From contig JAMSLZ010000008.1 of NCBI GenBank assembly GCA_026027325.1, forward strand, positions 1 through 64,000: DNA of 64,000 nucleotides, written 5' to 3'. Below, piece by piece: positions 1-64,000 of the stretch; within the stretch, counting starts at the first letter, position 1; every line of letters begins with the position of its first letter. The notes under the pieces are model-generated. The model was not told the origin of the DNA and did no database searches. It saw only the letters and a program-made list of their open reading frames with translations. The stretch is from Actinomucor elegans (lineage: Eukaryota > Mucoromycota > Mucoromycetes > Mucorales > Mucoraceae). The position numbers and the translations under genes are program-made.

Positions 1-86
1 CCTACCCTAACCCTAACCCTAACCCTAACCCTAACCCTAACCCTAACCCTAACCCTAACCCTAACCCTACCCTAACCTACCCTAAT
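1..86. repeat. Telomere, CCCTAA repeats
   Basis: Near-perfect tandem CCCTAA units run from the first base to about position 70, then a few degenerate units. The C-rich strand reads 5' to 3' inward, as expected for the left end of a chromosome. The unit (TTAGGG on the other strand) is the common fungal and animal type, so it confirms a chromosome end but says little about taxonomy. Confidence 0.95.
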
Positions 87-1600
87 CCTATTCCTAATCT
101 GCTCAAATCCTGTTCATATCCTAGTCCTACCTGATCTTATCCTAATCTTAACCTTAATCTTAATCTTCGTCCTGACATTACCCCTCATCTTACTCTTTAG
201 TGTAATGCCCTAATCTTAACCCTAATTCTAATATTGGCCTAATTTATTATCTATCATCCTATCTTTAACCTTTATATTTATCTGTGATACCATTATTCTT
301 CTCATTAATCCTATTCCTCGCTCTATTGCTTATTATAATCGTTATCCTGATCTTACTTCTAATTTTTTTATCTTTATCCTATACTAATCTTATTCCTGCT
401 TCTAATTCTAATCCTGAGTCTAAATTAGGATTAATCAACTTCTTATTTTATCCTTTACTCTAATCATATTCCTAATCCTACTTCATAACTTAATCTTCAT
501 CTTAACCCTCTCAAAATTCTACTTTTACTCCTAATATTTACTACTCATCCTGATTAAATTATTTATTTCCTACTTCTATTATTTATCTTACTATTATTTC
601 TAATTTTATTCATAATCTAACTATAATCCTCATTCTGATTTTAATCTTAATTTTAACATTATATTTAACATAACCATGTTCTTGTTATTCTCCCTTACTG
701 TACTCTTAATTCATTTCCTCTTCCTAATTTTAATTTTAATTTAATCTTTTAATTTATTCCTATCTCTAAATCCTTAGCCTAATCCTAATCCTGTTTCTAT
801 TTATTATCCTAATTATATTTATCATTCTGTTCCTGCTCTTAAGTCTAAGCATGCCTCTATTTTATTTTTAACCCTGATCTGATCTCATTGTTAATCCTAA
901 TCTTATGTCTATCTCATATTTCAAATTCTATATCTATCTCTTAATTCAAGCTCTAACATTCTTTTTCATACATTTAATCCTTTTCCTTATCCTAAGTCTA
1001 CCCATAGCGTTGATATTAAGTCTTATCCCAAGTTTAATGTTCATTATTACCTATTGCTCATTTTTGAATTCTAACTTTATTCCTTTTCTGTCACTAACTG
1101 TCATTGTATCCTGTCCTTATTCCCTCTTAAATATTATCTTTATTCTTAAACTTCATTCTTTTCTTGTTTTATCAATGCTCTTAATTCATCTCTATTCTTT
1201 TTTCTTTATTTTTCATCTTATTCCTATGTTATCTTAATTTTAGTCCTAAATTTACTATTATTCGTCTCACTGTGTATATCTCTAAACCTCATCTTAATTT
1301 TAAATTATTTCCTAATTCTTTCCTCATATTATCTATAATATTCTTCCTATTTCTATTTAATGTTAACGTAATTTTATTCTTATCCATAATCTTATCCAAT
1401 TTCTGATTTGTGTCTTCTTCTTTTTTAATTTAATTCTTAGCCTATTATTATTATTATTATTATATCTTTATTTATAATTTACTCTTCATTTAACTTTCTA
1501 TCTAATGAGTATCTATCTATATCCTTATATTGTTTATACCATCTTTTAGATACTCCCATTATATTATTTTTATAAATATATATATAAAGCGTATCCTTAA
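87..1600. repeat. Degenerate telomere-like, pyrimidine-biased subtelomere
   Basis: About 1.5 kb of CCTAAT, CTTAAT, CCTAAC and related words, becoming more T-rich with distance from the telomere. The plus strand is almost purine-free apart from A, preserving the strand asymmetry of CCCTAA. Long open frames here are low-complexity translations of the repeat and are not genes. The likely origin is telomeric repeat that stopped being renewed and then accumulated mutations. Confidence 0.75.
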
Positions 1601-1805
1601 TTAATTAATTGTATCAATAACTATTAAAAACGGTCAGTGGGGGTGTCTGACATAGGAACTTAAGCAAATTGTAACCTTCTGGACTGTGGGTGTTGTATCT
1701 TGGTTTTCTTGGGTTGTGAAAATCCATGGTACATTGTAGTGGAGTAGTTTGTTCCTCAAAGATAATATTGTTAATGCTTAATTTATTGTTTATACAATAG
1801 CCTCT
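1601..1805. other. Unassigned sequence between subtelomere and solo repeat
   Basis: Not telomere-like and without a recognisable gene. It ends in TCT, the left copy of the 3-bp duplication that flanks the following solo repeat. Confidence 0.4.
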
Positions 1806-2204
1806 GAGCAACGTTAAAAATTAAAAAATTAAAATTATTTTTTAAATTAAACAGTGTTTTTTGTAATTATAATTTTTTTTGTTATAACACTTTTTTATTG
1901 TAATTTTTGAAAGTTTGGTAATTAACGTAAAAATAAGAAATTGCAATAATTATGCAAAACTTATAACGATTAAACTTTTATATTACTTTTCAATACAATT
2001 AAACTTTTTTTTCATAATATTTCACACCATATCGAAACCCTGTTGTGCGACAATGTTTTTCTTTTAAAATTGATTAAAAAGCACGTCGTAAGTTTTTTAG
2101 CAACTTACAACTTGATAAATAAAGAAAACTATATAATTTTTATTTAATAATATGAAACTAATTATAATATATATATTAATTACTAATGATATGTAATGTA
2201 GGTC
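1806..2204 (+). mobile_element. Solo terminal repeat of the AT-rich chromodomain transposon (copy C)
   Basis: A 399-bp unit begins GAGCAACGTTA and ends TGTAATGTAGGTC, so its ends form an imperfect inverted repeat of about 11 bp. It matches the repeats at 15633-16033, 17670-18071 and 18205-18606 along its whole length but is the most diverged copy. The flanking triplets are TCT on both sides, a 3-bp target-site duplication. It contains no gene. It could be a solo repeat left by recombination between two direct repeats, or an independent MITE-like insertion. Confidence 0.85.
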
Positions 2205-2490
2205 TCTATTCTATAAGAGATGCGCTCTTCTTGAACTCCTAATGCGAGCACAAGTGAATAACTATTAGCCACAATCCAACAAGTAAAAATACAACTTCGA
2301 AACAAAAGTTAGTATGAACCAATTGAAGTCAAGTTGAATAAACTTTTTAACCAAGGTGTAGTAGATTTTTTCTATGTTTTCCTATATTTTACCACAGTAA
2401 CATCAATGAATTCACCGCCTGTACAAAACTTGTCGATATTTTTCAGTCCTTCATTACCAGGTTAGTGTTCTGTTGATTCTAAATAGGCTA
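2205..2490. other. No recognisable feature
   Basis: AT-rich spacer between the solo repeat and a diverged dispersed repeat. It contains a short stretch (about 2255-2340) resembling the inner part of an LTR1-type LTR, but too diverged to bound. Confidence 0.35.
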
Positions 2491-2770
2491 CTAACGCATT
2501 GGTACACCGTCATGTATACTATCCAATTCCTCGGTCCCCAAGCAAACCCATGGGTAGCATTTTCTACCAACAATGTAGTAATGCTTCTGTTGTCGTATTC
2601 CATAATTAGTTTTTTTTTTTAATAATCCAAGCAATGTTAACTTCAGATAGGGTGTTTCTTCTGCCGGTTGCCTTATTGCTACTACCAACGTCGTTTGTAG
2701 CATTCATCCTTGGATCCGAGCCATGGTGCTACCAAAAGTAAGCTTTTGCCATATTGCAGGTCCAACTCTT
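2491..2770 (-). repeat. Diverged dispersed repeat, possible gene fragment
   Basis: The reverse strand of this stretch resembles the forward strand at about 14640-14890 (shared blocks include AGCTTACTTTTGGTAGCACCA and GGCAGAAGAAAC), with many substitutions. A short open frame on the minus strand (about 70 codons) exists here but is broken by stops in the other copy, so I do not call a gene. The family is not recognised. Confidence 0.45.
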
Positions 2771-2924
2771 CAAGGCTAATCAAAATACGCGATTTTAATT
2801 TAATAAGCATGTTATATTTTAGGTCAATATTTTTGAGAAACATTTTAATTCACAAGATTTTTTTACAAAATAAAAAAATGTTAAAAGTATATTATTTAAT
2901 ACAATTAATACTATTTTCATAAAT

Positions 2925-3070
2925 ACAAGTATATAACCTTCAGCCACAATTCAACGAGTATAAATACAAGCTAGAAGAACTAGTTAGAAAGAATTAATAA
3001 ATTTAAGTTGAATGAACTATAACCAAGTTATAATCGACTTACTACCTGCTTTTATCTTAATTTTACCGCA
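2925..3070 (+). repeat. LTR1-family LTR fragment
   Basis: Matches the 3' half of the LTR1 consensus (the CA-end half) and stops at the conserved end TTTTACCGCA. It is diverged from the intact copies, so it is an old insertion. It is joined directly to an LTR3 fragment. Confidence 0.75.
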
Positions 3071-3241
3071 CGACTTATCTTCGATGATAGATAGTTTATG
3101 AAGGTTAGTTGCACTAAGCATTGATTTCCATATATATCTTTTAACCGACGTTACAAAGCTGTCAAAGCGCAAGCTGAGTATAAGCATTGTCGAACGTTGA
3201 CCTGATTGGAGACGGAAACTGAACAAGTCATGTTTACAACA
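3071..3241 (+). repeat. LTR3-family LTR fragment
   Basis: Matches the right half of the 364-bp LTR3 (compare 23800-23973) down to the end CATGTTTACAACA, with scattered substitutions. The LTR1/LTR3 junction has no duplication, pointing to recombination or deletion rather than a clean insertion. Confidence 0.75.
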
Positions 3242-3388
3242 CTATAGCCTTAAGTAATTCTGGAGTGTCTTTTTCATTACCTCTAGCTTTAGGCTTAATA
3301 TTGCTTATTTTACATCATTCCCAAGCCAAATATATTTCAACTTTAAGGTATCCCTGTTTCTAGCCCTAACCCTATCTCTGAAGGTAAA

Positions 3389-3780
3389 CCCTTTCTCATG
3401 TGGTGTGATTAGCTCTCTCAGCTTACGAGTGTTATAAACCTGAGGTATGCCTTGTGCAAACCCTAGCCCTAGCCCTCAGGGTACTACCCTTTCTCATGTG
3501 GTGTGATTAGCTCTCTCAGCTTACGAGTGTTATAAACCTGAGGTATGCCTTGTGCAAACCCTAGCCCTAGCCCTCAGGGTACTACCCTTTCTCATGTGGT
3601 GTGATTAGCTCTCTCAGCTTACGAGTGTTATAAACCTGAGGTATGCCTTGTGCAAACCCTAGCCCTAGCCCTCAGGGTACTACCCTTTCTCATGTGGTGT
3701 GATTAGCTCTCTCAGCTTACGAGTGTTATAAACCTGAGGTATGCCTTGTGCAAACCCTAGCCCTAGCCCTCAGGGTACTA
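3389..3780. repeat. 98-bp subtelomeric tandem repeat, four units
   Basis: Four head-to-tail units with a period of exactly 98 bp. They begin at 3389, 3487, 3585 and 3683 and appear identical to one another. Each unit carries a telomere-like core (CCCTAGCCCTAGCCCT) followed by CAGGGTACTA. The array sits between two decayed telomeric tracts. High identity suggests recent amplification or homogenisation. Confidence 0.9.
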
Positions 3781-5074
3781 CCTTAACCCTGATCTTATTC
3801 CTAATCCTAAGTCTAACCCTAATCATAAGTCTGTTCTTGTTTAATTATGATCCTAATCCTAACCTTAATCCTAAACGTAATTGTATTTATATTTTTTAAG
3901 CCTAACCTCTGTCCTAATTCTAATCTTATCCTTAACGTTCACCTTAACCTTATCCTTAACTTAACTCTATTCATGATCCTACCATTAATTCTAACCATAT
4001 TCTTAATTCTACTCTTAATTTTCAGTGTATTATCCTAATTTTATGTCTAATATGATTCTAACGTATTCTATTATTAACACTAGTCTTATCTTTATTCATG
4101 ATCCTATTCTTAATCTTAATCCTAATCTTAATCCTAATCATAATCCTAATCCTCTTCTTTACTGTATCATTGAATTTACCCCGTTATTATCCTTATCTTA
4201 ACCCTAGCTCTATTCTTTATCCTGTTCTTAATCCTATTCTTAATCTTGTTCTAAGCCTATTCTTTATCCTAACCTAACCATAGATAATTAATTCCTCCTT
4301 TTTAAAAATTCTTAAATTATATATAAAAAAATAAAAATTGTTTGTTACTTTTATTTAAAACTTTAGGGTTCATTCTCGAGATAAATTATGAATTTAATAC
4401 AAAATTGGAAAATACTTAATTTTGTAAATTTATTTTAACTTTTTAATGTTTTTTTAATTTTAAATATTAAAACTAATGCTTTTATAATTTTATTTTCTAC
4501 ATATTTAGTAATTTTTATAGTCTTTAAATTGTTTCTCATATTCTATCCCTTATTCTTTTCTAATCCTATTTATTGCCTTAATTTATCTAAAGTCTAATAT
4601 TATTTATCTGCATAATTTATTAATTTATTGTTATACTAACCCGTTCTAAATTATTATCAATATTATTTATATGTACCTAACATGATTATGTTTATACTCT
4701 ATCTAAATTATTTGTTTATTTGTTGTTGTATCTATAATTACTATTATTTTTCTAATATATATTATAATTGTTAGTTATCCTTTCCTATTTATAACTCTAT
4801 ATCTATTTCTTATTCTTATTCTTTCTTTTATTATTTAATTCTATTCCTTATTTTTTTCCTTAATCTTATTCATTATCCTCCATTATTTCTCTATCTGTTC
4901 TTACTATTATTCATATATTATCTATATCTATACATATATCCCTTCCTTTTTTATCTTGGTTCAAACCTTTTTTCTTTTTCTTATGATTTTCCTTTCCCTT
5001 GTTTATTGTTAATTAATTTATCTTCTCCTAATTCTTCTATTTTTTATACCTTTATTTTTCATATATCTTATTAT
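3781..5074. repeat. Second degenerate telomere-like tract, grading into T-rich DNA
   Basis: CCTAATCCTAA-like words with plus-strand pyrimidine bias run from 3781 to about 4290. They grade into AT-rich, T-biased DNA with TAT and CTT runs. No coding signal was found; open frames such as 3847-4038 are repeat translations. The right edge ends in ATTAT, the left copy of the duplication flanking the LTR4 insertion. Confidence 0.65.
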
Positions 5075-5087
5075 TGTTATATCCGGT

Positions 5088-5369
5088 GGAGGTCATACAG
5101 ATACTCGCAATTGTTGTACAATTACTCGTACAGGTTCTGGGTTAGTGGATGACCGGGTGCAATAGAATGTGGTTATACAATATGTCTCCGGCATTCCAAA
5201 TATTTCTAGCCGTTTTAAAAATTGGAAATAGCCATTTAAATGGGTACACATATCCAGAGAACATCACAGCAGCCAAAAATATGCCCATGAGTAAATACCT
5301 AAGGTCATCCACTAACCCAGAACCTGTACGAGTAATTGTACAACAATTGCGAGTATCTGTATGACCTCC
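5088..5369 (+). repeat. 282-bp terminal repeat R, left copy of composite 1
   Basis: The repeat begins GGAGGTCATACAG and ends CTGTATGACCTCC. Its first 67 and last 67 bases are perfect reverse complements (5088-5154 and 5303-5369), so the repeat alone has MITE structure. The unique centre (GGGTGCAATAGAATGTGG) fixes its orientation. All four R copies in the window look identical. A 71-codon frame inside it arises from the repeat and is not a gene. Confidence 0.92.
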
Positions 5370-5512
5370 TAGTGGGATATCTCACCACACACTGGTAGAC
5401 ATACGTTCCATAGCAAGGTAGTAGAGAGGGGGGGGGGCCAAAAGGGATGATCTTGTCCAGAGACCTGAATAGTTTCAGCCCCCCCTGGGAATGGAAACTA
5501 AGGAGCCTAAGG
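5370..5512 (+). repeat. 143-bp inner inverted repeat, left arm
   Basis: It runs from TAGTGGGATATCTCACC to GAGCCTAAGG and is repeated inverted at 7067-7208. The arms differ mainly in homopolymer length (a G run of 10 and a C run of 6-7). It lies between the R repeat and the 3' end of the transposase gene. Confidence 0.88.
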
Positions 5513-5577
5513 TTGTAGTACGAGTAACATGTGTTGACAGTTGGGCGAAGCTTTTAAAAAGAATCCCCTTGTGGAAC

Positions 5578-6987
5578 CTACTTCTTCCGCCTTCTTCTAA
5601 CGTCTTTCTCATACTCGATAATAATATCAGAGTCGTCGAAGTTGTTAGGAGAAAGCCAACTATTGCTACTCTCATCATAGCCTACCCACCTAACCAAATA
5701 CTCTCTACGATGCTTTGGTCCACGATGCCCAACAATGGCCTCAACCTCGTAGTGTCCTTGTGGTAAGTCCTCGTCGATGGGTTCGTCATCAGAGCCATTA
5801 TCTTCGTTCACCCCCAAAGAGAGAAACTGCTGCTGTATTTCTTTTACCATCTCAGCATCTTGGGACTTTTCCGCAATTGTAAGGGTACTTACTACGTCAT
5901 AGACATTCTTACTGCTGCCATTTGGAAAGTCGAAGTTAGGCTGCATCCAAAAAGTATGTTGTTCAGAGCTAGAAACACACCCAATGTTAACAAACTTCTT
6001 GATGTTTGCAAGAAGACATGCAAGCTTGAACTGTACCGTGAATGTCTCCATCTCGGTAACTCGAATAACGCCTTTACCGTTGAATCGTTGAAATAAGGTT
6101 CCAATCTCTCCAAACGTTGCTTCTATCGAGGAACGAAAGCTTCCAAGAATGGAGTTGTAATTAACTTCTTCTTGTTTCAGACCCACTCCTCGAGACTTAC
6201 GGATAGGGAATACAAAATTATGGCGATCCAGGTGACGATTATTTGCTACAATACGATCTATAAAAGTAGTGTATCCACCATCAACGACAACACAATCGTA
6301 CTTACTAATCTTCTTCTTCAACCGCATATCAGCAAGCATAGACCCATCGTTGTTATCTGAACATGGTGCCGCATCGGAGACAAACAACACCATCCCATTA
6401 ACATCTGTACATACTTGTGTTCGGAAGCCAGACTTCTTAAGCTTATACGAATAGAACATGGCATGATCTGCAGCGTTGATATATGTTGCTCTAGAATCAT
6501 GTCCATCTATCATCAAGGTAACATGCTTAAAATCTTCAGGGTTTCGGTGAAGAGCACACATAATTCGCAGCTTTGTTGAGGAGAACATCTTTCGTAGGCA
6601 ATAGTCCAAACAGGTATTCAGCTCCTCTCCGTATTTTGTATAAAAGGCATTGTAAATAGCATGGTAGCTACTAGAAGGGATGAAACGTGCCATATGCGCA
6701 ATAGAACAACCGGTAAGAAGCTGGTAGATTATCAACAATCCTTTGTCCACGTTGGAATATGGACCAGGATATTCTTGGTTTGCAAACAGCTCTACGAGAA
6801 AGAAAAAAACAGGTATGTAGCCAAGATGCTCCAACACATAAGTTTTTACATGCTGGATATCTTTTACAGGCTTAACCTCAGACCGGTGATACTTAGTCTT
6901 TTCCAACACTGGCCAATCTTTAGAAAGAAACTGCCAGTAAGTCGCCATAAGCAACGTAAACGCATCTACTATTTCTTTCGGAAACAT
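5578..6987 (-). CDS. DDE transposase with C-terminal chromodomain
   Basis: 469-residue open frame, ATG to stop, no intron seen. The catalytic pattern resembles PIF/Harbinger (IS5-like, DDE_4) transposases. D161 lies in LMIDGHDSR, D236 in VVVDGGYTTF, and E289 in RSSIEATFGEIGTLFQRF. Residues about 412-460 form a chromodomain (YEVEAIVGHR, then EYLVRWVGY and SNSW), a module that binds methylated histone tails. A basic tail (RRRRKK) may act in nuclear import. The homologous AT-rich protein at 16218-17669 keeps the same triad and chromodomain. The gene is bounded by 143-bp inverted repeats, so regulatory signals probably lie inside them. An almost identical copy is at 39487-40896. Superfamily placement is by motif only; the transposase role is strongly supported by the TSD. 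Confidence 0.88.
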   Translation of the reverse strand: MFPKEIVDAFTLLMATYWQFLSKDWPVLEKTKYHRSEVKPVKDIQHVKTYVLEHLGYIPVFFFLVELFANQEYPGPYSNVDKGLLIIYQLLTGCSIAHMARFIPSSSYHAIYNAFYTKYGEELNTCLDYCLRKMFSSTKLRIMCALHRNPEDFKHVTLMIDGHDSRATYINAADHAMFYSYKLKKSGFRTQVCTDVNGMVLFVSDAAPCSDNNDGSMLADMRLKKKISKYDCVVVDGGYTTFIDRIVANNRHLDRHNFVFPIRKSRGVGLKQEEVNYNSILGSFRSSIEATFGEIGTLFQRFNGKGVIRVTEMETFTVQFKLACLLANIKKFVNIGCVSSSEQHTFWMQPNFDFPNGSSKNVYDVVSTLTIAEKSQDAEMVKEIQQQFLSLGVNEDNGSDDEPIDEDLPQGHYEVEAIVGHRGPKHRREYLVRWVGYDESSNSWLSPNNFDDSDIIIEYEKDVRRRRKK

Positions 6988-7066
6988 GTTTATTTAAGAA
7001 TGCTGTAGTATAATAGGAGTTGTATGCTACCAAATGCTGTTGTTCACTCCCAGTCCTACAGTGTAG

Positions 7067-7208
7067 CCTTAGGCTCCTTAGTTTCCATTCCCAGGGGGGC
7101 TGAAACTATTCAGGTCTCTGGACAAGATCATCCCTTTTGGCCCCCCCCCCTCTCTACTACCTTGCTATGGAACGTATGTCTACCAGTGTGTGGTGAGATA
7201 TCCCACTA
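7067..7208 (-). repeat. 143-bp inner inverted repeat, right arm
   Basis: Reverse complement of 5370-5512. It starts CCTTAGGCTCC beside the 5' side of the transposase gene and ends CCCACTA directly against the right R repeat. Confidence 0.88.
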
Positions 7209-7490
7209 GGAGGTCATACAGATACTCGCAATTGTTGTACAATTACTCGTACAGGTTCTGGGTTAGTGGATGACCGGGTGCAATAGAATGTGGTTATACA
7301 ATATGTCTCCGGCATTCCAAATATTTCTAGCCGTTTTAAAAATTGGAAATAGCCATTTAAATGGGTACACATATCCAGAGAACATCACAGCAGCCAAAAA
7401 TATGCCCATGAGTAAATACCTAAGGTCATCCACTAACCCAGAACCTGTACGAGTAATTGTACAACAATTGCGAGTATCTGTATGACCTCC
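7209..7490 (+). repeat. 282-bp terminal repeat R, right copy of composite 1
   Basis: Same sequence and same orientation as 5088-5369, so the two R copies are direct repeats although each has inverted ends. GGT follows at 7491, the second copy of the target duplication (the first is 5085-5087). Confidence 0.92.
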
Positions 7491-7983
7491 GGTGCTAAAG
7501 ACGAAGGATATAATTTAAAATACAATAATAAAAGAATAGACAGTAAATGGAATCAGCTATCCTGATAGTAAAAGTTATTCTAATCTTTATTCACAATTCA
7601 AAATCAAGTCTTCTTTATATACATTTCATCAGAGCTTAATAGTGTAGCATTCAATATCTATCAGCACGCATGGCCGTACAACGGAGTCCAATCCCAGCAG
7701 CCACTAATAAGCCTTTCAACCACGCATTGTTGTAATTGTATAACCCACGCGTTATTCGATATTCAGGTCTTATCTTGAGATACACTCGATACTACTCGAT
7801 AGTATGATGCCGCGTGTTTCTTGTAAGGATTATTGGCTAATAGTTCTAAGGATGACACATCGCTTGTATTTATGCAGGCCTCGTTAATCTGATTGGGTTA
7901 TCAGATAGAGTCCGTGTATGACATAAATGAACAGTTGATTCCTTACTATTATGTCGATGCAGAATAGTAGGTGGAATACAACA

Positions 7984-8211
7984 ATTATTGTAGTTCTTTA
8001 TTTATTCTTTTGTTTTTTTAACATTTTTTTTTCTTATCTTACATTTTTATTTTGCTTTGTATCTTATCCTTTATAAATTATTTTATTTCTCTCTTAAATT
8101 TATGTCTTTCGTTATGTATATAATCGATTTTTTTTTTCGCTTTTTGCCATAAAGTTGTTTCATAATTTTATTCATGTTTAATATTCATATTTTTTTTTTT
8201 ATATTTCATGG
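7984..8211. other. T-rich spacer, probable continuation of decayed subtelomere
   Basis: Starts with ATTAT (right duplication of the LTR4 insertion) and continues as T-biased sequence like 4300-5074. No gene was seen. Confidence 0.4.
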
Positions 8212-8374
8212 TGCGGTAAAATTAAAATATAAAAGCAGGTAGTAAGTCGATTATAACTTGGTTATAGTTTATTCAACTTAAATGTGATCAATTCTTTCTA
8301 ACTAGTTTTTCTAGCTTGTATTTATACTCGTTGAATTGTGACTGAAGGTTATTTATTTGTGTTCATATAAGAAG
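8212..8374 (-). repeat. Older LTR1 solo LTR, left fragment
   Basis: The CA-end half of an LTR1-family LTR (minus orientation), broken at AGAAG (8370-8374). The rest is at 14383-14526. The two pieces add up to exactly one 302-bp LTR once the 5-bp duplication is counted once. It differs from the invading element by a few bases (GATCAATTC versus GATTAGTTC). The flanks CATGG and GTTTG do not match, so this older LTR has lost its own duplication. Confidence 0.9.
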
Positions 8375-8676
8375 TGCGGTAAAATTAAAATATAAAAGCA
8401 GGTAGTAAGTCGATTATAACTTGGTTATAGTTTATTCAACTTAAATGTGATTAGTTCTTTCTAACTAGTTTTTCTAGCTTGTATTTATACTCGTTGAATT
8501 GTGACTGAAGGTTATTTACTTGTGTTCATATAAGAAGTATAAGAAGGACGTATCTCTGTTTAAGGACTGTATCGCTGTATAAGGTAATCAATGATGCTTT
8601 AGTATGTATGTGCTACAGCTAGGGCGCACAGGCCTCTAGTCTGTCTGTACTTCAATTATGTGGCTATTTCACCACA
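8375..8676 (-). repeat. LTR1, 3' LTR of element 1
   Basis: 302 bp. In the element's sense it starts TGTGGTGAAATAG and ends TTTTACCGCA (TG...CA termini). It is bordered on the inside by a polypurine tract. Confidence 0.93.
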
Positions 8677-8690
8677 TGCTCCCCCACTAG
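8677..8690 (-). promoter_or_regulatory. Polypurine tract of element 1
   Basis: In the element's sense the bases TAGTGGGGGAGCA directly precede the 3' LTR. This is the expected position and composition for the plus-strand primer in reverse transcription. Elements 3 and 4 have similar G5 tracts at the same place. Confidence 0.75.
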
Positions 8691-8938
8691 AGTCAGTGCA
8701 CACTGAGTCGACATTAGTAAAGAATAACAAGAAGTTGTATCTACGTGTTATGTTGTTTTTTGTTCTCCAGTGATTCAATTTTACCAGGTTTATTTTTACT
8801 GTAGTATGATATCAACTGCTGAGATACAATTTCCAAGGCATAACTGCGTGACAGTATATTATTATATTTTTTTGTTTAGTTTTGTATATTGACCGGGCAA
8901 GTGAGAACTTAAAATGTTTCTTTCACTGTTGCGTGTCA

Positions 8939-11900
8939 TTACTTCCTGCTTCTTTTACTACGTCTAGTCTGTGATATGGGATGATTTAAATCAGTTACCT
9001 CACCAGTTCGCATTCTCTTATTATTCGACACATTATCAGATTTTTGATCAGTAATTGTGTTCTTAGTTGGTGATTTGGTATGAGTTTTCTTTTGGTAAGT
9101 GTCTTTCAACCTTTCCTTTGCTAATCGCTTTGACTGTCTAACCTTTTCCCAATACTTTTCGATAGTGACAGGAGACGAAAATGCATCAACTGAGATCCAG
9201 TCATTTTCTCGTTCACCATAGCCTACCCATTTTACAAGATATAACCTTTGGCCATTTTCATCTTTATGGTCTCGTATCTCCTCGACTTCAAACAGTTCTT
9301 CTTCTATAGCAGATTCGTCAATAGATACGACTTTGAGTTCTGAGGGTACATATTCACGATGTAATAGTTCATTCGACTCGTCCTTCAATACATAGGTGCC
9401 AGCACGTGTCTTTCGAACTACAGTATATGGCCCATCATATAGAGGCGATAACGATGTTGGTCGACCACCTTGTAATTTGACCATTACAGGAGTGTCTATT
9501 GGGATATCAATAATGCGATGCTTCTTGTTGAAATCCTCATTGTACTTTTCGACGATCTTACGTGTTCTCTCTTCAACAGCAGGAAATACAACGTCAGCCA
9601 TGTAATCAGCTCTCTTTACCAGTTCTTTTACTGATACAGGATTCTTTTTGCCCTTCATTTTAGGATCATGATTTGTGCTCAAGTCTACTTGTCTAGCAAA
9701 CATTAACGAAAATGGTGTACTAGCAGTGCGATCTCTTACTTTGATATTGCAGCATAATTGTACAAGTCCTAGCCTTTCGTCCCAGTTACTTGTATCATTA
9801 CCACAAAGTTTCCGCAGTGTGTTTTTCACCATCTGCACGGATCTCTCAGCAGCACCATTGGATTGAGGATAATAAGGTGTAGAGAATCGGTGCTGGATGC
9901 CCAAGGTATTGGTTAATGTATGCATCAATCCGTTCCTGAATTCCCTTCCGTTATCGCTACCAATGATGTCAGGTAATCCATAGTCAGCAAAGATATTAAT
10001 CAAAGCTTTAGCTACGGTATCACTTTGTTTGTTGGGTATAGGTCTAGTGATAATATATTTGGTGCAAATATCGACAAGTACTAGCCCATATATGTTACCA
10101 GCCTCAGTTACAGGAAGTGGTCCAAAGAGATCCATTGTTACATGACTGAATGGTTCGAATGCAACTATAGATTTTTGTGGATTGAAACCCTTCTTGGATA
10201 CATTGTGAAGTGCACATTCTTTGCAGCGTGAAAGGATATCTTTGCAGTCAGCGTAGATGGTATTCCAATGTAACCCCTGGTAAGTGTGGATGTGCTTTAC
10301 TACACTCTCAATACCGAAATGTCCAAGTGCATGTGCATCGTGGATGATTTGATCTCTCTCGTGGGCTGGAGGACAAGCATACTCTGTTCCTTTAGATTTG
10401 AAGTCTTTACTATTAAGCTTCACCGCGAGGATGTTCAAACGTTTATCTTTCGAGTAGATCTTCTTTTTATGAATAAATCTATCTTTGTCATTGTTAGATG
10501 AAGCTCTTCTTAGTAAGATGTATTTCTCTAATCGTTTAATATTGCGATCCTGCTCCCCCTCCAGCGTTTGATCTTCAATAATAGGAGGGTAAACGCGAGA
10601 TAGTGCATCAGGTAGTTTATTGGCAATGCCTTTTAAGTGAACTACATTCAGATTGAATTGTCCAATAACATCCATATAAGATTGTAATGTACTGTTCAAC
10701 GTGGTAGACGTGAACATGTAAGTAAGAGCCATATGATCAGTGAGCACCTCGATAGGTAATGGATGCCCCCATAGCAAAGGTCTAAATCTGATCAATCCGA
10801 ATACAATTGCAGCAGTTTCGCGTCTATTGGTGGACCAATTGCGCTCAGCCGAATTGAGAGACTTGCTAATGAAAGCAATGTGTACAGTTCTATTAAATTC
10901 ATCTCTTTGAGTGAGTGCACAAGCTATCCCATATACAGATGCGTCTGTCTCCAGATAAAATTTCTTGGATAGATCAGGCTGGTGAAGCACGGCATTAGAC
11001 ACAAGAATCTGTTTAATCCGATTGAATCGATCAGTATGTAAAGACGTCCATTTGGTTTGTACATCCTTATCATTACGTAGTTGATCTAAAGGTGCAGCTA
11101 CTTTACTAAGCATAGGACAGTAATCCCTTAAATGAGAAATCACACCCATAATACTTCGTACTTGTGCAGCGTTTTTAGGAATTGGCCATTTATCAATGTT
11201 TGAAAGTCGTCTGTGATCGATCTTTGTAATGCCAGGTCCAACAATAAAGCCCAATAAATATAATGCCGTTCGAAACCATGTGCATTTGTCGGGATTGATC
11301 TTTAAATTTACAGAAGTCAATCTTTCGAGCACTGTGTTTATCAATTTAATATGTTCTTCTATCGTTTCACTATAGAGTACACAATCATCTACATATGTTT
11401 CTACTCCTTCTAAGTCTCCCAAGAGGATGTTCATAACCCTGCAGTATTGGCTTGTAAGAAAGCTTAATCCGAAGGGCGCGTGGCACCATTTGTAGTTTAT
11501 ATGATTATAAGAGAATGATAATACTTCTCTACTAGCCTCATCAACAGCGAAAGAGTAATAAGCCTGTTTGAGATCAATTTTAGACATGATTTTTGCCTTT
11601 TTTGAGACTCTATCGAAGATCTCAGTAATTTTTGGTACAGCAAAATTTTCTTGTAAGTCTTCTGAAATAGATGCGTTGATTTTTCTCAAATCACAACAAA
11701 TGCGTAGCTTTGTGAGTTTGTCATTTTCATCCTTTTTAGGTACAGCTAATAATGGTGAATGAAATCTAGCGCTAGGCTTGGATTTTTCAACTATACCGTT
11801 GTCCAACCACTCTTTGAGTTGTTTCTCTATTTCTGCTTTCGCATGAACAGGTAATGGGTATTGTCTTACATAGCAATTAGCGCCACTTTTCATCGGAATC

Positions 11901-14050
11901 TTCACAATTGATTCAGGTATAGTGCATACCGCTTTAGGTTTTATAGTAGCATTTTTGTTAATTGAAGCCTGAATCATTTTCATATACTCTTTTCTTTGTT
12001 CAGTGTTTCCATATAGTGCATTGTCAGGGTCATAATGCTTGTCATTATCGAAGTTAACGTTTTCAAACTGTTTACTTTCTTTTGCAATGTCATTAGGCCA
12101 GTTAAAAGCAACGCCTCCAAGATAGATATTCATCTTTGGTAATATATCAGTACCTAAGAGTACGTCAAATTCAGTTTCCATAACGTCACTAAATTCTACG
12201 ACTTCAAAAGCATGTTTAAAGGATATATTATTTGTGTATGTAACAGTCATAGGTCGTGTTTTACCGATCCTTTTAGCTTTACTATTTTTGCCTTCGTTAT
12301 TGAGTGCTAAAAAATTTAGATAACCATTCACTTTGTTTATGTGTATATCAGAAAAGTCTTTATTCAATATCTTTTTATTAATACAAGCTACATCACTCCC
12401 GCTATCCACCTTGGCAACGAGTCTACGACCCTCTATATAAATGGGTGTCATTAGATTAAATGTACTTCTTGTATTATGTGATTTATCATCATCGAACTTA
12501 CAATCATAGTTGAGGTCTTCCATCGCCTCTTTGACCTTCTTATCTTCGTCTTCCTCCGAGACCAGAGTGTCAGCACGAATTGCAAGAACTGAGGGACCAG
12601 GATGGTTAGCCCTCATGGCTTGTCTGTATTCTTGGCAAGAATGCCCTCTGAACCAAGGCTTCTTGCAAAAACGGCAGGGATTGTTACCGTTTGCCCTTAA
12701 AGGTGCATTGTTATTCCCCAAAAATGTAAATGGTCTAGACCCAGATGGTGTCATAGATCCAGCACGACCAGAAGAAGAAGAGGACGAAGAAGCGTGCTTG
12801 GCAATGCTGAAACAGTTGCGTTCATCATGGTTGGATAGCTTACCACCATGGCGAGGGCAGTAGAAACGATCAATCGTGGACGCAGAAGTGGGACTGGTGG
12901 TACGTTTGTGATGATAAAAATCTTCAGCCTTACGTTTGCCTTTGTTGATGTTATGTGAGCCTTGAGGCGAGGCCATATCAGCGCCGAAACCACCCTTGGA
13001 TCTTGACAAACCATTTTCATTGGCTAATGAACCAGGGACTTGTTGGCCATACACATTGAGAGCAGCTGCAGCGATATCACTTACAATCCAAGTAGTAGAG
13101 TTCTTGCCATTAGAATGCAATACTGTATTAATTGCGGGTTGCCAAGCTTGGGGAAGTGCATACATAAAAGCATCAGCAATGGTATTGTCAAACTTGCTGT
13201 AGCCTGCTTCACTTGCAGCACGAGTAAATCTCAAGTTGAATGAGTTGATTGTTTCATTGGTGCGAATACGCATATTCATCACCAAACGCCTAGCATCCAG
13301 TTTGTCTTGAGCCCCACCAAAGGTATCCAAGAATACTTTTCGAGCCGTTTCCCAAGTATCTTGTACAAGCAAATCACCTTTCATCCATACGTCATAATCC
13401 ATAGCTAGAGTACCTTGAATGTACTGCTTCCAAGTGCGTTCAACATCATTGCCAGTTGAAATAAGAGTCTTTTCAAATGTGCGTAAAAAGTGTTCTACTG
13501 AGTTGTATACCGTTTCGCCTGGGTAGTAAACAGTATCACCAGTCAGTTGGAACTTGGGCAGATCTCTGGGAGCCAAACGCATGAGGATAGTAGTATCACC
13601 GTTATTAGTAGCAGGAGCTCTCTCCGTGGGCATGGCTTCGGATACAGCTTTGTGGATTTGAATTTTCCTGTTGGCGGTCACCATTACATCGATATGCTTA
13701 TTGTAGGTATCGATGCACTTGATCAGCCTTTCCATTTCACGGTCATACGCCTCGGGATCATTACCAAGAAGTTCAGCACCATCAGAGATGAGGAGACTAG
13801 CATATCTCTGAGAAGCTACAGTTCGGCGATCCATTAAAATATTGATAGCTAGATCACCAATGGGCCCCTTTTCCTCTTTATGATCCTCAGACATAGCCAT
13901 GACTGATTCAGTAGTCTTAGCCTGACTAAGTTCGGATACGTTACCAGTTTCAATACCTTCCATAGTTTCTTCAGCAGCACAAGTAGCAGTGGGAGTATTA
14001 GCCAGAAGGTCAGGTACAGTAACCGGAGTGGTAGAGTTGTTTTGAGACAT
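8939..14050 (-). CDS. Gag-Pol polyprotein of chromovirus element 1
   Basis: A single 1703-residue frame. Gag occupies about residues 1-480 and ends in a zinc-knuckle-like CRFCKKPWFRGHSC (about 457). The aspartic protease motif DSGS is near 547. Reverse transcriptase has YVDD near 885, and RNase H has TDAS near 1036. Integrase has an HHCC zinc-binding part, then catalytic D (TMDLFGPLP, about 1305), D (IGSDNGREF, about 1366) and E (about 1400). A GPY/F-type segment (GPYTVVRKTRAGTYVL) and a chromodomain (about 1590-1637, LYLVKWVGYGERENDW) follow. The C-terminus is basic. Gag and Pol are fused without a frameshift, so the Gag to Pol ratio must be set after translation. The chromodomain is expected to guide integration to heterochromatin. 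No break was seen. Confidence 0.93.
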   Translation of the reverse strand: MSQNNSTTPVTVPDLLANTPTATCAAEETMEGIETGNVSELSQAKTTESVMAMSEDHKEEKGPIGDLAINILMDRRTVASQRYASLLISDGAELLGNDPEAYDREMERLIKCIDTYNKHIDVMVTANRKIQIHKAVSEAMPTERAPATNNGDTTILMRLAPRDLPKFQLTGDTVYYPGETVYNSVEHFLRTFEKTLISTGNDVERTWKQYIQGTLAMDYDVWMKGDLLVQDTWETARKVFLDTFGGAQDKLDARRLVMNMRIRTNETINSFNLRFTRAASEAGYSKFDNTIADAFMYALPQAWQPAINTVLHSNGKNSTTWIVSDIAAAALNVYGQQVPGSLANENGLSRSKGGFGADMASPQGSHNINKGKRKAEDFYHHKRTTSPTSASTIDRFYCPRHGGKLSNHDERNCFSIAKHASSSSSSSGRAGSMTPSGSRPFTFLGNNNAPLRANGNNPCRFCKKPWFRGHSCQEYRQAMRANHPGPSVLAIRADTLVSEEDEDKKVKEAMEDLNYDCKFDDDKSHNTRSTFNLMTPIYIEGRRLVAKVDSGSDVACINKKILNKDFSDIHINKVNGYLNFLALNNEGKNSKAKRIGKTRPMTVTYTNNISFKHAFEVVEFSDVMETEFDVLLGTDILPKMNIYLGGVAFNWPNDIAKESKQFENVNFDNDKHYDPDNALYGNTEQRKEYMKMIQASINKNATIKPKAVCTIPESIVKIPMKSGANCYVRQYPLPVHAKAEIEKQLKEWLDNGIVEKSKPSARFHSPLLAVPKKDENDKLTKLRICCDLRKINASISEDLQENFAVPKITEIFDRVSKKAKIMSKIDLKQAYYSFAVDEASREVLSFSYNHINYKWCHAPFGLSFLTSQYCRVMNILLGDLEGVETYVDDCVLYSETIEEHIKLINTVLERLTSVNLKINPDKCTWFRTALYLLGFIVGPGITKIDHRRLSNIDKWPIPKNAAQVRSIMGVISHLRDYCPMLSKVAAPLDQLRNDKDVQTKWTSLHTDRFNRIKQILVSNAVLHQPDLSKKFYLETDASVYGIACALTQRDEFNRTVHIAFISKSLNSAERNWSTNRRETAAIVFGLIRFRPLLWGHPLPIEVLTDHMALTYMFTSTTLNSTLQSYMDVIGQFNLNVVHLKGIANKLPDALSRVYPPIIEDQTLEGEQDRNIKRLEKYILLRRASSNNDKDRFIHKKKIYSKDKRLNILAVKLNSKDFKSKGTEYACPPAHERDQIIHDAHALGHFGIESVVKHIHTYQGLHWNTIYADCKDILSRCKECALHNVSKKGFNPQKSIVAFEPFSHVTMDLFGPLPVTEAGNIYGLVLVDICTKYIITRPIPNKQSDTVAKALINIFADYGLPDIIGSDNGREFRNGLMHTLTNTLGIQHRFSTPYYPQSNGAAERSVQMVKNTLRKLCGNDTSNWDERLGLVQLCCNIKVRDRTASTPFSLMFARQVDLSTNHDPKMKGKKNPVSVKELVKRADYMADVVFPAVEERTRKIVEKYNEDFNKKHRIIDIPIDTPVMVKLQGGRPTSLSPLYDGPYTVVRKTRAGTYVLKDESNELLHREYVPSELKVVSIDESAIEEELFEVEEIRDHKDENGQRLYLVKWVGYGERENDWISVDAFSSPVTIEKYWEKVRQSKRLAKERLKDTYQKKTHTKSPTKNTITDQKSDNVSNNKRMRTGEVTDLNHPISQTRRSKRSRK

Positions 14051-14073
14051 AGTGTAGTTGTTAAGTTTAATCG

Positions 14074-14080
14074 AAAAAAA
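14074..14080 (-). promoter_or_regulatory. T7 tract at the primer-binding position of element 1
   Basis: In the element's sense the 5' LTR end ACCGCA is followed directly by seven T and then CGATTAAAC. A tRNA primer site would start with TGG (complement of CCA), and none is present. The same T7-T8 tract follows the 5' LTRs of elements 2, 3 and 4. Confidence 0.5.
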
Positions 14081-14382
14081 TGCGGTAAAATTAAAATATA
14101 AAAGCAGGTAGTAAGTCGATTATAACTTGGTTATAGTTTATTCAACTTAAATGTGATTAGTTCTTTCTAACTAGTTTTTCTAGCTTGTATTTATACTCGT
14201 TGAATTGTGACTGAAGGTTATTTACTTGTGTTCATATAAGAAGTATAAGAAGGACGTATCTCTGTTTAAGGACTGTATCGCTGTATAAGGTAATCAATGA
14301 TGCTTTAGTATGTATGTGCTACAGCTAGGGCGCACAGGCCTCTAGTCTGTCTGTACTTCAATTATGTGGCTATTTCACCACA
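14081..14382 (-). repeat. LTR1, 5' LTR of element 1
   Basis: 302 bp, identical by eye to 8375-8676. It is expected to hold the promoter. A TATAAATA-like box (in the element's sense GAGTATAAATACAAG) lies in its centre. Confidence 0.92.
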
Positions 14383-14526
14383 AGAAGTATAAGAAGGACG
14401 TATCTCTGTTTAAGGACTGTATCGCTGTATAAGGTAATCAATGATGCTTTAGTATGTATGTGCTACAGCTAGGGCGCACAGGCCTCTAGTCTGTCTGTAC
14501 TTCAATTATGTGGCTATTTCACCACA
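14383..14526 (-). repeat. Older LTR1 solo LTR, right fragment
   Basis: Begins AGAAGTATAAG (duplicated target of element 1) and ends TTCACCACA. It completes the LTR started at 8212-8374. Confidence 0.9.
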
Positions 14527-15053
14527 GTTTGTACAAGGTGGTTACTGAGATATATTTGTTAATGGAGTACATTATGATGATGATTATGTTTTAAGACGGA
14601 ACTTATTATGTGCGAGATCTTAGTTCAGCACAGAACCTGTAAAATATCCAAAGCTTACTTTTGGTAGCACCACGACTTAGAAGCAAGAATGACACTACAA
14701 AAGGCGCTGATAGTAGCAGTTAGGAAACAGGCAGAAGAAACTCCTTCCCTGAAGATAACATAGATGAGGTTACCAAACAATCAACTATAACTACACACTT
14801 ACTTATAATGGAATACATTTATGAAAGCATTACCACATTGCTGCTAAGAAACGTTGTCCTGGCACCACATATCTCACACGGTAAGCTTACTTAGGTACGC
14901 TGAAGAACTCGAAAGTAAAAACATTGAGTGAAAAAAAAAAAAAAAGGTTTGAGTGTTTTACATAAATTTAAAATAGGAATAGACAGGGAACTACGAATGA
15001 TAACAACACAAAATATTATTGGCATATAATATTGATTCCAGATTGTTGTATTC
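14527..15053. repeat. Spacer with second copy of a diverged dispersed repeat
   Basis: About 14640-14890 resembles the reverse strand of 2491-2770. No intact reading frame was found and no gene is called. An A14 run lies at about 14932-14945. Confidence 0.4.
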
Positions 15054-15353
15054 CACCTACTATCTTGCATCGACATAATAGTAAGGAATCAACTGTTCAT
15101 TTATGTCATACACGGACTCTACCTGATAACCCAATCAGATTAACGAGGCCTGCATAAATACAAGCGATGTGTCATCCTTAGAACTATTAGCCAATAATCA
15201 TTACAAGAAACACGCAGCATCATACTATCGAGTAGTATCAAAAGTGTATCTCAAGATAAGACCTGAATATCGAATAACGCGTGGGTTATACAATTACAAC
15301 AATGCGTGGTTGAAAGGCTTATTAGTGGCTGCTGGGATTGAACTCCGTTGTAC
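15054..15353 (-). repeat. LTR4 LTR, left piece broken by the CACTA element
   Basis: Begins TGTTGTATTCCACC and follows the reverse orientation of LTR4 until CCGTTGTAC, where the CACTA terminus begins. The missing continuation (TACGGCCATGCG...) is at 43603-43725. The shared TAC (15351-15353 and 43603-43605) is the 3-bp duplication. Confidence 0.85.
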
Positions 15354-15632
15354 CACTATGGGAAAAAAAAGTGAAATAAAGTGAATTCATGGCAAAATCA
15401 AGTGAATTTCAAGTGAATTAGTGCTTTCACCTGAATTTAAAGTGAAATAAAGTGAATTTCATGGCAACTTGGAAACCAGGTTAATGCACCTTAACTTTTA
15501 TTTCCATTATTTTTCCATGAATTTCCATGTTTCCCAATTGGAGTGAATATGGAGCTAGTTCGAGTAAATTGTATGTTAAACTAAACAGTGAAGCAGAACT
15601 CTGGTTTCAACGAATATAAGACAGCATTGATA
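15354..15632 (+). mobile_element. CACTA-type transposon, left end and subterminal repeats
   Basis: The end reads CACTATGGGAAAAA, and its inverted match is the end at 43602 (14 bp identical). The next 200 bp carry many AGTGAATT and AGTGAAAT words in both orientations. Subterminal motif arrays, a CACTA first pentamer and a 3-bp duplication are the defining marks of CACTA/EnSpm elements. The Tnp2-like transposase remnant at 18105-20402 fits the same element. The body is now filled with later insertions up to 43602. Confidence 0.8.
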
Positions 15633-16033
15633 GAGCAACGTTAAAAATAAAAAAAAATAAAAATTAGTTTTTAAATTAAATAGTGTTTTTTGTAATTATA
15701 TTTTTTTTGTTTAACACTTTTTTATTGTAATTTTTGAAAGTTTGGTAATTAACGTAAAAATAAGAAATTGCAATAATTATGCAAAACTTATAAAGATTAA
15801 ACTTTTATATTACTTTTCAATACAATTAAACTTTTTTTTTTCATAATATTTCACACCAGATCGAAACCCTGTTGTGCGACAATTTTTTTCTTTTAAAATT
15901 GATTAAAAAGCACGTCGTAAGTTTTTTAGCAACTTACAACTTGATAAATAAAGAAAACTATATAATTTTAATTTAATAATATAAAAATAATTATAATATA
16001 TATATTAATTATTAATGGTATGTAATGTAGCTC
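15633..16033 (+). repeat. Terminal repeat A of the AT-rich composite
   Basis: 401 bp, GAGCAACGTTA to TGTAATGTAGCTC. The ends form an imperfect 11-bp inverted repeat (GAGCWACRTTA). It is identical to repeat B apart from about one base in a T run, so the two copies share a recent origin. Confidence 0.9.
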
Positions 16034-16217
16034 TTATATAAAAATTGCTCTTTGTTTTTGATTCATAGTATCAATTTTTATTTTATTTTTTGCCAAATGT
16101 TTGAATGTTTAATATTAAAATAATTATAATTATAATCATTTCTGTAACATTAATTCAAACTCAATTACTTTTTTCTAAAAAATTGAATTATTATATAAAT
16201 AAAAATAAGAACATCTT

Positions 16218-17669
16218 ATGACAATTGAAATAGAGGAACTATTAGAAAATGAATATGAAGAGATTAAAACAAATTATTGGAAATTTTTAGATAATACATA
16301 TAAATCTAATATTGAAAAACAATATCATAGAAGTAAAATAGGAAATTTTATTAACATTCAAAATATAAAAAAAGAATTATATGAACTATTAGGTGCAATT
16401 CCTATATTTGTATTTTTAACAGAAATTTGTAGTAAAATTAAAATGCCATCACCAGTATATAATGTAGAAAAAGGAATTTTGATTTTAAAATTATTAGTAG
16501 ATGGTTGTTCCATTAATGATATGAAAATTTATGATGAGAATGATTCTTTTTATAGAATTTATAAATCTGTTTTTATTGATAATATAGATTTTTTAGAAAA
16601 TTGGGTTAATAATACGATGTTTTATTGTTTTAGCAACAGCATTACTAGATTATTATATAGTAAATTATACAATCCTAAAAATTTTGAACATTGTACATTA
16701 CTTTTAGATGGAAGACATAATAGAATAGTAATTGAAGATATTGATTTAAATAAAAAAGATTTATATTCTTATAAATTAAAGAAAAATGCATTAAACACCC
16801 AATTTATTATAGATTCAGCAGGATATATCATCTATGTTTCAGAATCATTACCATGTAAATTTAATAATGACGATAATATGTTTATTAATAATATAAATTT
16901 AATGAAATTTTTTAAACTGACAGATTGTTTATGCTATGATGGATTATATGAAAATGTATTAGATGAAATTTTAAAAAAATATAATAATGTAGGATTACAT
17001 ATTACAGAAAATAACTTTTGTTTTCCAATAAAAAAAGAAAAAAATATTGATTTAGATGTTGATGAATTAAATTTTAATAAACAATTAGGATCATATAGAA
17101 GTACCATTGAAACTTTTTTTGCAAAATTTTCAAATATATTCAAAAGATTTAGCTACAAAGCCAATGCAAGAATTACAAAAGAAAAAACATATAACATTCA
17201 GATTAAATTAGCATTAGTTTTATTTAATATCAAAAACTTTGTAGAAAAAAATAATATAGAAGAAAAATCTTATTATAAACTATGGATGGAAAAAGATTTT
17301 GATTTTTTTGATACTATTAAGGATTTTAATATCGAAACTAAATCAATAAAGGCGGTATATAAAAAAGAAAATATAATGAATATGAAAAGTTTACAGGATG
17401 ATCTTCTAAATAAACTTTTATCTGATAATAATTTTAAAATCAGCTTAACTAAAAATAAAATGCAAATTGATAATGATGATAATAATACTAGTACTGATAA
17501 AAATGTATATGAGATACAATATATAATACAACATAGAAAAATAAATAATGAATATGAATATGAGGTAAAATGGAGAAATTATAAAAAACAAGTAAACAGT
17601 TGGATTAAAGAAAGTGACTTTCAAACAAAAGATATTCTAAAGAATTATTGGGATTCTATCAATGTCTAA
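16218..17669 (+). CDS. AT-rich DDE transposase with chromodomain
   Basis: 483 codons, intact, with extreme A/T use (AAA, AAT, TTA and ATA codons dominate). It aligns end to end with the GC-balanced transposase at 5578-6987. The shared blocks are an N-terminal YHRS, then LLLDGRHNR (D164), CYDGLYENV (D241) and RSTIETFFAKFSNIFKRF (E298), and a C-terminal chromodomain at about 431-478 (EYEVKWRNYKKQVNSW). The stop codon TAA ends one base before repeat B begins, so termination and polyadenylation signals must lie inside the repeat. The start codon is 184 bp inside repeat A. Intactness despite the base composition argues against RIP-like decay. It is either a lineage with strong mutation bias or a transfer from an AT-rich genome. 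Confidence 0.85.
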   Translation: MTIEIEELLENEYEEIKTNYWKFLDNTYKSNIEKQYHRSKIGNFINIQNIKKELYELLGAIPIFVFLTEICSKIKMPSPVYNVEKGILILKLLVDGCSINDMKIYDENDSFYRIYKSVFIDNIDFLENWVNNTMFYCFSNSITRLLYSKLYNPKNFEHCTLLLDGRHNRIVIEDIDLNKKDLYSYKLKKNALNTQFIIDSAGYIIYVSESLPCKFNNDDNMFINNINLMKFFKLTDCLCYDGLYENVLDEILKKYNNVGLHITENNFCFPIKKEKNIDLDVDELNFNKQLGSYRSTIETFFAKFSNIFKRFSYKANARITKEKTYNIQIKLALVLFNIKNFVEKNNIEEKSYYKLWMEKDFDFFDTIKDFNIETKSIKAVYKKENIMNMKSLQDDLLNKLLSDNNFKISLTKNKMQIDNDDNNTSTDKNVYEIQYIIQHRKINNEYEYEVKWRNYKKQVNSWIKESDFQTKDILKNYWDSINV

Positions 17670-18071
17670 GAGCAACGTTAAAAATAAAAAAAAATAAAAA
17701 TTAGTTTTTAAATTAAATAGTGTTTTTTGTAATTATATTTTTTTTTGTTTAACACTTTTTTATTGTAATTTTTGAAAGTTTGGTAATTAACGTAAAAATA
17801 AGAAATTGCAATAATTATGCAAAACTTATAAAGATTAAACTTTTATATTACTTTTCAATACAATTAAACTTTTTTTTTTCATAATATTTCACACCAGATC
17901 GAAACCCTGTTGTGCGACAATTTTTTTCTTTTAAAATTGATTAAAAAGCACGTCGTAAGTTTTTTAGCAACTTACAACTTGATAAATAAAGAAAACTATA
18001 TAATTTTAATTTAATAATATAAAAATAATTATAATATATATATTAATTATTAATGGTATGTAATGTAGCTC
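17670..18071 (+). repeat. Terminal repeat B of the AT-rich composite
   Basis: 402 bp, same orientation as repeat A. It starts immediately after the transposase stop codon and ends GTAGCTC followed by ATA. Confidence 0.9.
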
Positions 18072-18104
18072 ATAGTATAGAATAAATTTATATATGTACT
18101 TGGT

Positions 18105-20402
18105 TTAATAAGGTCTCCAAGCAACATATGTTTTGTCTTTATTTAATAAAGAAGGTATAAGTATAGCATATCCTATTATGTCCTTGGCTTTGATTATTTT
18201 CCATGAGCAACGTTAAAAATAAAAAAAAATAAAAATTAGTTTTTAAATTAAATAGTGTTTTTTGTAATTATATTTTTTTTTGTTCAACACTTTTTTATTG
18301 TAATTTTTGAAAGTTTGGTAATTAACGTAAAAATAAGAAATTGCAATAATTATGCAAAACTTATAAAGATTAAACTTTTATATTACTTTTCAATACAATT
18401 AAACTTTTTTTTTTCATAATATTTCACACCAGATCGAAACCCTGTTGTGCGACAATTTTTTTCTTTTAAAATTGATTAAAAAGCACGCCGTAAGTTTTTT
18501 AGCAACTTACAACTTGATAAATAAAGAAAGCTATATAATTTTAATTTAATAATATGAAAATAATTATAATATATATATTAATTATTAATGATATGTAATG
18601 TAGCTCCATAGGAGCCTTTCTTCATAGGGTTGCGTATAATAGCAGCATGTTTGTCCATCAAACACTAAAGTCGTTTGATGTTGTAATAAGGCAAGTATTT
18701 GATCTTTCCATCTAATAAACTGCTTTACTTGGCCTATATTATATTGTAAGGACATAGTATCATCTGATATGTATGCAACTATCTTTTGGTTTTGTTTTCT
18801 TGAAGAAATATCAACGGTTTGGCCATTCCTCGTTTTACCGTAAGTATTAGAAGTAGAAACAGAGTACTCCTCTTCTGTTGAACTGGAACCATTATGATCG
18901 GCTAGATATTGCTGGATTAGATGCTTAATATCACACGTTGGAAATAATTGGTTGATTAAGTCAGCAGAAGAAGGTTTAAATACCATATCTTCATCAACAC
19001 TATGGCTTTCAATTCCAATCTGCCAGTTTTTATACGCTTTTGTGTAGTGATCCATTAGAACAATGACAGAGTTTTTTTGAGGATTTTGTTTAGACTTGAT
19101 ATGTCTTTTTACATCTTGAATACTTCTTTCAAGAGTTCGGGCGCTTATCAATCTAAGTGGACCAAGCTGAAAAATAATATAGGACAAATGTTTTAGATAA
19201 TGCTGGTTAATGGTAAATGTATCTTTTCCCATCTTCTGCAGTAAAAACGCATGCCATCTTTTTACTAATCTAGAATGAAAAGACGATATAAATTATCGAA
19301 AACTTAGCATAGCTGCACGTAGTAGTCTCTCAAAAAAAAAACTTACTCATCAATCCGTAACAGATCACTTGGATATATGTTGAATTTTTGGGTCAAAGTG
19401 CAGACCATGGATATTGATTTCAAAGCATTGCACGCATCATCAACAGCTTCCAGTACAGGAGAAGCTACCTTTCTCTTCTTTTTTCTATTTCTTTCGGTTT
19501 GGTAAATATCAGCATGTTGTTTTCGTAACGCCTCCACTACCAAAGTGGGTACTATGTACATTAAAAAATCAATCCAGTCAACGCTACGAGATTGGCCTGA
19601 TTTGGAAGAAATATCTAAGTGAAGAAAAAAGCAAGGATATTAATTCATTGGAATAATTAGCATTAAGTTTCTTGAGTTAATCTCTAATACCTATAAATTG
19701 ACCATCAATGGCTCCATTTGGAAGCATTCGTTGTATTTGAACCATTGCTCTGCCAATTTCTTCTCTATAGGCGTTCCGAAGGAACAAAGGGTTATAGTAT
19801 CCGAATCTCTGAGAGTCATCCTTCATCATGGACCATATGTGCTTGGCTATATTCATTCCCCATAAGTGCATCTCATCTAATCCAAAAAATGAACATCCAT
19901 GAAAGCTTTTTAATAATGCAAATGGCAATTTCCCTTTGAGTGAAGTAGCCTAGATAGTTAATCAAATCATACTGCATTAGACACTGATACAGTTACTATT
20001 GTTTAATTTATTAAGCTTCTTACCAAGTCACCGTTTTGATAATGAAGAACATTTAGTATTACAGAAATATGTTCAAAATAGTACAATATATAAAAAAATT
20101 AGGAAATAATAGATTTTTTTGAATACAAATAATAATATAAATAAATTTTATTCTAAAATAGAACAAGTAACCAACATTTTATTTATGGATAAAAAGGCAA
20201 CATTATATTTATGCCTTGATTTTTTAGGAAAGTTAAAAATATTAAGTAGTTGTAAATGTTTATCAATCCTCAGAAGTCCTTAATGGGTATTCAATGGGCT
20301 CTTGTGCTTCATTTGTTCCAGGAAAAACTATAGTCCTTTTTGATTTGGAATAAATGCCTTTGATCTTGCAAATGCGGCATCCATGGTAAGGATTATGGCC
20401 AG
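18105..20402 (-). pseudogene. Tnp2-like (CACTA) transposase remnant, multi-exon
   Basis: Exons read right to left. GHNPYHGCRICKIKG (20270-20401) is a cysteine motif seen in Tnp2 transposases. ALLKSFHGCSFFGLDEMHLW (19677-19950) follows, then VDWIDFLMYIVPTLVVEALR (19343-19600). The last is a DUF4218-like part with HYLKHLSYIIFQLGPLR and ARTLERSIQDVKRHIKSK (18607-19260). Splice signals GTAAG and AG separate them. The 3' exon is interrupted at 18606 by solo repeat D. Removing the repeat and one CAT duplication rejoins the frame, which then ends at the TAA at 18105. The 5' half is missing: the LTR1 element at 20403 cuts it, and no continuation is found on the far side. This was probably the transposase of the CACTA element whose ends are at 15354 and 43602. 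Confidence 0.75.
18205..18606 (+). mobile_element. Solo terminal repeat of the AT-rich transposon (copy D, TSD CAT)
   Basis: 402 bp, GAGCAACGTTA to TGTAATGTAGCTC, differing from repeats A and B by a handful of substitutions. CAT precedes and follows it. It lies inside the last exon of the Tnp2-like gene, and excision with one CAT restores the reading frame exactly. This fixes both ends and the duplication length from coding evidence. Confidence 0.9.
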
Positions 20403-20704
20403 TGTGGTGAAATAGCCACATAATTGAAGTACAGACAGACTAGAGGCCTGTGCGCCCTAGCTGTAGCACATACATACTAAAGCATCATTGATTACCTTAT
20501 ACAGCGATACAGTCCTTAAACAGAGATACGTCCTTCTTATACTTTTTATATGAACACAAGTAAATAACCTTCAGTCACAATTCAACGAGTATAAATACAA
20601 GCTAGAAAAACTAGTTAGAAATAATTAATCACATTTAAGTTGAATAAACTATAACCAAGTTATAATCGACTTACTACCTGCTTTTATATTTTAATTTTAC
20701 CGCA
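20403..20704 (+). repeat. LTR1, 5' LTR of element 2
   Basis: 302 bp, TGTGGTGAAATAG to TTTTACCGCA, one or two substitutions from the element 1 LTRs. It is followed by seven T then CGATTAAAC (same primer-region tract). The left flank GCCAG has no partner, because the 3' LTR of this element is gone. Confidence 0.9.
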
Positions 20705-20767
20705 TTTTTTTCGATTAAACTTTACAACCACACTACGTCTCAAAATAATTCCTCTACTCCTGTTACT

Positions 20768-23609
20768 ATGCCTGGATCTCCTGTGAACGGTGCTATTGCT
20801 GATCAATGTAATGAAGGCGCCATCAAGTCTCTCACTGCACGTAGATCAGATGTAATTCAACGGTATGTGAACCTTTTGGAGGGTGTTGGGGCTGGTCATT
20901 TGGGGAATGAATCCGGAGAGTTTGAGAGAGCTCTGGAGCAACTCAGTGAGTACCATCAAGCAATGAGGGCCAACAATGGACCTTCTGTGCTGGTCATTAG
21001 GGCCAATAATAGTACAAACACTTCTGCTTCCGAAGAGGAAGACAAGAAGGTAAAAGAGGCTCTTGAAGACCTTAACTACGACTGTAATTTTGATGATGAC
21101 AAATCACATAATACAAGAAGTACATTTAATCTAATGACACCCATTTATATAGAGGGTCGTAGACTCGTTGCCAAGGTGGATAGCGGGAGTGATGTAGCTT
21201 GTATTAATAAAAAGATATTGAATAAAGACTTTTCTGATATACACATAAACAAAGTGAATGGTTATCTAAATTTTTTAGCACTCAATAACGAAGGCAAAAA
21301 TAGTAAAGCTAAAAGGATCGGTAAAACACGACCTATGACTGTTACATACACAAATAATATATCCTTTAAACATGCTTTTGAAGTCGTAGAATTTAGTGAC
21401 GTTATGGAAACTGAATTTGACGTACTCTTAGGTACTGATATATTACCAAAGATGAATATCTATCTTGGAGGCGTTGCTTTTAACTGGCCTAATGACATTG
21501 CAAAAGAAAGTAAACAGTTTGAAAACGTTAACTTCGATAATGACAAGCATTATGACCCTGACAATGCACTATATGGAAACACTGAACAAAGAAAAGAGTA
21601 TATGAAAATGATTCAGGCTTCAATTAACAAAAATGCTACTATAAAACCTAAAGCGGTATGCACTATACCTGAATCAATTGTGAAGATTCCGATGAAAAGT
21701 GGCGCTAATTGCTATGTAAGACAATACCCATTACCTGTTCATGCGAAAGCAGAAATAGAGAAACAACTCAAAGAGTGGTTGGACAACGGTATAGTTGAAA
21801 AATCCAAGCCTAGCGCTAGATTTCATTCACCATTATTAGCTGTACCTAAAAAGGATGAAAATGACAAACTCACAAAGCTACGCATTTGTTGTGATTTGAG
21901 AAAAATCAACGCATCTATTTCAGAAGACTTACAAGAAAATTTTGCTGTACCAAAAATTACTGAGATCTTCGATAGAGTCTCAAAAAAGGCAAAAATCATG
22001 TCTAAAATTGATCTCAAACAGGCTTATTACTCTTTCGCTGTTGATGAGGCTAGTAGAGAAGTATTATCATTCTCTTATAATCATATAAACTACAAATGGT
22101 GCCACGCGCCCTTCGGATTAAGCTTTCTTACAAGCCAATACTGCAGGGTTATGAACATCCTCTTGGGAGACTTAGAAGGAGTAGAAACATATGTAGATGA
22201 TTGTGTACTCTATAGTGAAACGATAGAAGAACATATTAAATTGATAAACACAGTGCTCGAAAGATTGGCTTCTGTAAATTTGAAGATCAATCCCGACAAA
22301 TGCACATGGTTTCGAACGGCATTATATTTATTGGGCTTTATTGTTGGACCTGGCATTACAAAGATCGATCACAGACGACTTTCAAACATTGATAAATGGC
22401 CAATTCCTAAAAACGCTGCACAAGTACGAAGTATTATGGGTGTGATTTCTCATTTAAGGGATTACTGTCCTATGCTTAGTAAAGTAGCTGCACCTTTAGA
22501 TCAACTACGTAATGATAAGGATGTACAAACCAAATGGACGTCTTTACATACTGATCGATTCAATCGGATTAAACAGATTCTTGTGTCTAATGCCGTGCTT
22601 CACCAGCCTGATCTATCCAAGAAATTTTATCTGGAGACAGACGCATCTGTATATGGGATAGCTTGTGCACTCACTCAAAGAGATGAATTTAATAGAACTG
22701 TACACATTGCTTTCATTAGCAAGTCTCTCAATTCGGCTGAGCGCAATTGGTCCACCAATAGACGCGAAACTGCTGCAATTGTATTCGGATTGATCAGATT
22801 TAGACCTTTGCTATGGGGGCATCCATTACCTGTCGAGGTGCTCACTGATCATATGGCTCTTACTTACATGTTCACGTCTACCACGTTGAACAGTACATTA
22901 CAATCTTATATGGATGTTATTGGACAATTCAATCTGAATGTAGTTCACTTAAAAGGCATTGCCAATAAACTACCTGATGCACTATCTCGCGTTTACCCTC
23001 CTATTATTGAAGATCAAACGCTGGAGGGGGAGCAGGATCGCAATATTAAACGATTAGAGAAATGCATCTTACTAAGAAGAGCTTCATCTAACAATGACAA
23101 AGATAGATTTATTCATAAAAAGAAGATCTACTCGAAAGATAAACGTTTGAACATCCTCGCGGTGAAGCTTAATAGTAAAGACTTCAAATCTAAAGGAACA
23201 GAGTATGCTTGTCCTCCAGTCCACGAGAGAGATCAAATCATCCACGATGCACATGCACTTGGACATTTCGGTATTGAGAGTGTAGTAAAGCACATCCACA
23301 CTTACCAGGGGTTACATTGGAATACCATCTACGCTGACTGTAAAGATATCCTTTCACGCTGCAAAGAATGTGCACTTCACAATGTATCCAAGAAGGGTTT
23401 CAATCCACAAAAATCTATAGTTGCATTCGAACCATTCAGTCATGTAACAATGGATCTCTTTGGACCACTTCCTGTAACTGAGGCTGGTAACATATATGGG
23501 CTAGTACTTGTCGATATTTGCACCAAATATATTATCACTAGACCTATACCCAACAAACAAAGTGATACCGTAGCTAAAGCTTTGATTAATATCTTTGCTG
23601 ACTATGGAT
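20768..23609 (+). pseudogene. Gag-deleted Gag-Pol of LTR1 element 2, first part
   Basis: The frame starts with a short Gag N-terminus, then jumps (near EQLSEYHQAMRAN) straight to the region after the zinc knuckle. It lacks about 400 Gag residues that element 1 has. Protease (DSGS), reverse transcriptase (YVDD), RNase H and the first half of integrase follow with near identity to element 1. The frame is cut inside integrase, after DYG, by LTR3 element 3 (TSD TGGAT at 23605-23609). The remainder is at 37777-38813. Without Gag core and zinc knuckle this copy could move only with proteins from another element. Confidence 0.88.
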
Positions 23610-23973
23610 TGTTATATCGAATATAATAAAGACTGTAAAAATAACCAGACTGATAAAACGAATTGATTTATTAAAGCATTAAAATGATGAGCTATTTATA
23701 CAAAATTGAAGTTCGGATTTAACTTGATATTATAGACGATTGAGTTAGTCAAAGACTGCGCTCATGGAGTTAACAAGGATTTATAGTAATCCATTCTAGT
23801 ACGACTTTATATTCGGTGATAGATAGTTTATGAAGGTTAGTTGCACTAAGCATTGATTTCCATATATATCTCTTAACCGACGTTACAAAGCTGTCAAAGC
23901 ACAAGCTGAGTATAAGCATTGTCGAACATTGACCTGATTGGTGACGGACACTGAACAAGTCATGTTTACAACA
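23610..23973 (-). repeat. LTR3, 3' LTR of element 3
   Basis: 364 bp; in the element's sense TGTTGTAAACATG to CGATATAACA. A polypurine tract (AGAAGGGGGCAA in sense) borders it at 23974-23986. A 62-codon frame inside recurs in other LTR3 copies but is only LTR sequence. Confidence 0.92.
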
Positions 23974-24205
23974 TTGCCCCCTTCTAGACAGTTGCTTATA
24001 CTAAGAGTGTTTGCATTGTTACTAGGTGTAGTCTATAATGTGCACAAGTTAATAGGAAGTTACATACTTCGGTGCGTGTCCTTTCGCCTTGTAATGAACT
24101 GATCGTAGTTATTCCTCGATAAAAACCTTATGTAAAAAACCCGTAGGATAAAAGTGAAGGAAAAGAAGAATAACAAACAAGACTGTATAAAAAGTCTATG
24201 ATCTA

Positions 24206-27200
24206 TTATTGGTTTCTACTGCGTTTGTTTCGAGTAGCTATCTTACGTGTATTGACTGTCATAGGAGCCTTACGTTTCTTGGAAGAGGATTGCTTATGAT
24301 CAGCATTGCGACGTCCCCAATATATTTCAATTGGTTTCTTTGAATCGAAGTGTGATGGAGGTTCCCATGTATCATCTTCATCGTTTGGATATCCTTTCCA
24401 TTTGACTCTGTATAAATAATTACCAGGTGAACCAGAATGATCAATGACTGCTTGTATTTCAAAGTGATCTTCTTTAAGCTTTTGATATTCTTCAGTAGAT
24501 ATATTATCTGAGGAGATGAATATAATATGCGATGTAGGTACATCTCTAGACAAGAGAGTGCCCGCTTTATCTTTCAAGATATAGCTACCGTTCTTTGTGA
24601 TTCCATGTATATAAAATGGACCGAGATTACGCGCATCTAATTTGCTTAATCGTGTTACATTCTTAATCATAACTTTACTTCCAACAGGAAACTGCTTAGT
24701 TACAATCCTATGCGTTTTTACGAATCTGTCGTGATCACGTTCTTGCGTATCTCTTATGCGTTTAGACAATGCTGGTATAACGACTTCATTGACAAATTTG
24801 AATTTTTCATCAATCATTTTCGTGTCAGTTTCTTCTAGTTGCAATACAGGTTTAGTATTTGAGTAGTCTTCAAAGCCATTTGGTTGTCTATTGAATAACA
24901 CTGTATAAGGACGAGACTTATGTAACCGTGCGTATTTACAATTCATAGCGTATTGACAATAATTCAAATAATAATCCCAGTCAGCGCCTTTACCGCGTAA
25001 TTCCTTAACAATTGTACGTTTTGCCAAACCGACATATGCTTCGTTTACCGAGTTACCCGTAGGAGAGTATGGTAATGAAAGTCTTCGATCAATGCCACTC
25101 ATCTCAATCATTTTTGCTACAATATCAGCTGTGAACTCTGCACCATTATCCGAATTCAAGATCTTTGGAAAGCCAAATAACGAGAATATAGATAAAAGTT
25201 CGGCAGCGATAGTCGTACTATGTTTATCAGGTAATGCTCTAAGAACAGTAAACCTTGAATAATAGTCTACCATGACTAACATAAAGTTATTGCCGCGAGA
25301 AGAGGTGACATCAAAAGTACCTAAATCCATACACCAATGATCAAGTGGTTGATCCGGCAATACAGATTTTGGTGGGTGATAACCAACTTTGGATATGTTG
25401 AATCTATTGCATTCAGTACATTCGCCCAAGATTCGTTGAATATCTTTTCGCATGTTTGTCCAGTGAATACCATCATGGTGTAATTGGTTCTCGATGCTTT
25501 GTAAACCATAATGTCCTAAAAGGTGTGCTTTAAATACGAGATTATCACGTTCATTTTTAGGTGGTGTAATATAATCAGCAAACTTTAATGTTCGAAGAAT
25601 CAGGTCTTCATCGTCATTAGAAGTTTGTTGTGGAGATATAGTAGCGCAAGTATCATTACTCTGATCAGTAAGTAATATTGGTACTGTTGAAGAAGAAGCT
25701 AAGAGAGAAGTATTATTTTTATAAATACTAGGGCGTGACTGTTGAGCAAATTGCTTTTTGCTTTTAGCCATAGATCCCTTTTCACTATCTTTCAAGCTTT
25801 TCTTTTTGTTTGAAATGCTACCAACATCACCAAGCGCGACTATATCGAGACAACTACCCCCCTCCAGAACATTAATCGGTTGATCCTCGTCCGTATAAAG
25901 GCGTGAGAGAGCGTCAGGAATAAGATTTTTGAATCCAGGCAGGTGAACTGTATTGAACGTATAGCCAAAAATACCCTCATACCAACCAGCCATTAAAGCA
26001 TTAGGTACTTCTTGAGTCTGCAAGTAAATGAGACTTTTATGATCAGTATGCAACGTAAAGGGAATAAGATACAGCCACTTGTGGAATTTCGCAAATGCAT
26101 AAACGACAGCTAACAATTCACGTTTGGTAGTGCTATAGTTGCGTTCGGAAACACTAAGCTTTCGAGAAGCCAAGGCAACAAACTTAACTTCATTATCGAT
26201 AATTTGATACAGCATAGCACCAATACCAGACACACTTGCATCTGTTGCAACATGAAATCGTTGACCGATAACTGGAGGCGAGATAACAGGAGCATTGGCC
26301 AGAGCGTATTTAAGAGCTGCAAAAGCTTGTTCGTGTTTGTTTGACCAGACTTTAGTAATATCTTTTACGTTACGTAGGTCATCTAAATCAGCAGCGAGTT
26401 TAGCAAAGAAAGGAATGGATGAACGGAAGAAGTTCATAAACCCGAGAAACTGTTGGATATGACGTCCAGTAGTCATTTTAGGCCAGCTTTCTAAGCTTGC
26501 TACTTTGCGAGGATCAGGGATCAGTTTACCTTTTATCAACGACCAACCCAATATGTGTATACTCTGTTGAGCGAATACGATCTTATCAGGATTCAGTACG
26601 AGATTAGCACTAGTAAGACGTTTGATCACTTCAGCAACGCAATCTGCATGATATGATAGCGGAGGAAATGTAGAAACAACGATGTCATCTACATACACGT
26701 TGACGTAAGGAAGATCTTCAAAGAGTGTTGTCAGATTGCGTTGGACGACCGATCCAACGAAACTTATGCCATAGCACGCTTTGATAAAGCGCATCTGCCG
26801 ATTGGTATAGGGACATGTAAAGGACAGTTTCTCGCGATCTTCATCAGCAACTTTAAAACTTGTAAAGCAAGCATGAATGTCCAATATAGTGTGGATTGGA
26901 GCAGAGCCAATACGTTGATGTATTTCTGAGATGAGAGGTAGTTGTTGTCTATCATTTACAATCAGCAATTGGTTAACTAGACGAACATCACAAACCACTC
27001 TAGGTTTAGCATACGTGTAATTACCGAATGAGTCCTTCTTTTTGACGCAAAGGATGGGACTATTCCACGATGTATGAGAAGGAGCTCTTTCAATGACACC
27101 TTCCTGTAACCATGTTTCTATTTGGTCAAGGACCGCAGAGCGATAGGCTTCAGGCAATGCGTATTGTTTTCTGTAAGCAACACTTCCAGGCTTCGTTTTG

Positions 27201-27367
27201 AGATGAATAATAGCACCTGGTAAATTGCAGTATGTATTTTTCATATCAATAGAAGAATTGACCTGTAATAACTTGTTTATTTTATCAAGCAAAGGCTTTC
27301 GCTCAGTAATCGTTCCGTATGGATTATCATTTGGTTTGACCTGATCAGGATCAATTGGGTCTGGGAG
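24206..27367 (-). pseudogene. Pol region of element 3 (RT, RNase H, integrase, chromodomain)
   Basis: Open from just after the nonsense codon (27368-27370) to the stop at 24206. The first ATG-started frame is 27292-24206 (1028 residues). It holds reverse transcriptase (VYVDDIVVST), RNase H (TDASVSGIGAMLY), integrase with D (WCMDLGTFD), D (NSDNGAEF) and E (GNSVNEAYVG), and a chromodomain (YLYRVKWKGYPNDEDDTW). The tail is basic. It is separated from the protease only by the in-frame TGA. By comparison with element 4 (segment before PSPIDPEDIKPNN), that TGA is a point nonsense mutation, not a programmed site. Confidence 0.88.
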
Positions 27368-27667
27368 TCAATGGCCAATTTGTTCAAAGTGTGAACTAAC
27401 AAGACCAGTGATACCAATGTTCAATTGAGGTAAGATGTCAAGACCAAAGCAAATAGGAACATCTTCATGAGTAAAGAAAGGAAAAACTTCAAAAGTATGG
27501 TAAAAAGATTTTTTATTATAGAATACTTTTAGAGTGCAAGACCCTATTCTACTGATCGCATTATTGACGTGGCCAAGCTGGATTGTGCCTTCTTGCTTCA
27601 CCAAAGGAATAGGTGGAACAAGTGAGTTAAAAAACTCTGGCGTAACCATAGAAAAGCTCGAACCCGA
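27368..27667 (-). pseudogene. Protease segment of element 3, ending in a nonsense codon
   Basis: Encodes the aspartic protease part DSGSSFSMVTPEFF through GLDILPQLNIGITGLV and stops at TGA (27368-27370). The N-terminal side joins the Gag fragment at 29215-30457 across the AT-rich insertion. At the joined site the reading is YSLIDSGSS, so the insertion split the catalytic loop. Confidence 0.85.
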
Positions 27668-27878
27668 ATCGATCAGGATGTATCCCAAAGGAACTCCCAG
27701 GTTTTTAAAAATGTCCGAGATGGATAAAATAAATAAAATACATTTTGATTTTTAATCAAAAAATTATTATTTCATTTGGAGAATTCCTTAAATATATTAT
27801 TTTAAATAAATTGAATTTTTATATAAATAAAAAAAAAGACAATCTAAAAAATTAAAAATAATTGCAGTTGTTAATAAA

Positions 27879-28640
27879 ATGGAAACTTTTGAAGAATTAA
27901 TTGAAAAAAGTGATTTTATAAAAAATATTAAAAGAATGTATATAACGAAAGTGATTGAAAACTATAATATAGAAAAGGTTAATATAGTATATAATAACAA
28001 TATTAAATCGTTTGAAATTAATTTCATAAAAAATGAAAATCCCTACTATATTAAATATAAAATTAAAAGACGAAGAAATCAATCTACACCAAAGTTAAAT
28101 AAAAAAGCAAAAAAAGTAAACATAAATGATAATATAAATGCTGATTCTTTTATTGGTAATATAGTAAATAATAATATAATTGAAAATAGTATAGAAATTA
28201 ATGATAATATAATTGAAAATAGTATAGAAATTAATGATAATATAATTAAAAGTAGTACACAGGATAGTAGTAATGATAATGTCATAAATGTAAAAAATGA
28301 TGGTTTAGACAACATCAAAAAGAATAAAGTAATATATAAAAATGTTAATGATAATCCGTCGGATACAAATAAATTAAACCATAATAGTATAGAAAAATTT
28401 AAGCATATAAGAAGAAATATGGTAAGTCAAATAGAAGAATTATTGGAACTTACTGTACATAGTAACGATTTATTAGTTGATGTATTCCATATTATAAATA
28501 ATAACAATCCTAAAATGGCGATAAAAAAGTTAAATAAGTATAATAGTAATAATAATTATAAATTTATCCAAGAATTACCTTCCAGATTAAATACAATAAA
28601 TGATAAACTAATAGAATTAATAGATGAATTAATTGTATAA
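27879..28640 (+). CDS. Asn/Ile-rich protein of unknown function in an AT-rich mobile element
   Basis: 253 codons, intact, very AT-rich. The N-terminal 65 residues look folded (alternating charged and hydrophobic, ending in a basic KYKIKRRRN). The middle contains three near-perfect repeats of NSIEINDNIIE. The C-terminal 80 residues (MVSQIEELLELTVHSNDLL to the end) are predicted helical and resemble the 81-residue frame at 44576-44821. It shows no DDE motif, zinc finger or known transposase signature. It could be an accessory DNA-binding or regulatory protein of the element, or cargo. The function is unknown. Confidence 0.6.
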   Translation: METFEELIEKSDFIKNIKRMYITKVIENYNIEKVNIVYNNNIKSFEINFIKNENPYYIKYKIKRRRNQSTPKLNKKAKKVNINDNINADSFIGNIVNNNIIENSIEINDNIIENSIEINDNIIKSSTQDSSNDNVINVKNDGLDNIKKNKVIYKNVNDNPSDTNKLNHNSIEKFKHIRRNMVSQIEELLELTVHSNDLLVDVFHIINNNNPKMAIKKLNKYNSNNNYKFIQELPSRLNTINDKLIELIDELIV

Positions 28641-29206
28641 TAAATTAAGAATAGATAAAAAGGTATAAAATTTAGAATAATATAATTAAAAACTATTTTA
28701 AAATATTTAAATAATAATTACATAAATAAAAATGAAATTTCCATAACAACATATCATATATTCTATAATATCACAATCAAATCTGAAGTATGTCAAGAAT
28801 CTTCCGCAAAACTAAATAAAATTTATGATGAATTAATAAAAATCGATAGATAAAAGTTTTAAGATCTAAAAATATGAAAATTTTATATTTCTAGAAACAT
28901 TAATGTAGATAATATATATTATCAACAAGTTGATTTTATAAATCATGGAGCCACCTCAATATATTTACTTACATTTTCTAAAAACTTCATAAATAAAGTT
29001 ATCATAAAATTATTTCAAATTACAAAAATAACAATATTTATAAATGTTTATAAGTATTAAATTATCCATTTCGTACAACAATATAAAGAACCATTCATAT
29101 AATAATTATGTTTTATATATCAAAAAATAGACATTATTTTTAAAAGTTTTAAAATTTTTGTACGAAATGGATAATAAAAACCTGAGACCTAGATTGGGAA
29201 TTACCC
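28641..29206. other. Non-coding 3' part of the AT-rich element
   Basis: AT-rich, with the inner inverted pair near 29060 and 29156 and the right terminal repeat. No frame was seen. Confidence 0.5.
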
Positions 29207-29214
29207 ATCGATCA

Positions 29215-30470
29215 AACTGTAGGTAGTAATATTCTCTATAATAGCCGGTACAAAGAGAGAATTAGAAATCTGTCTTGGTGGCAATGAAAATCTTTTGTGA
29301 TACTTACAAGCTTGTGCCTGCGCGGCGACCAGAAGCGATTCTTCATCTGAAATATCCATATCATTGATGCGTTGTGTGGCAACAGCCACAGCAGAAGAAG
29401 AAGAAGCATTGGTTGATCCAGCAGAAGAAGCAACAGAAGTATTAGTCTCGACGGTAGTGGAAACCGGAGCACGAGGAGCAGCAGAAGAAGTAGTAGTAGT
29501 GGTGCGAGAGGCAGAAGAGGAAAAACGTTCGGGCGACGTGGACATAGCTCTCATTACCAGATTACTGGCAGATTTACCAACACCATTCACTGCAGCAGAT
29601 GAATCACAGCGATGTGATGGGTTCCAATTCTTAGCGCCACAACGACGGCAGTCACCAGGACCAGGCTTGGGTACACCTCCCAGTTTAGCAGCGCGACAAG
29701 AGTCCGTGCTATGCGTAGTCGATCGGTGGAAAGAACAGAACAACCCTTTCTTTTCTCTTGTACTAGACGAAGAAGAAGGTTTTGATGCGTACTTCGAGGC
29801 AGCAGCACCATTAGGAAACGATGACGACGATGGTTCATCAGAAACCTTTGACTTTTTCGTGCCAAGAGATTCCCTTTGATCGTCACCAGTACGCTTGTTA
29901 GCACGCATAGAAGCCAAACGACTGTCCAAGTTACGAGCCACAGCGCAAACATACTCGAGATTCTGCGTCTGAGTTTCAGTTCCCATATTCATAGTATATG
30001 CCATACGTTCTTGGAATGAGTCAGGCAATCCACGCAAGAAGGTAGATATTAACAAGAACGAATCATTCAAGTCAGCACGACGACGTAACGCGTTGAAGCG
30101 GTCAATATACTGTTCAATTGTCTCGGTTGACCGTTTAGTGATGGCCATGAGCTCGTTAGCAGCAGTAGAGCGATCTACACTTGCATTCACACCAAACTTC
30201 TTCAAAAAGGCATCTTTTACAATGGACCAAGTAGCAGCAACACCAGGCACAAAGAAGGTTTCTTTCAAGAATGTTTGATGATCCTCGTTTAAGCAACAGT
30301 ACTTAAGTAGACGAGCACCATTGACGTCCAAGTCAAGACCATGACACTCTACAACGACTTCGAAGCGAGAAAGACAAGTACGCAAGTCAGTGAAGATGGT
30401 AGACTTGTTGTCAGAAACCATACCAACCCATTGGATAATAGGTAAGTCATTGGGCACAAACTCAGTACGT
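29215..30470 (-). pseudogene. Gag C-terminal part of element 3
   Basis: Reads from the element 4 insertion site (joined sense: STILRTEFVPNDLP) through the retrotransposon Gag core (LPIIQWVGMVSDNKSTIF, then VNGARLLKYCC) to a zinc-knuckle-like CRRCGAKNWNPSHRC and a Ser/Ala-rich linker. It then enters the protease at YSLID, where the AT-rich element cuts it. The frame is open throughout. The N-terminal part is at 36975-37353. Confidence 0.85.
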
Positions 30471-30974
30471 TGTTATATCCGGTGCTAAAGACGAAGGATA
30501 TAATTTAAAATACAATAATAAAAGAATAGACAGTCAATGGAATCAGCTATCCTGATAGTAAAAGTTATTCTAATGTTTTATTCACAATTCAAAATCAAGT
30601 CTTCTTTATATACATTTCATCAGAGCTTGATAGTGTAGCATTCAATATCTATCAGCACGCATGGCCGTACAACGGAGTCCAATCCCAGCAGCCACTAATA
30701 AGCCTTTCAACCACGCATTGTTGTAATTGTATAACCCACGCGTTATTCGATATTCAGGTCTTATCTTGAGATACACTCGATACTACTCGATAGTATGATG
30801 CCGCGTGTTTCTTGTAAGGATTATTGGCTAATAGTTCTAAGGATGACACATCGCTTGTATTTATGCAGGCCTCGTTAATCTGATTGGGTTATCAGATAGA
30901 GTCCGTGTATGACATAAATGAACAGTTGATTCCTTACTATTATGTCGATGCAAAATAGTAGGTGGAATACAACA
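30471..30974 (-). repeat. LTR4, 3' LTR of element 4
   Basis: 504 bp; in the element's sense TGTTGTATTCCACC to CCGGATATAACA. A polypurine tract (GGAAGGGGGCAA in sense) lies at 30975-30987. Confidence 0.92.
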
Positions 30975-31187
30975 TTGCCCCCTTCCAGATGAGGTCATCA
31001 CCTTAGAAGTATCTTTGTATTAAAGATGTAATAATCATAAGAACGAAAGGATAGGATGTAAGCATTGTGTTAGATGTAAGATCGTGTGTAATGTAAACTG
31101 TCATAAAAAACCTTGTAAAAAACCATTATAGGAAAAAAGTAACATAAGGGAAAAGACAATTACACTTGCAGAGTGCAATTAAGCAAC

Positions 31188-34100
31188 TCAAGATCTTGTA
31201 TTATATGCTTTAGGTACAAACGATCTGCTGTGTTTATTACGAGCAGGTATTCTTCGCTTGTTGATAGTATTAGGCAGGGATCTACCTGTTGTGCTTGCAA
31301 TGGTTGCTTGACGACGTGTCCAATAGTCTTGAATAGGTTTCTTCGAATCGAAGGTATCAACCGTCTGCCAAGTATTGTATTTTTCTTGGTCATCGTATCC
31401 AACCCAATGCACGTAATACTCGTATTCACCGTCTGGCAAGAGTCGATGGTTTACAATTGCTTGTACCTCATAATGTTTCTCGTTAAGTTCGCTTTCAGAT
31501 CGTTGATCTCCTGATTGAATCAGTCTTATCTGATGCGTAGGTACATCACGAGATAATAAAGAGCCAGTGAGATCTTCTAAAATGTAACTACCATGCTTGG
31601 TGTAGCCTTTAATGATAAAAGGACCTAACCATCTGGGCTGCAGTTTAGATGATTTGAGTACGTTCACGATCATAACTTTAGAATTAAGAGGGTACTTTGT
31701 TTCAATGATCTTGTTATTCTTTTGGAATTTTAAATGATCGTTTAATTGTGTCTCTTTAATGCGTTTAGCAATAGAAGGAATAATGACATCTTTGACATAT
31801 TTCAGCTTCTTATCAATGAGTTTACTATCAGATTTCTCGATATTGATGGTAGGTTTTACATCCGTGTAGTCGATAAAGTCATTAGGCTGTCTATTGAACA
31901 TAACCGCAAAAGGACGAGATTTATGCAATCGCGAATACTGACAATTGACAGAGTATTGGATCACGTCTAAATACAAATCCCAAGATTCAGGTTCAACAGC
32001 ATTAGCAGTTAACGCTTTGATAATACTACGTTTACAGATGCCAACATAGCTTTCTACTACACTGTTTCCAGTAGGAGTATAGGGCAAGCTAAGCCGTCTA
32101 TCCATGCCACTCATTTGTATAAATTGTTTAACCACTTCATTCACAAATTCCATACCATTGTCATGCGTGATGATCCGAGGGAATCCGAACTGACAACATA
32201 TGTGAAGTAATTCTTTTGCTACACTGTAACTACTCTTGTCAGGGAGTGCACGTAGAATTGTAAATCGACTAAAGTAATCTACTACAACTAACATAAAGTT
32301 ATTACCACGAGATGATGTAGTATTGAAATCACCGAGATCTATACAGATATGATCGAAGACACCGTCAGGCAACACGCTTCTAGGAGGGTGATAACCAACT
32401 CGATAGATACCATGTGCTTGGCAAGCTTCACAATCATTGATAACTCTTTGAATGTCTTGTCGCAAATTAGTCCAATGTAATTTGTAATCATTGTGAATAG
32501 TTTTCTCAATTGCATTTACGCCAAAATGGCCAAGCAAGTGTGCTTTCATAATAATAGAAACGCGATCCTTTTCAGGTGGTGTCATATAATCAGCATATTG
32601 CATTGCGCGAGAAATAAGAGGTGTCTTATTGTAACTATCGAACGATGTAGTATTGGATGAGTCAATGTGGTTGGATGATGTATTGGTATTATCATCGTAG
32701 TTTGTAGAAACTGTTGGGAAAGATGAAAAGGCGTAATTTCCTCTTGTTTTATTTTCAGTCCCGTTTCTAGCAGATAGTATTCTTTTGCGTGACTTGTTTT
32801 TATCTGTAGGATACCGTATTTGCAGTTTACGTTCAGAACGCGTGGTATTATATCTTTTCTTATGGTTCTCAAATATGTTTTGATGGTTAACAATATTTCC
32901 ACCCTCCTCCAGACTGTTGGGTTCGTCATCAGAAAACAGTCGACTAAGAGTATCGGGAATGATGTTCTTAATTCCAGGAATATGAACAACATCGAACGTA
33001 AAAGAAAAAATAGTGTCCCACCAAGTCAGCATCAAGGTGTTGGGGGTGCTTTGATCATGTAAAAAGATAAGGCTTTTATGATCAGTATGCAAAGTGAATT
33101 TAATACCAAATAACCATTTATGATACTTAGTCAACATGTAGACAATAGCAAGTAATTCTCGTTTTGTTGTACTGTAATTCATTTCGGAGGTAGATAGCTT
33201 GCGAGAAGCCATAGTCACATAATGAACCGTATCATTTTTGATATAGTAAATGACTCCACCAATACCAGTTTTAGACGCGTCAGTTGCGACATGGAAACGG
33301 TAACGAAAGTCAGGAGGAGATAACACGAGAGCAGACGACAAGGCTGCTTGCAAGTTGCGAAAAGCTTGCGTGTGTTTGTCAGACCATATAGCTGCAAGTG
33401 ATTTACTACTGCGTAACTCATCAAGTGGAGCTGCTAAACGACTGTATCCAGGAATCGCAGAACGAAAGTAATTGAAGTAACCCAAGTATCGCATAATGTC
33501 TTTACCCGTCTGAGGAAGAGGCCAGGTGTGTACATTTGATACTTTTCTTGGATCAGGCATCAATTTACCATCTACAATTGACCAACCCAAAATGTGAATA
33601 CTTTTCTGAGCAAGTACAATCTTTTCTGGAGAAAGTTGAAGATTTGCGTTTGTGAGGCGACGGATAACTTCGGCTACACAATCAGTATGATGTGCTAGAG
33701 AATCATTGGTACTGATGCAAATGTCATCGATATAGATCGTTACGTAAGGAAGGTCACTGAACAAGTTAGTTAAGGTCCTTTGTACCAAATTAGCAATAAA
33801 GGACACACCGAAACATACTTTGCGAAAAGTATATTGCAAGTTAGTAAAAGGACACATAAAGTTTAACTTGCTTTTGTGAGCAGGGTCAACGAGGAAGCTA
33901 GTGAAGCAAGAATGGATATCGATACTAGTAATGATTTTGGCATTACTTAAGCGTTCATGGATGTCCGAAATGAGAGGTATATTGTACTTATCCGTACTAA
34001 TAAGAATCGAGTTTAACTCACGAACGTCAGCTACTACTCTAGGCTTCTTAAACGAATAGATACCATCAGCATTTTTCTTACTAACACATAGAAGGGGAGA

Positions 34101-36425
34101 ATTAAAGCCGGTGTGACTTTGTGCAACTTCTATTACACCTTCATTTTTCCAAGTTTCAATTTGATCTAATACGGATTGCTTGTAGGCAATAGGAATTGGG
34201 TATGGCTTACGGTAAGCTACTTTACCGGGTTGCGTTTCCAATTGTACTATTGCGCCAGGCAAATTGCAGTAGGTATTCTTCAAATCGATATTAGCGTTTG
34301 CAGCTAACAGTGGTTTAAGTTTAGATTGCATCAATTGGCGTTCATCAGCAGTACCAAAAGGACTATTATTAGGTTTGATATCTTCAGGATCGATTGGTGA
34401 TGGCAATGCAGGACCAGTATGATCATCCCAAGTTGATACCAACCCAGTGATAGCGATGTTAAGAAGAGGCATAATGTCAAGACCAAATAAAATAGGCGCA
34501 CTATCGTCCTCTGTATAGAAATCAAACAATTCAAATTTATGCTTCAATTGTATTTTATTGTACAAAATGTTCAAAGAAGTATAACCAATCCTAGGTTGTT
34601 GCGTGTTAACATGACCAAGCTGAACCGTACCAGATGAAGGCGTAAAGCCAACACCAAGAGAACGAAAGAAGCGAGGAGAACATATGCTGAACGTACAGCC
34701 TGTATCCAAGTATGCGTAGACGCGAATGTTCTGCACAACAATAGGTAAAAGAATCGCATTAGATCTTTGTTTGGGTAAATTTGAAAATATGTTTGACTTA
34801 CAAAGTTGTGCCTGGACGGCTGCGTGTTCATCGATATTCATGTGTTCCTGAACAGGAACAGCAGAAGATGAAGAGCTAACTTCGGAATTGAATGGAGTTA
34901 CTGCGGGAGCAACTGTCGATAGGTTCGAGGCCGGAGCCAACGAAGCAGAAGATGATGCAATAGCACCAGAAGAACCAAAGGCACGAGAAGCAGCACCTGC
35001 AATACTCATCATCCCAAAACGATGAGTTGGTCCTTGATTGGGATCGTTACGCACAGCAGTATTGCAACGATGCTGGCGTGTCCAACCAGGAGCTCCACAC
35101 GAATGACAAGTACGATTGTTAATAGGAACTTGACTTGAAGAAGGCAAAGAACCGGAAGCAGCAGCAAGAGGTTGCTGGTTAGCAATAACAGATGACGCAC
35201 GAGAGATAGCCTTACAGTTGGCAGTATCATGGGTATTGACTTTGTGAAAAGAACAATATTTCCCAGTGGAAGCAGTAGAAGAAGGACGTTTGGCAACCTT
35301 ACCAATAGACATGGCAGAAGAGGCAACACCAAGAGAAGAAGGAACAGCGTGACGAGACTTGTCACTTTCACGGTGCACATAGTTGGCAGCAGAAGGTATG
35401 TTTGACACACGCGAAGAAGAACCAGAAGCAGAAGAAACAGAAGCAGAGACACCAGGAAGACCTTTCTCTTTGTACAAGTCATTGTACAGTTCACGAGCAA
35501 GACGCATCACTACATCCACATTCGACTTTTGATCCTTTGGTAAGGAAAGACGCGAAGTAATGACCTTGTCAGCAAATTCAGTGGGCAAAGCGTGTAAAAA
35601 CTTATCCACAAGAATGGAGGCAGGTAAGCACTGGTCAACAGCACGACGACGGAGATCATTGAAGCGATCAATGAAAGCAAAAAGAGATTCACCTTTGGCT
35701 AACTTGATGTCAACAAGAGAGCGAGCACAGGCAGCACGATCTTCATCAACGGTTGTACCAAACCGAGAGAGGAACTCATTCTTGAACATGAGCCAAGTAG
35801 GGGAAGCAATACCAGCGGCACGAGCGTTCTGATGAAACTCAACTTCATACCAGGTAAGTTGAGCTTGCGACATTTGAGACAACACTAATCGTTCATAGTT
35901 GGTGTCGAAGTCCAAACGATGAGCATACATTACGTTTTGAAAACGTGTCAAACAAGCAGCAGCATCGATAAAAATATGAGCGTTAGGCTCATGAACTTCA
36001 CCAACCCATTGAAGATAAGGCATGTTGTTGGGACACACACTAGAAACCTTGATGGGTGCCTTGGGATCAACAACAGCGCGAGCATACTTGACAGAGTCAG
36101 CATTGGATTTCTCAATTAAGGCTTTGGTAGCGATAACAGCCTTAAGAACACTATCCTTCTGCAAGTATTCAGCCTGGAAATCATCGAGATTATCACCAGA
36201 CAAAGGAGACGAGAGACGAGCAGCAAGAATGGTTAACTCAATAGTGAGTTGGTTGATAGTATCTTGCATACTACGGAGAGATTCTTCAGCTTGCACTTGT
36301 CGATCAACAAAAGAAGCAGCAGAACCAGAAGATTCTTCCATGGATGCATCAAGAACAGGTAAGTTGGCTTGAGCAACAGAAACAGTAGGTTCACCAGAGT
36401 GAATGGAGGCAGCAGGAGAAGACAT
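31188..36425 (-). CDS. Gag-Pol polyprotein of chromovirus element 4
   Basis: 1745 residues in one frame. Gag includes a KYCSFHKVNTHDTANC segment and a zinc knuckle CHSCGAPGWTRQHRC. The protease motif is YLDTGCTFS (about 571). Reverse transcriptase has YIDD (about 897) and RNase H has TDASKTGIGG. Integrase has D (ICIDLGDFN, about 1361), D (THDNGMEF, about 1420) and E (GNSVVESYVG, about 1456). The C-terminal chromodomain (about 1653-1700) includes YEYYVHWVGYDDQ, and a basic tail follows. It is closer in sequence to element 3 than to element 1. No interruption was seen, so it is probably functional. The chromodomain implies targeting to methylated-histone chromatin, in keeping with the nested subtelomeric location. 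Confidence 0.93.
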   Translation of the reverse strand: MSSPAASIHSGEPTVSVAQANLPVLDASMEESSGSAASFVDRQVQAEESLRSMQDTINQLTIELTILAARLSSPLSGDNLDDFQAEYLQKDSVLKAVIATKALIEKSNADSVKYARAVVDPKAPIKVSSVCPNNMPYLQWVGEVHEPNAHIFIDAAACLTRFQNVMYAHRLDFDTNYERLVLSQMSQAQLTWYEVEFHQNARAAGIASPTWLMFKNEFLSRFGTTVDEDRAACARSLVDIKLAKGESLFAFIDRFNDLRRRAVDQCLPASILVDKFLHALPTEFADKVITSRLSLPKDQKSNVDVVMRLARELYNDLYKEKGLPGVSASVSSASGSSSRVSNIPSAANYVHRESDKSRHAVPSSLGVASSAMSIGKVAKRPSSTASTGKYCSFHKVNTHDTANCKAISRASSVIANQQPLAAASGSLPSSSQVPINNRTCHSCGAPGWTRQHRCNTAVRNDPNQGPTHRFGMMSIAGAASRAFGSSGAIASSSASLAPASNLSTVAPAVTPFNSEVSSSSSAVPVQEHMNIDEHAAVQAQLCKSNIFSNLPKQRSNAILLPIVVQNIRVYAYLDTGCTFSICSPRFFRSLGVGFTPSSGTVQLGHVNTQQPRIGYTSLNILYNKIQLKHKFELFDFYTEDDSAPILFGLDIMPLLNIAITGLVSTWDDHTGPALPSPIDPEDIKPNNSPFGTADERQLMQSKLKPLLAANANIDLKNTYCNLPGAIVQLETQPGKVAYRKPYPIPIAYKQSVLDQIETWKNEGVIEVAQSHTGFNSPLLCVSKKNADGIYSFKKPRVVADVRELNSILISTDKYNIPLISDIHERLSNAKIITSIDIHSCFTSFLVDPAHKSKLNFMCPFTNLQYTFRKVCFGVSFIANLVQRTLTNLFSDLPYVTIYIDDICISTNDSLAHHTDCVAEVIRRLTNANLQLSPEKIVLAQKSIHILGWSIVDGKLMPDPRKVSNVHTWPLPQTGKDIMRYLGYFNYFRSAIPGYSRLAAPLDELRSSKSLAAIWSDKHTQAFRNLQAALSSALVLSPPDFRYRFHVATDASKTGIGGVIYYIKNDTVHYVTMASRKLSTSEMNYSTTKRELLAIVYMLTKYHKWLFGIKFTLHTDHKSLIFLHDQSTPNTLMLTWWDTIFSFTFDVVHIPGIKNIIPDTLSRLFSDDEPNSLEEGGNIVNHQNIFENHKKRYNTTRSERKLQIRYPTDKNKSRKRILSARNGTENKTRGNYAFSSFPTVSTNYDDNTNTSSNHIDSSNTTSFDSYNKTPLISRAMQYADYMTPPEKDRVSIIMKAHLLGHFGVNAIEKTIHNDYKLHWTNLRQDIQRVINDCEACQAHGIYRVGYHPPRSVLPDGVFDHICIDLGDFNTTSSRGNNFMLVVVDYFSRFTILRALPDKSSYSVAKELLHICCQFGFPRIITHDNGMEFVNEVVKQFIQMSGMDRRLSLPYTPTGNSVVESYVGICKRSIIKALTANAVEPESWDLYLDVIQYSVNCQYSRLHKSRPFAVMFNRQPNDFIDYTDVKPTINIEKSDSKLIDKKLKYVKDVIIPSIAKRIKETQLNDHLKFQKNNKIIETKYPLNSKVMIVNVLKSSKLQPRWLGPFIIKGYTKHGSYILEDLTGSLLSRDVPTHQIRLIQSGDQRSESELNEKHYEVQAIVNHRLLPDGEYEYYVHWVGYDDQEKYNTWQTVDTFDSKKPIQDYWTRRQATIASTTGRSLPNTINKRRIPARNKHSRSFVPKAYNTRS

Positions 36426-36463
36426 TGGTAATAAGATTGTAATTGTTGGAAAAAGCTTGATTC

Positions 36464-36470
36464 AAAAAAA
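36464..36470 (-). promoter_or_regulatory. T7 tract at the primer-binding position of element 4
   Basis: In the element's sense the 5' LTR end GATATAACA is followed by seven T and then GAATCAAGC. No TGG tRNA-primer start is present. Position and length match elements 1 and 2; element 3 has eight T. Confidence 0.5.
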
Positions 36471-36974
36471 TGTTATATCCGGTGCTAAAGACGAAGGATA
36501 TAATTTAAAATACAATAATAAAAGAATAGACAGTCAATGGAATCAGCTATCCTGATAGTAAAAGTTATTCTAATGTTTTATTCACAATTCAAAATCAAGT
36601 CTTCTTTATATACATTTCATCAGAGCTTGATAGTGTAGCATTCAATATCTATCAGCACGCATGGCCGTACAACGGAGTCCAATCCCAGCAGCCACTAATA
36701 AGCCTTTCAACCACGCATTGTTGTAATTGTATAACCCACGCGTTATTCGATATTCAGGTCTTATCTTGAGATACACTCGATACTACTCGATAGTATGATG
36801 CCGCGTGTTTCTTGTAAGGATTATTGGCTAATAGTTCTAAGGATGACACATCGCTTGTATTTATGCAGGCCTCGTTAATCTGATTGGGTTATCAGATAGA
36901 GTCCGTGTATGACATAAATGAACAGTTGATTCCTTACTATTATGTCGATGCAAAATAGTAGGTGGAATACAACA
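36471..36974 (-). repeat. LTR4, 5' LTR of element 4
   Basis: 504 bp, identical by eye to 30471-30974. It is expected to contain the promoter. Confidence 0.92.
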
Positions 36975-37353
36975 TACGTAATATAGTACTCTTAGTAGGA
37001 CCCAGAGAAGCAGACGCAGGACTAGCAGTAGAGCTACCAAGGGATTCTTCCATAGCCAGAAGAGATTCCTTGAATAACTTCAAATCCTTTTGTCGAAGAG
37101 CAAGATCACCACGAAGTTTCTTGGCAGCTTCTTCAGAGAAAACACCAGGAGTCACCAACTGGATAGTCATCTTGGCGATTTGAGCAGAGGCTTGACGGAT
37201 AGCGTCCTTGATCACCTCAACGGAGTCAGATACGGATAAACCGTCATCAGAGTTGTTCATCTCTACGTCTTGATCAGCAGAGGATTCAACAGCAACAGGA
37301 GGATTAATGACAGCGTCATTAGAACCAGAAACAGTGGAGATAGGAGCAGACAT
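36975..37353 (-). pseudogene. Gag N-terminal part of element 3
   Basis: Starts at ATG 37353 (MSAPISTVSGSND), about 55 bp inside the 5' LTR. It runs 126 codons to LGPTKSTIL, where LTR4 element 4 interrupts it. The sequence is acidic and Ser/Ala-rich with a helical middle, as in Gag N-termini of the other elements. It continues at 30470 on the far side of element 4. Confidence 0.85.
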
Positions 37354-37407
37354 ATTGAGTAGTAAGTGTGTAATAAACCAAAAAGTAGCAGATAAGGTTA
37401 AAAAAAA

Positions 37408-37771
37408 TGTTATATCGAATATAATAAAGACTGTAAAAATAACCAGACTGATAAAACGAATTGATTTATTAAAGCATTAAAATGATGAGCTATTTATACA
37501 AAATTGAAGTTCGGATTTAACTTGATATTATAGACGATTGAGTTAGTCAAAGACTGCGCTCATGGAGTTAACAAGGATTTATAGTAATCCATTCTAGTAC
37601 GACTTTATATTCGGTGATAGATAGTTTATGAAGGTTAGTTGCACTAAGCATTGATTTCCATATATATCTCTTAACCGACGTTACAAAGCTGTCAAAGCAC
37701 AAGCTGAGTATAAGCATTGTCGAACATTGACCTGATTGGTGACGGACACTGAACAAGTCATGTTTACAACA
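37408..37771 (-). repeat. LTR3, 5' LTR of element 3
   Basis: 364 bp, identical by eye to 23610-23973. In sense it is followed by a run of eight T (37400-37407) where a primer-binding site should be. Confidence 0.92.
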
Positions 37772-37776
37772 TGGAT

Positions 37777-38813
37777 TACCTGACATCATTGGTAGCGATA
37801 ACGGAAGGGAATTCAGGAACGGATTGATGCATACATTAACCAATACCTTGGGCATCCAGCACCGATTCTCTACACCTTATTATCCTCAATCCAATGGTGC
37901 TGCTGAAAGATCCGTGCAGATGGTGAAAAACACACTGCGGAAACTCTGTGGTAATGATACAAGTAACTGGGACGAAAGGCTAGGACTTGTACAATTATGC
38001 TGCAATATCAAAGTAAGAGATCGCACTGCTAGTACACCATTTTCGTTAATGTTTGCTAGACAAGTAGACTTGAGCACAAATCATGATCCTAAAATGAAGG
38101 GCAAAAAGAATCCTGTATCAGTAAAAGAACTGGTAAAGAGAGCTGACTACATGGCTGACGTTGTATTTCCTGCTGTTGAAGAGAGAACACGTAAGATCGT
38201 CGAAAAGTACAATGAGGATTTCAACAAGAAGCATCGCATTATTGATATCCCAATAGACACTCCTGTAATGGTCAAATTACAAGGTGGTCGACCAACATCG
38301 TTATCGCCTCTATATGATGGGCCATATACTGTAGTTCGAAAGACACGTGCTGGCACCTATGTATTGAAGGACGAGTCGAATGAACTATTACATCGTGAAT
38401 ATGTACCCTCAGAACTCAAAGTCGTATCTATTGACGAATCTGCTATAGAAGAAGAACTGTTTGAAGTCGAGGAGATACGAGACCATAAAGATGAAAATGG
38501 CCAAAGGTTATATCTTGTAAAATGGGTAGGCTATGGTGAACGAGAAAATGACTGGATCTCAGTTGATGCATTTTCGTCTCCTGCCACTATCGAAAAGTAT
38601 TGGGAAAAGGTTAGACATTCAAAGCGATTAGCAAAGGAAAGGTTGAAAGACACTTACCAAAAGAAAACTCATACCAAATCACCAACTAAGAACACAATTA
38701 CTGATCAAAAATCTGATAATGTGTCGAATAATAAGAGAATGCGAACTGGTGAGGTAACTGATTTAAATCATCCCATATCACAGACTAGACGTAGTAAAAG
38801 AAGCAGGAAGTAA
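37777..38813 (+). pseudogene. LTR1 element 2, integrase C-terminal half and chromodomain
   Basis: Resumes the frame cut at 23609 (joined: DYGLPDIIGSDNGREF). It carries the second catalytic D, the E in GAAERSVQMVKN, the GPY/F-type segment, the chromodomain (LYLVKWVGYGERENDW) and the basic C-terminus (RRSKRSRK), ending in TAA at 38813. It is nearly identical to element 1. Downstream sequence matches element 1 until GAATCACT (38981), where composite 2 begins. The 3' LTR is absent. Confidence 0.9.
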
Positions 38814-38981
38814 TGACACGCAACAGTGAAAGAAACATTAAGTTCTCACTTGCCCGGTCAATATACAAAACTAAACAAAAAAATATAATAATATACTGTC
38901 ACGCAGTTATGCCTTGGAAATTGTATCTCAGCAGTTGATATCATACTACAGTAAAAATAAACCTGGTAAAATTGAATCACT

Positions 38982-39263
38982 GGAGGTCATACAGATACTC
39001 GCAATTGTTGTACAATTACTCGTACAGGTTCTGGGTTAGTGGATGACCGGGTGCAATAGAATGTGGTTATACAATATGTCTCCGGCATTCCAAATATTTC
39101 TAGCCGTTTTAAAAATTGGAAATAGCCATTTAAATGGGTACACATATCCAGAGAACATCACAGCAGCCAAAAATATGCCCATGAGTAAATACCTAAGGTC
39201 ATCCACTAACCCAGAACCTGTACGAGTAATTGTACAACAATTGCGAGTATCTGTATGACCTCC
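38982..39263 (+). repeat. 282-bp terminal repeat R, left copy of composite 2
   Basis: Identical by eye to 5088-5369, including the 67-bp perfect inverted ends and the central GGGTGCAATAG orientation. Confidence 0.92.
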
Positions 39264-39407
39264 TAGTGGGATATCTCACCACACACTGGTAGACATACGT
39301 TCCATAGCAAGGTAGTAGAGAGGGGGGGGGGGGCCAAAAGGGATGATCTTGTCCAGAGACCTGAATAGTTTCAGCCCCCCTGGGAATGGAAACTAAGGAG
39401 CCTAAGG
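39264..39407 (+). repeat. Inner inverted repeat of composite 2, left arm
   Basis: TAGTGGGATATC to GAGCCTAAGG with a G run of 12. Here it adjoins the 5' side of the transposase gene, the reverse of copy 1. The right arm ends at 41104 (C run of 11). Confidence 0.85.
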
Positions 39408-39486
39408 CTACACTGTAGGACTGGGAGTGAACAACAGCATTTGGTAGCATTCAACTCCTATTATACTACAGCATTCTTAAATAAAC

Positions 39487-40896
39487 ATGTTTCCGAAAGA
39501 AATAGTAGATGCGTTTACGTTGCTTATGGCGACTTACTGGCAGTTTCTTTCTAAAGATTGGCCAGTGTTGGAAAAGACTAAGTATCACCGGTCTGAGGTT
39601 AAGCCTGTAAAAGATATCCAGCATGTAAAAACTTATGTGTTGGAGCATCTTGGCTACATACCTGTTTTTTTCTTTCTCGTAGAGCTGTTTGCAAACCAAG
39701 AATATCCTGGTCCATATTCCAACGTGGACAAAGGATTGTTGATAATCTACCAGCTTCTTACCGGTTGTTCTATTGCGCATATGGCACGTTTCATCCCTTC
39801 TAGTAGCTACCATGCTATTTACAATGCCTTTTATACAAAATACGGAGAGGAGCTGAATACCTGTTTGGACTATTGCCTACGAAAGATGTTCTCCTCAACA
39901 AAGCTGCGAATTATGTGTGCTCTTCACCGAAACCCTGAAGATTTTAAGCATGTTACCTTGATGATAGATGGACATGATTCTAGAGCAACATATATCAACG
40001 CTGCAGATCATGCCATGTTCTATTCGTATAAGCTTAAGAAGTCTGGCTTCCGAACACAAGTATGTACAGATGTTAATGGGATGGTGTTGTTTGTCTCCGA
40101 TGCGGCACCATGTTCAGATAACAACGATGGGTCTATGCTTGCTGATATGCGGTTGAAGAAGAAGATTAGTAAGTACGATTGTGTTGTCGTTGATGGTGGA
40201 TACACTACTTTTATAGATCGTATTGTAGCAAATAATCGTCACCTGGATCGCCATAATTTTGTATTCCCTATCCGTAAGTCTCGAGGAGTGGGTCTGAAAC
40301 AAGAAGAAGTTAATTACAACTCCATTCTTGGAAGCTTTCGTTCCTCGATAGAAGCAACGTTTGGAGAGATTGGAACCTTATTTCAACGATTCAACGGTAA
40401 AGGCGTTATTCGAGTTACCGAGATGGAGACATTCACGGTACAGTTCAAGCTTGCATGTCTTCTTGCAAACATCAAGAAGTTTGTTAACATTGGGTGTGTT
40501 TCTAGCTCTGAACAGCATACTTTTTGGATGCAGCCTAACTTCGACTTTCCAAATGGCAGCAGTAAGAATGTCTATGACGTAGTAAGTACCCTTACAATTG
40601 CGGAAAAGTCCCAAGATGCTGAGATGGTAAAAGAAATACAGCAGCAGTTTCTCTCTTTGGGGGTGAACGAAGATAATGGCTCTGATGACGAACCCATCGA
40701 CGAGGACTTACCACAAGGACACTACGAGGTTGAGGCCATTGTTGGGCATCGTGGACCAAAGCATCGTAGAGAGTATTTGGTTAGGTGGGTAGGCTATGAT
40801 GAGAGTAGCAATAGTTGGCTTTCTCCTAACAACTTCGACGACTCTGATATTATTATCGAGTATGAGAAAGACGTTAGAAGAAGGCGGAAGAAGTAG
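39487..40896 (+). CDS. DDE transposase with C-terminal chromodomain, second copy
   Basis: 469 residues, intact and virtually identical to 5578-6987. It has candidate catalytic D161, D236 and E289, and a chromodomain at about 412-460. Two intact, near-identical copies 34 kb apart indicate recent activity or gene conversion. The 5' leader (39408-39486) ends AAATAAACATG. Confidence 0.88.
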   Translation: MFPKEIVDAFTLLMATYWQFLSKDWPVLEKTKYHRSEVKPVKDIQHVKTYVLEHLGYIPVFFFLVELFANQEYPGPYSNVDKGLLIIYQLLTGCSIAHMARFIPSSSYHAIYNAFYTKYGEELNTCLDYCLRKMFSSTKLRIMCALHRNPEDFKHVTLMIDGHDSRATYINAADHAMFYSYKLKKSGFRTQVCTDVNGMVLFVSDAAPCSDNNDGSMLADMRLKKKISKYDCVVVDGGYTTFIDRIVANNRHLDRHNFVFPIRKSRGVGLKQEEVNYNSILGSFRSSIEATFGEIGTLFQRFNGKGVIRVTEMETFTVQFKLACLLANIKKFVNIGCVSSSEQHTFWMQPNFDFPNGSSKNVYDVVSTLTIAEKSQDAEMVKEIQQQFLSLGVNEDNGSDDEPIDEDLPQGHYEVEAIVGHRGPKHRREYLVRWVGYDESSNSWLSPNNFDDSDIIIEYEKDVRRRRKK

Positions 40897-41104
40897 GTTC
40901 CACAAGGGGATTCTTTTTAAAAGCTTCGCCCAACTGTCAACACATGTTACTCGTACTACAACCTTAGGCTCCTTAGTTTCCATTCCCAGGGGGGCTGAAA
41001 CTATTCAGGTCTCTGGACAAGATCATCCCTTTTGGCCCCCCCCCCCTCTCTACTACCTTGCTATGGAACGTATGTCTACCAGTGTGTGGTGAGATATCCC
41101 ACTA

Positions 41105-41386
41105 GGAGGTCATACAGATACTCGCAATTGTTGTACAATTACTCGTACAGGTTCTGGGTTAGTGGATGACCGGGTGCAATAGAATGTGGTTATACAATAT
41201 GTCTCCGGCATTCCAAATATTTCTAGCCGTTTTAAAAATTGGAAATAGCCATTTAAATGGGTACACATATCCAGAGAACATCACAGCAGCCAAAAATATG
41301 CCCATGAGTAAATACCTAAGGTCATCCACTAACCCAGAACCTGTACGAGTAATTGTACAACAATTGCGAGTATCTGTATGACCTCC
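41105..41386 (+). repeat. 282-bp terminal repeat R, right copy of composite 2
   Basis: Direct repeat of 38982-39263. It is followed by AAAGCGTTGGG, which is unrelated to the LTR1 element on the left side. Confidence 0.92.
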
Positions 41387-41430
41387 AAAGCGTTGGGACT
41401 CTGCACGTATTATATGCACAGTTTTAGAGA
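41387..41430. other. Short unassigned flank ending in TSD AGAGA
   Basis: 44 bp between composite 2 and the LTR5 solo LTR. It may be interior of the CACTA element; nothing in it is diagnostic. The last five bases AGAGA are duplicated after 42398. Confidence 0.4.
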
Positions 41431-41522
41431 TGCGGTAAAAATTGAATAAAAAGCGAATAAATGAATTAAAACCGTTTTATGAGGTTTTATTGATCTAAAG
41501 TAAGTTTAGCTATCCTATCTAG

Positions 41523-41886
41523 TGTTATATCGAATATAATAAAGACTGTAAAAATAACCAGACTGATAAAACGAATTGATTTATTAAAGCATTAAAATGA
41601 TGAGCTATTTATACAAAATTGAAGTTCGGATTTAACTTGATATTATAGACGATTGAGTTAGTCAAAGATTGTGCTCATGGAGTTAACAAGGATTTATAGT
41701 AATCCATTCTAGTACGACTTTATATTCGGTGATAGATAGTTTATGAAGGTTAGTTGCACTAAGCATTGATTTCCATATATATCTCTTAACCGACGTTACA
41801 AAGCTGTCAAAGCACAAGCTGAGTATAAGCATTGTCGAACATTGACCTGATTGGTGACGGACACTGAACAAGTCATGTTTACAACA
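41523..41886 (+). repeat. LTR3 solo LTR (TSD TCTAG)
   Basis: 364 bp matching the element 3 LTRs (GATTGTGCTC instead of GACTGCGCTC). TCTAG stands before and after it. It lies inside the LTR5 solo LTR. Confidence 0.9.
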
Positions 41887-42083
41887 TCTAGCACGTATGT
41901 CTTGTATTTAGATTTCAAAGAAAATAGTCTCTTGGTAACAATCAAAGGTCTTTTTTAATATATGTTCACTCTGCATTAATTGTCCTTTCAGCGGTGATCC
42001 AAACTTCCCTCTTTAGATGGATGGTTAGATGAAACCCATTCCTTAATATATATATGCAGAGTGCCATATGTGCGTTTCACCAC

Positions 42084-42392
42084 TGTTGTGTTTGCACAGT
42101 GAAATAATAAAGAAGACTAAAAAGAGTACTTTTTGAGACTGTGCTTTATTAACAAAGATGAATATAAAGATGAAGATCCTATAACTATGTCTAAACTAAA
42201 CCTATTTATACTAATCGTCTATCTAAGTGTGGTGAAGAGGATTTAAGAAGATGTTATGTTATAGGTCTATGTTCTAGATATATATCCATCTGAGACATGA
42301 ATCTTAAACATATCAACTCGTAAGTGCTTCCGTAAAGATGAGATTGATAATGAATAAGTTATTATTCATACAATAGTCTCTATTCTATAACA
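42084..42392 (+). repeat. Solo LTR of a further family, LTR6 (TSD ACCAC)
   Basis: 309 bp with TG...CA ends (TGTTGTGTTTGCAC to TTCTATAACA) and the 5-bp duplication ACCAC on each side, inside the end of LTR5. No internal region of this family is present in the window. The strand is arbitrary. Confidence 0.75.
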
Positions 42393-42398
42393 ACCACA

Positions 42399-42653
42399 AG
42401 AGAGATATCAATATTCGAGCAAGGTTTGTTTATTACGCATAATTACGTTACATTAGCTCTAATAGGTTCTGATCTTTTGTATATGATACCTAGCACTTCC
42501 TGGTAAGATTCTCCCGACACAGGCTATACCTATTAAGTTAAAGCCATTTTTAACAGCAGGGCTTATGATATAAAGATAGTTCCACTACATACATTTCTTT
42601 TGCACTCATTTTGTTGTGTACGTGGATAGAAAGAGGATTATAATAGAAGAACG
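42399..42653. other. Unassigned spacer, starts with TSD AGAGA
   Basis: No coding signal or repeat was recognised. It may be interior of the CACTA element. Confidence 0.35.
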
Positions 42654-43017
42654 TGTTGTAAACATGACTTGTTCAGTGTCCGTCACCAATCAGGTCAATG
42701 TTCGACAATGCTTATACTCAGCTTGTGCTTTGACAGCTTTGTAACGTCGGTTAAGAGATATATATGGAAATCAATGCTTAGTGCAACTAACCTTCATAAA
42801 CTATCTATCACCGAATATAAAGTCGTACTAGAATGGATTACTATAAATCCTTGTTAACTCCATGAGCACAATCTTTGACTAACTCAATCGTCTATAATAT
42901 CAAGTTAAATCCGAACTTCAATTTTGTATAAATAGCTCATCATTTTAATGCTTTAATAAATCAATTCGTTTTATCAGTCTGGTTATTTTTACAGTCTTTA
43001 TTATATTCGATATAACA
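42654..43017 (-). repeat. LTR3 LTR, reverse orientation, without TSD
   Basis: 364 bp, reverse complement of the copy at 41523-41886 (shares its GAGCACAATC variant). The flanks GAACG and AACAG do not match. It lies inverted to 41523 only 770 bp away, so the pair could form a recombination substrate. Confidence 0.88.
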
Positions 43018-43602
43018 AACAGGAAGAAAGTGTAAGTGTACATTCTATAACTATTGCATATTGAATCAAAAGGAGAGAAAAATGAACACCCATTTGTAGG
43101 CTTCAAGCGGAAGGTGCGCAGTTAAGAAATGCAAGAAATCAAGGACTGCAGTAATATATCAGTAAATATAATTAGCTTAATATTATATACCCATTTTGTA
43201 TCGTTTACCTTATTGAATAAAGAGTCATCATTACACATATGTTGTTTCATTATCTATACATGGTTAATACATGCAAAAAAGGTTGAAATATAAGTGGTTG
43301 AAATCATAGGAAGGTTAACATGCTTTTCGAGTGAATTGCAAGTGAATTGCAAGTTAACATGTTTTTCGAGTGAATTGCAAGTGAATTGCGAGTTAACATG
43401 TTTTTCAAGTGAATTGCAAGTGAATTGCGAGTTAACTTGCTTTCCGAGTTAATTTAAGGTGAATTTCGGGTTAACCTGCTTTTCAAGTGAATTGCAGGTG
43501 AATTGCAAGTTAACTTGAATTCACTCGAAACGGCAACGATTCTCCTGCAAACCGAGTTAACTTGAAATTCACTCGAAATTCACTCGAATTTTTCCCATAG
43601 TG
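43018..43602 (-). mobile_element. CACTA-type transposon, right end
   Basis: Ends TTTTTCCCATAGTG at 43602, the inverted match of the left end at 15354, and is followed by TAC, the duplicated target triplet. The last 290 bp are subterminal repeats. The preceding 300 bp have no coding signal. Confidence 0.8.
43314..43508. repeat. 39-bp subterminal tandem repeat of the CACTA element, five units
   Basis: Units begin GTTAAC at 43314, 43353, 43392, 43431 and 43470 (period exactly 39). Each carries two AGTGAATTGC-like words. The same word family occurs near the left end (15365-15480). In CACTA elements such subterminal motifs bind the element's own protein. Confidence 0.88.
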
Positions 43603-43725
43603 TACGGCCATGCGTGCTGATAGATTGAATGCTACACCACTATTAAGCTCTGATGAAATGTATATATAAAGAAGACTTGATTTTGAATTGTGAATAAACA
43701 TTAGAATAACTTTTACTATCAGGAT
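43603..43725 (-). repeat. LTR4 LTR, right piece broken by the CACTA element
   Basis: Starts TACGGCCATGCG, exactly where 15353 left off, and continues as LTR4 to CAGGAT. The remaining end of the LTR is replaced by another repeat. Confidence 0.85.
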
Positions 43726-44234
43726 TGTTGTAAACGCTCATGATTATATTAATAAGAGAATACTGTACAGATAGAAAATCGTATAGATATCCTTATATAT
43801 AGCTGCAGAAGTGTATAAAGCATTATTACCAAGAACCAGAATGTAAATGACTGTATTTGATTATGTTAAAATATCTTTATTTATATATCACTCTGAGCAA
43901 GTAGACGCTAATTGATAAATACTATCTCTCACACCAAATATTACATCCAATACTATTTTACCTTTGAATATAATGATCCCGACACTCCTCGCCGCTAATC
44001 TTGGTCCGCTCATTTGGTTATTATCCCTGGTCTTCTTTATACGCAGTCCAACCTTGTTCCTGGCAAATCGTAATATGAATTTAGAATCAAGTACCGATCG
44101 TGGAAAAGTATATAAGAGATGCGTTTTATCACCTTTTGACCAGTTAAGATCAATTCTTGATCTATAATAAAAAACTATCCACAGTTTTAAAAGTATTTCT
44201 ATCTTTCCAAATCTCTATCTACCACCTTTACAAC
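43726..44234 (+). repeat. Probable solo LTR of an unassigned family
   Basis: Starts TGTTGTAAACGC and ends CTTTACAACA, a TG...CA unit of 509 bp with inverted ends. The flanks AGGAT and GGTAT do not match exactly. A 67-codon frame inside (43964-44167) has no recognisable features. Confidence 0.5.
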
Positions 44235-44575
44235 AGGTATTATTGTTCATAGTAGAAGGAAATTATTTGATAACGTATGCAAAAGGCAAGCTTTAGAAAG
44301 AAATAATATGGATTGAAATAGAAAAGGAGGACTGTAACTGAAAACCTGTGTATTTAAATGTTCAGTTTAGTATCCTAATTCGTAATTAAATTATGACTTA
44401 TCGATGGATCCATCGAATGGAGAAAATAAAATAAATTTTGCAGGTAAAATCCATTTTTGATATTTATTATTTATTTAATTCAAAATGGATTTTCGTAAAA
44501 CGTTTCATAAACTTCTAAACTTGCTATTATTCCCAATTCGTAATTAAATAATTTCCAGTCGATGGCCGCTTGTGA
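44235..44575. other. AT-rich spacer with a short direct repeat
   Basis: The words CCTAATTCGTAATTAAATTA (about 44374) and CCCAATTCGTAATTAAATAA (about 44532), each followed by TCGATGG about 15 bases later, form a direct repeat some 160 bp apart. It resembles leader sequence of an AT-rich mobile element like the one at 27676-29206. Confidence 0.35.
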
Positions 44576-44821
44576 ATGACCATAAATAGAAAGGATATAA
44601 TAAAAGAAGATATTGTTAATGAAATCTCAAAGCTATTAGAAATAGCAACATTTACTATAAATACTCTTAAAGAAATATTTGATTTGGTGAATAAAGGAAA
44701 TCCTAAAAAAGTTTTTAATAAATTAATAAAAATCACAAATAATGTAAGCGATTTAAATAAAATACCAGAAGATTTTAATAATATAATTACTAATATAATA
44801 AATATTTTGGATAAAATATAG
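44576..44821 (+). CDS. Small AT-rich helical protein, relative of the 253-residue orphan protein
   Basis: 81 codons. IVNEISKLLEIATFTINTLK and the following NKGNPKKVFNKLIK match in pattern the C-terminal 80 residues of the protein at 27879-28640 (MVSQIEELLELTVHSNDLL, NNNPKMAIKKLNK). Only this C-terminal domain is present. It is either a truncated relic of such an element or a minimal version of the protein. The function is unknown, and the start codon is the only ATG in frame. Confidence 0.45.
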   Translation: MTINRKDIIKEDIVNEISKLLEIATFTINTLKEIFDLVNKGNPKKVFNKLIKITNNVSDLNKIPEDFNNIITNIINILDKI

Positions 44822-44987
44822 ATATATAATTATTTATGTTTAAGATGGATAATGTACTTTGAAATTTTGTAGATAAGAATTTATGTCAGTTATCTTCCTC
44901 ATTAACCCTTTTACCTTTCTATACAATAAACCATTAGAAGAATTTTAGTTGTATTCTTATAACGTTTTTATATATTTTTTATAACAG
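44822..44987. other. AT-rich spacer
   Basis: No feature was recognised between the small frame and the LTR5 fragment. Confidence 0.3.
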
Positions 44988-45229
44988 ACGGGATTCATTT
45001 AATAACTATCCATCAAAAGAGGGAGTTTTGAATCACCGCTGAAAATACAATTAATGAAGAATGAACATAGATTAAAAAGACCTTTGATTGTTACTAAGAG
45101 ACCATTTCTTTGGAAGTATAAATACAAGAGATACAAGCTAGATAGAAAAACTTAACTCACTTTGAATCAATAAAACCCCATAAAACGGTTCTAACTGATT
45201 CACTCGCTTTTTATTTAATTTTTACCGCA
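44988..45229 (+). repeat. LTR5-family LTR fragment
   Basis: Matches the reverse complement of 41431-42080 (without its inserted solo LTR) with moderate divergence, and ends TTTTTACCGCA. Its 5' end is truncated. It cuts the gene fragment on its right. Confidence 0.75.
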
Positions 45230-45407
45230 GTACTATCGTCAAGTGCTTGTTCAATTTCTTCGTTAGATGAAGCTCTCGAAGCTTTTCGAGGAAATAGAGG
45301 TGCTAATATTTGGATCAAATCTTGAATTAAACGACGATTGATTAAGATTTCTTGTTCAATCTTCACTCAAAGTAGACGCTCCAGTTATTGTTGTTGTTGT
45401 TTGGCAT
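45230..45407 (-). pseudogene. Gene 5' fragment, frameshifted and truncated by LTR5
   Basis: On the minus strand ATG at 45407 begins MPNNNNNNWSVYFE, then a one-base shift leads into KIEQEILINRRLIQDLIQIL and PRKASRASSNEEIEQALDDS, where LTR5 begins. Codon use and the charged helical sequence look like a real gene. The family is not recognised. It faces away from the next gene, with about 175 bp between the start codons. Confidence 0.4.
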
Positions 45408-45582
45408 AGCTATAGAGAAACGATTTTATTTCATAAATATTAGCATGTGTAATATTAACATTAAAATTCTTACTGATGTAACTTTTTACGGAAACAAAAA
45501 ATATTTCATGGATTGTTATTTTATTTCTAATTTCTTTTTTTATATAACAATATATTCTCCTTAATCGTTTTTCTCAATCAAC

Positions 45583-46817
45583 ATGTCTTATAACAACGGT
45601 ATTCCTACAGTCCAAACTGCTGCCTCTGCTGGTAGAGGCTCTTTCATTCCTAAACGCAGAAATTAGGTCTCTTCTGCTACTGATGTTATGGCTCTTCAAG
45701 AGAGGATTGCTGCACTCGAGAAGGAGGTGAAGCACTCTAATGAGCAAATGAAAATACACTTGAATGCCGCTGAACAGCTTGCACAGCAACTCGCTGTTCT
45801 TCAAGCAGAAAAGGATCAGCACGTCAGCAAGATAAAGTCATCCAGTAGCCGTCGCAGACCCATCTTCCAAGGCAGTAGATCCGAAGCTAGAACGCTTGGA
45901 GTAAAATATATCCCATTGTGAAATATATTGCATTATGGCCATACTAATTTTTATTTAATAGAAAATTCTTTACTCCATTGAAGCAAGAGTAAGCAATGAA
46001 TTCAATTTTAAATGGAATGTCAATGGGTCATTAAAAGGCGATGAACGTAATCTTCGCTTTTTGATGACCTTGCTGAAAGAAGTAAAAGAAGACTTCTATG
46101 TCCGAAAAATTATTGAAAAATGTACCTGGATAAAAGAAGAATTGAAAAAGTACTCTCAAGACTACTACCAAAAGAGACTTGATTATGCTAAGCATAAAAT
46201 GAAAGAACAGGTAGGATTGTCTGAGGAGGAAAAAGCAGCAAAAAAATTGGCCAATACATATAAATCTAGAAAGGACCGGGTAAGCTGAACCATCGTATTT
46301 TCATTTGTGATTAAAGTCTAATCTTATGGTAATGATGATAGCTTCAAAGAAACCGCGAGAATGCCGCAAGATCCCATTCTAAGCATCTTATGGCCAAAGG
46401 CTTTAATCTCGAGGAATGCGAGCCTTTGTTAAAAGCAGCTTGTATGTCTGATGAAGAAAATGCTGTAGATAATAATGGCAGAAAAATCATCAAGCGCTAT
46501 CGTCCTCATTGGAGGCCTGAAAAGGTAAAATATGCATAAACCATAAACCATTTGATAAGTACTCATCTCCCTTACAATGTATTACAATGTATATCTAGGC
46601 TGACGATTTTTATGATCTCTGTGATCAACTATACATCGCTGATCGCAAATCTGAACCAGAGAGTAAACCTCGCCAGGTTTTCCGTCATACTGAAAGTTCA
46701 TTAAGTCAAAAGATCTTCGAACGACTTCCAGAATGGAGTATTCATCCTAGTTACAAGCAATGGTATCAGTCAATATACATTAATAAAATTTTAATATACT
46801 TGCAAACAAATCAATAG
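45583..46817 (+). pseudogene. Four-exon gene of unknown family with nonsense codon and altered 3' end
   Basis: Exons 45583-45900, 45962-46279, 46342-46524 and 46599 onward are joined by GT-AG introns of 61, 62 and 74 bp, all in phase 0. The protein starts MSYNNGIPTVQTAASAGRGS, has an in-frame TAG after 27 codons (45664-45666), then a coiled-coil segment (ERIAALEKEVKHSNEQMKIH), a KILYSIEARVSNEFNF domain and a basic helical region. It ends shortly after WSIHPSYKQWY (46767), where sequence of a different character leads to a stop at 46815. An alternative start is ATG 45688 after the nonsense codon. The function is unknown; intact splice sites suggest recent decay. Confidence 0.55.
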
Positions 46818-47019
46818 TTATATCCTGACATTCTTTACCACAAAAAGCACTCATAAATCCATCATCAAAAGTAACTATTACATTGTCTAGTTTATTAACA
46901 AATCTTTCGAGGTAGAAAAAGAACAATATGCTGATGTTAGTCAAATACTCGATCTTTATATCAATACCCGAATACAGTCTGTGTACTGGCAATATTATCG
47001 TATACACGCTTATATTCAT
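46780..47019 (-). other. Possible unrelated gene fragment
   Basis: A 79-codon minus-strand frame with a non-repetitive, protein-like sequence (ERFVNKLDNVIVTFDDGF) overlaps the 3' end of the preceding pseudogene. It may be the sequence that replaced that gene's end. No family was recognised and it may be spurious. Confidence 0.25.
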
Positions 47020-47518
47020 AGGTTATACACACGACATGTCTCAATTAAAGCTATCTAACTGCGTAACTGATTGACCCGTCAAATAGGTTTCACCAATCAA
47101 GCAATCACGCATAATCAATTAAGCTTCTAGATCGATTCATCATCACTTGTCATTAACATTACTCATCAGTAATAATACAAGAACTGTATGTTTACTTGTA
47201 TAAACTAATTCTACCGTAACGTGCAAGTAATCGGCTAAACATGAATTATTGCTTCATTCATTCATTCTCAGCAGTACCTGTCAATCGGTTAAACATAAGA
47301 CCTTTAACTAATATAAATATACCTTCATTTTATGATCGAAATAAAGAAGAATTAATAACTATCTTATTACCAATCAGTAATCTAATTACATATACAAGTC
47401 TTCTTATTAAATTATATTATTACGTGAATCTTTGGTCTTTAGCTACTTCGGATTCAACAAACAGTTTTGCTGGTCACTGTATATGCAGAATGTTATATGT
47501 AGATTTCACCACACCACC
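47020..47518. other. Spacer with trace of an LTR5-like end
   Basis: Mostly unassigned. About 47474-47514 (ATATGCAGAATGTTATATGT to TTTCACCACA) resembles the TG-end of LTR5 in reverse orientation, directly before the LTR4 solo LTR. Confidence 0.4.
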
Positions 47519-48024
47519 TGTTGTATTCCACCTACTACCTTGCATCGACATAATAGTAAGGAATCAACTGTTCATTTATGTCATACACGGACCCTATCTG
47601 ATAACCCAATCAGATTAACGAAGCCTGCATAAATACAAGCGATGTGTCATCCTTAGAACTATTAGCCAATAATCATTACAAGAAACACGCGGCATCATAC
47701 TATCGAGTAGTATCGAGTATATCTCAAGATAAGACCTGAATATCGAATAACGCGTGGGTTATACAATTACAACAATGCGTGGTTGAAAGGCTTATTAGTG
47801 GCTGCTGGGATTGGACTCCGTTGTACGGCCATGCGTGCTGATAGATTGAATGCTACACCACTATTAAGCTCTGATGAAATGTATATATAAAGAAGACTTG
47901 GTTTTGAATTGTGAATAAATATTAGAATAACTTTTACTATCAGGATAGCTGATTCTATTTACTGTCTATTCTTTTATTATTATATTTTAAATTATATCCT
48001 TTGTCTTTAGCACCGAATATAACA
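47519..48024 (-). repeat. LTR4 solo LTR, reverse orientation, without TSD
   Basis: 506 bp, TGTTGTATTCCACC to CACCGAATATAACA. It is diverged from element 4 LTRs by scattered changes and small indels. The flanks CCACC and GCTAC do not match. This is the rightmost retroelement trace recognised. Confidence 0.88.
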
Positions 48025-48812
48025 GCTACTTCAGGTTCAACATTTGTAATTCTCTTTACTTTACGCGTGTCGTTAATTATTAAAAAAATACAGAGTAATG
48101 AATATGAACTAATAGTTCATTCAGTGGGAATCTGTAAGCTGGAGCTTATATCATAAAGGAATTTTGTATAATGTTAAATCATACAGAAGTACTTTGCTTT
48201 TCTGAATTTAAACTATATTCAAACACAATCTCATAAAACATACAGTGAAGATGTCATAAACTTCAAATAACTTAGTTTTATGGCTAGGGGATAGAAAAAT
48301 ATAGGTGTTCTGAGGCTTCCTCAGGTGTCCCAAACAAAAGATAATTTACATATAAATGTCATAGATAATCAATGGCCTAAAGAAAAAAGGATACATTTTT
48401 ATATTTTGGATCTACATATACGTTATTGAATAAACACCCCTAGTTGGTTTATTATAGACTCTACTATTGTCTTATTCAATGCCTATATTAAGTACTACTC
48501 AAATATTACATATGTAAAAATAAAGGGATATAATAGGGATAAGATCATGCAGAACTTGTGATTGTATTCTATTGTATAAGTTCAAAGAAAAAGTCAAGAA
48601 CTCTGCATTGCGCAGCCTAAAAATATATTAGATACTACATAATTGAACGTTAGAACAGCTTAGCAGGTAACTTGCTGTACTGTAAATACATGAAGAAGAT
48701 TGTATGAAGTTTATACTGTGAAAATTATCACGTGTCGTTGTTAGAACTGCAGTATTAATGAATAGAGAAACAAAAACAAACTCTTCCTTCACTCTTTTCA
48801 CTATTTTGTAAT
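48025..48812. other. No recognisable feature
   Basis: AT-rich spacer upstream of the multi-exon gene that starts at 48813. It presumably includes its promoter. No repeat or frame stands out. Confidence 0.4.
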
Positions 48813-50846
48813 ATGTCGTGCCCTTTTCGTTACATGAATCAGAAAATCGAAATAAATTCATCTGTCAAAAACAGTGATTTCTTTAAAAGCCATTCCGTGA
48901 ATGATTGGACATTTAAGAAATTCTATAGTTGGTCTAACGGTCAAATGGTTAATCGTGTCAAAACAAAACTATATCAATATAAATGCAGCTTGAACTCTTT
49001 GCGAAAAAAACAGCAACTAGATGATGACCTTTTATCTTATGTTGGTTCCTTGTTTGATAAAAAAGTAGGATTAGTTTTTTCTGTTAAAATAAGGAAAAAC
49101 ATTTAGCTTATTTAAACTACCATAGTATTCAGACACGGAGCTGGCTTCTTTGAAAGAACTTAAAGAACCCTGTATCAACATTAACAACTCCTCTATTAGT
49201 GGCTCTAATATCATTTCAGGAGATAATACTACATCAAATATTATCATTAATAATGGAAAGGTATAATTTAGCAACTTAATTAACATTCATCATGCCGTAC
49301 TTATAATATATATAATACACTTCTATAGGATAAAAAAAAAATTGCTGAAGGAGCAGGTAGATTTATCAACTCTGTATTTTGTATAAATATACTGATATCT
49401 GCACTTTAACGTATGTATGTAATGAAATACAGCACACGAAAGACCAACAAAGAAGCAAAATTTAACAAATCTACCTTATACCTTTGATATTGGATATAAT
49501 ACATCATACAAAGTCAAAGATTTTGATGTTTTGAATCAATGGAAGAAATACAAAGTTGATTCTAACAACTATCTAAAAGAAAACACTGTGGCTGTCGAAA
49601 GCGACACCCAAAAACTTATGTAAATATTTTACTACCTTTAATTTTTTTTTCCTTTACTAAACCTGGATTTTTATATTAGGTCACAAGCTCACATTATGCT
49701 ATTAAAGAAAGACCAGGTATCGCCTGATTTGCTGAAGTTTTTTGGCAATGAAATTCTAGATCAAATCAGAGATGAAATAACAAGAAAGTTCAATATCAAA
49801 ACTGGAATCTTATCTCCAGAGATTGAAAACAAGCTGAAAGCCATTGTGAAGGTAAAAAAAAAATAGCTTTCTTATAAAAGAACCAATATTCATTAACAAT
49901 TCATAATAGGAAACAATAAATAAAAGCATTAATCCAAGAATAGCTGGATCAAAAATGATGGCTTGTTGCACAGAGAAAATTGATACCAACTTGGATGATA
50001 TTATCTTTATTTTAAGAAATCTGCAAGTTTATATAATGCATTCATCTTATCTCAACTTATCTAATTTGATGCAATATAGAATTGAACGTCTTCCTCACAA
50101 AAAAAAGCAATGAAGTCACCAAAGAAAGCCAACTATCAGTAACGTATGTTGATGCGATTGTTCGACCATTAATTGATGATCCTGCCAATGATGCTTTTTT
50201 GATCTGGTAAATCATCAGAATTTAAAACCAAAGTGATACACGGATTTTAATACCAAAGATCATATGTCGTAGGTCGAACAACGTTCTCTTTGAAAATCAT
50301 ACAGAGCGACCTGATTTCGTAGGGATGGTACTAGCAAACACAAAATTCCATGGTCCATCCTGTGTTGGTGAAATAAAAGGAGAGGACCATATCAATGACA
50401 ATTACATGTCAATTGTTGATATCATACGGATCGGGTTAATAAGCAAAGCCTCTATTGATGGTAACTATAATAAAGGCATTCTAGGTGCGCATGTAGTTGG
50501 TAAGTTTTTATAATTAAATAACCAAAAAAGAATATGTAAACTAACTCCTGTGTAAAAAGGTTTTCAAGTGACCTTCTATGTAACTACATTATTATCGGAA
50601 GGCCTGTATGTGATGTATGAAATTTGCTCTATTAGCATGCCTTCATCACTTCAAGATATGAGATCATTTGTGGCAAATGCGGAAGACTTGCTTCCTATCA
50701 GAAGCATTTTCAAACAGTGCCAAATTAAAGAACAAGAACGGGTTTCACAAATGAAGAAAGAAGGCATTACTTATGAACTTTTAAAGCATCTTCTTAAAAC
50801 AAGTAAAAGTAGAAAAAGAGCTTGTCCTTTCACCTTCCACAAATAA
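48813..50846 (+). CDS. Nine-exon gene with a PD-(D/E)XK-like C-terminal motif, possibly frameshifted
   Basis: Exons by GT-AG junctions and phase: 48813-49064, 49126-49260, 49329-49356, 49433-49619, 49680-49851, 49910 onward, a segment ending 50206, 50273-50499 and 50560-50846. The N-terminus (MSCPFRYMNQKIEINSS) is charged. The C-terminal part has RPDF (D at 50313) and, 19 residues later, GEIKGE (E at 50370, K at 50376). That is the spacing of PD-(D/E)XK nuclease folds. A following FQVTFYVTTLLSEGLYVMYE would form a core strand. Between 49910 and 50206 the frame changes near an A8 run at about 50099; I could not model it by splicing, so it is either a one-base frameshift or a missed intron. I recall similar C-termini in large uncharacterised mucoralean gene families, but the function is not known. 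Confidence 0.55.
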
Positions 50847-51321
50847 TCAACATGTATACCATTTGCCTGCTTACGATACCGTGTTTTGGCTTATGTTCCT
50901 GTGATGGCAAATAGTCAAATTATGTGTCAAATCAAAATAAAGTAGGAATACAGAATAAATATTGTTATCTATTAAATAAAAGATAATACATAATACAACT
51001 TTTGTAAAGCTGCATAAGTTTACAGCACTAGAACAAAGATAATAACTTCATTAATAGATATAACTGTTTTATTTGAAAGAATCACAACGGAATATGGAGT
51101 AGTAAATAAAATAGTAATCAACGGATTTTTTAACACCTATTGATAGGAAAGGAATCGAGAGTTATACGGCTTGTTAAGGCATGTAGTAATAATCTAATTG
51201 GAGCTTGCAGGTGAGTCTGAAAATAATACAAAATATTTAGTATCAACTAATGTTTTCTATCTCTTTAGTTTCCAACTTTCCTTTAAATGAGGATCTGCTT
51301 ATCCGTATATATTACTCAAAG
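50847..51321. other. No recognisable feature
   Basis: AT-rich sequence downstream of the multi-exon gene, probably including its 3' UTR. Confidence 0.35.
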
Positions 51322-51746
51322 CTACTTATACCTGTTTGCTACTATCGTGAAGCAACAAGACACAAAGGTGTGATCTTACCACAGCACAATAGGTTTTGTC
51401 GCTGCCAAGGCAAGCTGCCAAGCTCCCAGGTTATAAGTTGGAGGCGGCGTAATCTTATACTTTAAATGAGAACCTTCAGTATAAAATCATCCTGTTCATC
51501 TTTTTATCGAGATAGCCTCACATTGTTCTTGCTTTGATTCATTACTGACTACTTATTCCAGTTTGCTACTATCGTGAAGCAACAAGACACAAAGGTATGA
51601 TCTTACCACAGCACAATAGGATTTGTCGCTGCCAAGGCAAGCTGCCAAGCTCCCAGGTTATAAGTTGGAGGTGGCGTAATCTTATACTTTAAATGAGAAC
51701 CTTCAGTATAAAATCATCCTGTTCATCTTTTTATCGAGATAGCCTC
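51322..51746. repeat. 198-bp direct duplication with 29-bp spacer
   Basis: 51322-51519 recurs at 51549-51746 (offset 227) with only a few differences, for example AAAGGTGTG versus AAAGGTATG and GGAGGCGGCG versus GGAGGTGGCG. A 40-codon frame within it accumulates replacement changes between copies, so there is no sign of coding constraint. Confidence 0.85.
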
Positions 51747-52221
51747 TCCCAATTGTCAGAAATGTTTCATATTAACAATAGATAATCAAAATGACACTCT
51801 AAAATAAGAAAAGTATAAAATCTTTATTTAGATGTTATGTGTATAAAGCATATGGTGTTTCGAATACCTGTACAAATTAATCATTCTGATTTGCTGAATG
51901 AAAAAAGAAGCAAGGAATTTTTTTTTTTTTTTTTTTTACAAGCTATATGACATAACAATGTCCATCGGTGTTTATAATTTATCAGCAACAATGTAGAAAC
52001 AAATTGATTTGAAAGAATTAGATCTCGAAGACGACAAGGAAAAATGAAAATGAGTGTTGCTAGTAATAACATAAAACCCTTTAATAGTAAGTAAATTATC
52101 CGTTCCTACCATTGTTTTGCGAATGAAACGCATATAATGACCTGTTACAATTCCCTTGGGATTCGTTCGGGCTATGTTGTTTTCTTTCTCTTTTGTATCT
52201 CAACTTTTATCTTCTTATTAG
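51747..52221. other. No recognisable feature; T19 run
   Basis: A long T run lies at about 51920-51938. Otherwise it is unassigned AT-rich sequence. Confidence 0.35.
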
Positions 52222-52362
52222 GTGCAATTGATGCTCCGACTTTTAGGCTTACAATATTCAGGAATGTGTGAGTGGACTGATCTAGTAGTTGGCGTAACGA
52301 CTATTGCTGGGGTATCTTTGGTTGAACGAACTGTAGATGTGAGAGATTTAGATATAAAATAG
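52222..52362 (+). other. Possible terminal exon of an unidentified gene
   Basis: After a pyrimidine-rich stretch and TTATTAG, a 46-codon frame reads VQLMLRLLGLQYSGMCEW, then DLVVGVTTIAGVSLVERT, and ends in TAG. It is compositionally protein-like and splice-like at its left edge. Upstream exons could not be found, so this may be a relic or chance. Confidence 0.25.
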
Positions 52363-53673
52363 AATATGTCATATTTCCCCGGTTATAGTCCAATAATACT
52401 ATCGAGTATAATATCCTTTTGAATCGACAAGTACGATATATACTGTAATACGATAACTCCATACATATATCTGCTATGTCTATAATAGATCAAATGTTAT
52501 ATAAAAGATAGTTTCTTTCTATGGATTCCATATCTGAAATTCTTAGTTATTATTATCACTTAATAGGTCTTAAGTAGTGAATAATTCAAAGAGAGTTACT
52601 GTACTTGTGAACGTAACTTATCCTTGATAAGTCACTAGATGAACTATATATATATAAAAAAAAAAACCTTCTTACTTTTATTATAAAGCGGTCCATCTTA
52701 TTATAATAAAGGGCAAAGTGAACCTCATTCCATTGTATAGGGCTTGACCCTGTTAACCCCACAGAATAAATTAAAATGGGCTTTTTTTAAGGATTGAATG
52801 AGTCTGGTATTATATCTTTTATTATAAAATGGGTAAAGGAAACTAGATAGCTTTTATAGTAGCTAGAATTGATTTGAGGTTTTTCTGACAACCTATCTTA
52901 TCCACATGTATAGTAATTTTGATATAGTTACCGGTTATCTTATACACCTGTTTGGGTGATAATAACAATTTTGGGTTATCATGCAGAATATTTGACAGGT
53001 ATAATAAGTTTGTCTGATTTATATATACTTTTTGTATGATATTATAAACCATATATAGCTATTTAGGATGTTCTATATTTGATAGTATTATCTGAGCATA
53101 AGTAGAGAAAATACAACGCCTTTCAAGTATGACCTGTTTCATCAGAAGTAACACTTCATCGAGATTGGCCGAGAAATCTATGCATCATCACATAAAATGT
53201 GGTATAATTAAAGCAATCAAGCCAAATAAATGCTTCTGTAGAATCAGTAATCTATTAGAAATTGCTCATCAGAAATGACATTAAATTGGGATCGGTGGAA
53301 ATGTGTAGGTTTACAAATTGTTTATTTGCAATACATGAAATTTACATTGCTTGTCTAGAATACTATCGATTCGTTGTACATTAGCTGGATAGTAGCCTTA
53401 ATGGGTGTAGTGCTTTATTTTGCACATGTATACAAACGATGCAACAGCAAAGTTTGTAAAAGAATTAAATGGTGCATCGATTGATGTAGAGAACTTGGTG
53501 TATTTTCCAAAATCTATAGAGGTTATTGTGATGAAACCTGATTTCTTTTACTTTTTAAATATATCCATAATTTGTACATTTCTTTAGGTAAAAAAAAAAA
53601 AAATAATAGAAATACGTACGCACACTATAACATCTATTGTATCTGTATTAATAATACATGCCTTACGTTGCTG

Positions 53674-53709
<36 letters not shown>

Positions 53710-54430
53710 CGCTTCGCAGAAAAATTGTATCGTTAACGAATTTCGGCCCAAGGGGATATCCGAAGGGTGATTTTAACCGCTGCATTCCTCGATCGAATCC
53801 CTTTTCATGTCGCATCCGATAATAAGCACATGATCGGAATGAACTACGACATCCATTCGAACTGTCATATAATGAATGTACACAGAGCACATTACCTTTT
53901 TAAGATGCACTATAAAATGCATGTATTTCCTGTAACCAAAATCTAAGAATCCATAGATTTCTCGACCGTTTTTAATCAAATGTCGCATCTGATTACAAAT
54001 CTCAAGCTTGGAACTATCAGTCAAACTTGCATAGCAGCATCTTTATTTCGCAGAAAAACAAATGACGTGTTGTATAGTCAATGATTCTAGAAATAAATCA
54101 TATGTATTACGTATAAACTTCATTTCAATACCTCTAGATCTCCCGGCCGATCTTTGTCAAATGGCGCATCTAACAAACAATTCATGTTCATAATGAGCTG
54201 ATTCATCTATTGGAACTTTTTCTTAGTTGTAGCACAACTAATCATGTCCATACCACTGCACGCATGTAAAGTTATGATCCGAGCAAGTTCATATATACAA
54301 CAATCATGAAATGCAAAATGATCTAACCAAGCTCAAGACCAACCCATCTCCTCTAGTAAAATATGTATGCATAATGCCAATCAATCAAATGCAATACTAT
54401 GAACTTTTTTTTGATCTGAAAGTAATATAT
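52363..54430. other. Long AT-rich intergenic region with homopolymers and a recurring short motif
   Basis: No gene was recognised. Notable are a T run of about 31 at 53678-53709 and a short dispersed motif resembling TCAAATGTCGCATCTGA near 53972-53993 and 54147-54172 (see also 57990-58012). TTCGCAGAAAAA occurs at about 53710 and 54046. Confidence 0.4.
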
Positions 54431-54625
54431 ACAATAACGTTTAATTTTATTAAAAAGTGAGAGGTTTTGTGTTTTCTTCTTCTTGTTATAATGCTTCTTT
54501 TTTTTATCATCAAGTCGTATAATAATCGAGTTTAAAAAGCTAAAGGTTGAAAGGATGAAAGAATTGTATGGGACGTTTGGATATGATTACATGGAGATTC
54601 CCTTTCCACCGAGTAAATTCGAAAT

Positions 54626-55075
54626 TTAAGCAATGTTTTCGGGAGCCTTGTAGGCGTAATCCCAACCTTGTGCAGATGGTGTTTCAGTAGGAATTTTTGC
54701 TTGTTTAGGATATGTAATGTGTCGACTTTTGACAAGAGCACCCTTAAATAATCGATCGCTTGTTTTTTCTAATTCTGTCATGGCAGCATTCATTGCTCTG
54801 AATTGACGTTCGAGAGAGCGTTCTCTTTCTTCTCTGACGCGCATTTTATGAAGTTTCCAAGCGCGTTCGATAGTTTCATGCTGTTCTAATGCTTCTCCTT
54901 CCAACTCGATCACCTTTTCTCTACGTCCAGGTTCGAACAAGACACGACGAATGACTTCGAGACGAGTATCTCCACCTGATGAATTTGAACCACCGGTTGT
55001 TGATGATAATCTATATTGATTAAGTGTACATGCAGTGCGGCGAATTGCGCTGGAACCACGCAGAATATTCAACAT
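54626..55075 (-). CDS. mrpl28: Mitochondrial large-subunit ribosomal protein mL40 (MRP-L28 family)
   Basis: 149 residues, a single exon. The first 25 residues are Arg- and Ser-rich without acidic residues (MLNILRGSSAIRRTACTLNQ), a typical mitochondrial presequence. The body matches the fungal mL40 (yeast Mrpl28) pattern: RLEVIRRVLFEPGRREKVIE near residues 38-57, a long charged helix (WKLHKMRVREERERSLERQF), and the C-terminal signature with TETP then GWDY. Length is normal for the family. It acts in the mitochondrial ribosome. The gene lies 370 bp from the stop of the next minus-strand gene. The symbol follows yeast usage; the assignment is by recognition, not alignment. Confidence 0.78.
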   Translation of the reverse strand: MLNILRGSSAIRRTACTLNQYRLSSTTGGSNSSGGDTRLEVIRRVLFEPGRREKVIELEGEALEQHETIERAWKLHKMRVREERERSLERQFRAMNAAMTELEKTSDRLFKGALVKSRHITYPKQAKIPTETPSAQGWDYAYKAPENIA

Positions 55076-55445
55076 TATAAAAGCTTAAAGAAGAAATGAA
55101 ACTTTACAGCCAGAGTCCCTGGCTCTCAACTATCGTCTGGAAGAGGATAAGCCACTTAAATTCTGCTTTTGAATTCCAGCCATTGTCTTCCAATCAACTT
55201 TCTGTTTCTAGTTCAAAAATTCTATTAAACGACAAAGGTATAATGGATCAATTTGAAGTGAGCTCTCTCGATGATGGCTGCATTCATCATGCAGGTGTCC
55301 AAAGTATTTATTAAATCACATTTGCTTCTTTCGCATTTGATTGGCGCGTATTGTTCATGGGGTGGCACTAGGATAAAGTGGAAGAATGTGTATGTTACAA
55401 GTAAAAATAAAGTAATACAGACGATATAATAGTGATACAGGGAAA
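55076..55445. other. Intergenic region between mL40 and the PPxY membrane-protein gene
   Basis: Contains the mL40 promoter side and the 3' end of the next gene. No repeat or further gene was seen. Confidence 0.4.
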
Positions 55446-56332
55446 CTATATGTTTTCAGTCCTTGATGATGGTAAAGAATGCTCCGTCAAGTAGGCTGGT
55501 GGTGGATGAGAGGGTTCTTCAAGTGCTCTTTCGTAAGCCGGCGGTGATCGATGCGAATGCATTAATGTATTGGCTGTAGATTGAGGCACAAGATATTCAG
55601 ATCGATTGCCTGGAGCCTGTTCCACTTCAGGCCCAATATCTAGTACAACGTCCATCATGGAAGTATGATAAGCTGGTAGTAGCTCGCCTTCTTCAGCTAA
55701 TTCGTTTTCTGTATTGATTTGAACAACATCGATTATGAAGTTGATGCTATATTTTGATAGTGGTGGCTTTAAATGCATTGAAACTGCTGTGTCTGTTTCA
55801 CGTAGTCTTCTAAAACTCCACTTGACTTGTCTAGTCACGTCCAAAGAATTCAACTCTTTTAAACAGCTTTGTAATGAATCATAATACTATTATACTAATT
55901 AAAGTACTGAATTCGCATGTATTTAATGACTTACATTACTGAGTCTCTTATAATAAGCATTCCTCCTTTTTGTTGTAAAGAATGCGATAATGACAGGTAC
56001 AGAGAGTAGAATGAGAGGATACCACATGGATAAACCTGCAGCTCGAGCCACCACCGAGAAACAAGCGGTTACCAACACAAATATGACAGCTATGACGAAT
56101 AGATACGTGTCCAGCCAAATATGAGGGTACTCTTTGTAGACATGGCTGTTGATTGTATCTAATCTCGCTAAAAAAACGTCTTCTGGGAGCTATGCATAGT
56201 TTAGTTTATATAGTATTATTATTTATGTTTGCTTACATATTCTCTTAATTGAGTGTATTGAGCATAATCACCATGATACAGCTGTGATCTTCTCCAGCGT
56301 CGAATTATGAGTGGAAACCTAGCTAAAGCCAT
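55446..56332 (-). CDS. Two-TM membrane protein with C-terminal PPxY motifs, three exons
   Basis: Exons 56237-56332, 55935-56189 and 55446-55853, with introns of 47 bp (GTAAGC...ATAG) and 81 bp (GTAAGT...AGAG), all phase 0, give 252 residues. A 60-residue N-terminal region (MALARFPLIIRRWRRSQLYH) precedes two close membrane spans (LFVIAVIFVLVTACFSVV and MWYPLILLSVPVIIAFF). A basic KRR follows the second span. The tail contains SPPAYE and PPPAYL, two PPxY motifs, plus LPAYH. PPxY motifs bind WW domains of NEDD4/Rsp5 ubiquitin ligases, so an adaptor role in membrane-protein ubiquitination is plausible but inferred. It is divergent from the gene at 56492 with about 160 bp between the start codons. 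Confidence 0.72.
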
Positions 56333-56491
56333 GGTATAATAAAGAAAAGAAAAAGATAGGGCTCTGGGAACTAAATAACTACTTACTATTTAGAGGATTG
56401 TATGTACACAACTTCGGGCATTTTTCGTATAAAAATAAGGTACCAGGTCAGGCTTACACTCTTTATTCTTTCTTTATTACATTCGTTTACT
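56333..56491. promoter_or_regulatory. Short divergent promoter region
   Basis: Only 159 bp separate the start codons of two divergent genes. An in-frame ATG at 56402 could extend the right-hand gene by 30 codons and shorten this further. Confidence 0.4.
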
Positions 56492-56953
56492 ATGACTTTA
56501 CCAGACCTTGTTCATACTACTACTAATGAAGTCCGTTTTTCATTGGCTTCCTGTGTGACGGAAGATAGCATCGATTCAGTACCAACCCCATTAGACGCTT
56601 CTCCACCTCCTCCGCCATCCAATACTTTTCCAATTATCAATATCATCAATGATGACCCTCTGCCTAATTCAAGGAACTACCCTGCTGTAGCTTCTACTTT
56701 TACTACGCGCCGTCGCGCTCAAACTTCTCCAAGGCCAGTTCCAACATCGATTATGATTACTATTCCTGCACAGCAACCTACTATTGTTAACAATAATACA
56801 GCTACACTCAAGAGCAAGTTTTGGCCTCGATTCAAACGAATGATGATGGGTAATAAGGTAGAGCCGGTGGATGCTTCTATGAAGCAACTCAATGATCCCA
56901 AAACAAAGCGCTGGCCTTCTAAGAATCGATCCAGAGTCGGGCCTCAGCGATAA
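56492..56953 (+). CDS. Small disordered, proline-rich protein of unknown function
   Basis: 153 residues from ATG 56492 (MTLPDLVHTTTNEVRFS). The in-frame ATG at 56402 would add 30 residues of hydrophobic and basic sequence that could be an alternative start with a signal-like segment (LTLFILSLLHSF). The protein contains a P5 run (SPPPPPS), a basic FWPRFKRMMMG patch that could bind membrane, and a basic C-terminus. No domain was recognised. Coding is supported by composition and an uninterrupted frame only. Confidence 0.55.
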   Translation: MTLPDLVHTTTNEVRFSLASCVTEDSIDSVPTPLDASPPPPPSNTFPIINIINDDPLPNSRNYPAVASTFTTRRRAQTSPRPVPTSIMITIPAQQPTIVNNNTATLKSKFWPRFKRMMMGNKVEPVDASMKQLNDPKTKRWPSKNRSRVGPQR

Positions 56954-58817
56954 TCCCAATCATTGGAATTCTGACTGGAATCTTACAAATAAACAAGCAC
57001 TTCTTTTTCATTTCCTTTGCTATAAAAAAAATATATATATGGGATCTTGAGGACGGGAACGCGTAAGATACGACATTTTTACGATATCTCACGAACTTAA
57101 TGTCCGCTTAAACATTTCCGATTAATTGTTCACAATCTGAAGTTTCTTTATATGGTATGTCTCCGAAGGACATCTTTCAAGCTCATTTATATACCAACTT
57201 GTGGTTCAATAAAATTTTTTTCTTTCTTTTTTGCTGAGATTTAGTTGATTTGAGCAAACCATGTAAAGCGTTTTTTTTTTTTAATAACAGCTCGAAGGAT
57301 AAAAATTGCGTTCTATCTGACATTAATGATGCGTATGCTACAGAGACTCATCATCGCAAGATGACTAGTCTACATTTCTATAGATCAGATCCTTAGAAGT
57401 AACATATTAATAGGATAACATTATTTATAATAAGCCATCCATCATCGCAACAACTTAGACGGTTCTCGATTTCGAACTATGGTTTAATGAAGCCTACATA
57501 TATCTATATATTGATATTTTTCATATAATGCATGTTTCGATATTCGTGTATCAAAAGCAACAGAAGGTTTTTTTTTAATATCTAAACACTAAAGGGCTAT
57601 TATATAGCACCGTGCTATGTATTGGTAGTAGCTTTGACTTGGAAATCCGCATACCATCACAGTTAGTGTTTTTTATTTAATTGGCGGGATCTGACTGTTA
57701 CTGTCCCTAGCATAACCTGTTGTTGTTATCCCTGTGAAGGTTTCATTTCTCGGTCATCATTACTTTATATAAAATAAAATAAAATGCCAGCCTATACTTT
57801 TTGATATAATTAACAAAACTTCATTATCCTACATGCATTTAAAACGGGTTCAATACTGCTTAGAAAAAATTAGTAAAAAAAAAAATTATGTCTTTGGTCT
57901 TCTCAATTTTATTGGTTGGTGATATTTTCAATAGCGCGCCCCTCTTGTAAACTAGGTTTATAGATCTGTAGATCTCTCAGACCATCCCAGTTTAATGTCG
58001 CATTTGACAAGAATGCCATACTTAAAAACAACTTTTACAACCTGTACTAAAGGATGTTTGAGTGTTTTTTTTTTCTGTTTGGAAAATAGGGATATTTGAG
58101 TCGATGAGTGCTCGGAATCAGTTTTTAAAAAATTTTATACTTGATTGAAGCCTGCAATAATCTGCACTTGTTGCATTTGTGTGTAGCATATTGCTGTTAA
58201 AAAAACGTCGGTTATCATTGAATTCTGGCTAGTAGTGTTTAGAGAATAAATCAATTATCATTGGTTTGCTATGTTTCTGAACAGTTTTATTAGCTTGTTT
58301 ATATTTGATTACAAGTCTAAGTGGAAGCTTATTATCGGGACTTGGTTTACATAAGAGGAATAGCTGGACTATGTGATAATTGATATTCTAAGTCTCAAAC
58401 ATCTGCTTTGAATTGGGTAATGGCTACTGTCTACATGGTACCAAAGGCTACTTTTCTCCTATTGATTGAGTAAATCATTATTGCAATGGTATTTAACAAT
58501 GAAACGATAGGAGATTCCTATTATTGTATCTTGGACGTTATATGATCGATACCCTGCTTCTGTTTCTCCTAACAAGTATTTCATTGAGCGTGCAATCCCT
58601 CTGTGATTGTTGGCTGCTATATATACTAACTGAAGACTCCTACTTTTACTCCTCTAACAAACACGCACGTACAGTATTCTGAATGACTCCTAAAGCCTAA
58701 AATACAGCCCTTGATTGTACAACCGGAAAGTTAGTTGTTTATCCTTTTCTTCTTTTTTATCTCAAAAAAGTAGATTCTACAAGACTTGGGTACCTTCATC
58801 ACCTATCATCTATCACG

Positions 58818-58853
<36 letters not shown>

Positions 58854-58887
58854 AGGTATAGAGAGAAAGAAAAGGCGCCATAGATAT
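56954..58887. other. Intergenic region, 1.9 kb
   Basis: No gene was recognised. It includes a further copy of the short motif (TTTAATGTCGCATTTGACAA, about 57991-58010) and an AT dinucleotide run at 58820-58850 just upstream of the next gene. Confidence 0.45.
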
Positions 58888-58970
58888 ATGTTTCTGATCA
58901 AATGTCTTCCTTAGACTGTACATTATGGCTTTTCCTTCTTGGGCGATCGCTATTGTCATTATGGTCATAA
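58888..58970 (+). promoter_or_regulatory. Two upstream ORFs before the 824-codon gene
   Basis: ATG at 58888 opens an 8-codon frame ending at 58914. ATG at 58902 opens a 22-codon frame (MSSLDCTLWLFLLGR...) that ends at 58970 and so overlaps the main start at 58925. If transcription starts upstream of 58888, initiation at the main ATG would need leaky scanning. The transcript start is not known. Confidence 0.4.
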
Positions 58971-61399
58971 TAGTAACAATATCCACTGTCGTCTATTTTG
59001 TATTTCGAAAAAGAATTGGGCGAAAAAGAGGCGCTGTTGGTGCACAACAGGATGACTGTAGCTTGGAAAAAAGTATTTCTCATCATTCGCCCTCTTCATC
59101 CTCCTATCCTGCTATTAAACCTCTTATACCCTACAATTGCATAGATAAAAATGAAGCGAGCAACACTTTGAAGGGTGGTCAGGCATCATCCCACCATAAA
59201 TTAAACAATGATTCTTTTTCCACAGTACCAGTGTCACCTTATACCTGTATATCAAACCACATAGTAGATGAAAAAAATGATGCCGCCCTGAAATCAAAAG
59301 AACAAAATGGCATATCACCCAACGCAACTGTAGTCCAGTTAGCAAACTCAGTCAAAGAGGACAGCGCTTCTTCTGAGTGGACAGACGATGCAGCAGGCTA
59401 CTCCAAAGAATCAAGTTTCAAAATAAACCTTCCACTACCACCTCCCAGTACTTCCTTCTTTTCTGACAAAATGGAATTGGACTCTATTGAAGCCAACGAA
59501 CTTTATCAATCTTATATGAACGTTTCTCAGCAAGATTATGTATCCATTGAATTAGACGATAAGCCTTTTTTGTCTTCTGCAGCAGCTAATATTCAACAGA
59601 AAGCAGCTACACTTCGCAGCACTTTACGCCAGTCTTTACGCCGTAAATCCACAAGTAACAAGTCAAATGTAGCACCGTTGAGCCAATTCTTTGATAATGT
59701 CAGTCATCATACGACTGGAAACAGTAGTATCCGATCACCTGCCAAAAGCCCCTCTGAAGTTGGTGCTACCCACATCAGTCGACAATCTTCCACCACTTCT
59801 TCTCGATACCCTCATCCATCCCTGCAGGCACCAACACCCTCATTACCACACGCTTCATCACCTAGATCTGAATCGCCTATCGATTATTTTGGTAAAAGCA
59901 ATAACAGTATCAAGAAATCGTTCATTCGTCACCAAGCGGAGGAAGAATCAAATAGTAACAAAATTATGATTGATACCATACCGCCTGAGCCCTACTTTAG
60001 CTTACCCATGTCGCCTGCAACCCCTTCACCGGTACTGTCAGTGTCTACACCAGTGATACCTTCTTCAGAAGCAGTTGTACCAGATTACGCGTCGACGTTG
60101 GATAAAACCAATCTGTATTTTAGTGATCATGGCGCAGACTCTGAGTTCCCAAACGATGAGCAAGAAGCGATGAGTAGTGATGATTCAACAACACCTCAAG
60201 AAGCTGCATCTGCTGCACATAAAATCATTCGTTCTGCTTCACGTAAATCGCGTACCCGTTCAATGATAATCACAGACGAAGCTGCGCAAGCCATGTTCAC
60301 TCGTTTTGCCAACAGTGAGGCTGTGCCATTGACACCTGCCGCTGCAACTGTTGCCAAATATGCTACTGTACGAGGGATGAACAGAAAAGAGGATGACACC
60401 ATTCAACCTTCACCATTAGATATCAAAAAATGGTCTTCTTCGACTTCCAATGGCCTATCATCATCATCGCCTAGTCCTAAACGAGCAATCACAAACTCAA
60501 TGATCATGTCTGGATCGGCTACTGTTTCGGGTAGAAAACTACAACAAGGATCAAACACCGATCATTTACTAGCAGCGAGTCGCAGGAACGATTTAAAAAG
60601 TGCTACATTGGGTCGAAAACCAATACAACAAGGACCTAAATCTCTGCGCAACTTATTTTCTCAAGTAGATGATTCATCCTCTGAGAAATCATTGATGACA
60701 GAGGATCAGCAAAAAGCATCTTCAGTACGCTCATCACTAAGTATTGTTACTGCTCGCCAAGAAGACGTTTCTCCTATCACAGCAGTTGAAGAATCAACTT
60801 CCCCTTATTCATCCAAGAATAATACGTTGCGTCATAAGATGGGAAGCAACGTCGATACCATTCGTCGCATGCTTCAGTCATCGTGGAGCGGCAACAATCT
60901 GAAAGAAAGTGGATCTAGCCAGAGTCTGTCATCTTCTTCGGAGAATCTGACGATAGGTAGTGTGGGCTCCAGTTTTCGACCGGTTGCGTCGCCACTAGGT
61001 AGCATCAACCCTCGACTTCAAAACCAACATTTGGTATCATTATCGCTTAAAGCACAGCAGCATCAACCAGTACGTAGTCGACCTTCGATGCCAGTTGGGT
61101 TTATGGAAGAAGGACCTGCACCCACGGCTTCTTTTTCTTCTTCCACAGTACGGACCATGATCCCTGCAGAAGAAGAACAGGAGCAACAGCAACAGCAGCA
61201 GCAGTCTAGATCGAGAACACAGGAAAAGAAATCATCCATGGCGACTGGGCTGCTTGGCTCACGACAAAATAACAATGATGATAGATTGCAGTCCTCAAAA
61301 GTAGGAGGAAGCGTTTTTAATAACAAGGACCAAAGACAAGATAAAACACCGGCTCAGAAAGAGCGGGAAAAGTACTTCAAGTCATTAGAAAGGCAGTAG
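58925..61399 (+). CDS. Large single-TM, Ser-rich disordered protein
   Basis: 824 residues, single exon. A transmembrane segment lies at residues 6-28 (WAIAIVIMVIIVTISTVVYF), followed at once by a basic RKRIGRKRG. This predicts a short outside N-terminus and a large cytosolic C-terminal part. The rest is low-complexity Ser/Thr/Pro-rich sequence with many SP and TP sites. Several conserved-looking islands break it up (GPKSLRNLFSQVDDSSSE, NVDTIRRMLQSSWSG). A Glu/Gln run (EEEQEQQQQQQQ) lies near residue 750, and the end is charged (EREKYFKSLERQ). No family was recognised. The architecture fits a cortical or plasma-membrane signalling scaffold, which is inference. An AATAAA-like signal (TTAATAAAG) lies 35 bp after the stop. 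Confidence 0.75.
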   Translation: MAFPSWAIAIVIMVIIVTISTVVYFVFRKRIGRKRGAVGAQQDDCSLEKSISHHSPSSSSYPAIKPLIPYNCIDKNEASNTLKGGQASSHHKLNNDSFSTVPVSPYTCISNHIVDEKNDAALKSKEQNGISPNATVVQLANSVKEDSASSEWTDDAAGYSKESSFKINLPLPPPSTSFFSDKMELDSIEANELYQSYMNVSQQDYVSIELDDKPFLSSAAANIQQKAATLRSTLRQSLRRKSTSNKSNVAPLSQFFDNVSHHTTGNSSIRSPAKSPSEVGATHISRQSSTTSSRYPHPSLQAPTPSLPHASSPRSESPIDYFGKSNNSIKKSFIRHQAEEESNSNKIMIDTIPPEPYFSLPMSPATPSPVLSVSTPVIPSSEAVVPDYASTLDKTNLYFSDHGADSEFPNDEQEAMSSDDSTTPQEAASAAHKIIRSASRKSRTRSMIITDEAAQAMFTRFANSEAVPLTPAAATVAKYATVRGMNRKEDDTIQPSPLDIKKWSSSTSNGLSSSSPSPKRAITNSMIMSGSATVSGRKLQQGSNTDHLLAASRRNDLKSATLGRKPIQQGPKSLRNLFSQVDDSSSEKSLMTEDQQKASSVRSSLSIVTARQEDVSPITAVEESTSPYSSKNNTLRHKMGSNVDTIRRMLQSSWSGNNLKESGSSQSLSSSSENLTIGSVGSSFRPVASPLGSINPRLQNQHLVSLSLKAQQHQPVRSRPSMPVGFMEEGPAPTASFSSSTVRTMIPAEEEQEQQQQQQQSRSRTQEKKSSMATGLLGSRQNNNDDRLQSSKVGGSVFNNKDQRQDKTPAQKEREKYFKSLERQ

Positions 61400-63508
61400 A
61401 TTTTAGAGATTCTTTACCAACCTAGTTATAATTAATAAAGTACTCTATGGCTGATGATAACTAGCGTCAAAGTGCATACATAATCTTGCATCAAAGTGGA
61501 GACTACACTATTATGGTTGCATTAGTATATATGCGTCGGTATGCACAGCAAATCAACTTTGTTTGCATGCAATATGATTATGCCCATTACTATTTTTAGT
61601 TTGTCGATGAAAAAGGATCTTCTCTGTTCCTGCAAAAAAGAAATAGTAGCATTTCGGTCAATGAAAGCTATTTTTTTAAAGAAAAAATCCACAAGAGAAT
61701 CTTGAGAAAACTGGGGCATTAGAACCAAATTAGGCTTTACTAGATGCAGCAGTCCATGCTGGATATAGAATGCTAAATTGGTGTAGTATTTGGGCAAAGT
61801 CTGTCAGGACATCTGGCGAGTAATAAGCATGTTCGAACTGCGAACTTTACATTATATTTAAAAATTGATATCATCTGGTATAAGACTACAAGCACAATAT
61901 TAAGACTTGAATGGTTAATTTACATTGCAGAGAATTCGATTTTCCTTAGAATGGCATGTTTTTAATACAAGTATAACAGGAAAACTTTTGGTTCACACGA
62001 GAAAAAAGCAATTAATGTGTGATCATTTTGTTTCAAAACCATAAAACTGTATTCATTAAAAAGAGCTCATTTGGCCTCTCAATATGCACTGTTTTATTGA
62101 GGGAATTTTGTCGAAGCTACCAGGGTTAAATGCTCAATCTCCGCTCTACATTAGGATTAATTATCAAATACAGATTGCTCCAATCAACCCAAATAGGCCA
62201 ACTCTCTTCAAGTGAATATATTTACAATATAGTTCTACTTTACTCATGAGCAGGTGCAAAAAAAAAATCTTTGGTAATTTTTTTTTTGAAAAGGTCGACA
62301 TTTTGATTGCCAACAAATGTAATAAAGCATTTATTTGAAAATACTTGATACATATAGATATGTATGATGACAATATTGAGAGGTATACTTTAAACAAAAT
62401 AACAAAAACTGAAATCAAAGGAAAATTGGATAACTGGCCATGAAAATAAATTACTGATAAAAAGGTAACATGCTTTTAAGCAGTCTAATTAAGCATAACC
62501 ATTTCATAATGCATACTTGAAAAAATGCATTCCATAAAACAAATAGTAATCATACCGCCACAAGAAACTGGATTATTTCTGTAAATCTCTGGAAACAGAT
62601 AGAATACTGCTTTTTCTTTCTAGTAAATACATTTTTGTAATTGTAGATAGACTTGAATTAGAATTGGAGGATCCTTTTTTTTTTCGCTCTATAGTATATT
62701 AACTTCTAATTAGTCGTATACAAAATATATACCATTCAAAAGAGAATTATCTATTATTTCAACTCAACATTGAACAGATTATCTAAGACTATTGTATTTT
62801 ATAGATTATTATTTAAAATTTTATAAAGTTTCTGTTGCTGGGCATCGAAGTCTTTGACATAACACTAGTGATTTCGGTATATCTCAGCCAAACGCTATAT
62901 TGGGTTGATCGATTTTGTATATTCAGAATGGATTACTGCGTCTAGAAATTTCTTCAAGTAGTTCAACACTTGAAGCCCTTGATTGTATCCATTCATTTAT
63001 AACCTTCAACGGTTGATTGAAAGATTTTTTTTTCTTTTCTTTGGTTTAATTATGGATGATTAATTCAAACAAAAAGAAAGACTGTCTTTAAAAGGATGTG
63101 GGTAAATTGATAGGCGACTGTAATGTGAAACGACTTGCTGGGACGAGAAGCACCTGAAAATTTATTTTTTGACGCAATTGGGGCACAGCCTTTGGGTGTC
63201 ACCAGCATAGAAAATTTCTGTGGGCCCTGCATTACTCGTCAATTGTGCGTAACCGAGTGTCTGAAAGCGAAAAACGTTCTGCATGTAGTCTTTTATCACG
63301 TTTTCTCATCAATGAGCTTTTTGAAAATGAGGAAAGATTTTAAGTTTTTGACTGTTTTACAAGTAGAGATACTAACCAGGGCATGCATATATCTTGTACC
63401 TGGGTACGAGGATAGTCCAATATATGTACATATATATATATATATATATATATAGCTGATGATAACAGCAATTTTTTTTATTATAATAAATAGATTGGGT
63501 AACATGAA
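61400..63508. other. Intergenic region, 2.1 kb
   Basis: No convincing gene. Short frames at 61522-61797, 62164-62418 and 63135-63455 lack protein-like composition or run into repeats. An AT run lies at 63424-63454. Confidence 0.45.
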
Positions 63509-64000
63509 TTATTGAGGATTGAAAGGACATTTTCCAGATGCAACGGCCTGTTCAGGATTAAAAGAACCATCCTTTCTATTTTTGGCCATTTGTCTCATCA
63601 TATCACTAGGATCGTAAAAGGTCTCGAGTTGTTCAATCTCAAACTTTTCATTGACTTTGGCGACAGTAACACCGTAGATCTTGACGACTTCATTGGTGGC
63701 ATGAGCTTCAAGCTTCTTATCTTCGCCAATCTTGACAGAAAGGTCACCTACCATAGTGCCCCAATGAGCCCATTTGAAAGCAACACAGGGTGGACCACTA
63801 TACACTTGAATAACTTCCCAAGAAAAGGTACGAAGGGCTCTCTTAAAAAGTTTGTGCGATTCGCTGAAATCCAATTCACTGGCCTTGTAAAGCTCAGTAT
63901 CACCGATAAGAGCATTATAAGTACCAAGCTGATACAATTGTTAAAAACAAGATTTTCATACATGCAATATAGCTTACCTGCAACATTTCTTCAATGTTAT
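63509..64000 (-). CDS. NTF2-like protein similar to plant pathogen-related proteins, 5' end outside the window
   Basis: Exon 63509-63928 and part of an upstream exon (63978-64000), joined across a 49-bp intron (GTAAGC...CAG). The joined sequence reads NIEEMLQ then LGTYNALIGDTELY. The pattern TYNALI, then FSWEVIQVYSGPPCVAFKWA and HWG, then EIEQLETFYDP resembles the small pathogen-related proteins of plants, which adopt an NTF2/SnoaL-like fold. The C-terminus (KCPFNPQ) follows a flexible linker. Whether it is an enzyme or a binding protein is not clear; the plant relatives were named for induction on infection, not for a known activity. The gene continues beyond the right edge. Confidence 0.68.

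Follow-up and report, generated by a model that had tools for sequence, protein, structure and literature searches.

The window analysed here, a stretch of 64,000 nucleotides of Actinomucor elegans DNA, carries two transposon units of family A and one of family C, in each of which a transposase gene stands between two long repeats, together with solo repeats of family C and of a third family, X, which was absent from the first-pass annotation of this DNA (Table 1). The CCCTAA repeats found at 6-77 indicate that the window begins at or near a chromosome end. The C unit and its ATA duplication were confirmed as first annotated, including the short imperfect inverted ends of its direct repeats, and the two solo C repeats likewise have the 3-bp duplications of their own that had been ascribed to them.

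Table 1. Positions of the transposon units, their parts and the solo repeats in the window (TSD, target duplication)
Feature	Position	Strand	Details
Solo C repeat, older	1806..2204	+	15 private differences, TSD TCT/TCT
Family A unit, repeat-transposase-repeat	5088..7490	-	TSD GGT at 5085-5087 and 7491-7493
A repeat 1	5088..5369	.	282 bp, 67-bp perfect inverted ends
A internal region	5370..7208	-	own ends form a perfect 115-bp inverted repeat (TAG...CTA)
A transposase	5578..6987	-	469 aa, DDE_Tnp_4 + Chromo
A repeat 2	7209..7490	.	direct, 100% identical to repeat 1
Family C unit, repeat-transposase-repeat	15633..18071	+	TSD ATA at 15630-15632 and 18072-18074
C repeat 1	15633..16033	+	401 bp
C transposase	16218..17669	+	483 aa, DDE_Tnp_4 + Chromo; repeat 2 begins directly after the stop codon
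C repeat 2	17670..18071	+	402 bp, 99.75% identical to repeat 1
Solo C repeat	18205..18606	+	haplotype CGGA, TSD CAT/CAT
Solo X repeat	20044..20264	+	221 bp, identical to X-unit repeats, TSD AAT/AAT
Second A unit	38982..41386	+	direct repeats 38982-39263 and 41105-41386; without target duplication
Transposase of second A unit	39487..40896	+	469 aa

Family A proved less regular than had been thought. The description of A units as bounded by identical direct repeats and flanked by 3-bp duplications stands for the first unit, whereas the flanks of the second read ACT and AAA, although its repeats are intact and identical; this second unit has perhaps arisen by exchange between units. Among neighbours within 15 kb of one another in the 40 A-repeat places listed, eight of 15 pairs were direct and seven inverted, and direct orientation is thus not a fixed trait of the family. 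It is easy to imagine that such flipping was helped by the 67-bp inverted ends of the A repeat. An apparent A dimer, in which two units share a repeat, lies at C21:2358212-2366250, with its neighbours inverted.

Several further observations were made on these sequences. Rearranged copies of neighbouring sequence adjoin the second A unit, and an insertion of approximately 1.75 kb is shared by at least six A copies at an identical place (query positions 465-473, with a 9-base overlap at the edges), so that the inserted element seems to travel inside A. Tandem repeats are found at 3290-3877 (98-bp units), where a near-identical array elsewhere (L016) has been hit by a C unit, and at 43275-43547 (39-bp units). 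An AT-rich stretch at 27733-29180, which contains a 253-amino-acid ORF (open reading frame) and sits between retrotransposon frames, has a leader (27797-27860) 73% like the start of the C transposase gene (16169-16232) and ends in a hairpin (29061-29175); it is possibly another, unrelated mobile element.

Transposases and repeat pairs in eight families

The A and C proteins of the window matched both PF13359 (DDE_Tnp_4) and PF00385 (Chromo) above the Pfam curated cut-offs, in agreement with the DDE transposase and C-terminal chromodomain originally assigned to the two lineages. A tblastn-type search of the genome (36.5 Mb in 27 contigs) with the C transposase gave at least 89 matches, from 88 scored of 407 candidates, and six further families were each sampled at one locus, at 49, 48, 46, 48, 42 and 38% identity to the query. 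The transposases of the resulting eight families share 31-56% protein identity, and both domains were matched in all eight, with the DDE_Tnp_4 score above the cut-off in seven and just below it in L065 (24.3 against 24.8). Weak matches to IS5 were found in NCBIfam for A and its relatives, and residues D164, D241 and E298 are D, D and E in 24 of 24 aligned relatives. No nuclease was matched in Pfam for the proteins of C, A and the six further families or for the second ORF of family Y, each examined as a single copy. The A and C units hold no second ORF of 150 amino acids or more, and hence no Myb/SANT partner was seen there.

An AlphaFold2 model of the C transposase, built from 24 sequences (mean pLDDT of 82.0 and pTM of 0.77), predicts an RNase H-like core followed by a C-terminal chromodomain. 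A Foldseek search with this model placed chromodomain chains on top, none of them at E ≤ 0.001, and VIA-align on the core of the model pointed to piggyBac and Tn5. A midpoint-rooted tree of unnamed relatives placed A and Y among sequences in which Chromo was not matched, with L066, X, C and L063-L065 on the other side. The units are likely to be DNA transposons that move autonomously, by a DDE transposase of a PF13359 (IS5 / PIF-Harbinger-like) lineage with a C-terminal chromodomain. A further chromodomain-bearing relative was noted at L094:2484-3914, in a contig of 26% GC that is filed under a Bacilli MAG (metagenome-assembled genome) and is probably eukaryotic contamination.

The single plan first recognized in two lineages extends to seven of the eight families, where the one unit read per family is bounded by two long repeats, 220-402 bp in length. 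BLAST self-comparison first drew these terminal direct repeats at 221 bp in X and at 239, 221, 232 and 297 bp in L063, L064, L065 and L066 respectively; the trimmed lengths are 282 (A), 401/402 (C), 221 (X), 239 (L063), 220 (L064), 223 (L065) and 292 bp (L066). Within the unit compared, the two repeats are 100% identical in six families and 99.75% identical in C, whereas between families they align no better than random sequence (0.41-0.59, compared with 0.40-0.55 after shuffling). What the repeats of different families have in common is short local matches and similar termini (GAGAAACG, GAGATACG, GAGCAACG and GAAGAACA), starting with GA or GG and ending with TC or CC, and every repeat bears both a left-type and a right-type end. 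The same succession of repeat, internal region and repeat, with short inverted ends on each repeat, was also found in 20 C units and nine X units.

The eighth family, Y (L067), has no terminal direct repeats. Inverted repeats of 210 bp flank its gene, and next to this gene module comes a second module in which a 194-amino-acid ORF (ORF2), without a Pfam match, is placed between inverted repeats of its own. Both modules were present in 14 copies, including one that an X unit has split, with the gene module oriented one way in ten copies and the other way in four. The outer ends of Y were flanked by a 3-bp duplication in all three copies read (TCT, TAT and AAT). The counter-case that had been envisaged, in which such transposases would be bounded by simple inverted ends without the long repeats, is realized in part: Y has the same kind of transposase between inverted-repeat modules, and roughly half of the A pairs are inverted. 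In addition, L067:4150-4383 is a dispersed repeat with approximately 25 places, found also beside an X unit (L039) and inside an A copy (L059).

Insertion of whole units and of solo repeats

Target duplications were read at 62 sites, namely those of 20 C units, 20 fetched solo C repeats and the two of the window, nine X units, the solo X repeat of the window, four A units, two solo A repeats and a single unit from each of L063-L066; the window's second A unit stands outside this set. A 3-bp duplication was present at 57 sites, the five exceptions being two C units (one with a 4-base match), one X unit, one solo C repeat and one solo A repeat. When the flanks were joined minus one copy of the duplication and compared with the sequences in hand (threshold of 90% identity, with 20 bases or more to either side), 21 of the 62 sites had a counterpart in which the target is uninterrupted and aligns gap-free across the junction: eight of the 20 C units, four of the nine X units, seven of the 20 fetched solo C repeats, the L066 unit and one solo A repeat. 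Examples are the X unit inside Y (L038, uninterrupted in L067) and a C unit in sequence that stands uninterrupted at 24198-24397 of the window; one of the C cases falls in a tandem repeat (L016). Together, the duplications and the uninterrupted targets exclude chance. These data clearly show that the whole unit of repeat, gene and repeat is inserted as one piece by its outer ends with duplication of 3 bp of target, as the first-pass annotation had proposed, and that the paired-repeat architecture is real and general within this genome. The target itself (n=57) comprises many different 3-mers and is closer to YNWWR than to a fixed TWA: the base before the duplication is C or T in 50 cases, the third duplicated base is A or T in 55 and the base that follows is G or A in 48.

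The inner edges of the repeats behave differently from the outer ones. The bases just inside the repeats were constant among the C and X copies read and no duplication was seen there, which disposes of the counter-case that had been envisaged, in which paired repeats would normally carry independent target duplications. In seven of the eight families, Y included, the first repeat or module is followed by TWR and the second preceded by YWA, a pattern that was spotted after the fact; in L066 the corresponding bases are TGG and TAT.

Solo repeats are abundant. A pattern search for the start of the X repeat gave 98 places, comprising 36 pairs at unit spacing and 27 unpaired copies, of which six come from units that are truncated or interrupted; one X repeat is common to two neighbouring pairs and forms a dimer at C22, called by repeat spacing. 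A similar search for the end of the C repeat gave 97 places, comprising 20 pairs and 57 unpaired copies, of which one comes from a truncated unit and one lies at a contig start. Among the unpaired C copies, 22 were read as solo repeats and 21 of these are flanked by a 3-bp duplication, confirming that solo repeats are insertions with a duplication of their own. Among the truncated units listed, none was missing exactly one repeat and none ended at a repeat boundary.

The C repeats vary at four substitution sites and, with homopolymer indels set aside, both repeats of a unit had the same haplotype in all 20 C units, ten being TAAG and ten CGGA, two unit types that differ at internal sites too. 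The two repeats of a unit thus evolve in concert. The C units differ chiefly by homopolymer indels and are very young, and concordance within only two young subfamilies proves at least one homogenization, not one in every round. The solo C repeats present a different picture (n=22), with CGGA in seven, CGGG in six, TAAA in five, TAGA and CAGA in two each and TAAG in none, so that 15 of the 22 have haplotypes found in none of the 20 units (Fisher P=1.9e-6, for copies that are not independent). As the fetched solos were the nearest hits to a TAAG query, their choice does not explain why TAAG is absent, and the six CGGG solos, having no private substitutions, are as young as the units. The six haplotypes fit a chain of single steps in which one site changes twice. 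This distribution favours repeats that also move alone, although unit subfamilies that have since died out could equally have left the solo haplotypes behind.

Relation to known mobile elements

We were initially led to believe that no described class had this architecture, but the accessible parts of the report on KolobokP (Kojima and Bao 2022, PMC9587614) describe one that does. KolobokP comprises animal DNA transposons, listed from seven phyla, in which long terminal direct repeats have short inverted ends of their own and which occur with solo repeats, half units and shared-repeat multimers; its authors compare it with composite transposons and LTR (long terminal repeat) elements. The architecture is therefore not categorically new. 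The same parts of that text report the repeat-gene-repeat plan as unique to KolobokP, give C/DxxH as the signature of the Kolobok superfamily and propose a role for a homing nuclease, which is absent from some KolobokP families (PMC9587614). The units described here resemble KolobokP in the paired long direct repeats with short inverted ends around a DDE transposase gene, in their 5′-RR...YY-3′ termini, in the solo repeats with target duplications, in the repeat-sharing dimers of X and A and in a repeat suspected of independent mobility. They differ from it in having a PF13359 transposase, with the C/DxxH signature in none of 24 aligned proteins, in repeat length (220-402 bp compared with approximately 450 or 660 bp), in the C-terminal chromodomain and the 3-bp duplications, in showing neither a Pfam nuclease nor half units among those listed, and in the inverted arrangements of A and the two inverted-repeat modules of Y.

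What is novel is that the architecture occurs in a different lineage of transposases, one that has a chromodomain, and that related four-ended forms (A and Y) accompany it. As this lineage lacks the Kolobok signature, either the plan arose repeatedly or its age has been underestimated, and the homing nuclease put forward for KolobokP is not required for it. Moreover, seven families that keep identical but mutually unrelated repeat pairs within one small genome offer a direct test of LTR-like repeat regeneration without reverse transcription. A literature search on the key terms of KolobokP gave no other DNA transposon of this kind among the matches listed. In the literature searched, which lies outside most subscription journals and Repbase Reports, we found no transposase of Harbinger type or with a chromodomain reported to have paired terminal repeats, and a search for chromodomain transposases as a phrase gave no match. 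In the accessible parts of a 2024 screen of fungi, chromodomains are named for Mavericks and chromoviruses only (PMC10799480; for context, see PMC12477816).

By their transposase the units resemble PIF/Harbinger elements, part of the PHIS group of Harbinger, ISL2EU, Spy, Pangu, Nuwa and PHISTA as set out in the accessible text of PMC12730594. They share with these the PF13359 domain, the 3-bp target duplications (57 of 62 sites, and three of three in Y) and ends of the GA/GG type. The target consensus of PIF/Harbinger elements is TWA, and the present units are unlike them in that their target is not fixed to it, in their paired long repeats and chromodomain, and in that no Myb/SANT partner was found. 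Bacterial composite transposons, discussed alongside KolobokP in PMC9587614, and the pseudo-compound transposons of IS26 are similar in having two mobile repeats around a passenger with a duplication outside only. A solo repeat left behind and a conceivable one-repeat circle are further points in common; in the present units, by contrast, it is the passenger segment that encodes the transposase, between non-coding repeats, and no circle was seen. In the foldback element FB-NOF of Drosophila, a transposase-bearing segment likewise stands between non-coding mobile repeats; the FB repeats are internally repetitive inverted foldbacks, whereas most of the families described here have simple direct repeats.

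Possible modes of movement and of repeat upkeep

We consider it fairly probable that a single explanation accounts jointly for these findings, namely an autonomous transposon unit whose ends can be used in any pairing, whose repeats are homogenized and whose insertion is steered by the chromodomain. The transposase would recognize any pair of left and right ends, and could thereby mobilize either the whole unit or a single repeat in the manner of a MITE (miniature inverted-repeat transposable element). A cycle of transposition and repair would copy one repeat from the other, via a one-repeat intermediate or gene conversion, and so keep the pair homogeneous, and the chromodomain would direct insertion into repeat-rich chromatin at chromosome ends, where copies cluster. 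Against this joint explanation, excision of a single repeat should leave one-repeat units, of which there were none among those listed; the inverted arrangement of seven of 15 A pairs and the lack of a duplication at five of the 62 sites and at the second A unit also count against it.

A bolder proposal, which we put forward tentatively, is that the non-coding repeat is the true element and the gene its passenger, with a one-repeat circle integrating by a copy-in reaction that is cointegrate-like, or IS26-like. If this were true, each insertion would write two identical repeats, with a duplication outside only, and would leave solo repeats behind. It would also mean that a DDE transposase can drive a cycle like that of LTR elements with no reverse transcription involved, in a second lineage beside KolobokP, and Y and A would record other, four-ended stages of the same design.

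It is rather doubtful that units move only whole, by cut-and-paste, with solo repeats as recombination scars comparable with solo LTRs and with repeat identity due to gene conversion or to youth. A scar would keep the 3-bp duplication, as 21 of 22 solo C repeats do, the X dimer with its shared repeat implies that repeats recombine or exchange unequally, and both the youth of the units, which differ mainly by homopolymer indels, and the absence of one-repeat half units among the truncated units listed are as expected from such a process. However, 15 of 22 solos have haplotypes that are missing from the 20 units, and the six CGGG solos are as young as the units, yet no CGGG unit was found. In addition, the perfect upkeep of the pair in seven families with unrelated repeats suggests that the pair has a function.

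Much less probable still is an opportunistic origin, in which two pre-existing MITE copies came by chance to surround a transposase gene, independently in each family. Each repeat does have MITE-like ends and exists alone, and the repeats are unrelated between families, but the same plan recurs in seven of eight families, and their inner edges follow the common TWR...YWA pattern (seven of eight, post hoc) and in no case have the duplication that a MITE of its own would have made, which renders repeated chance origin unlikely. Finally, an LTR retroelement that has lost its reverse transcriptase, or an artefact of assembly, is scarcely credible: the units look LTR-like, and chromodomains are usual in the integrases of chromoviruses, but the units have no reverse transcriptase, their transposase is of the PF13359 type and their repeats end in GA/GG...TC/CC instead of the TG...CA of LTRs, and dozens of copies stand at separate places, with target duplications that differ and with targets known in uninterrupted form.

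Returning to the joint explanation and the chromatin steering that it would entail, the chromodomain-DDE_Tnp_4 fusion provides a test case for histone-mark-guided insertion of a DNA transposon. Clustering near contig ends may instead reflect retention, with selection against copies elsewhere, rather than targeting. Among contigs of known length, 41 of 71 C loci and 30 of 60 X loci lie less than 100 kb from a contig end, where the expected share is 0.11, and 23 of 62 X loci lie less than 10 kb from a C locus, compared with a mean of 1.9 and a maximum of 7 in 2000 random trials.
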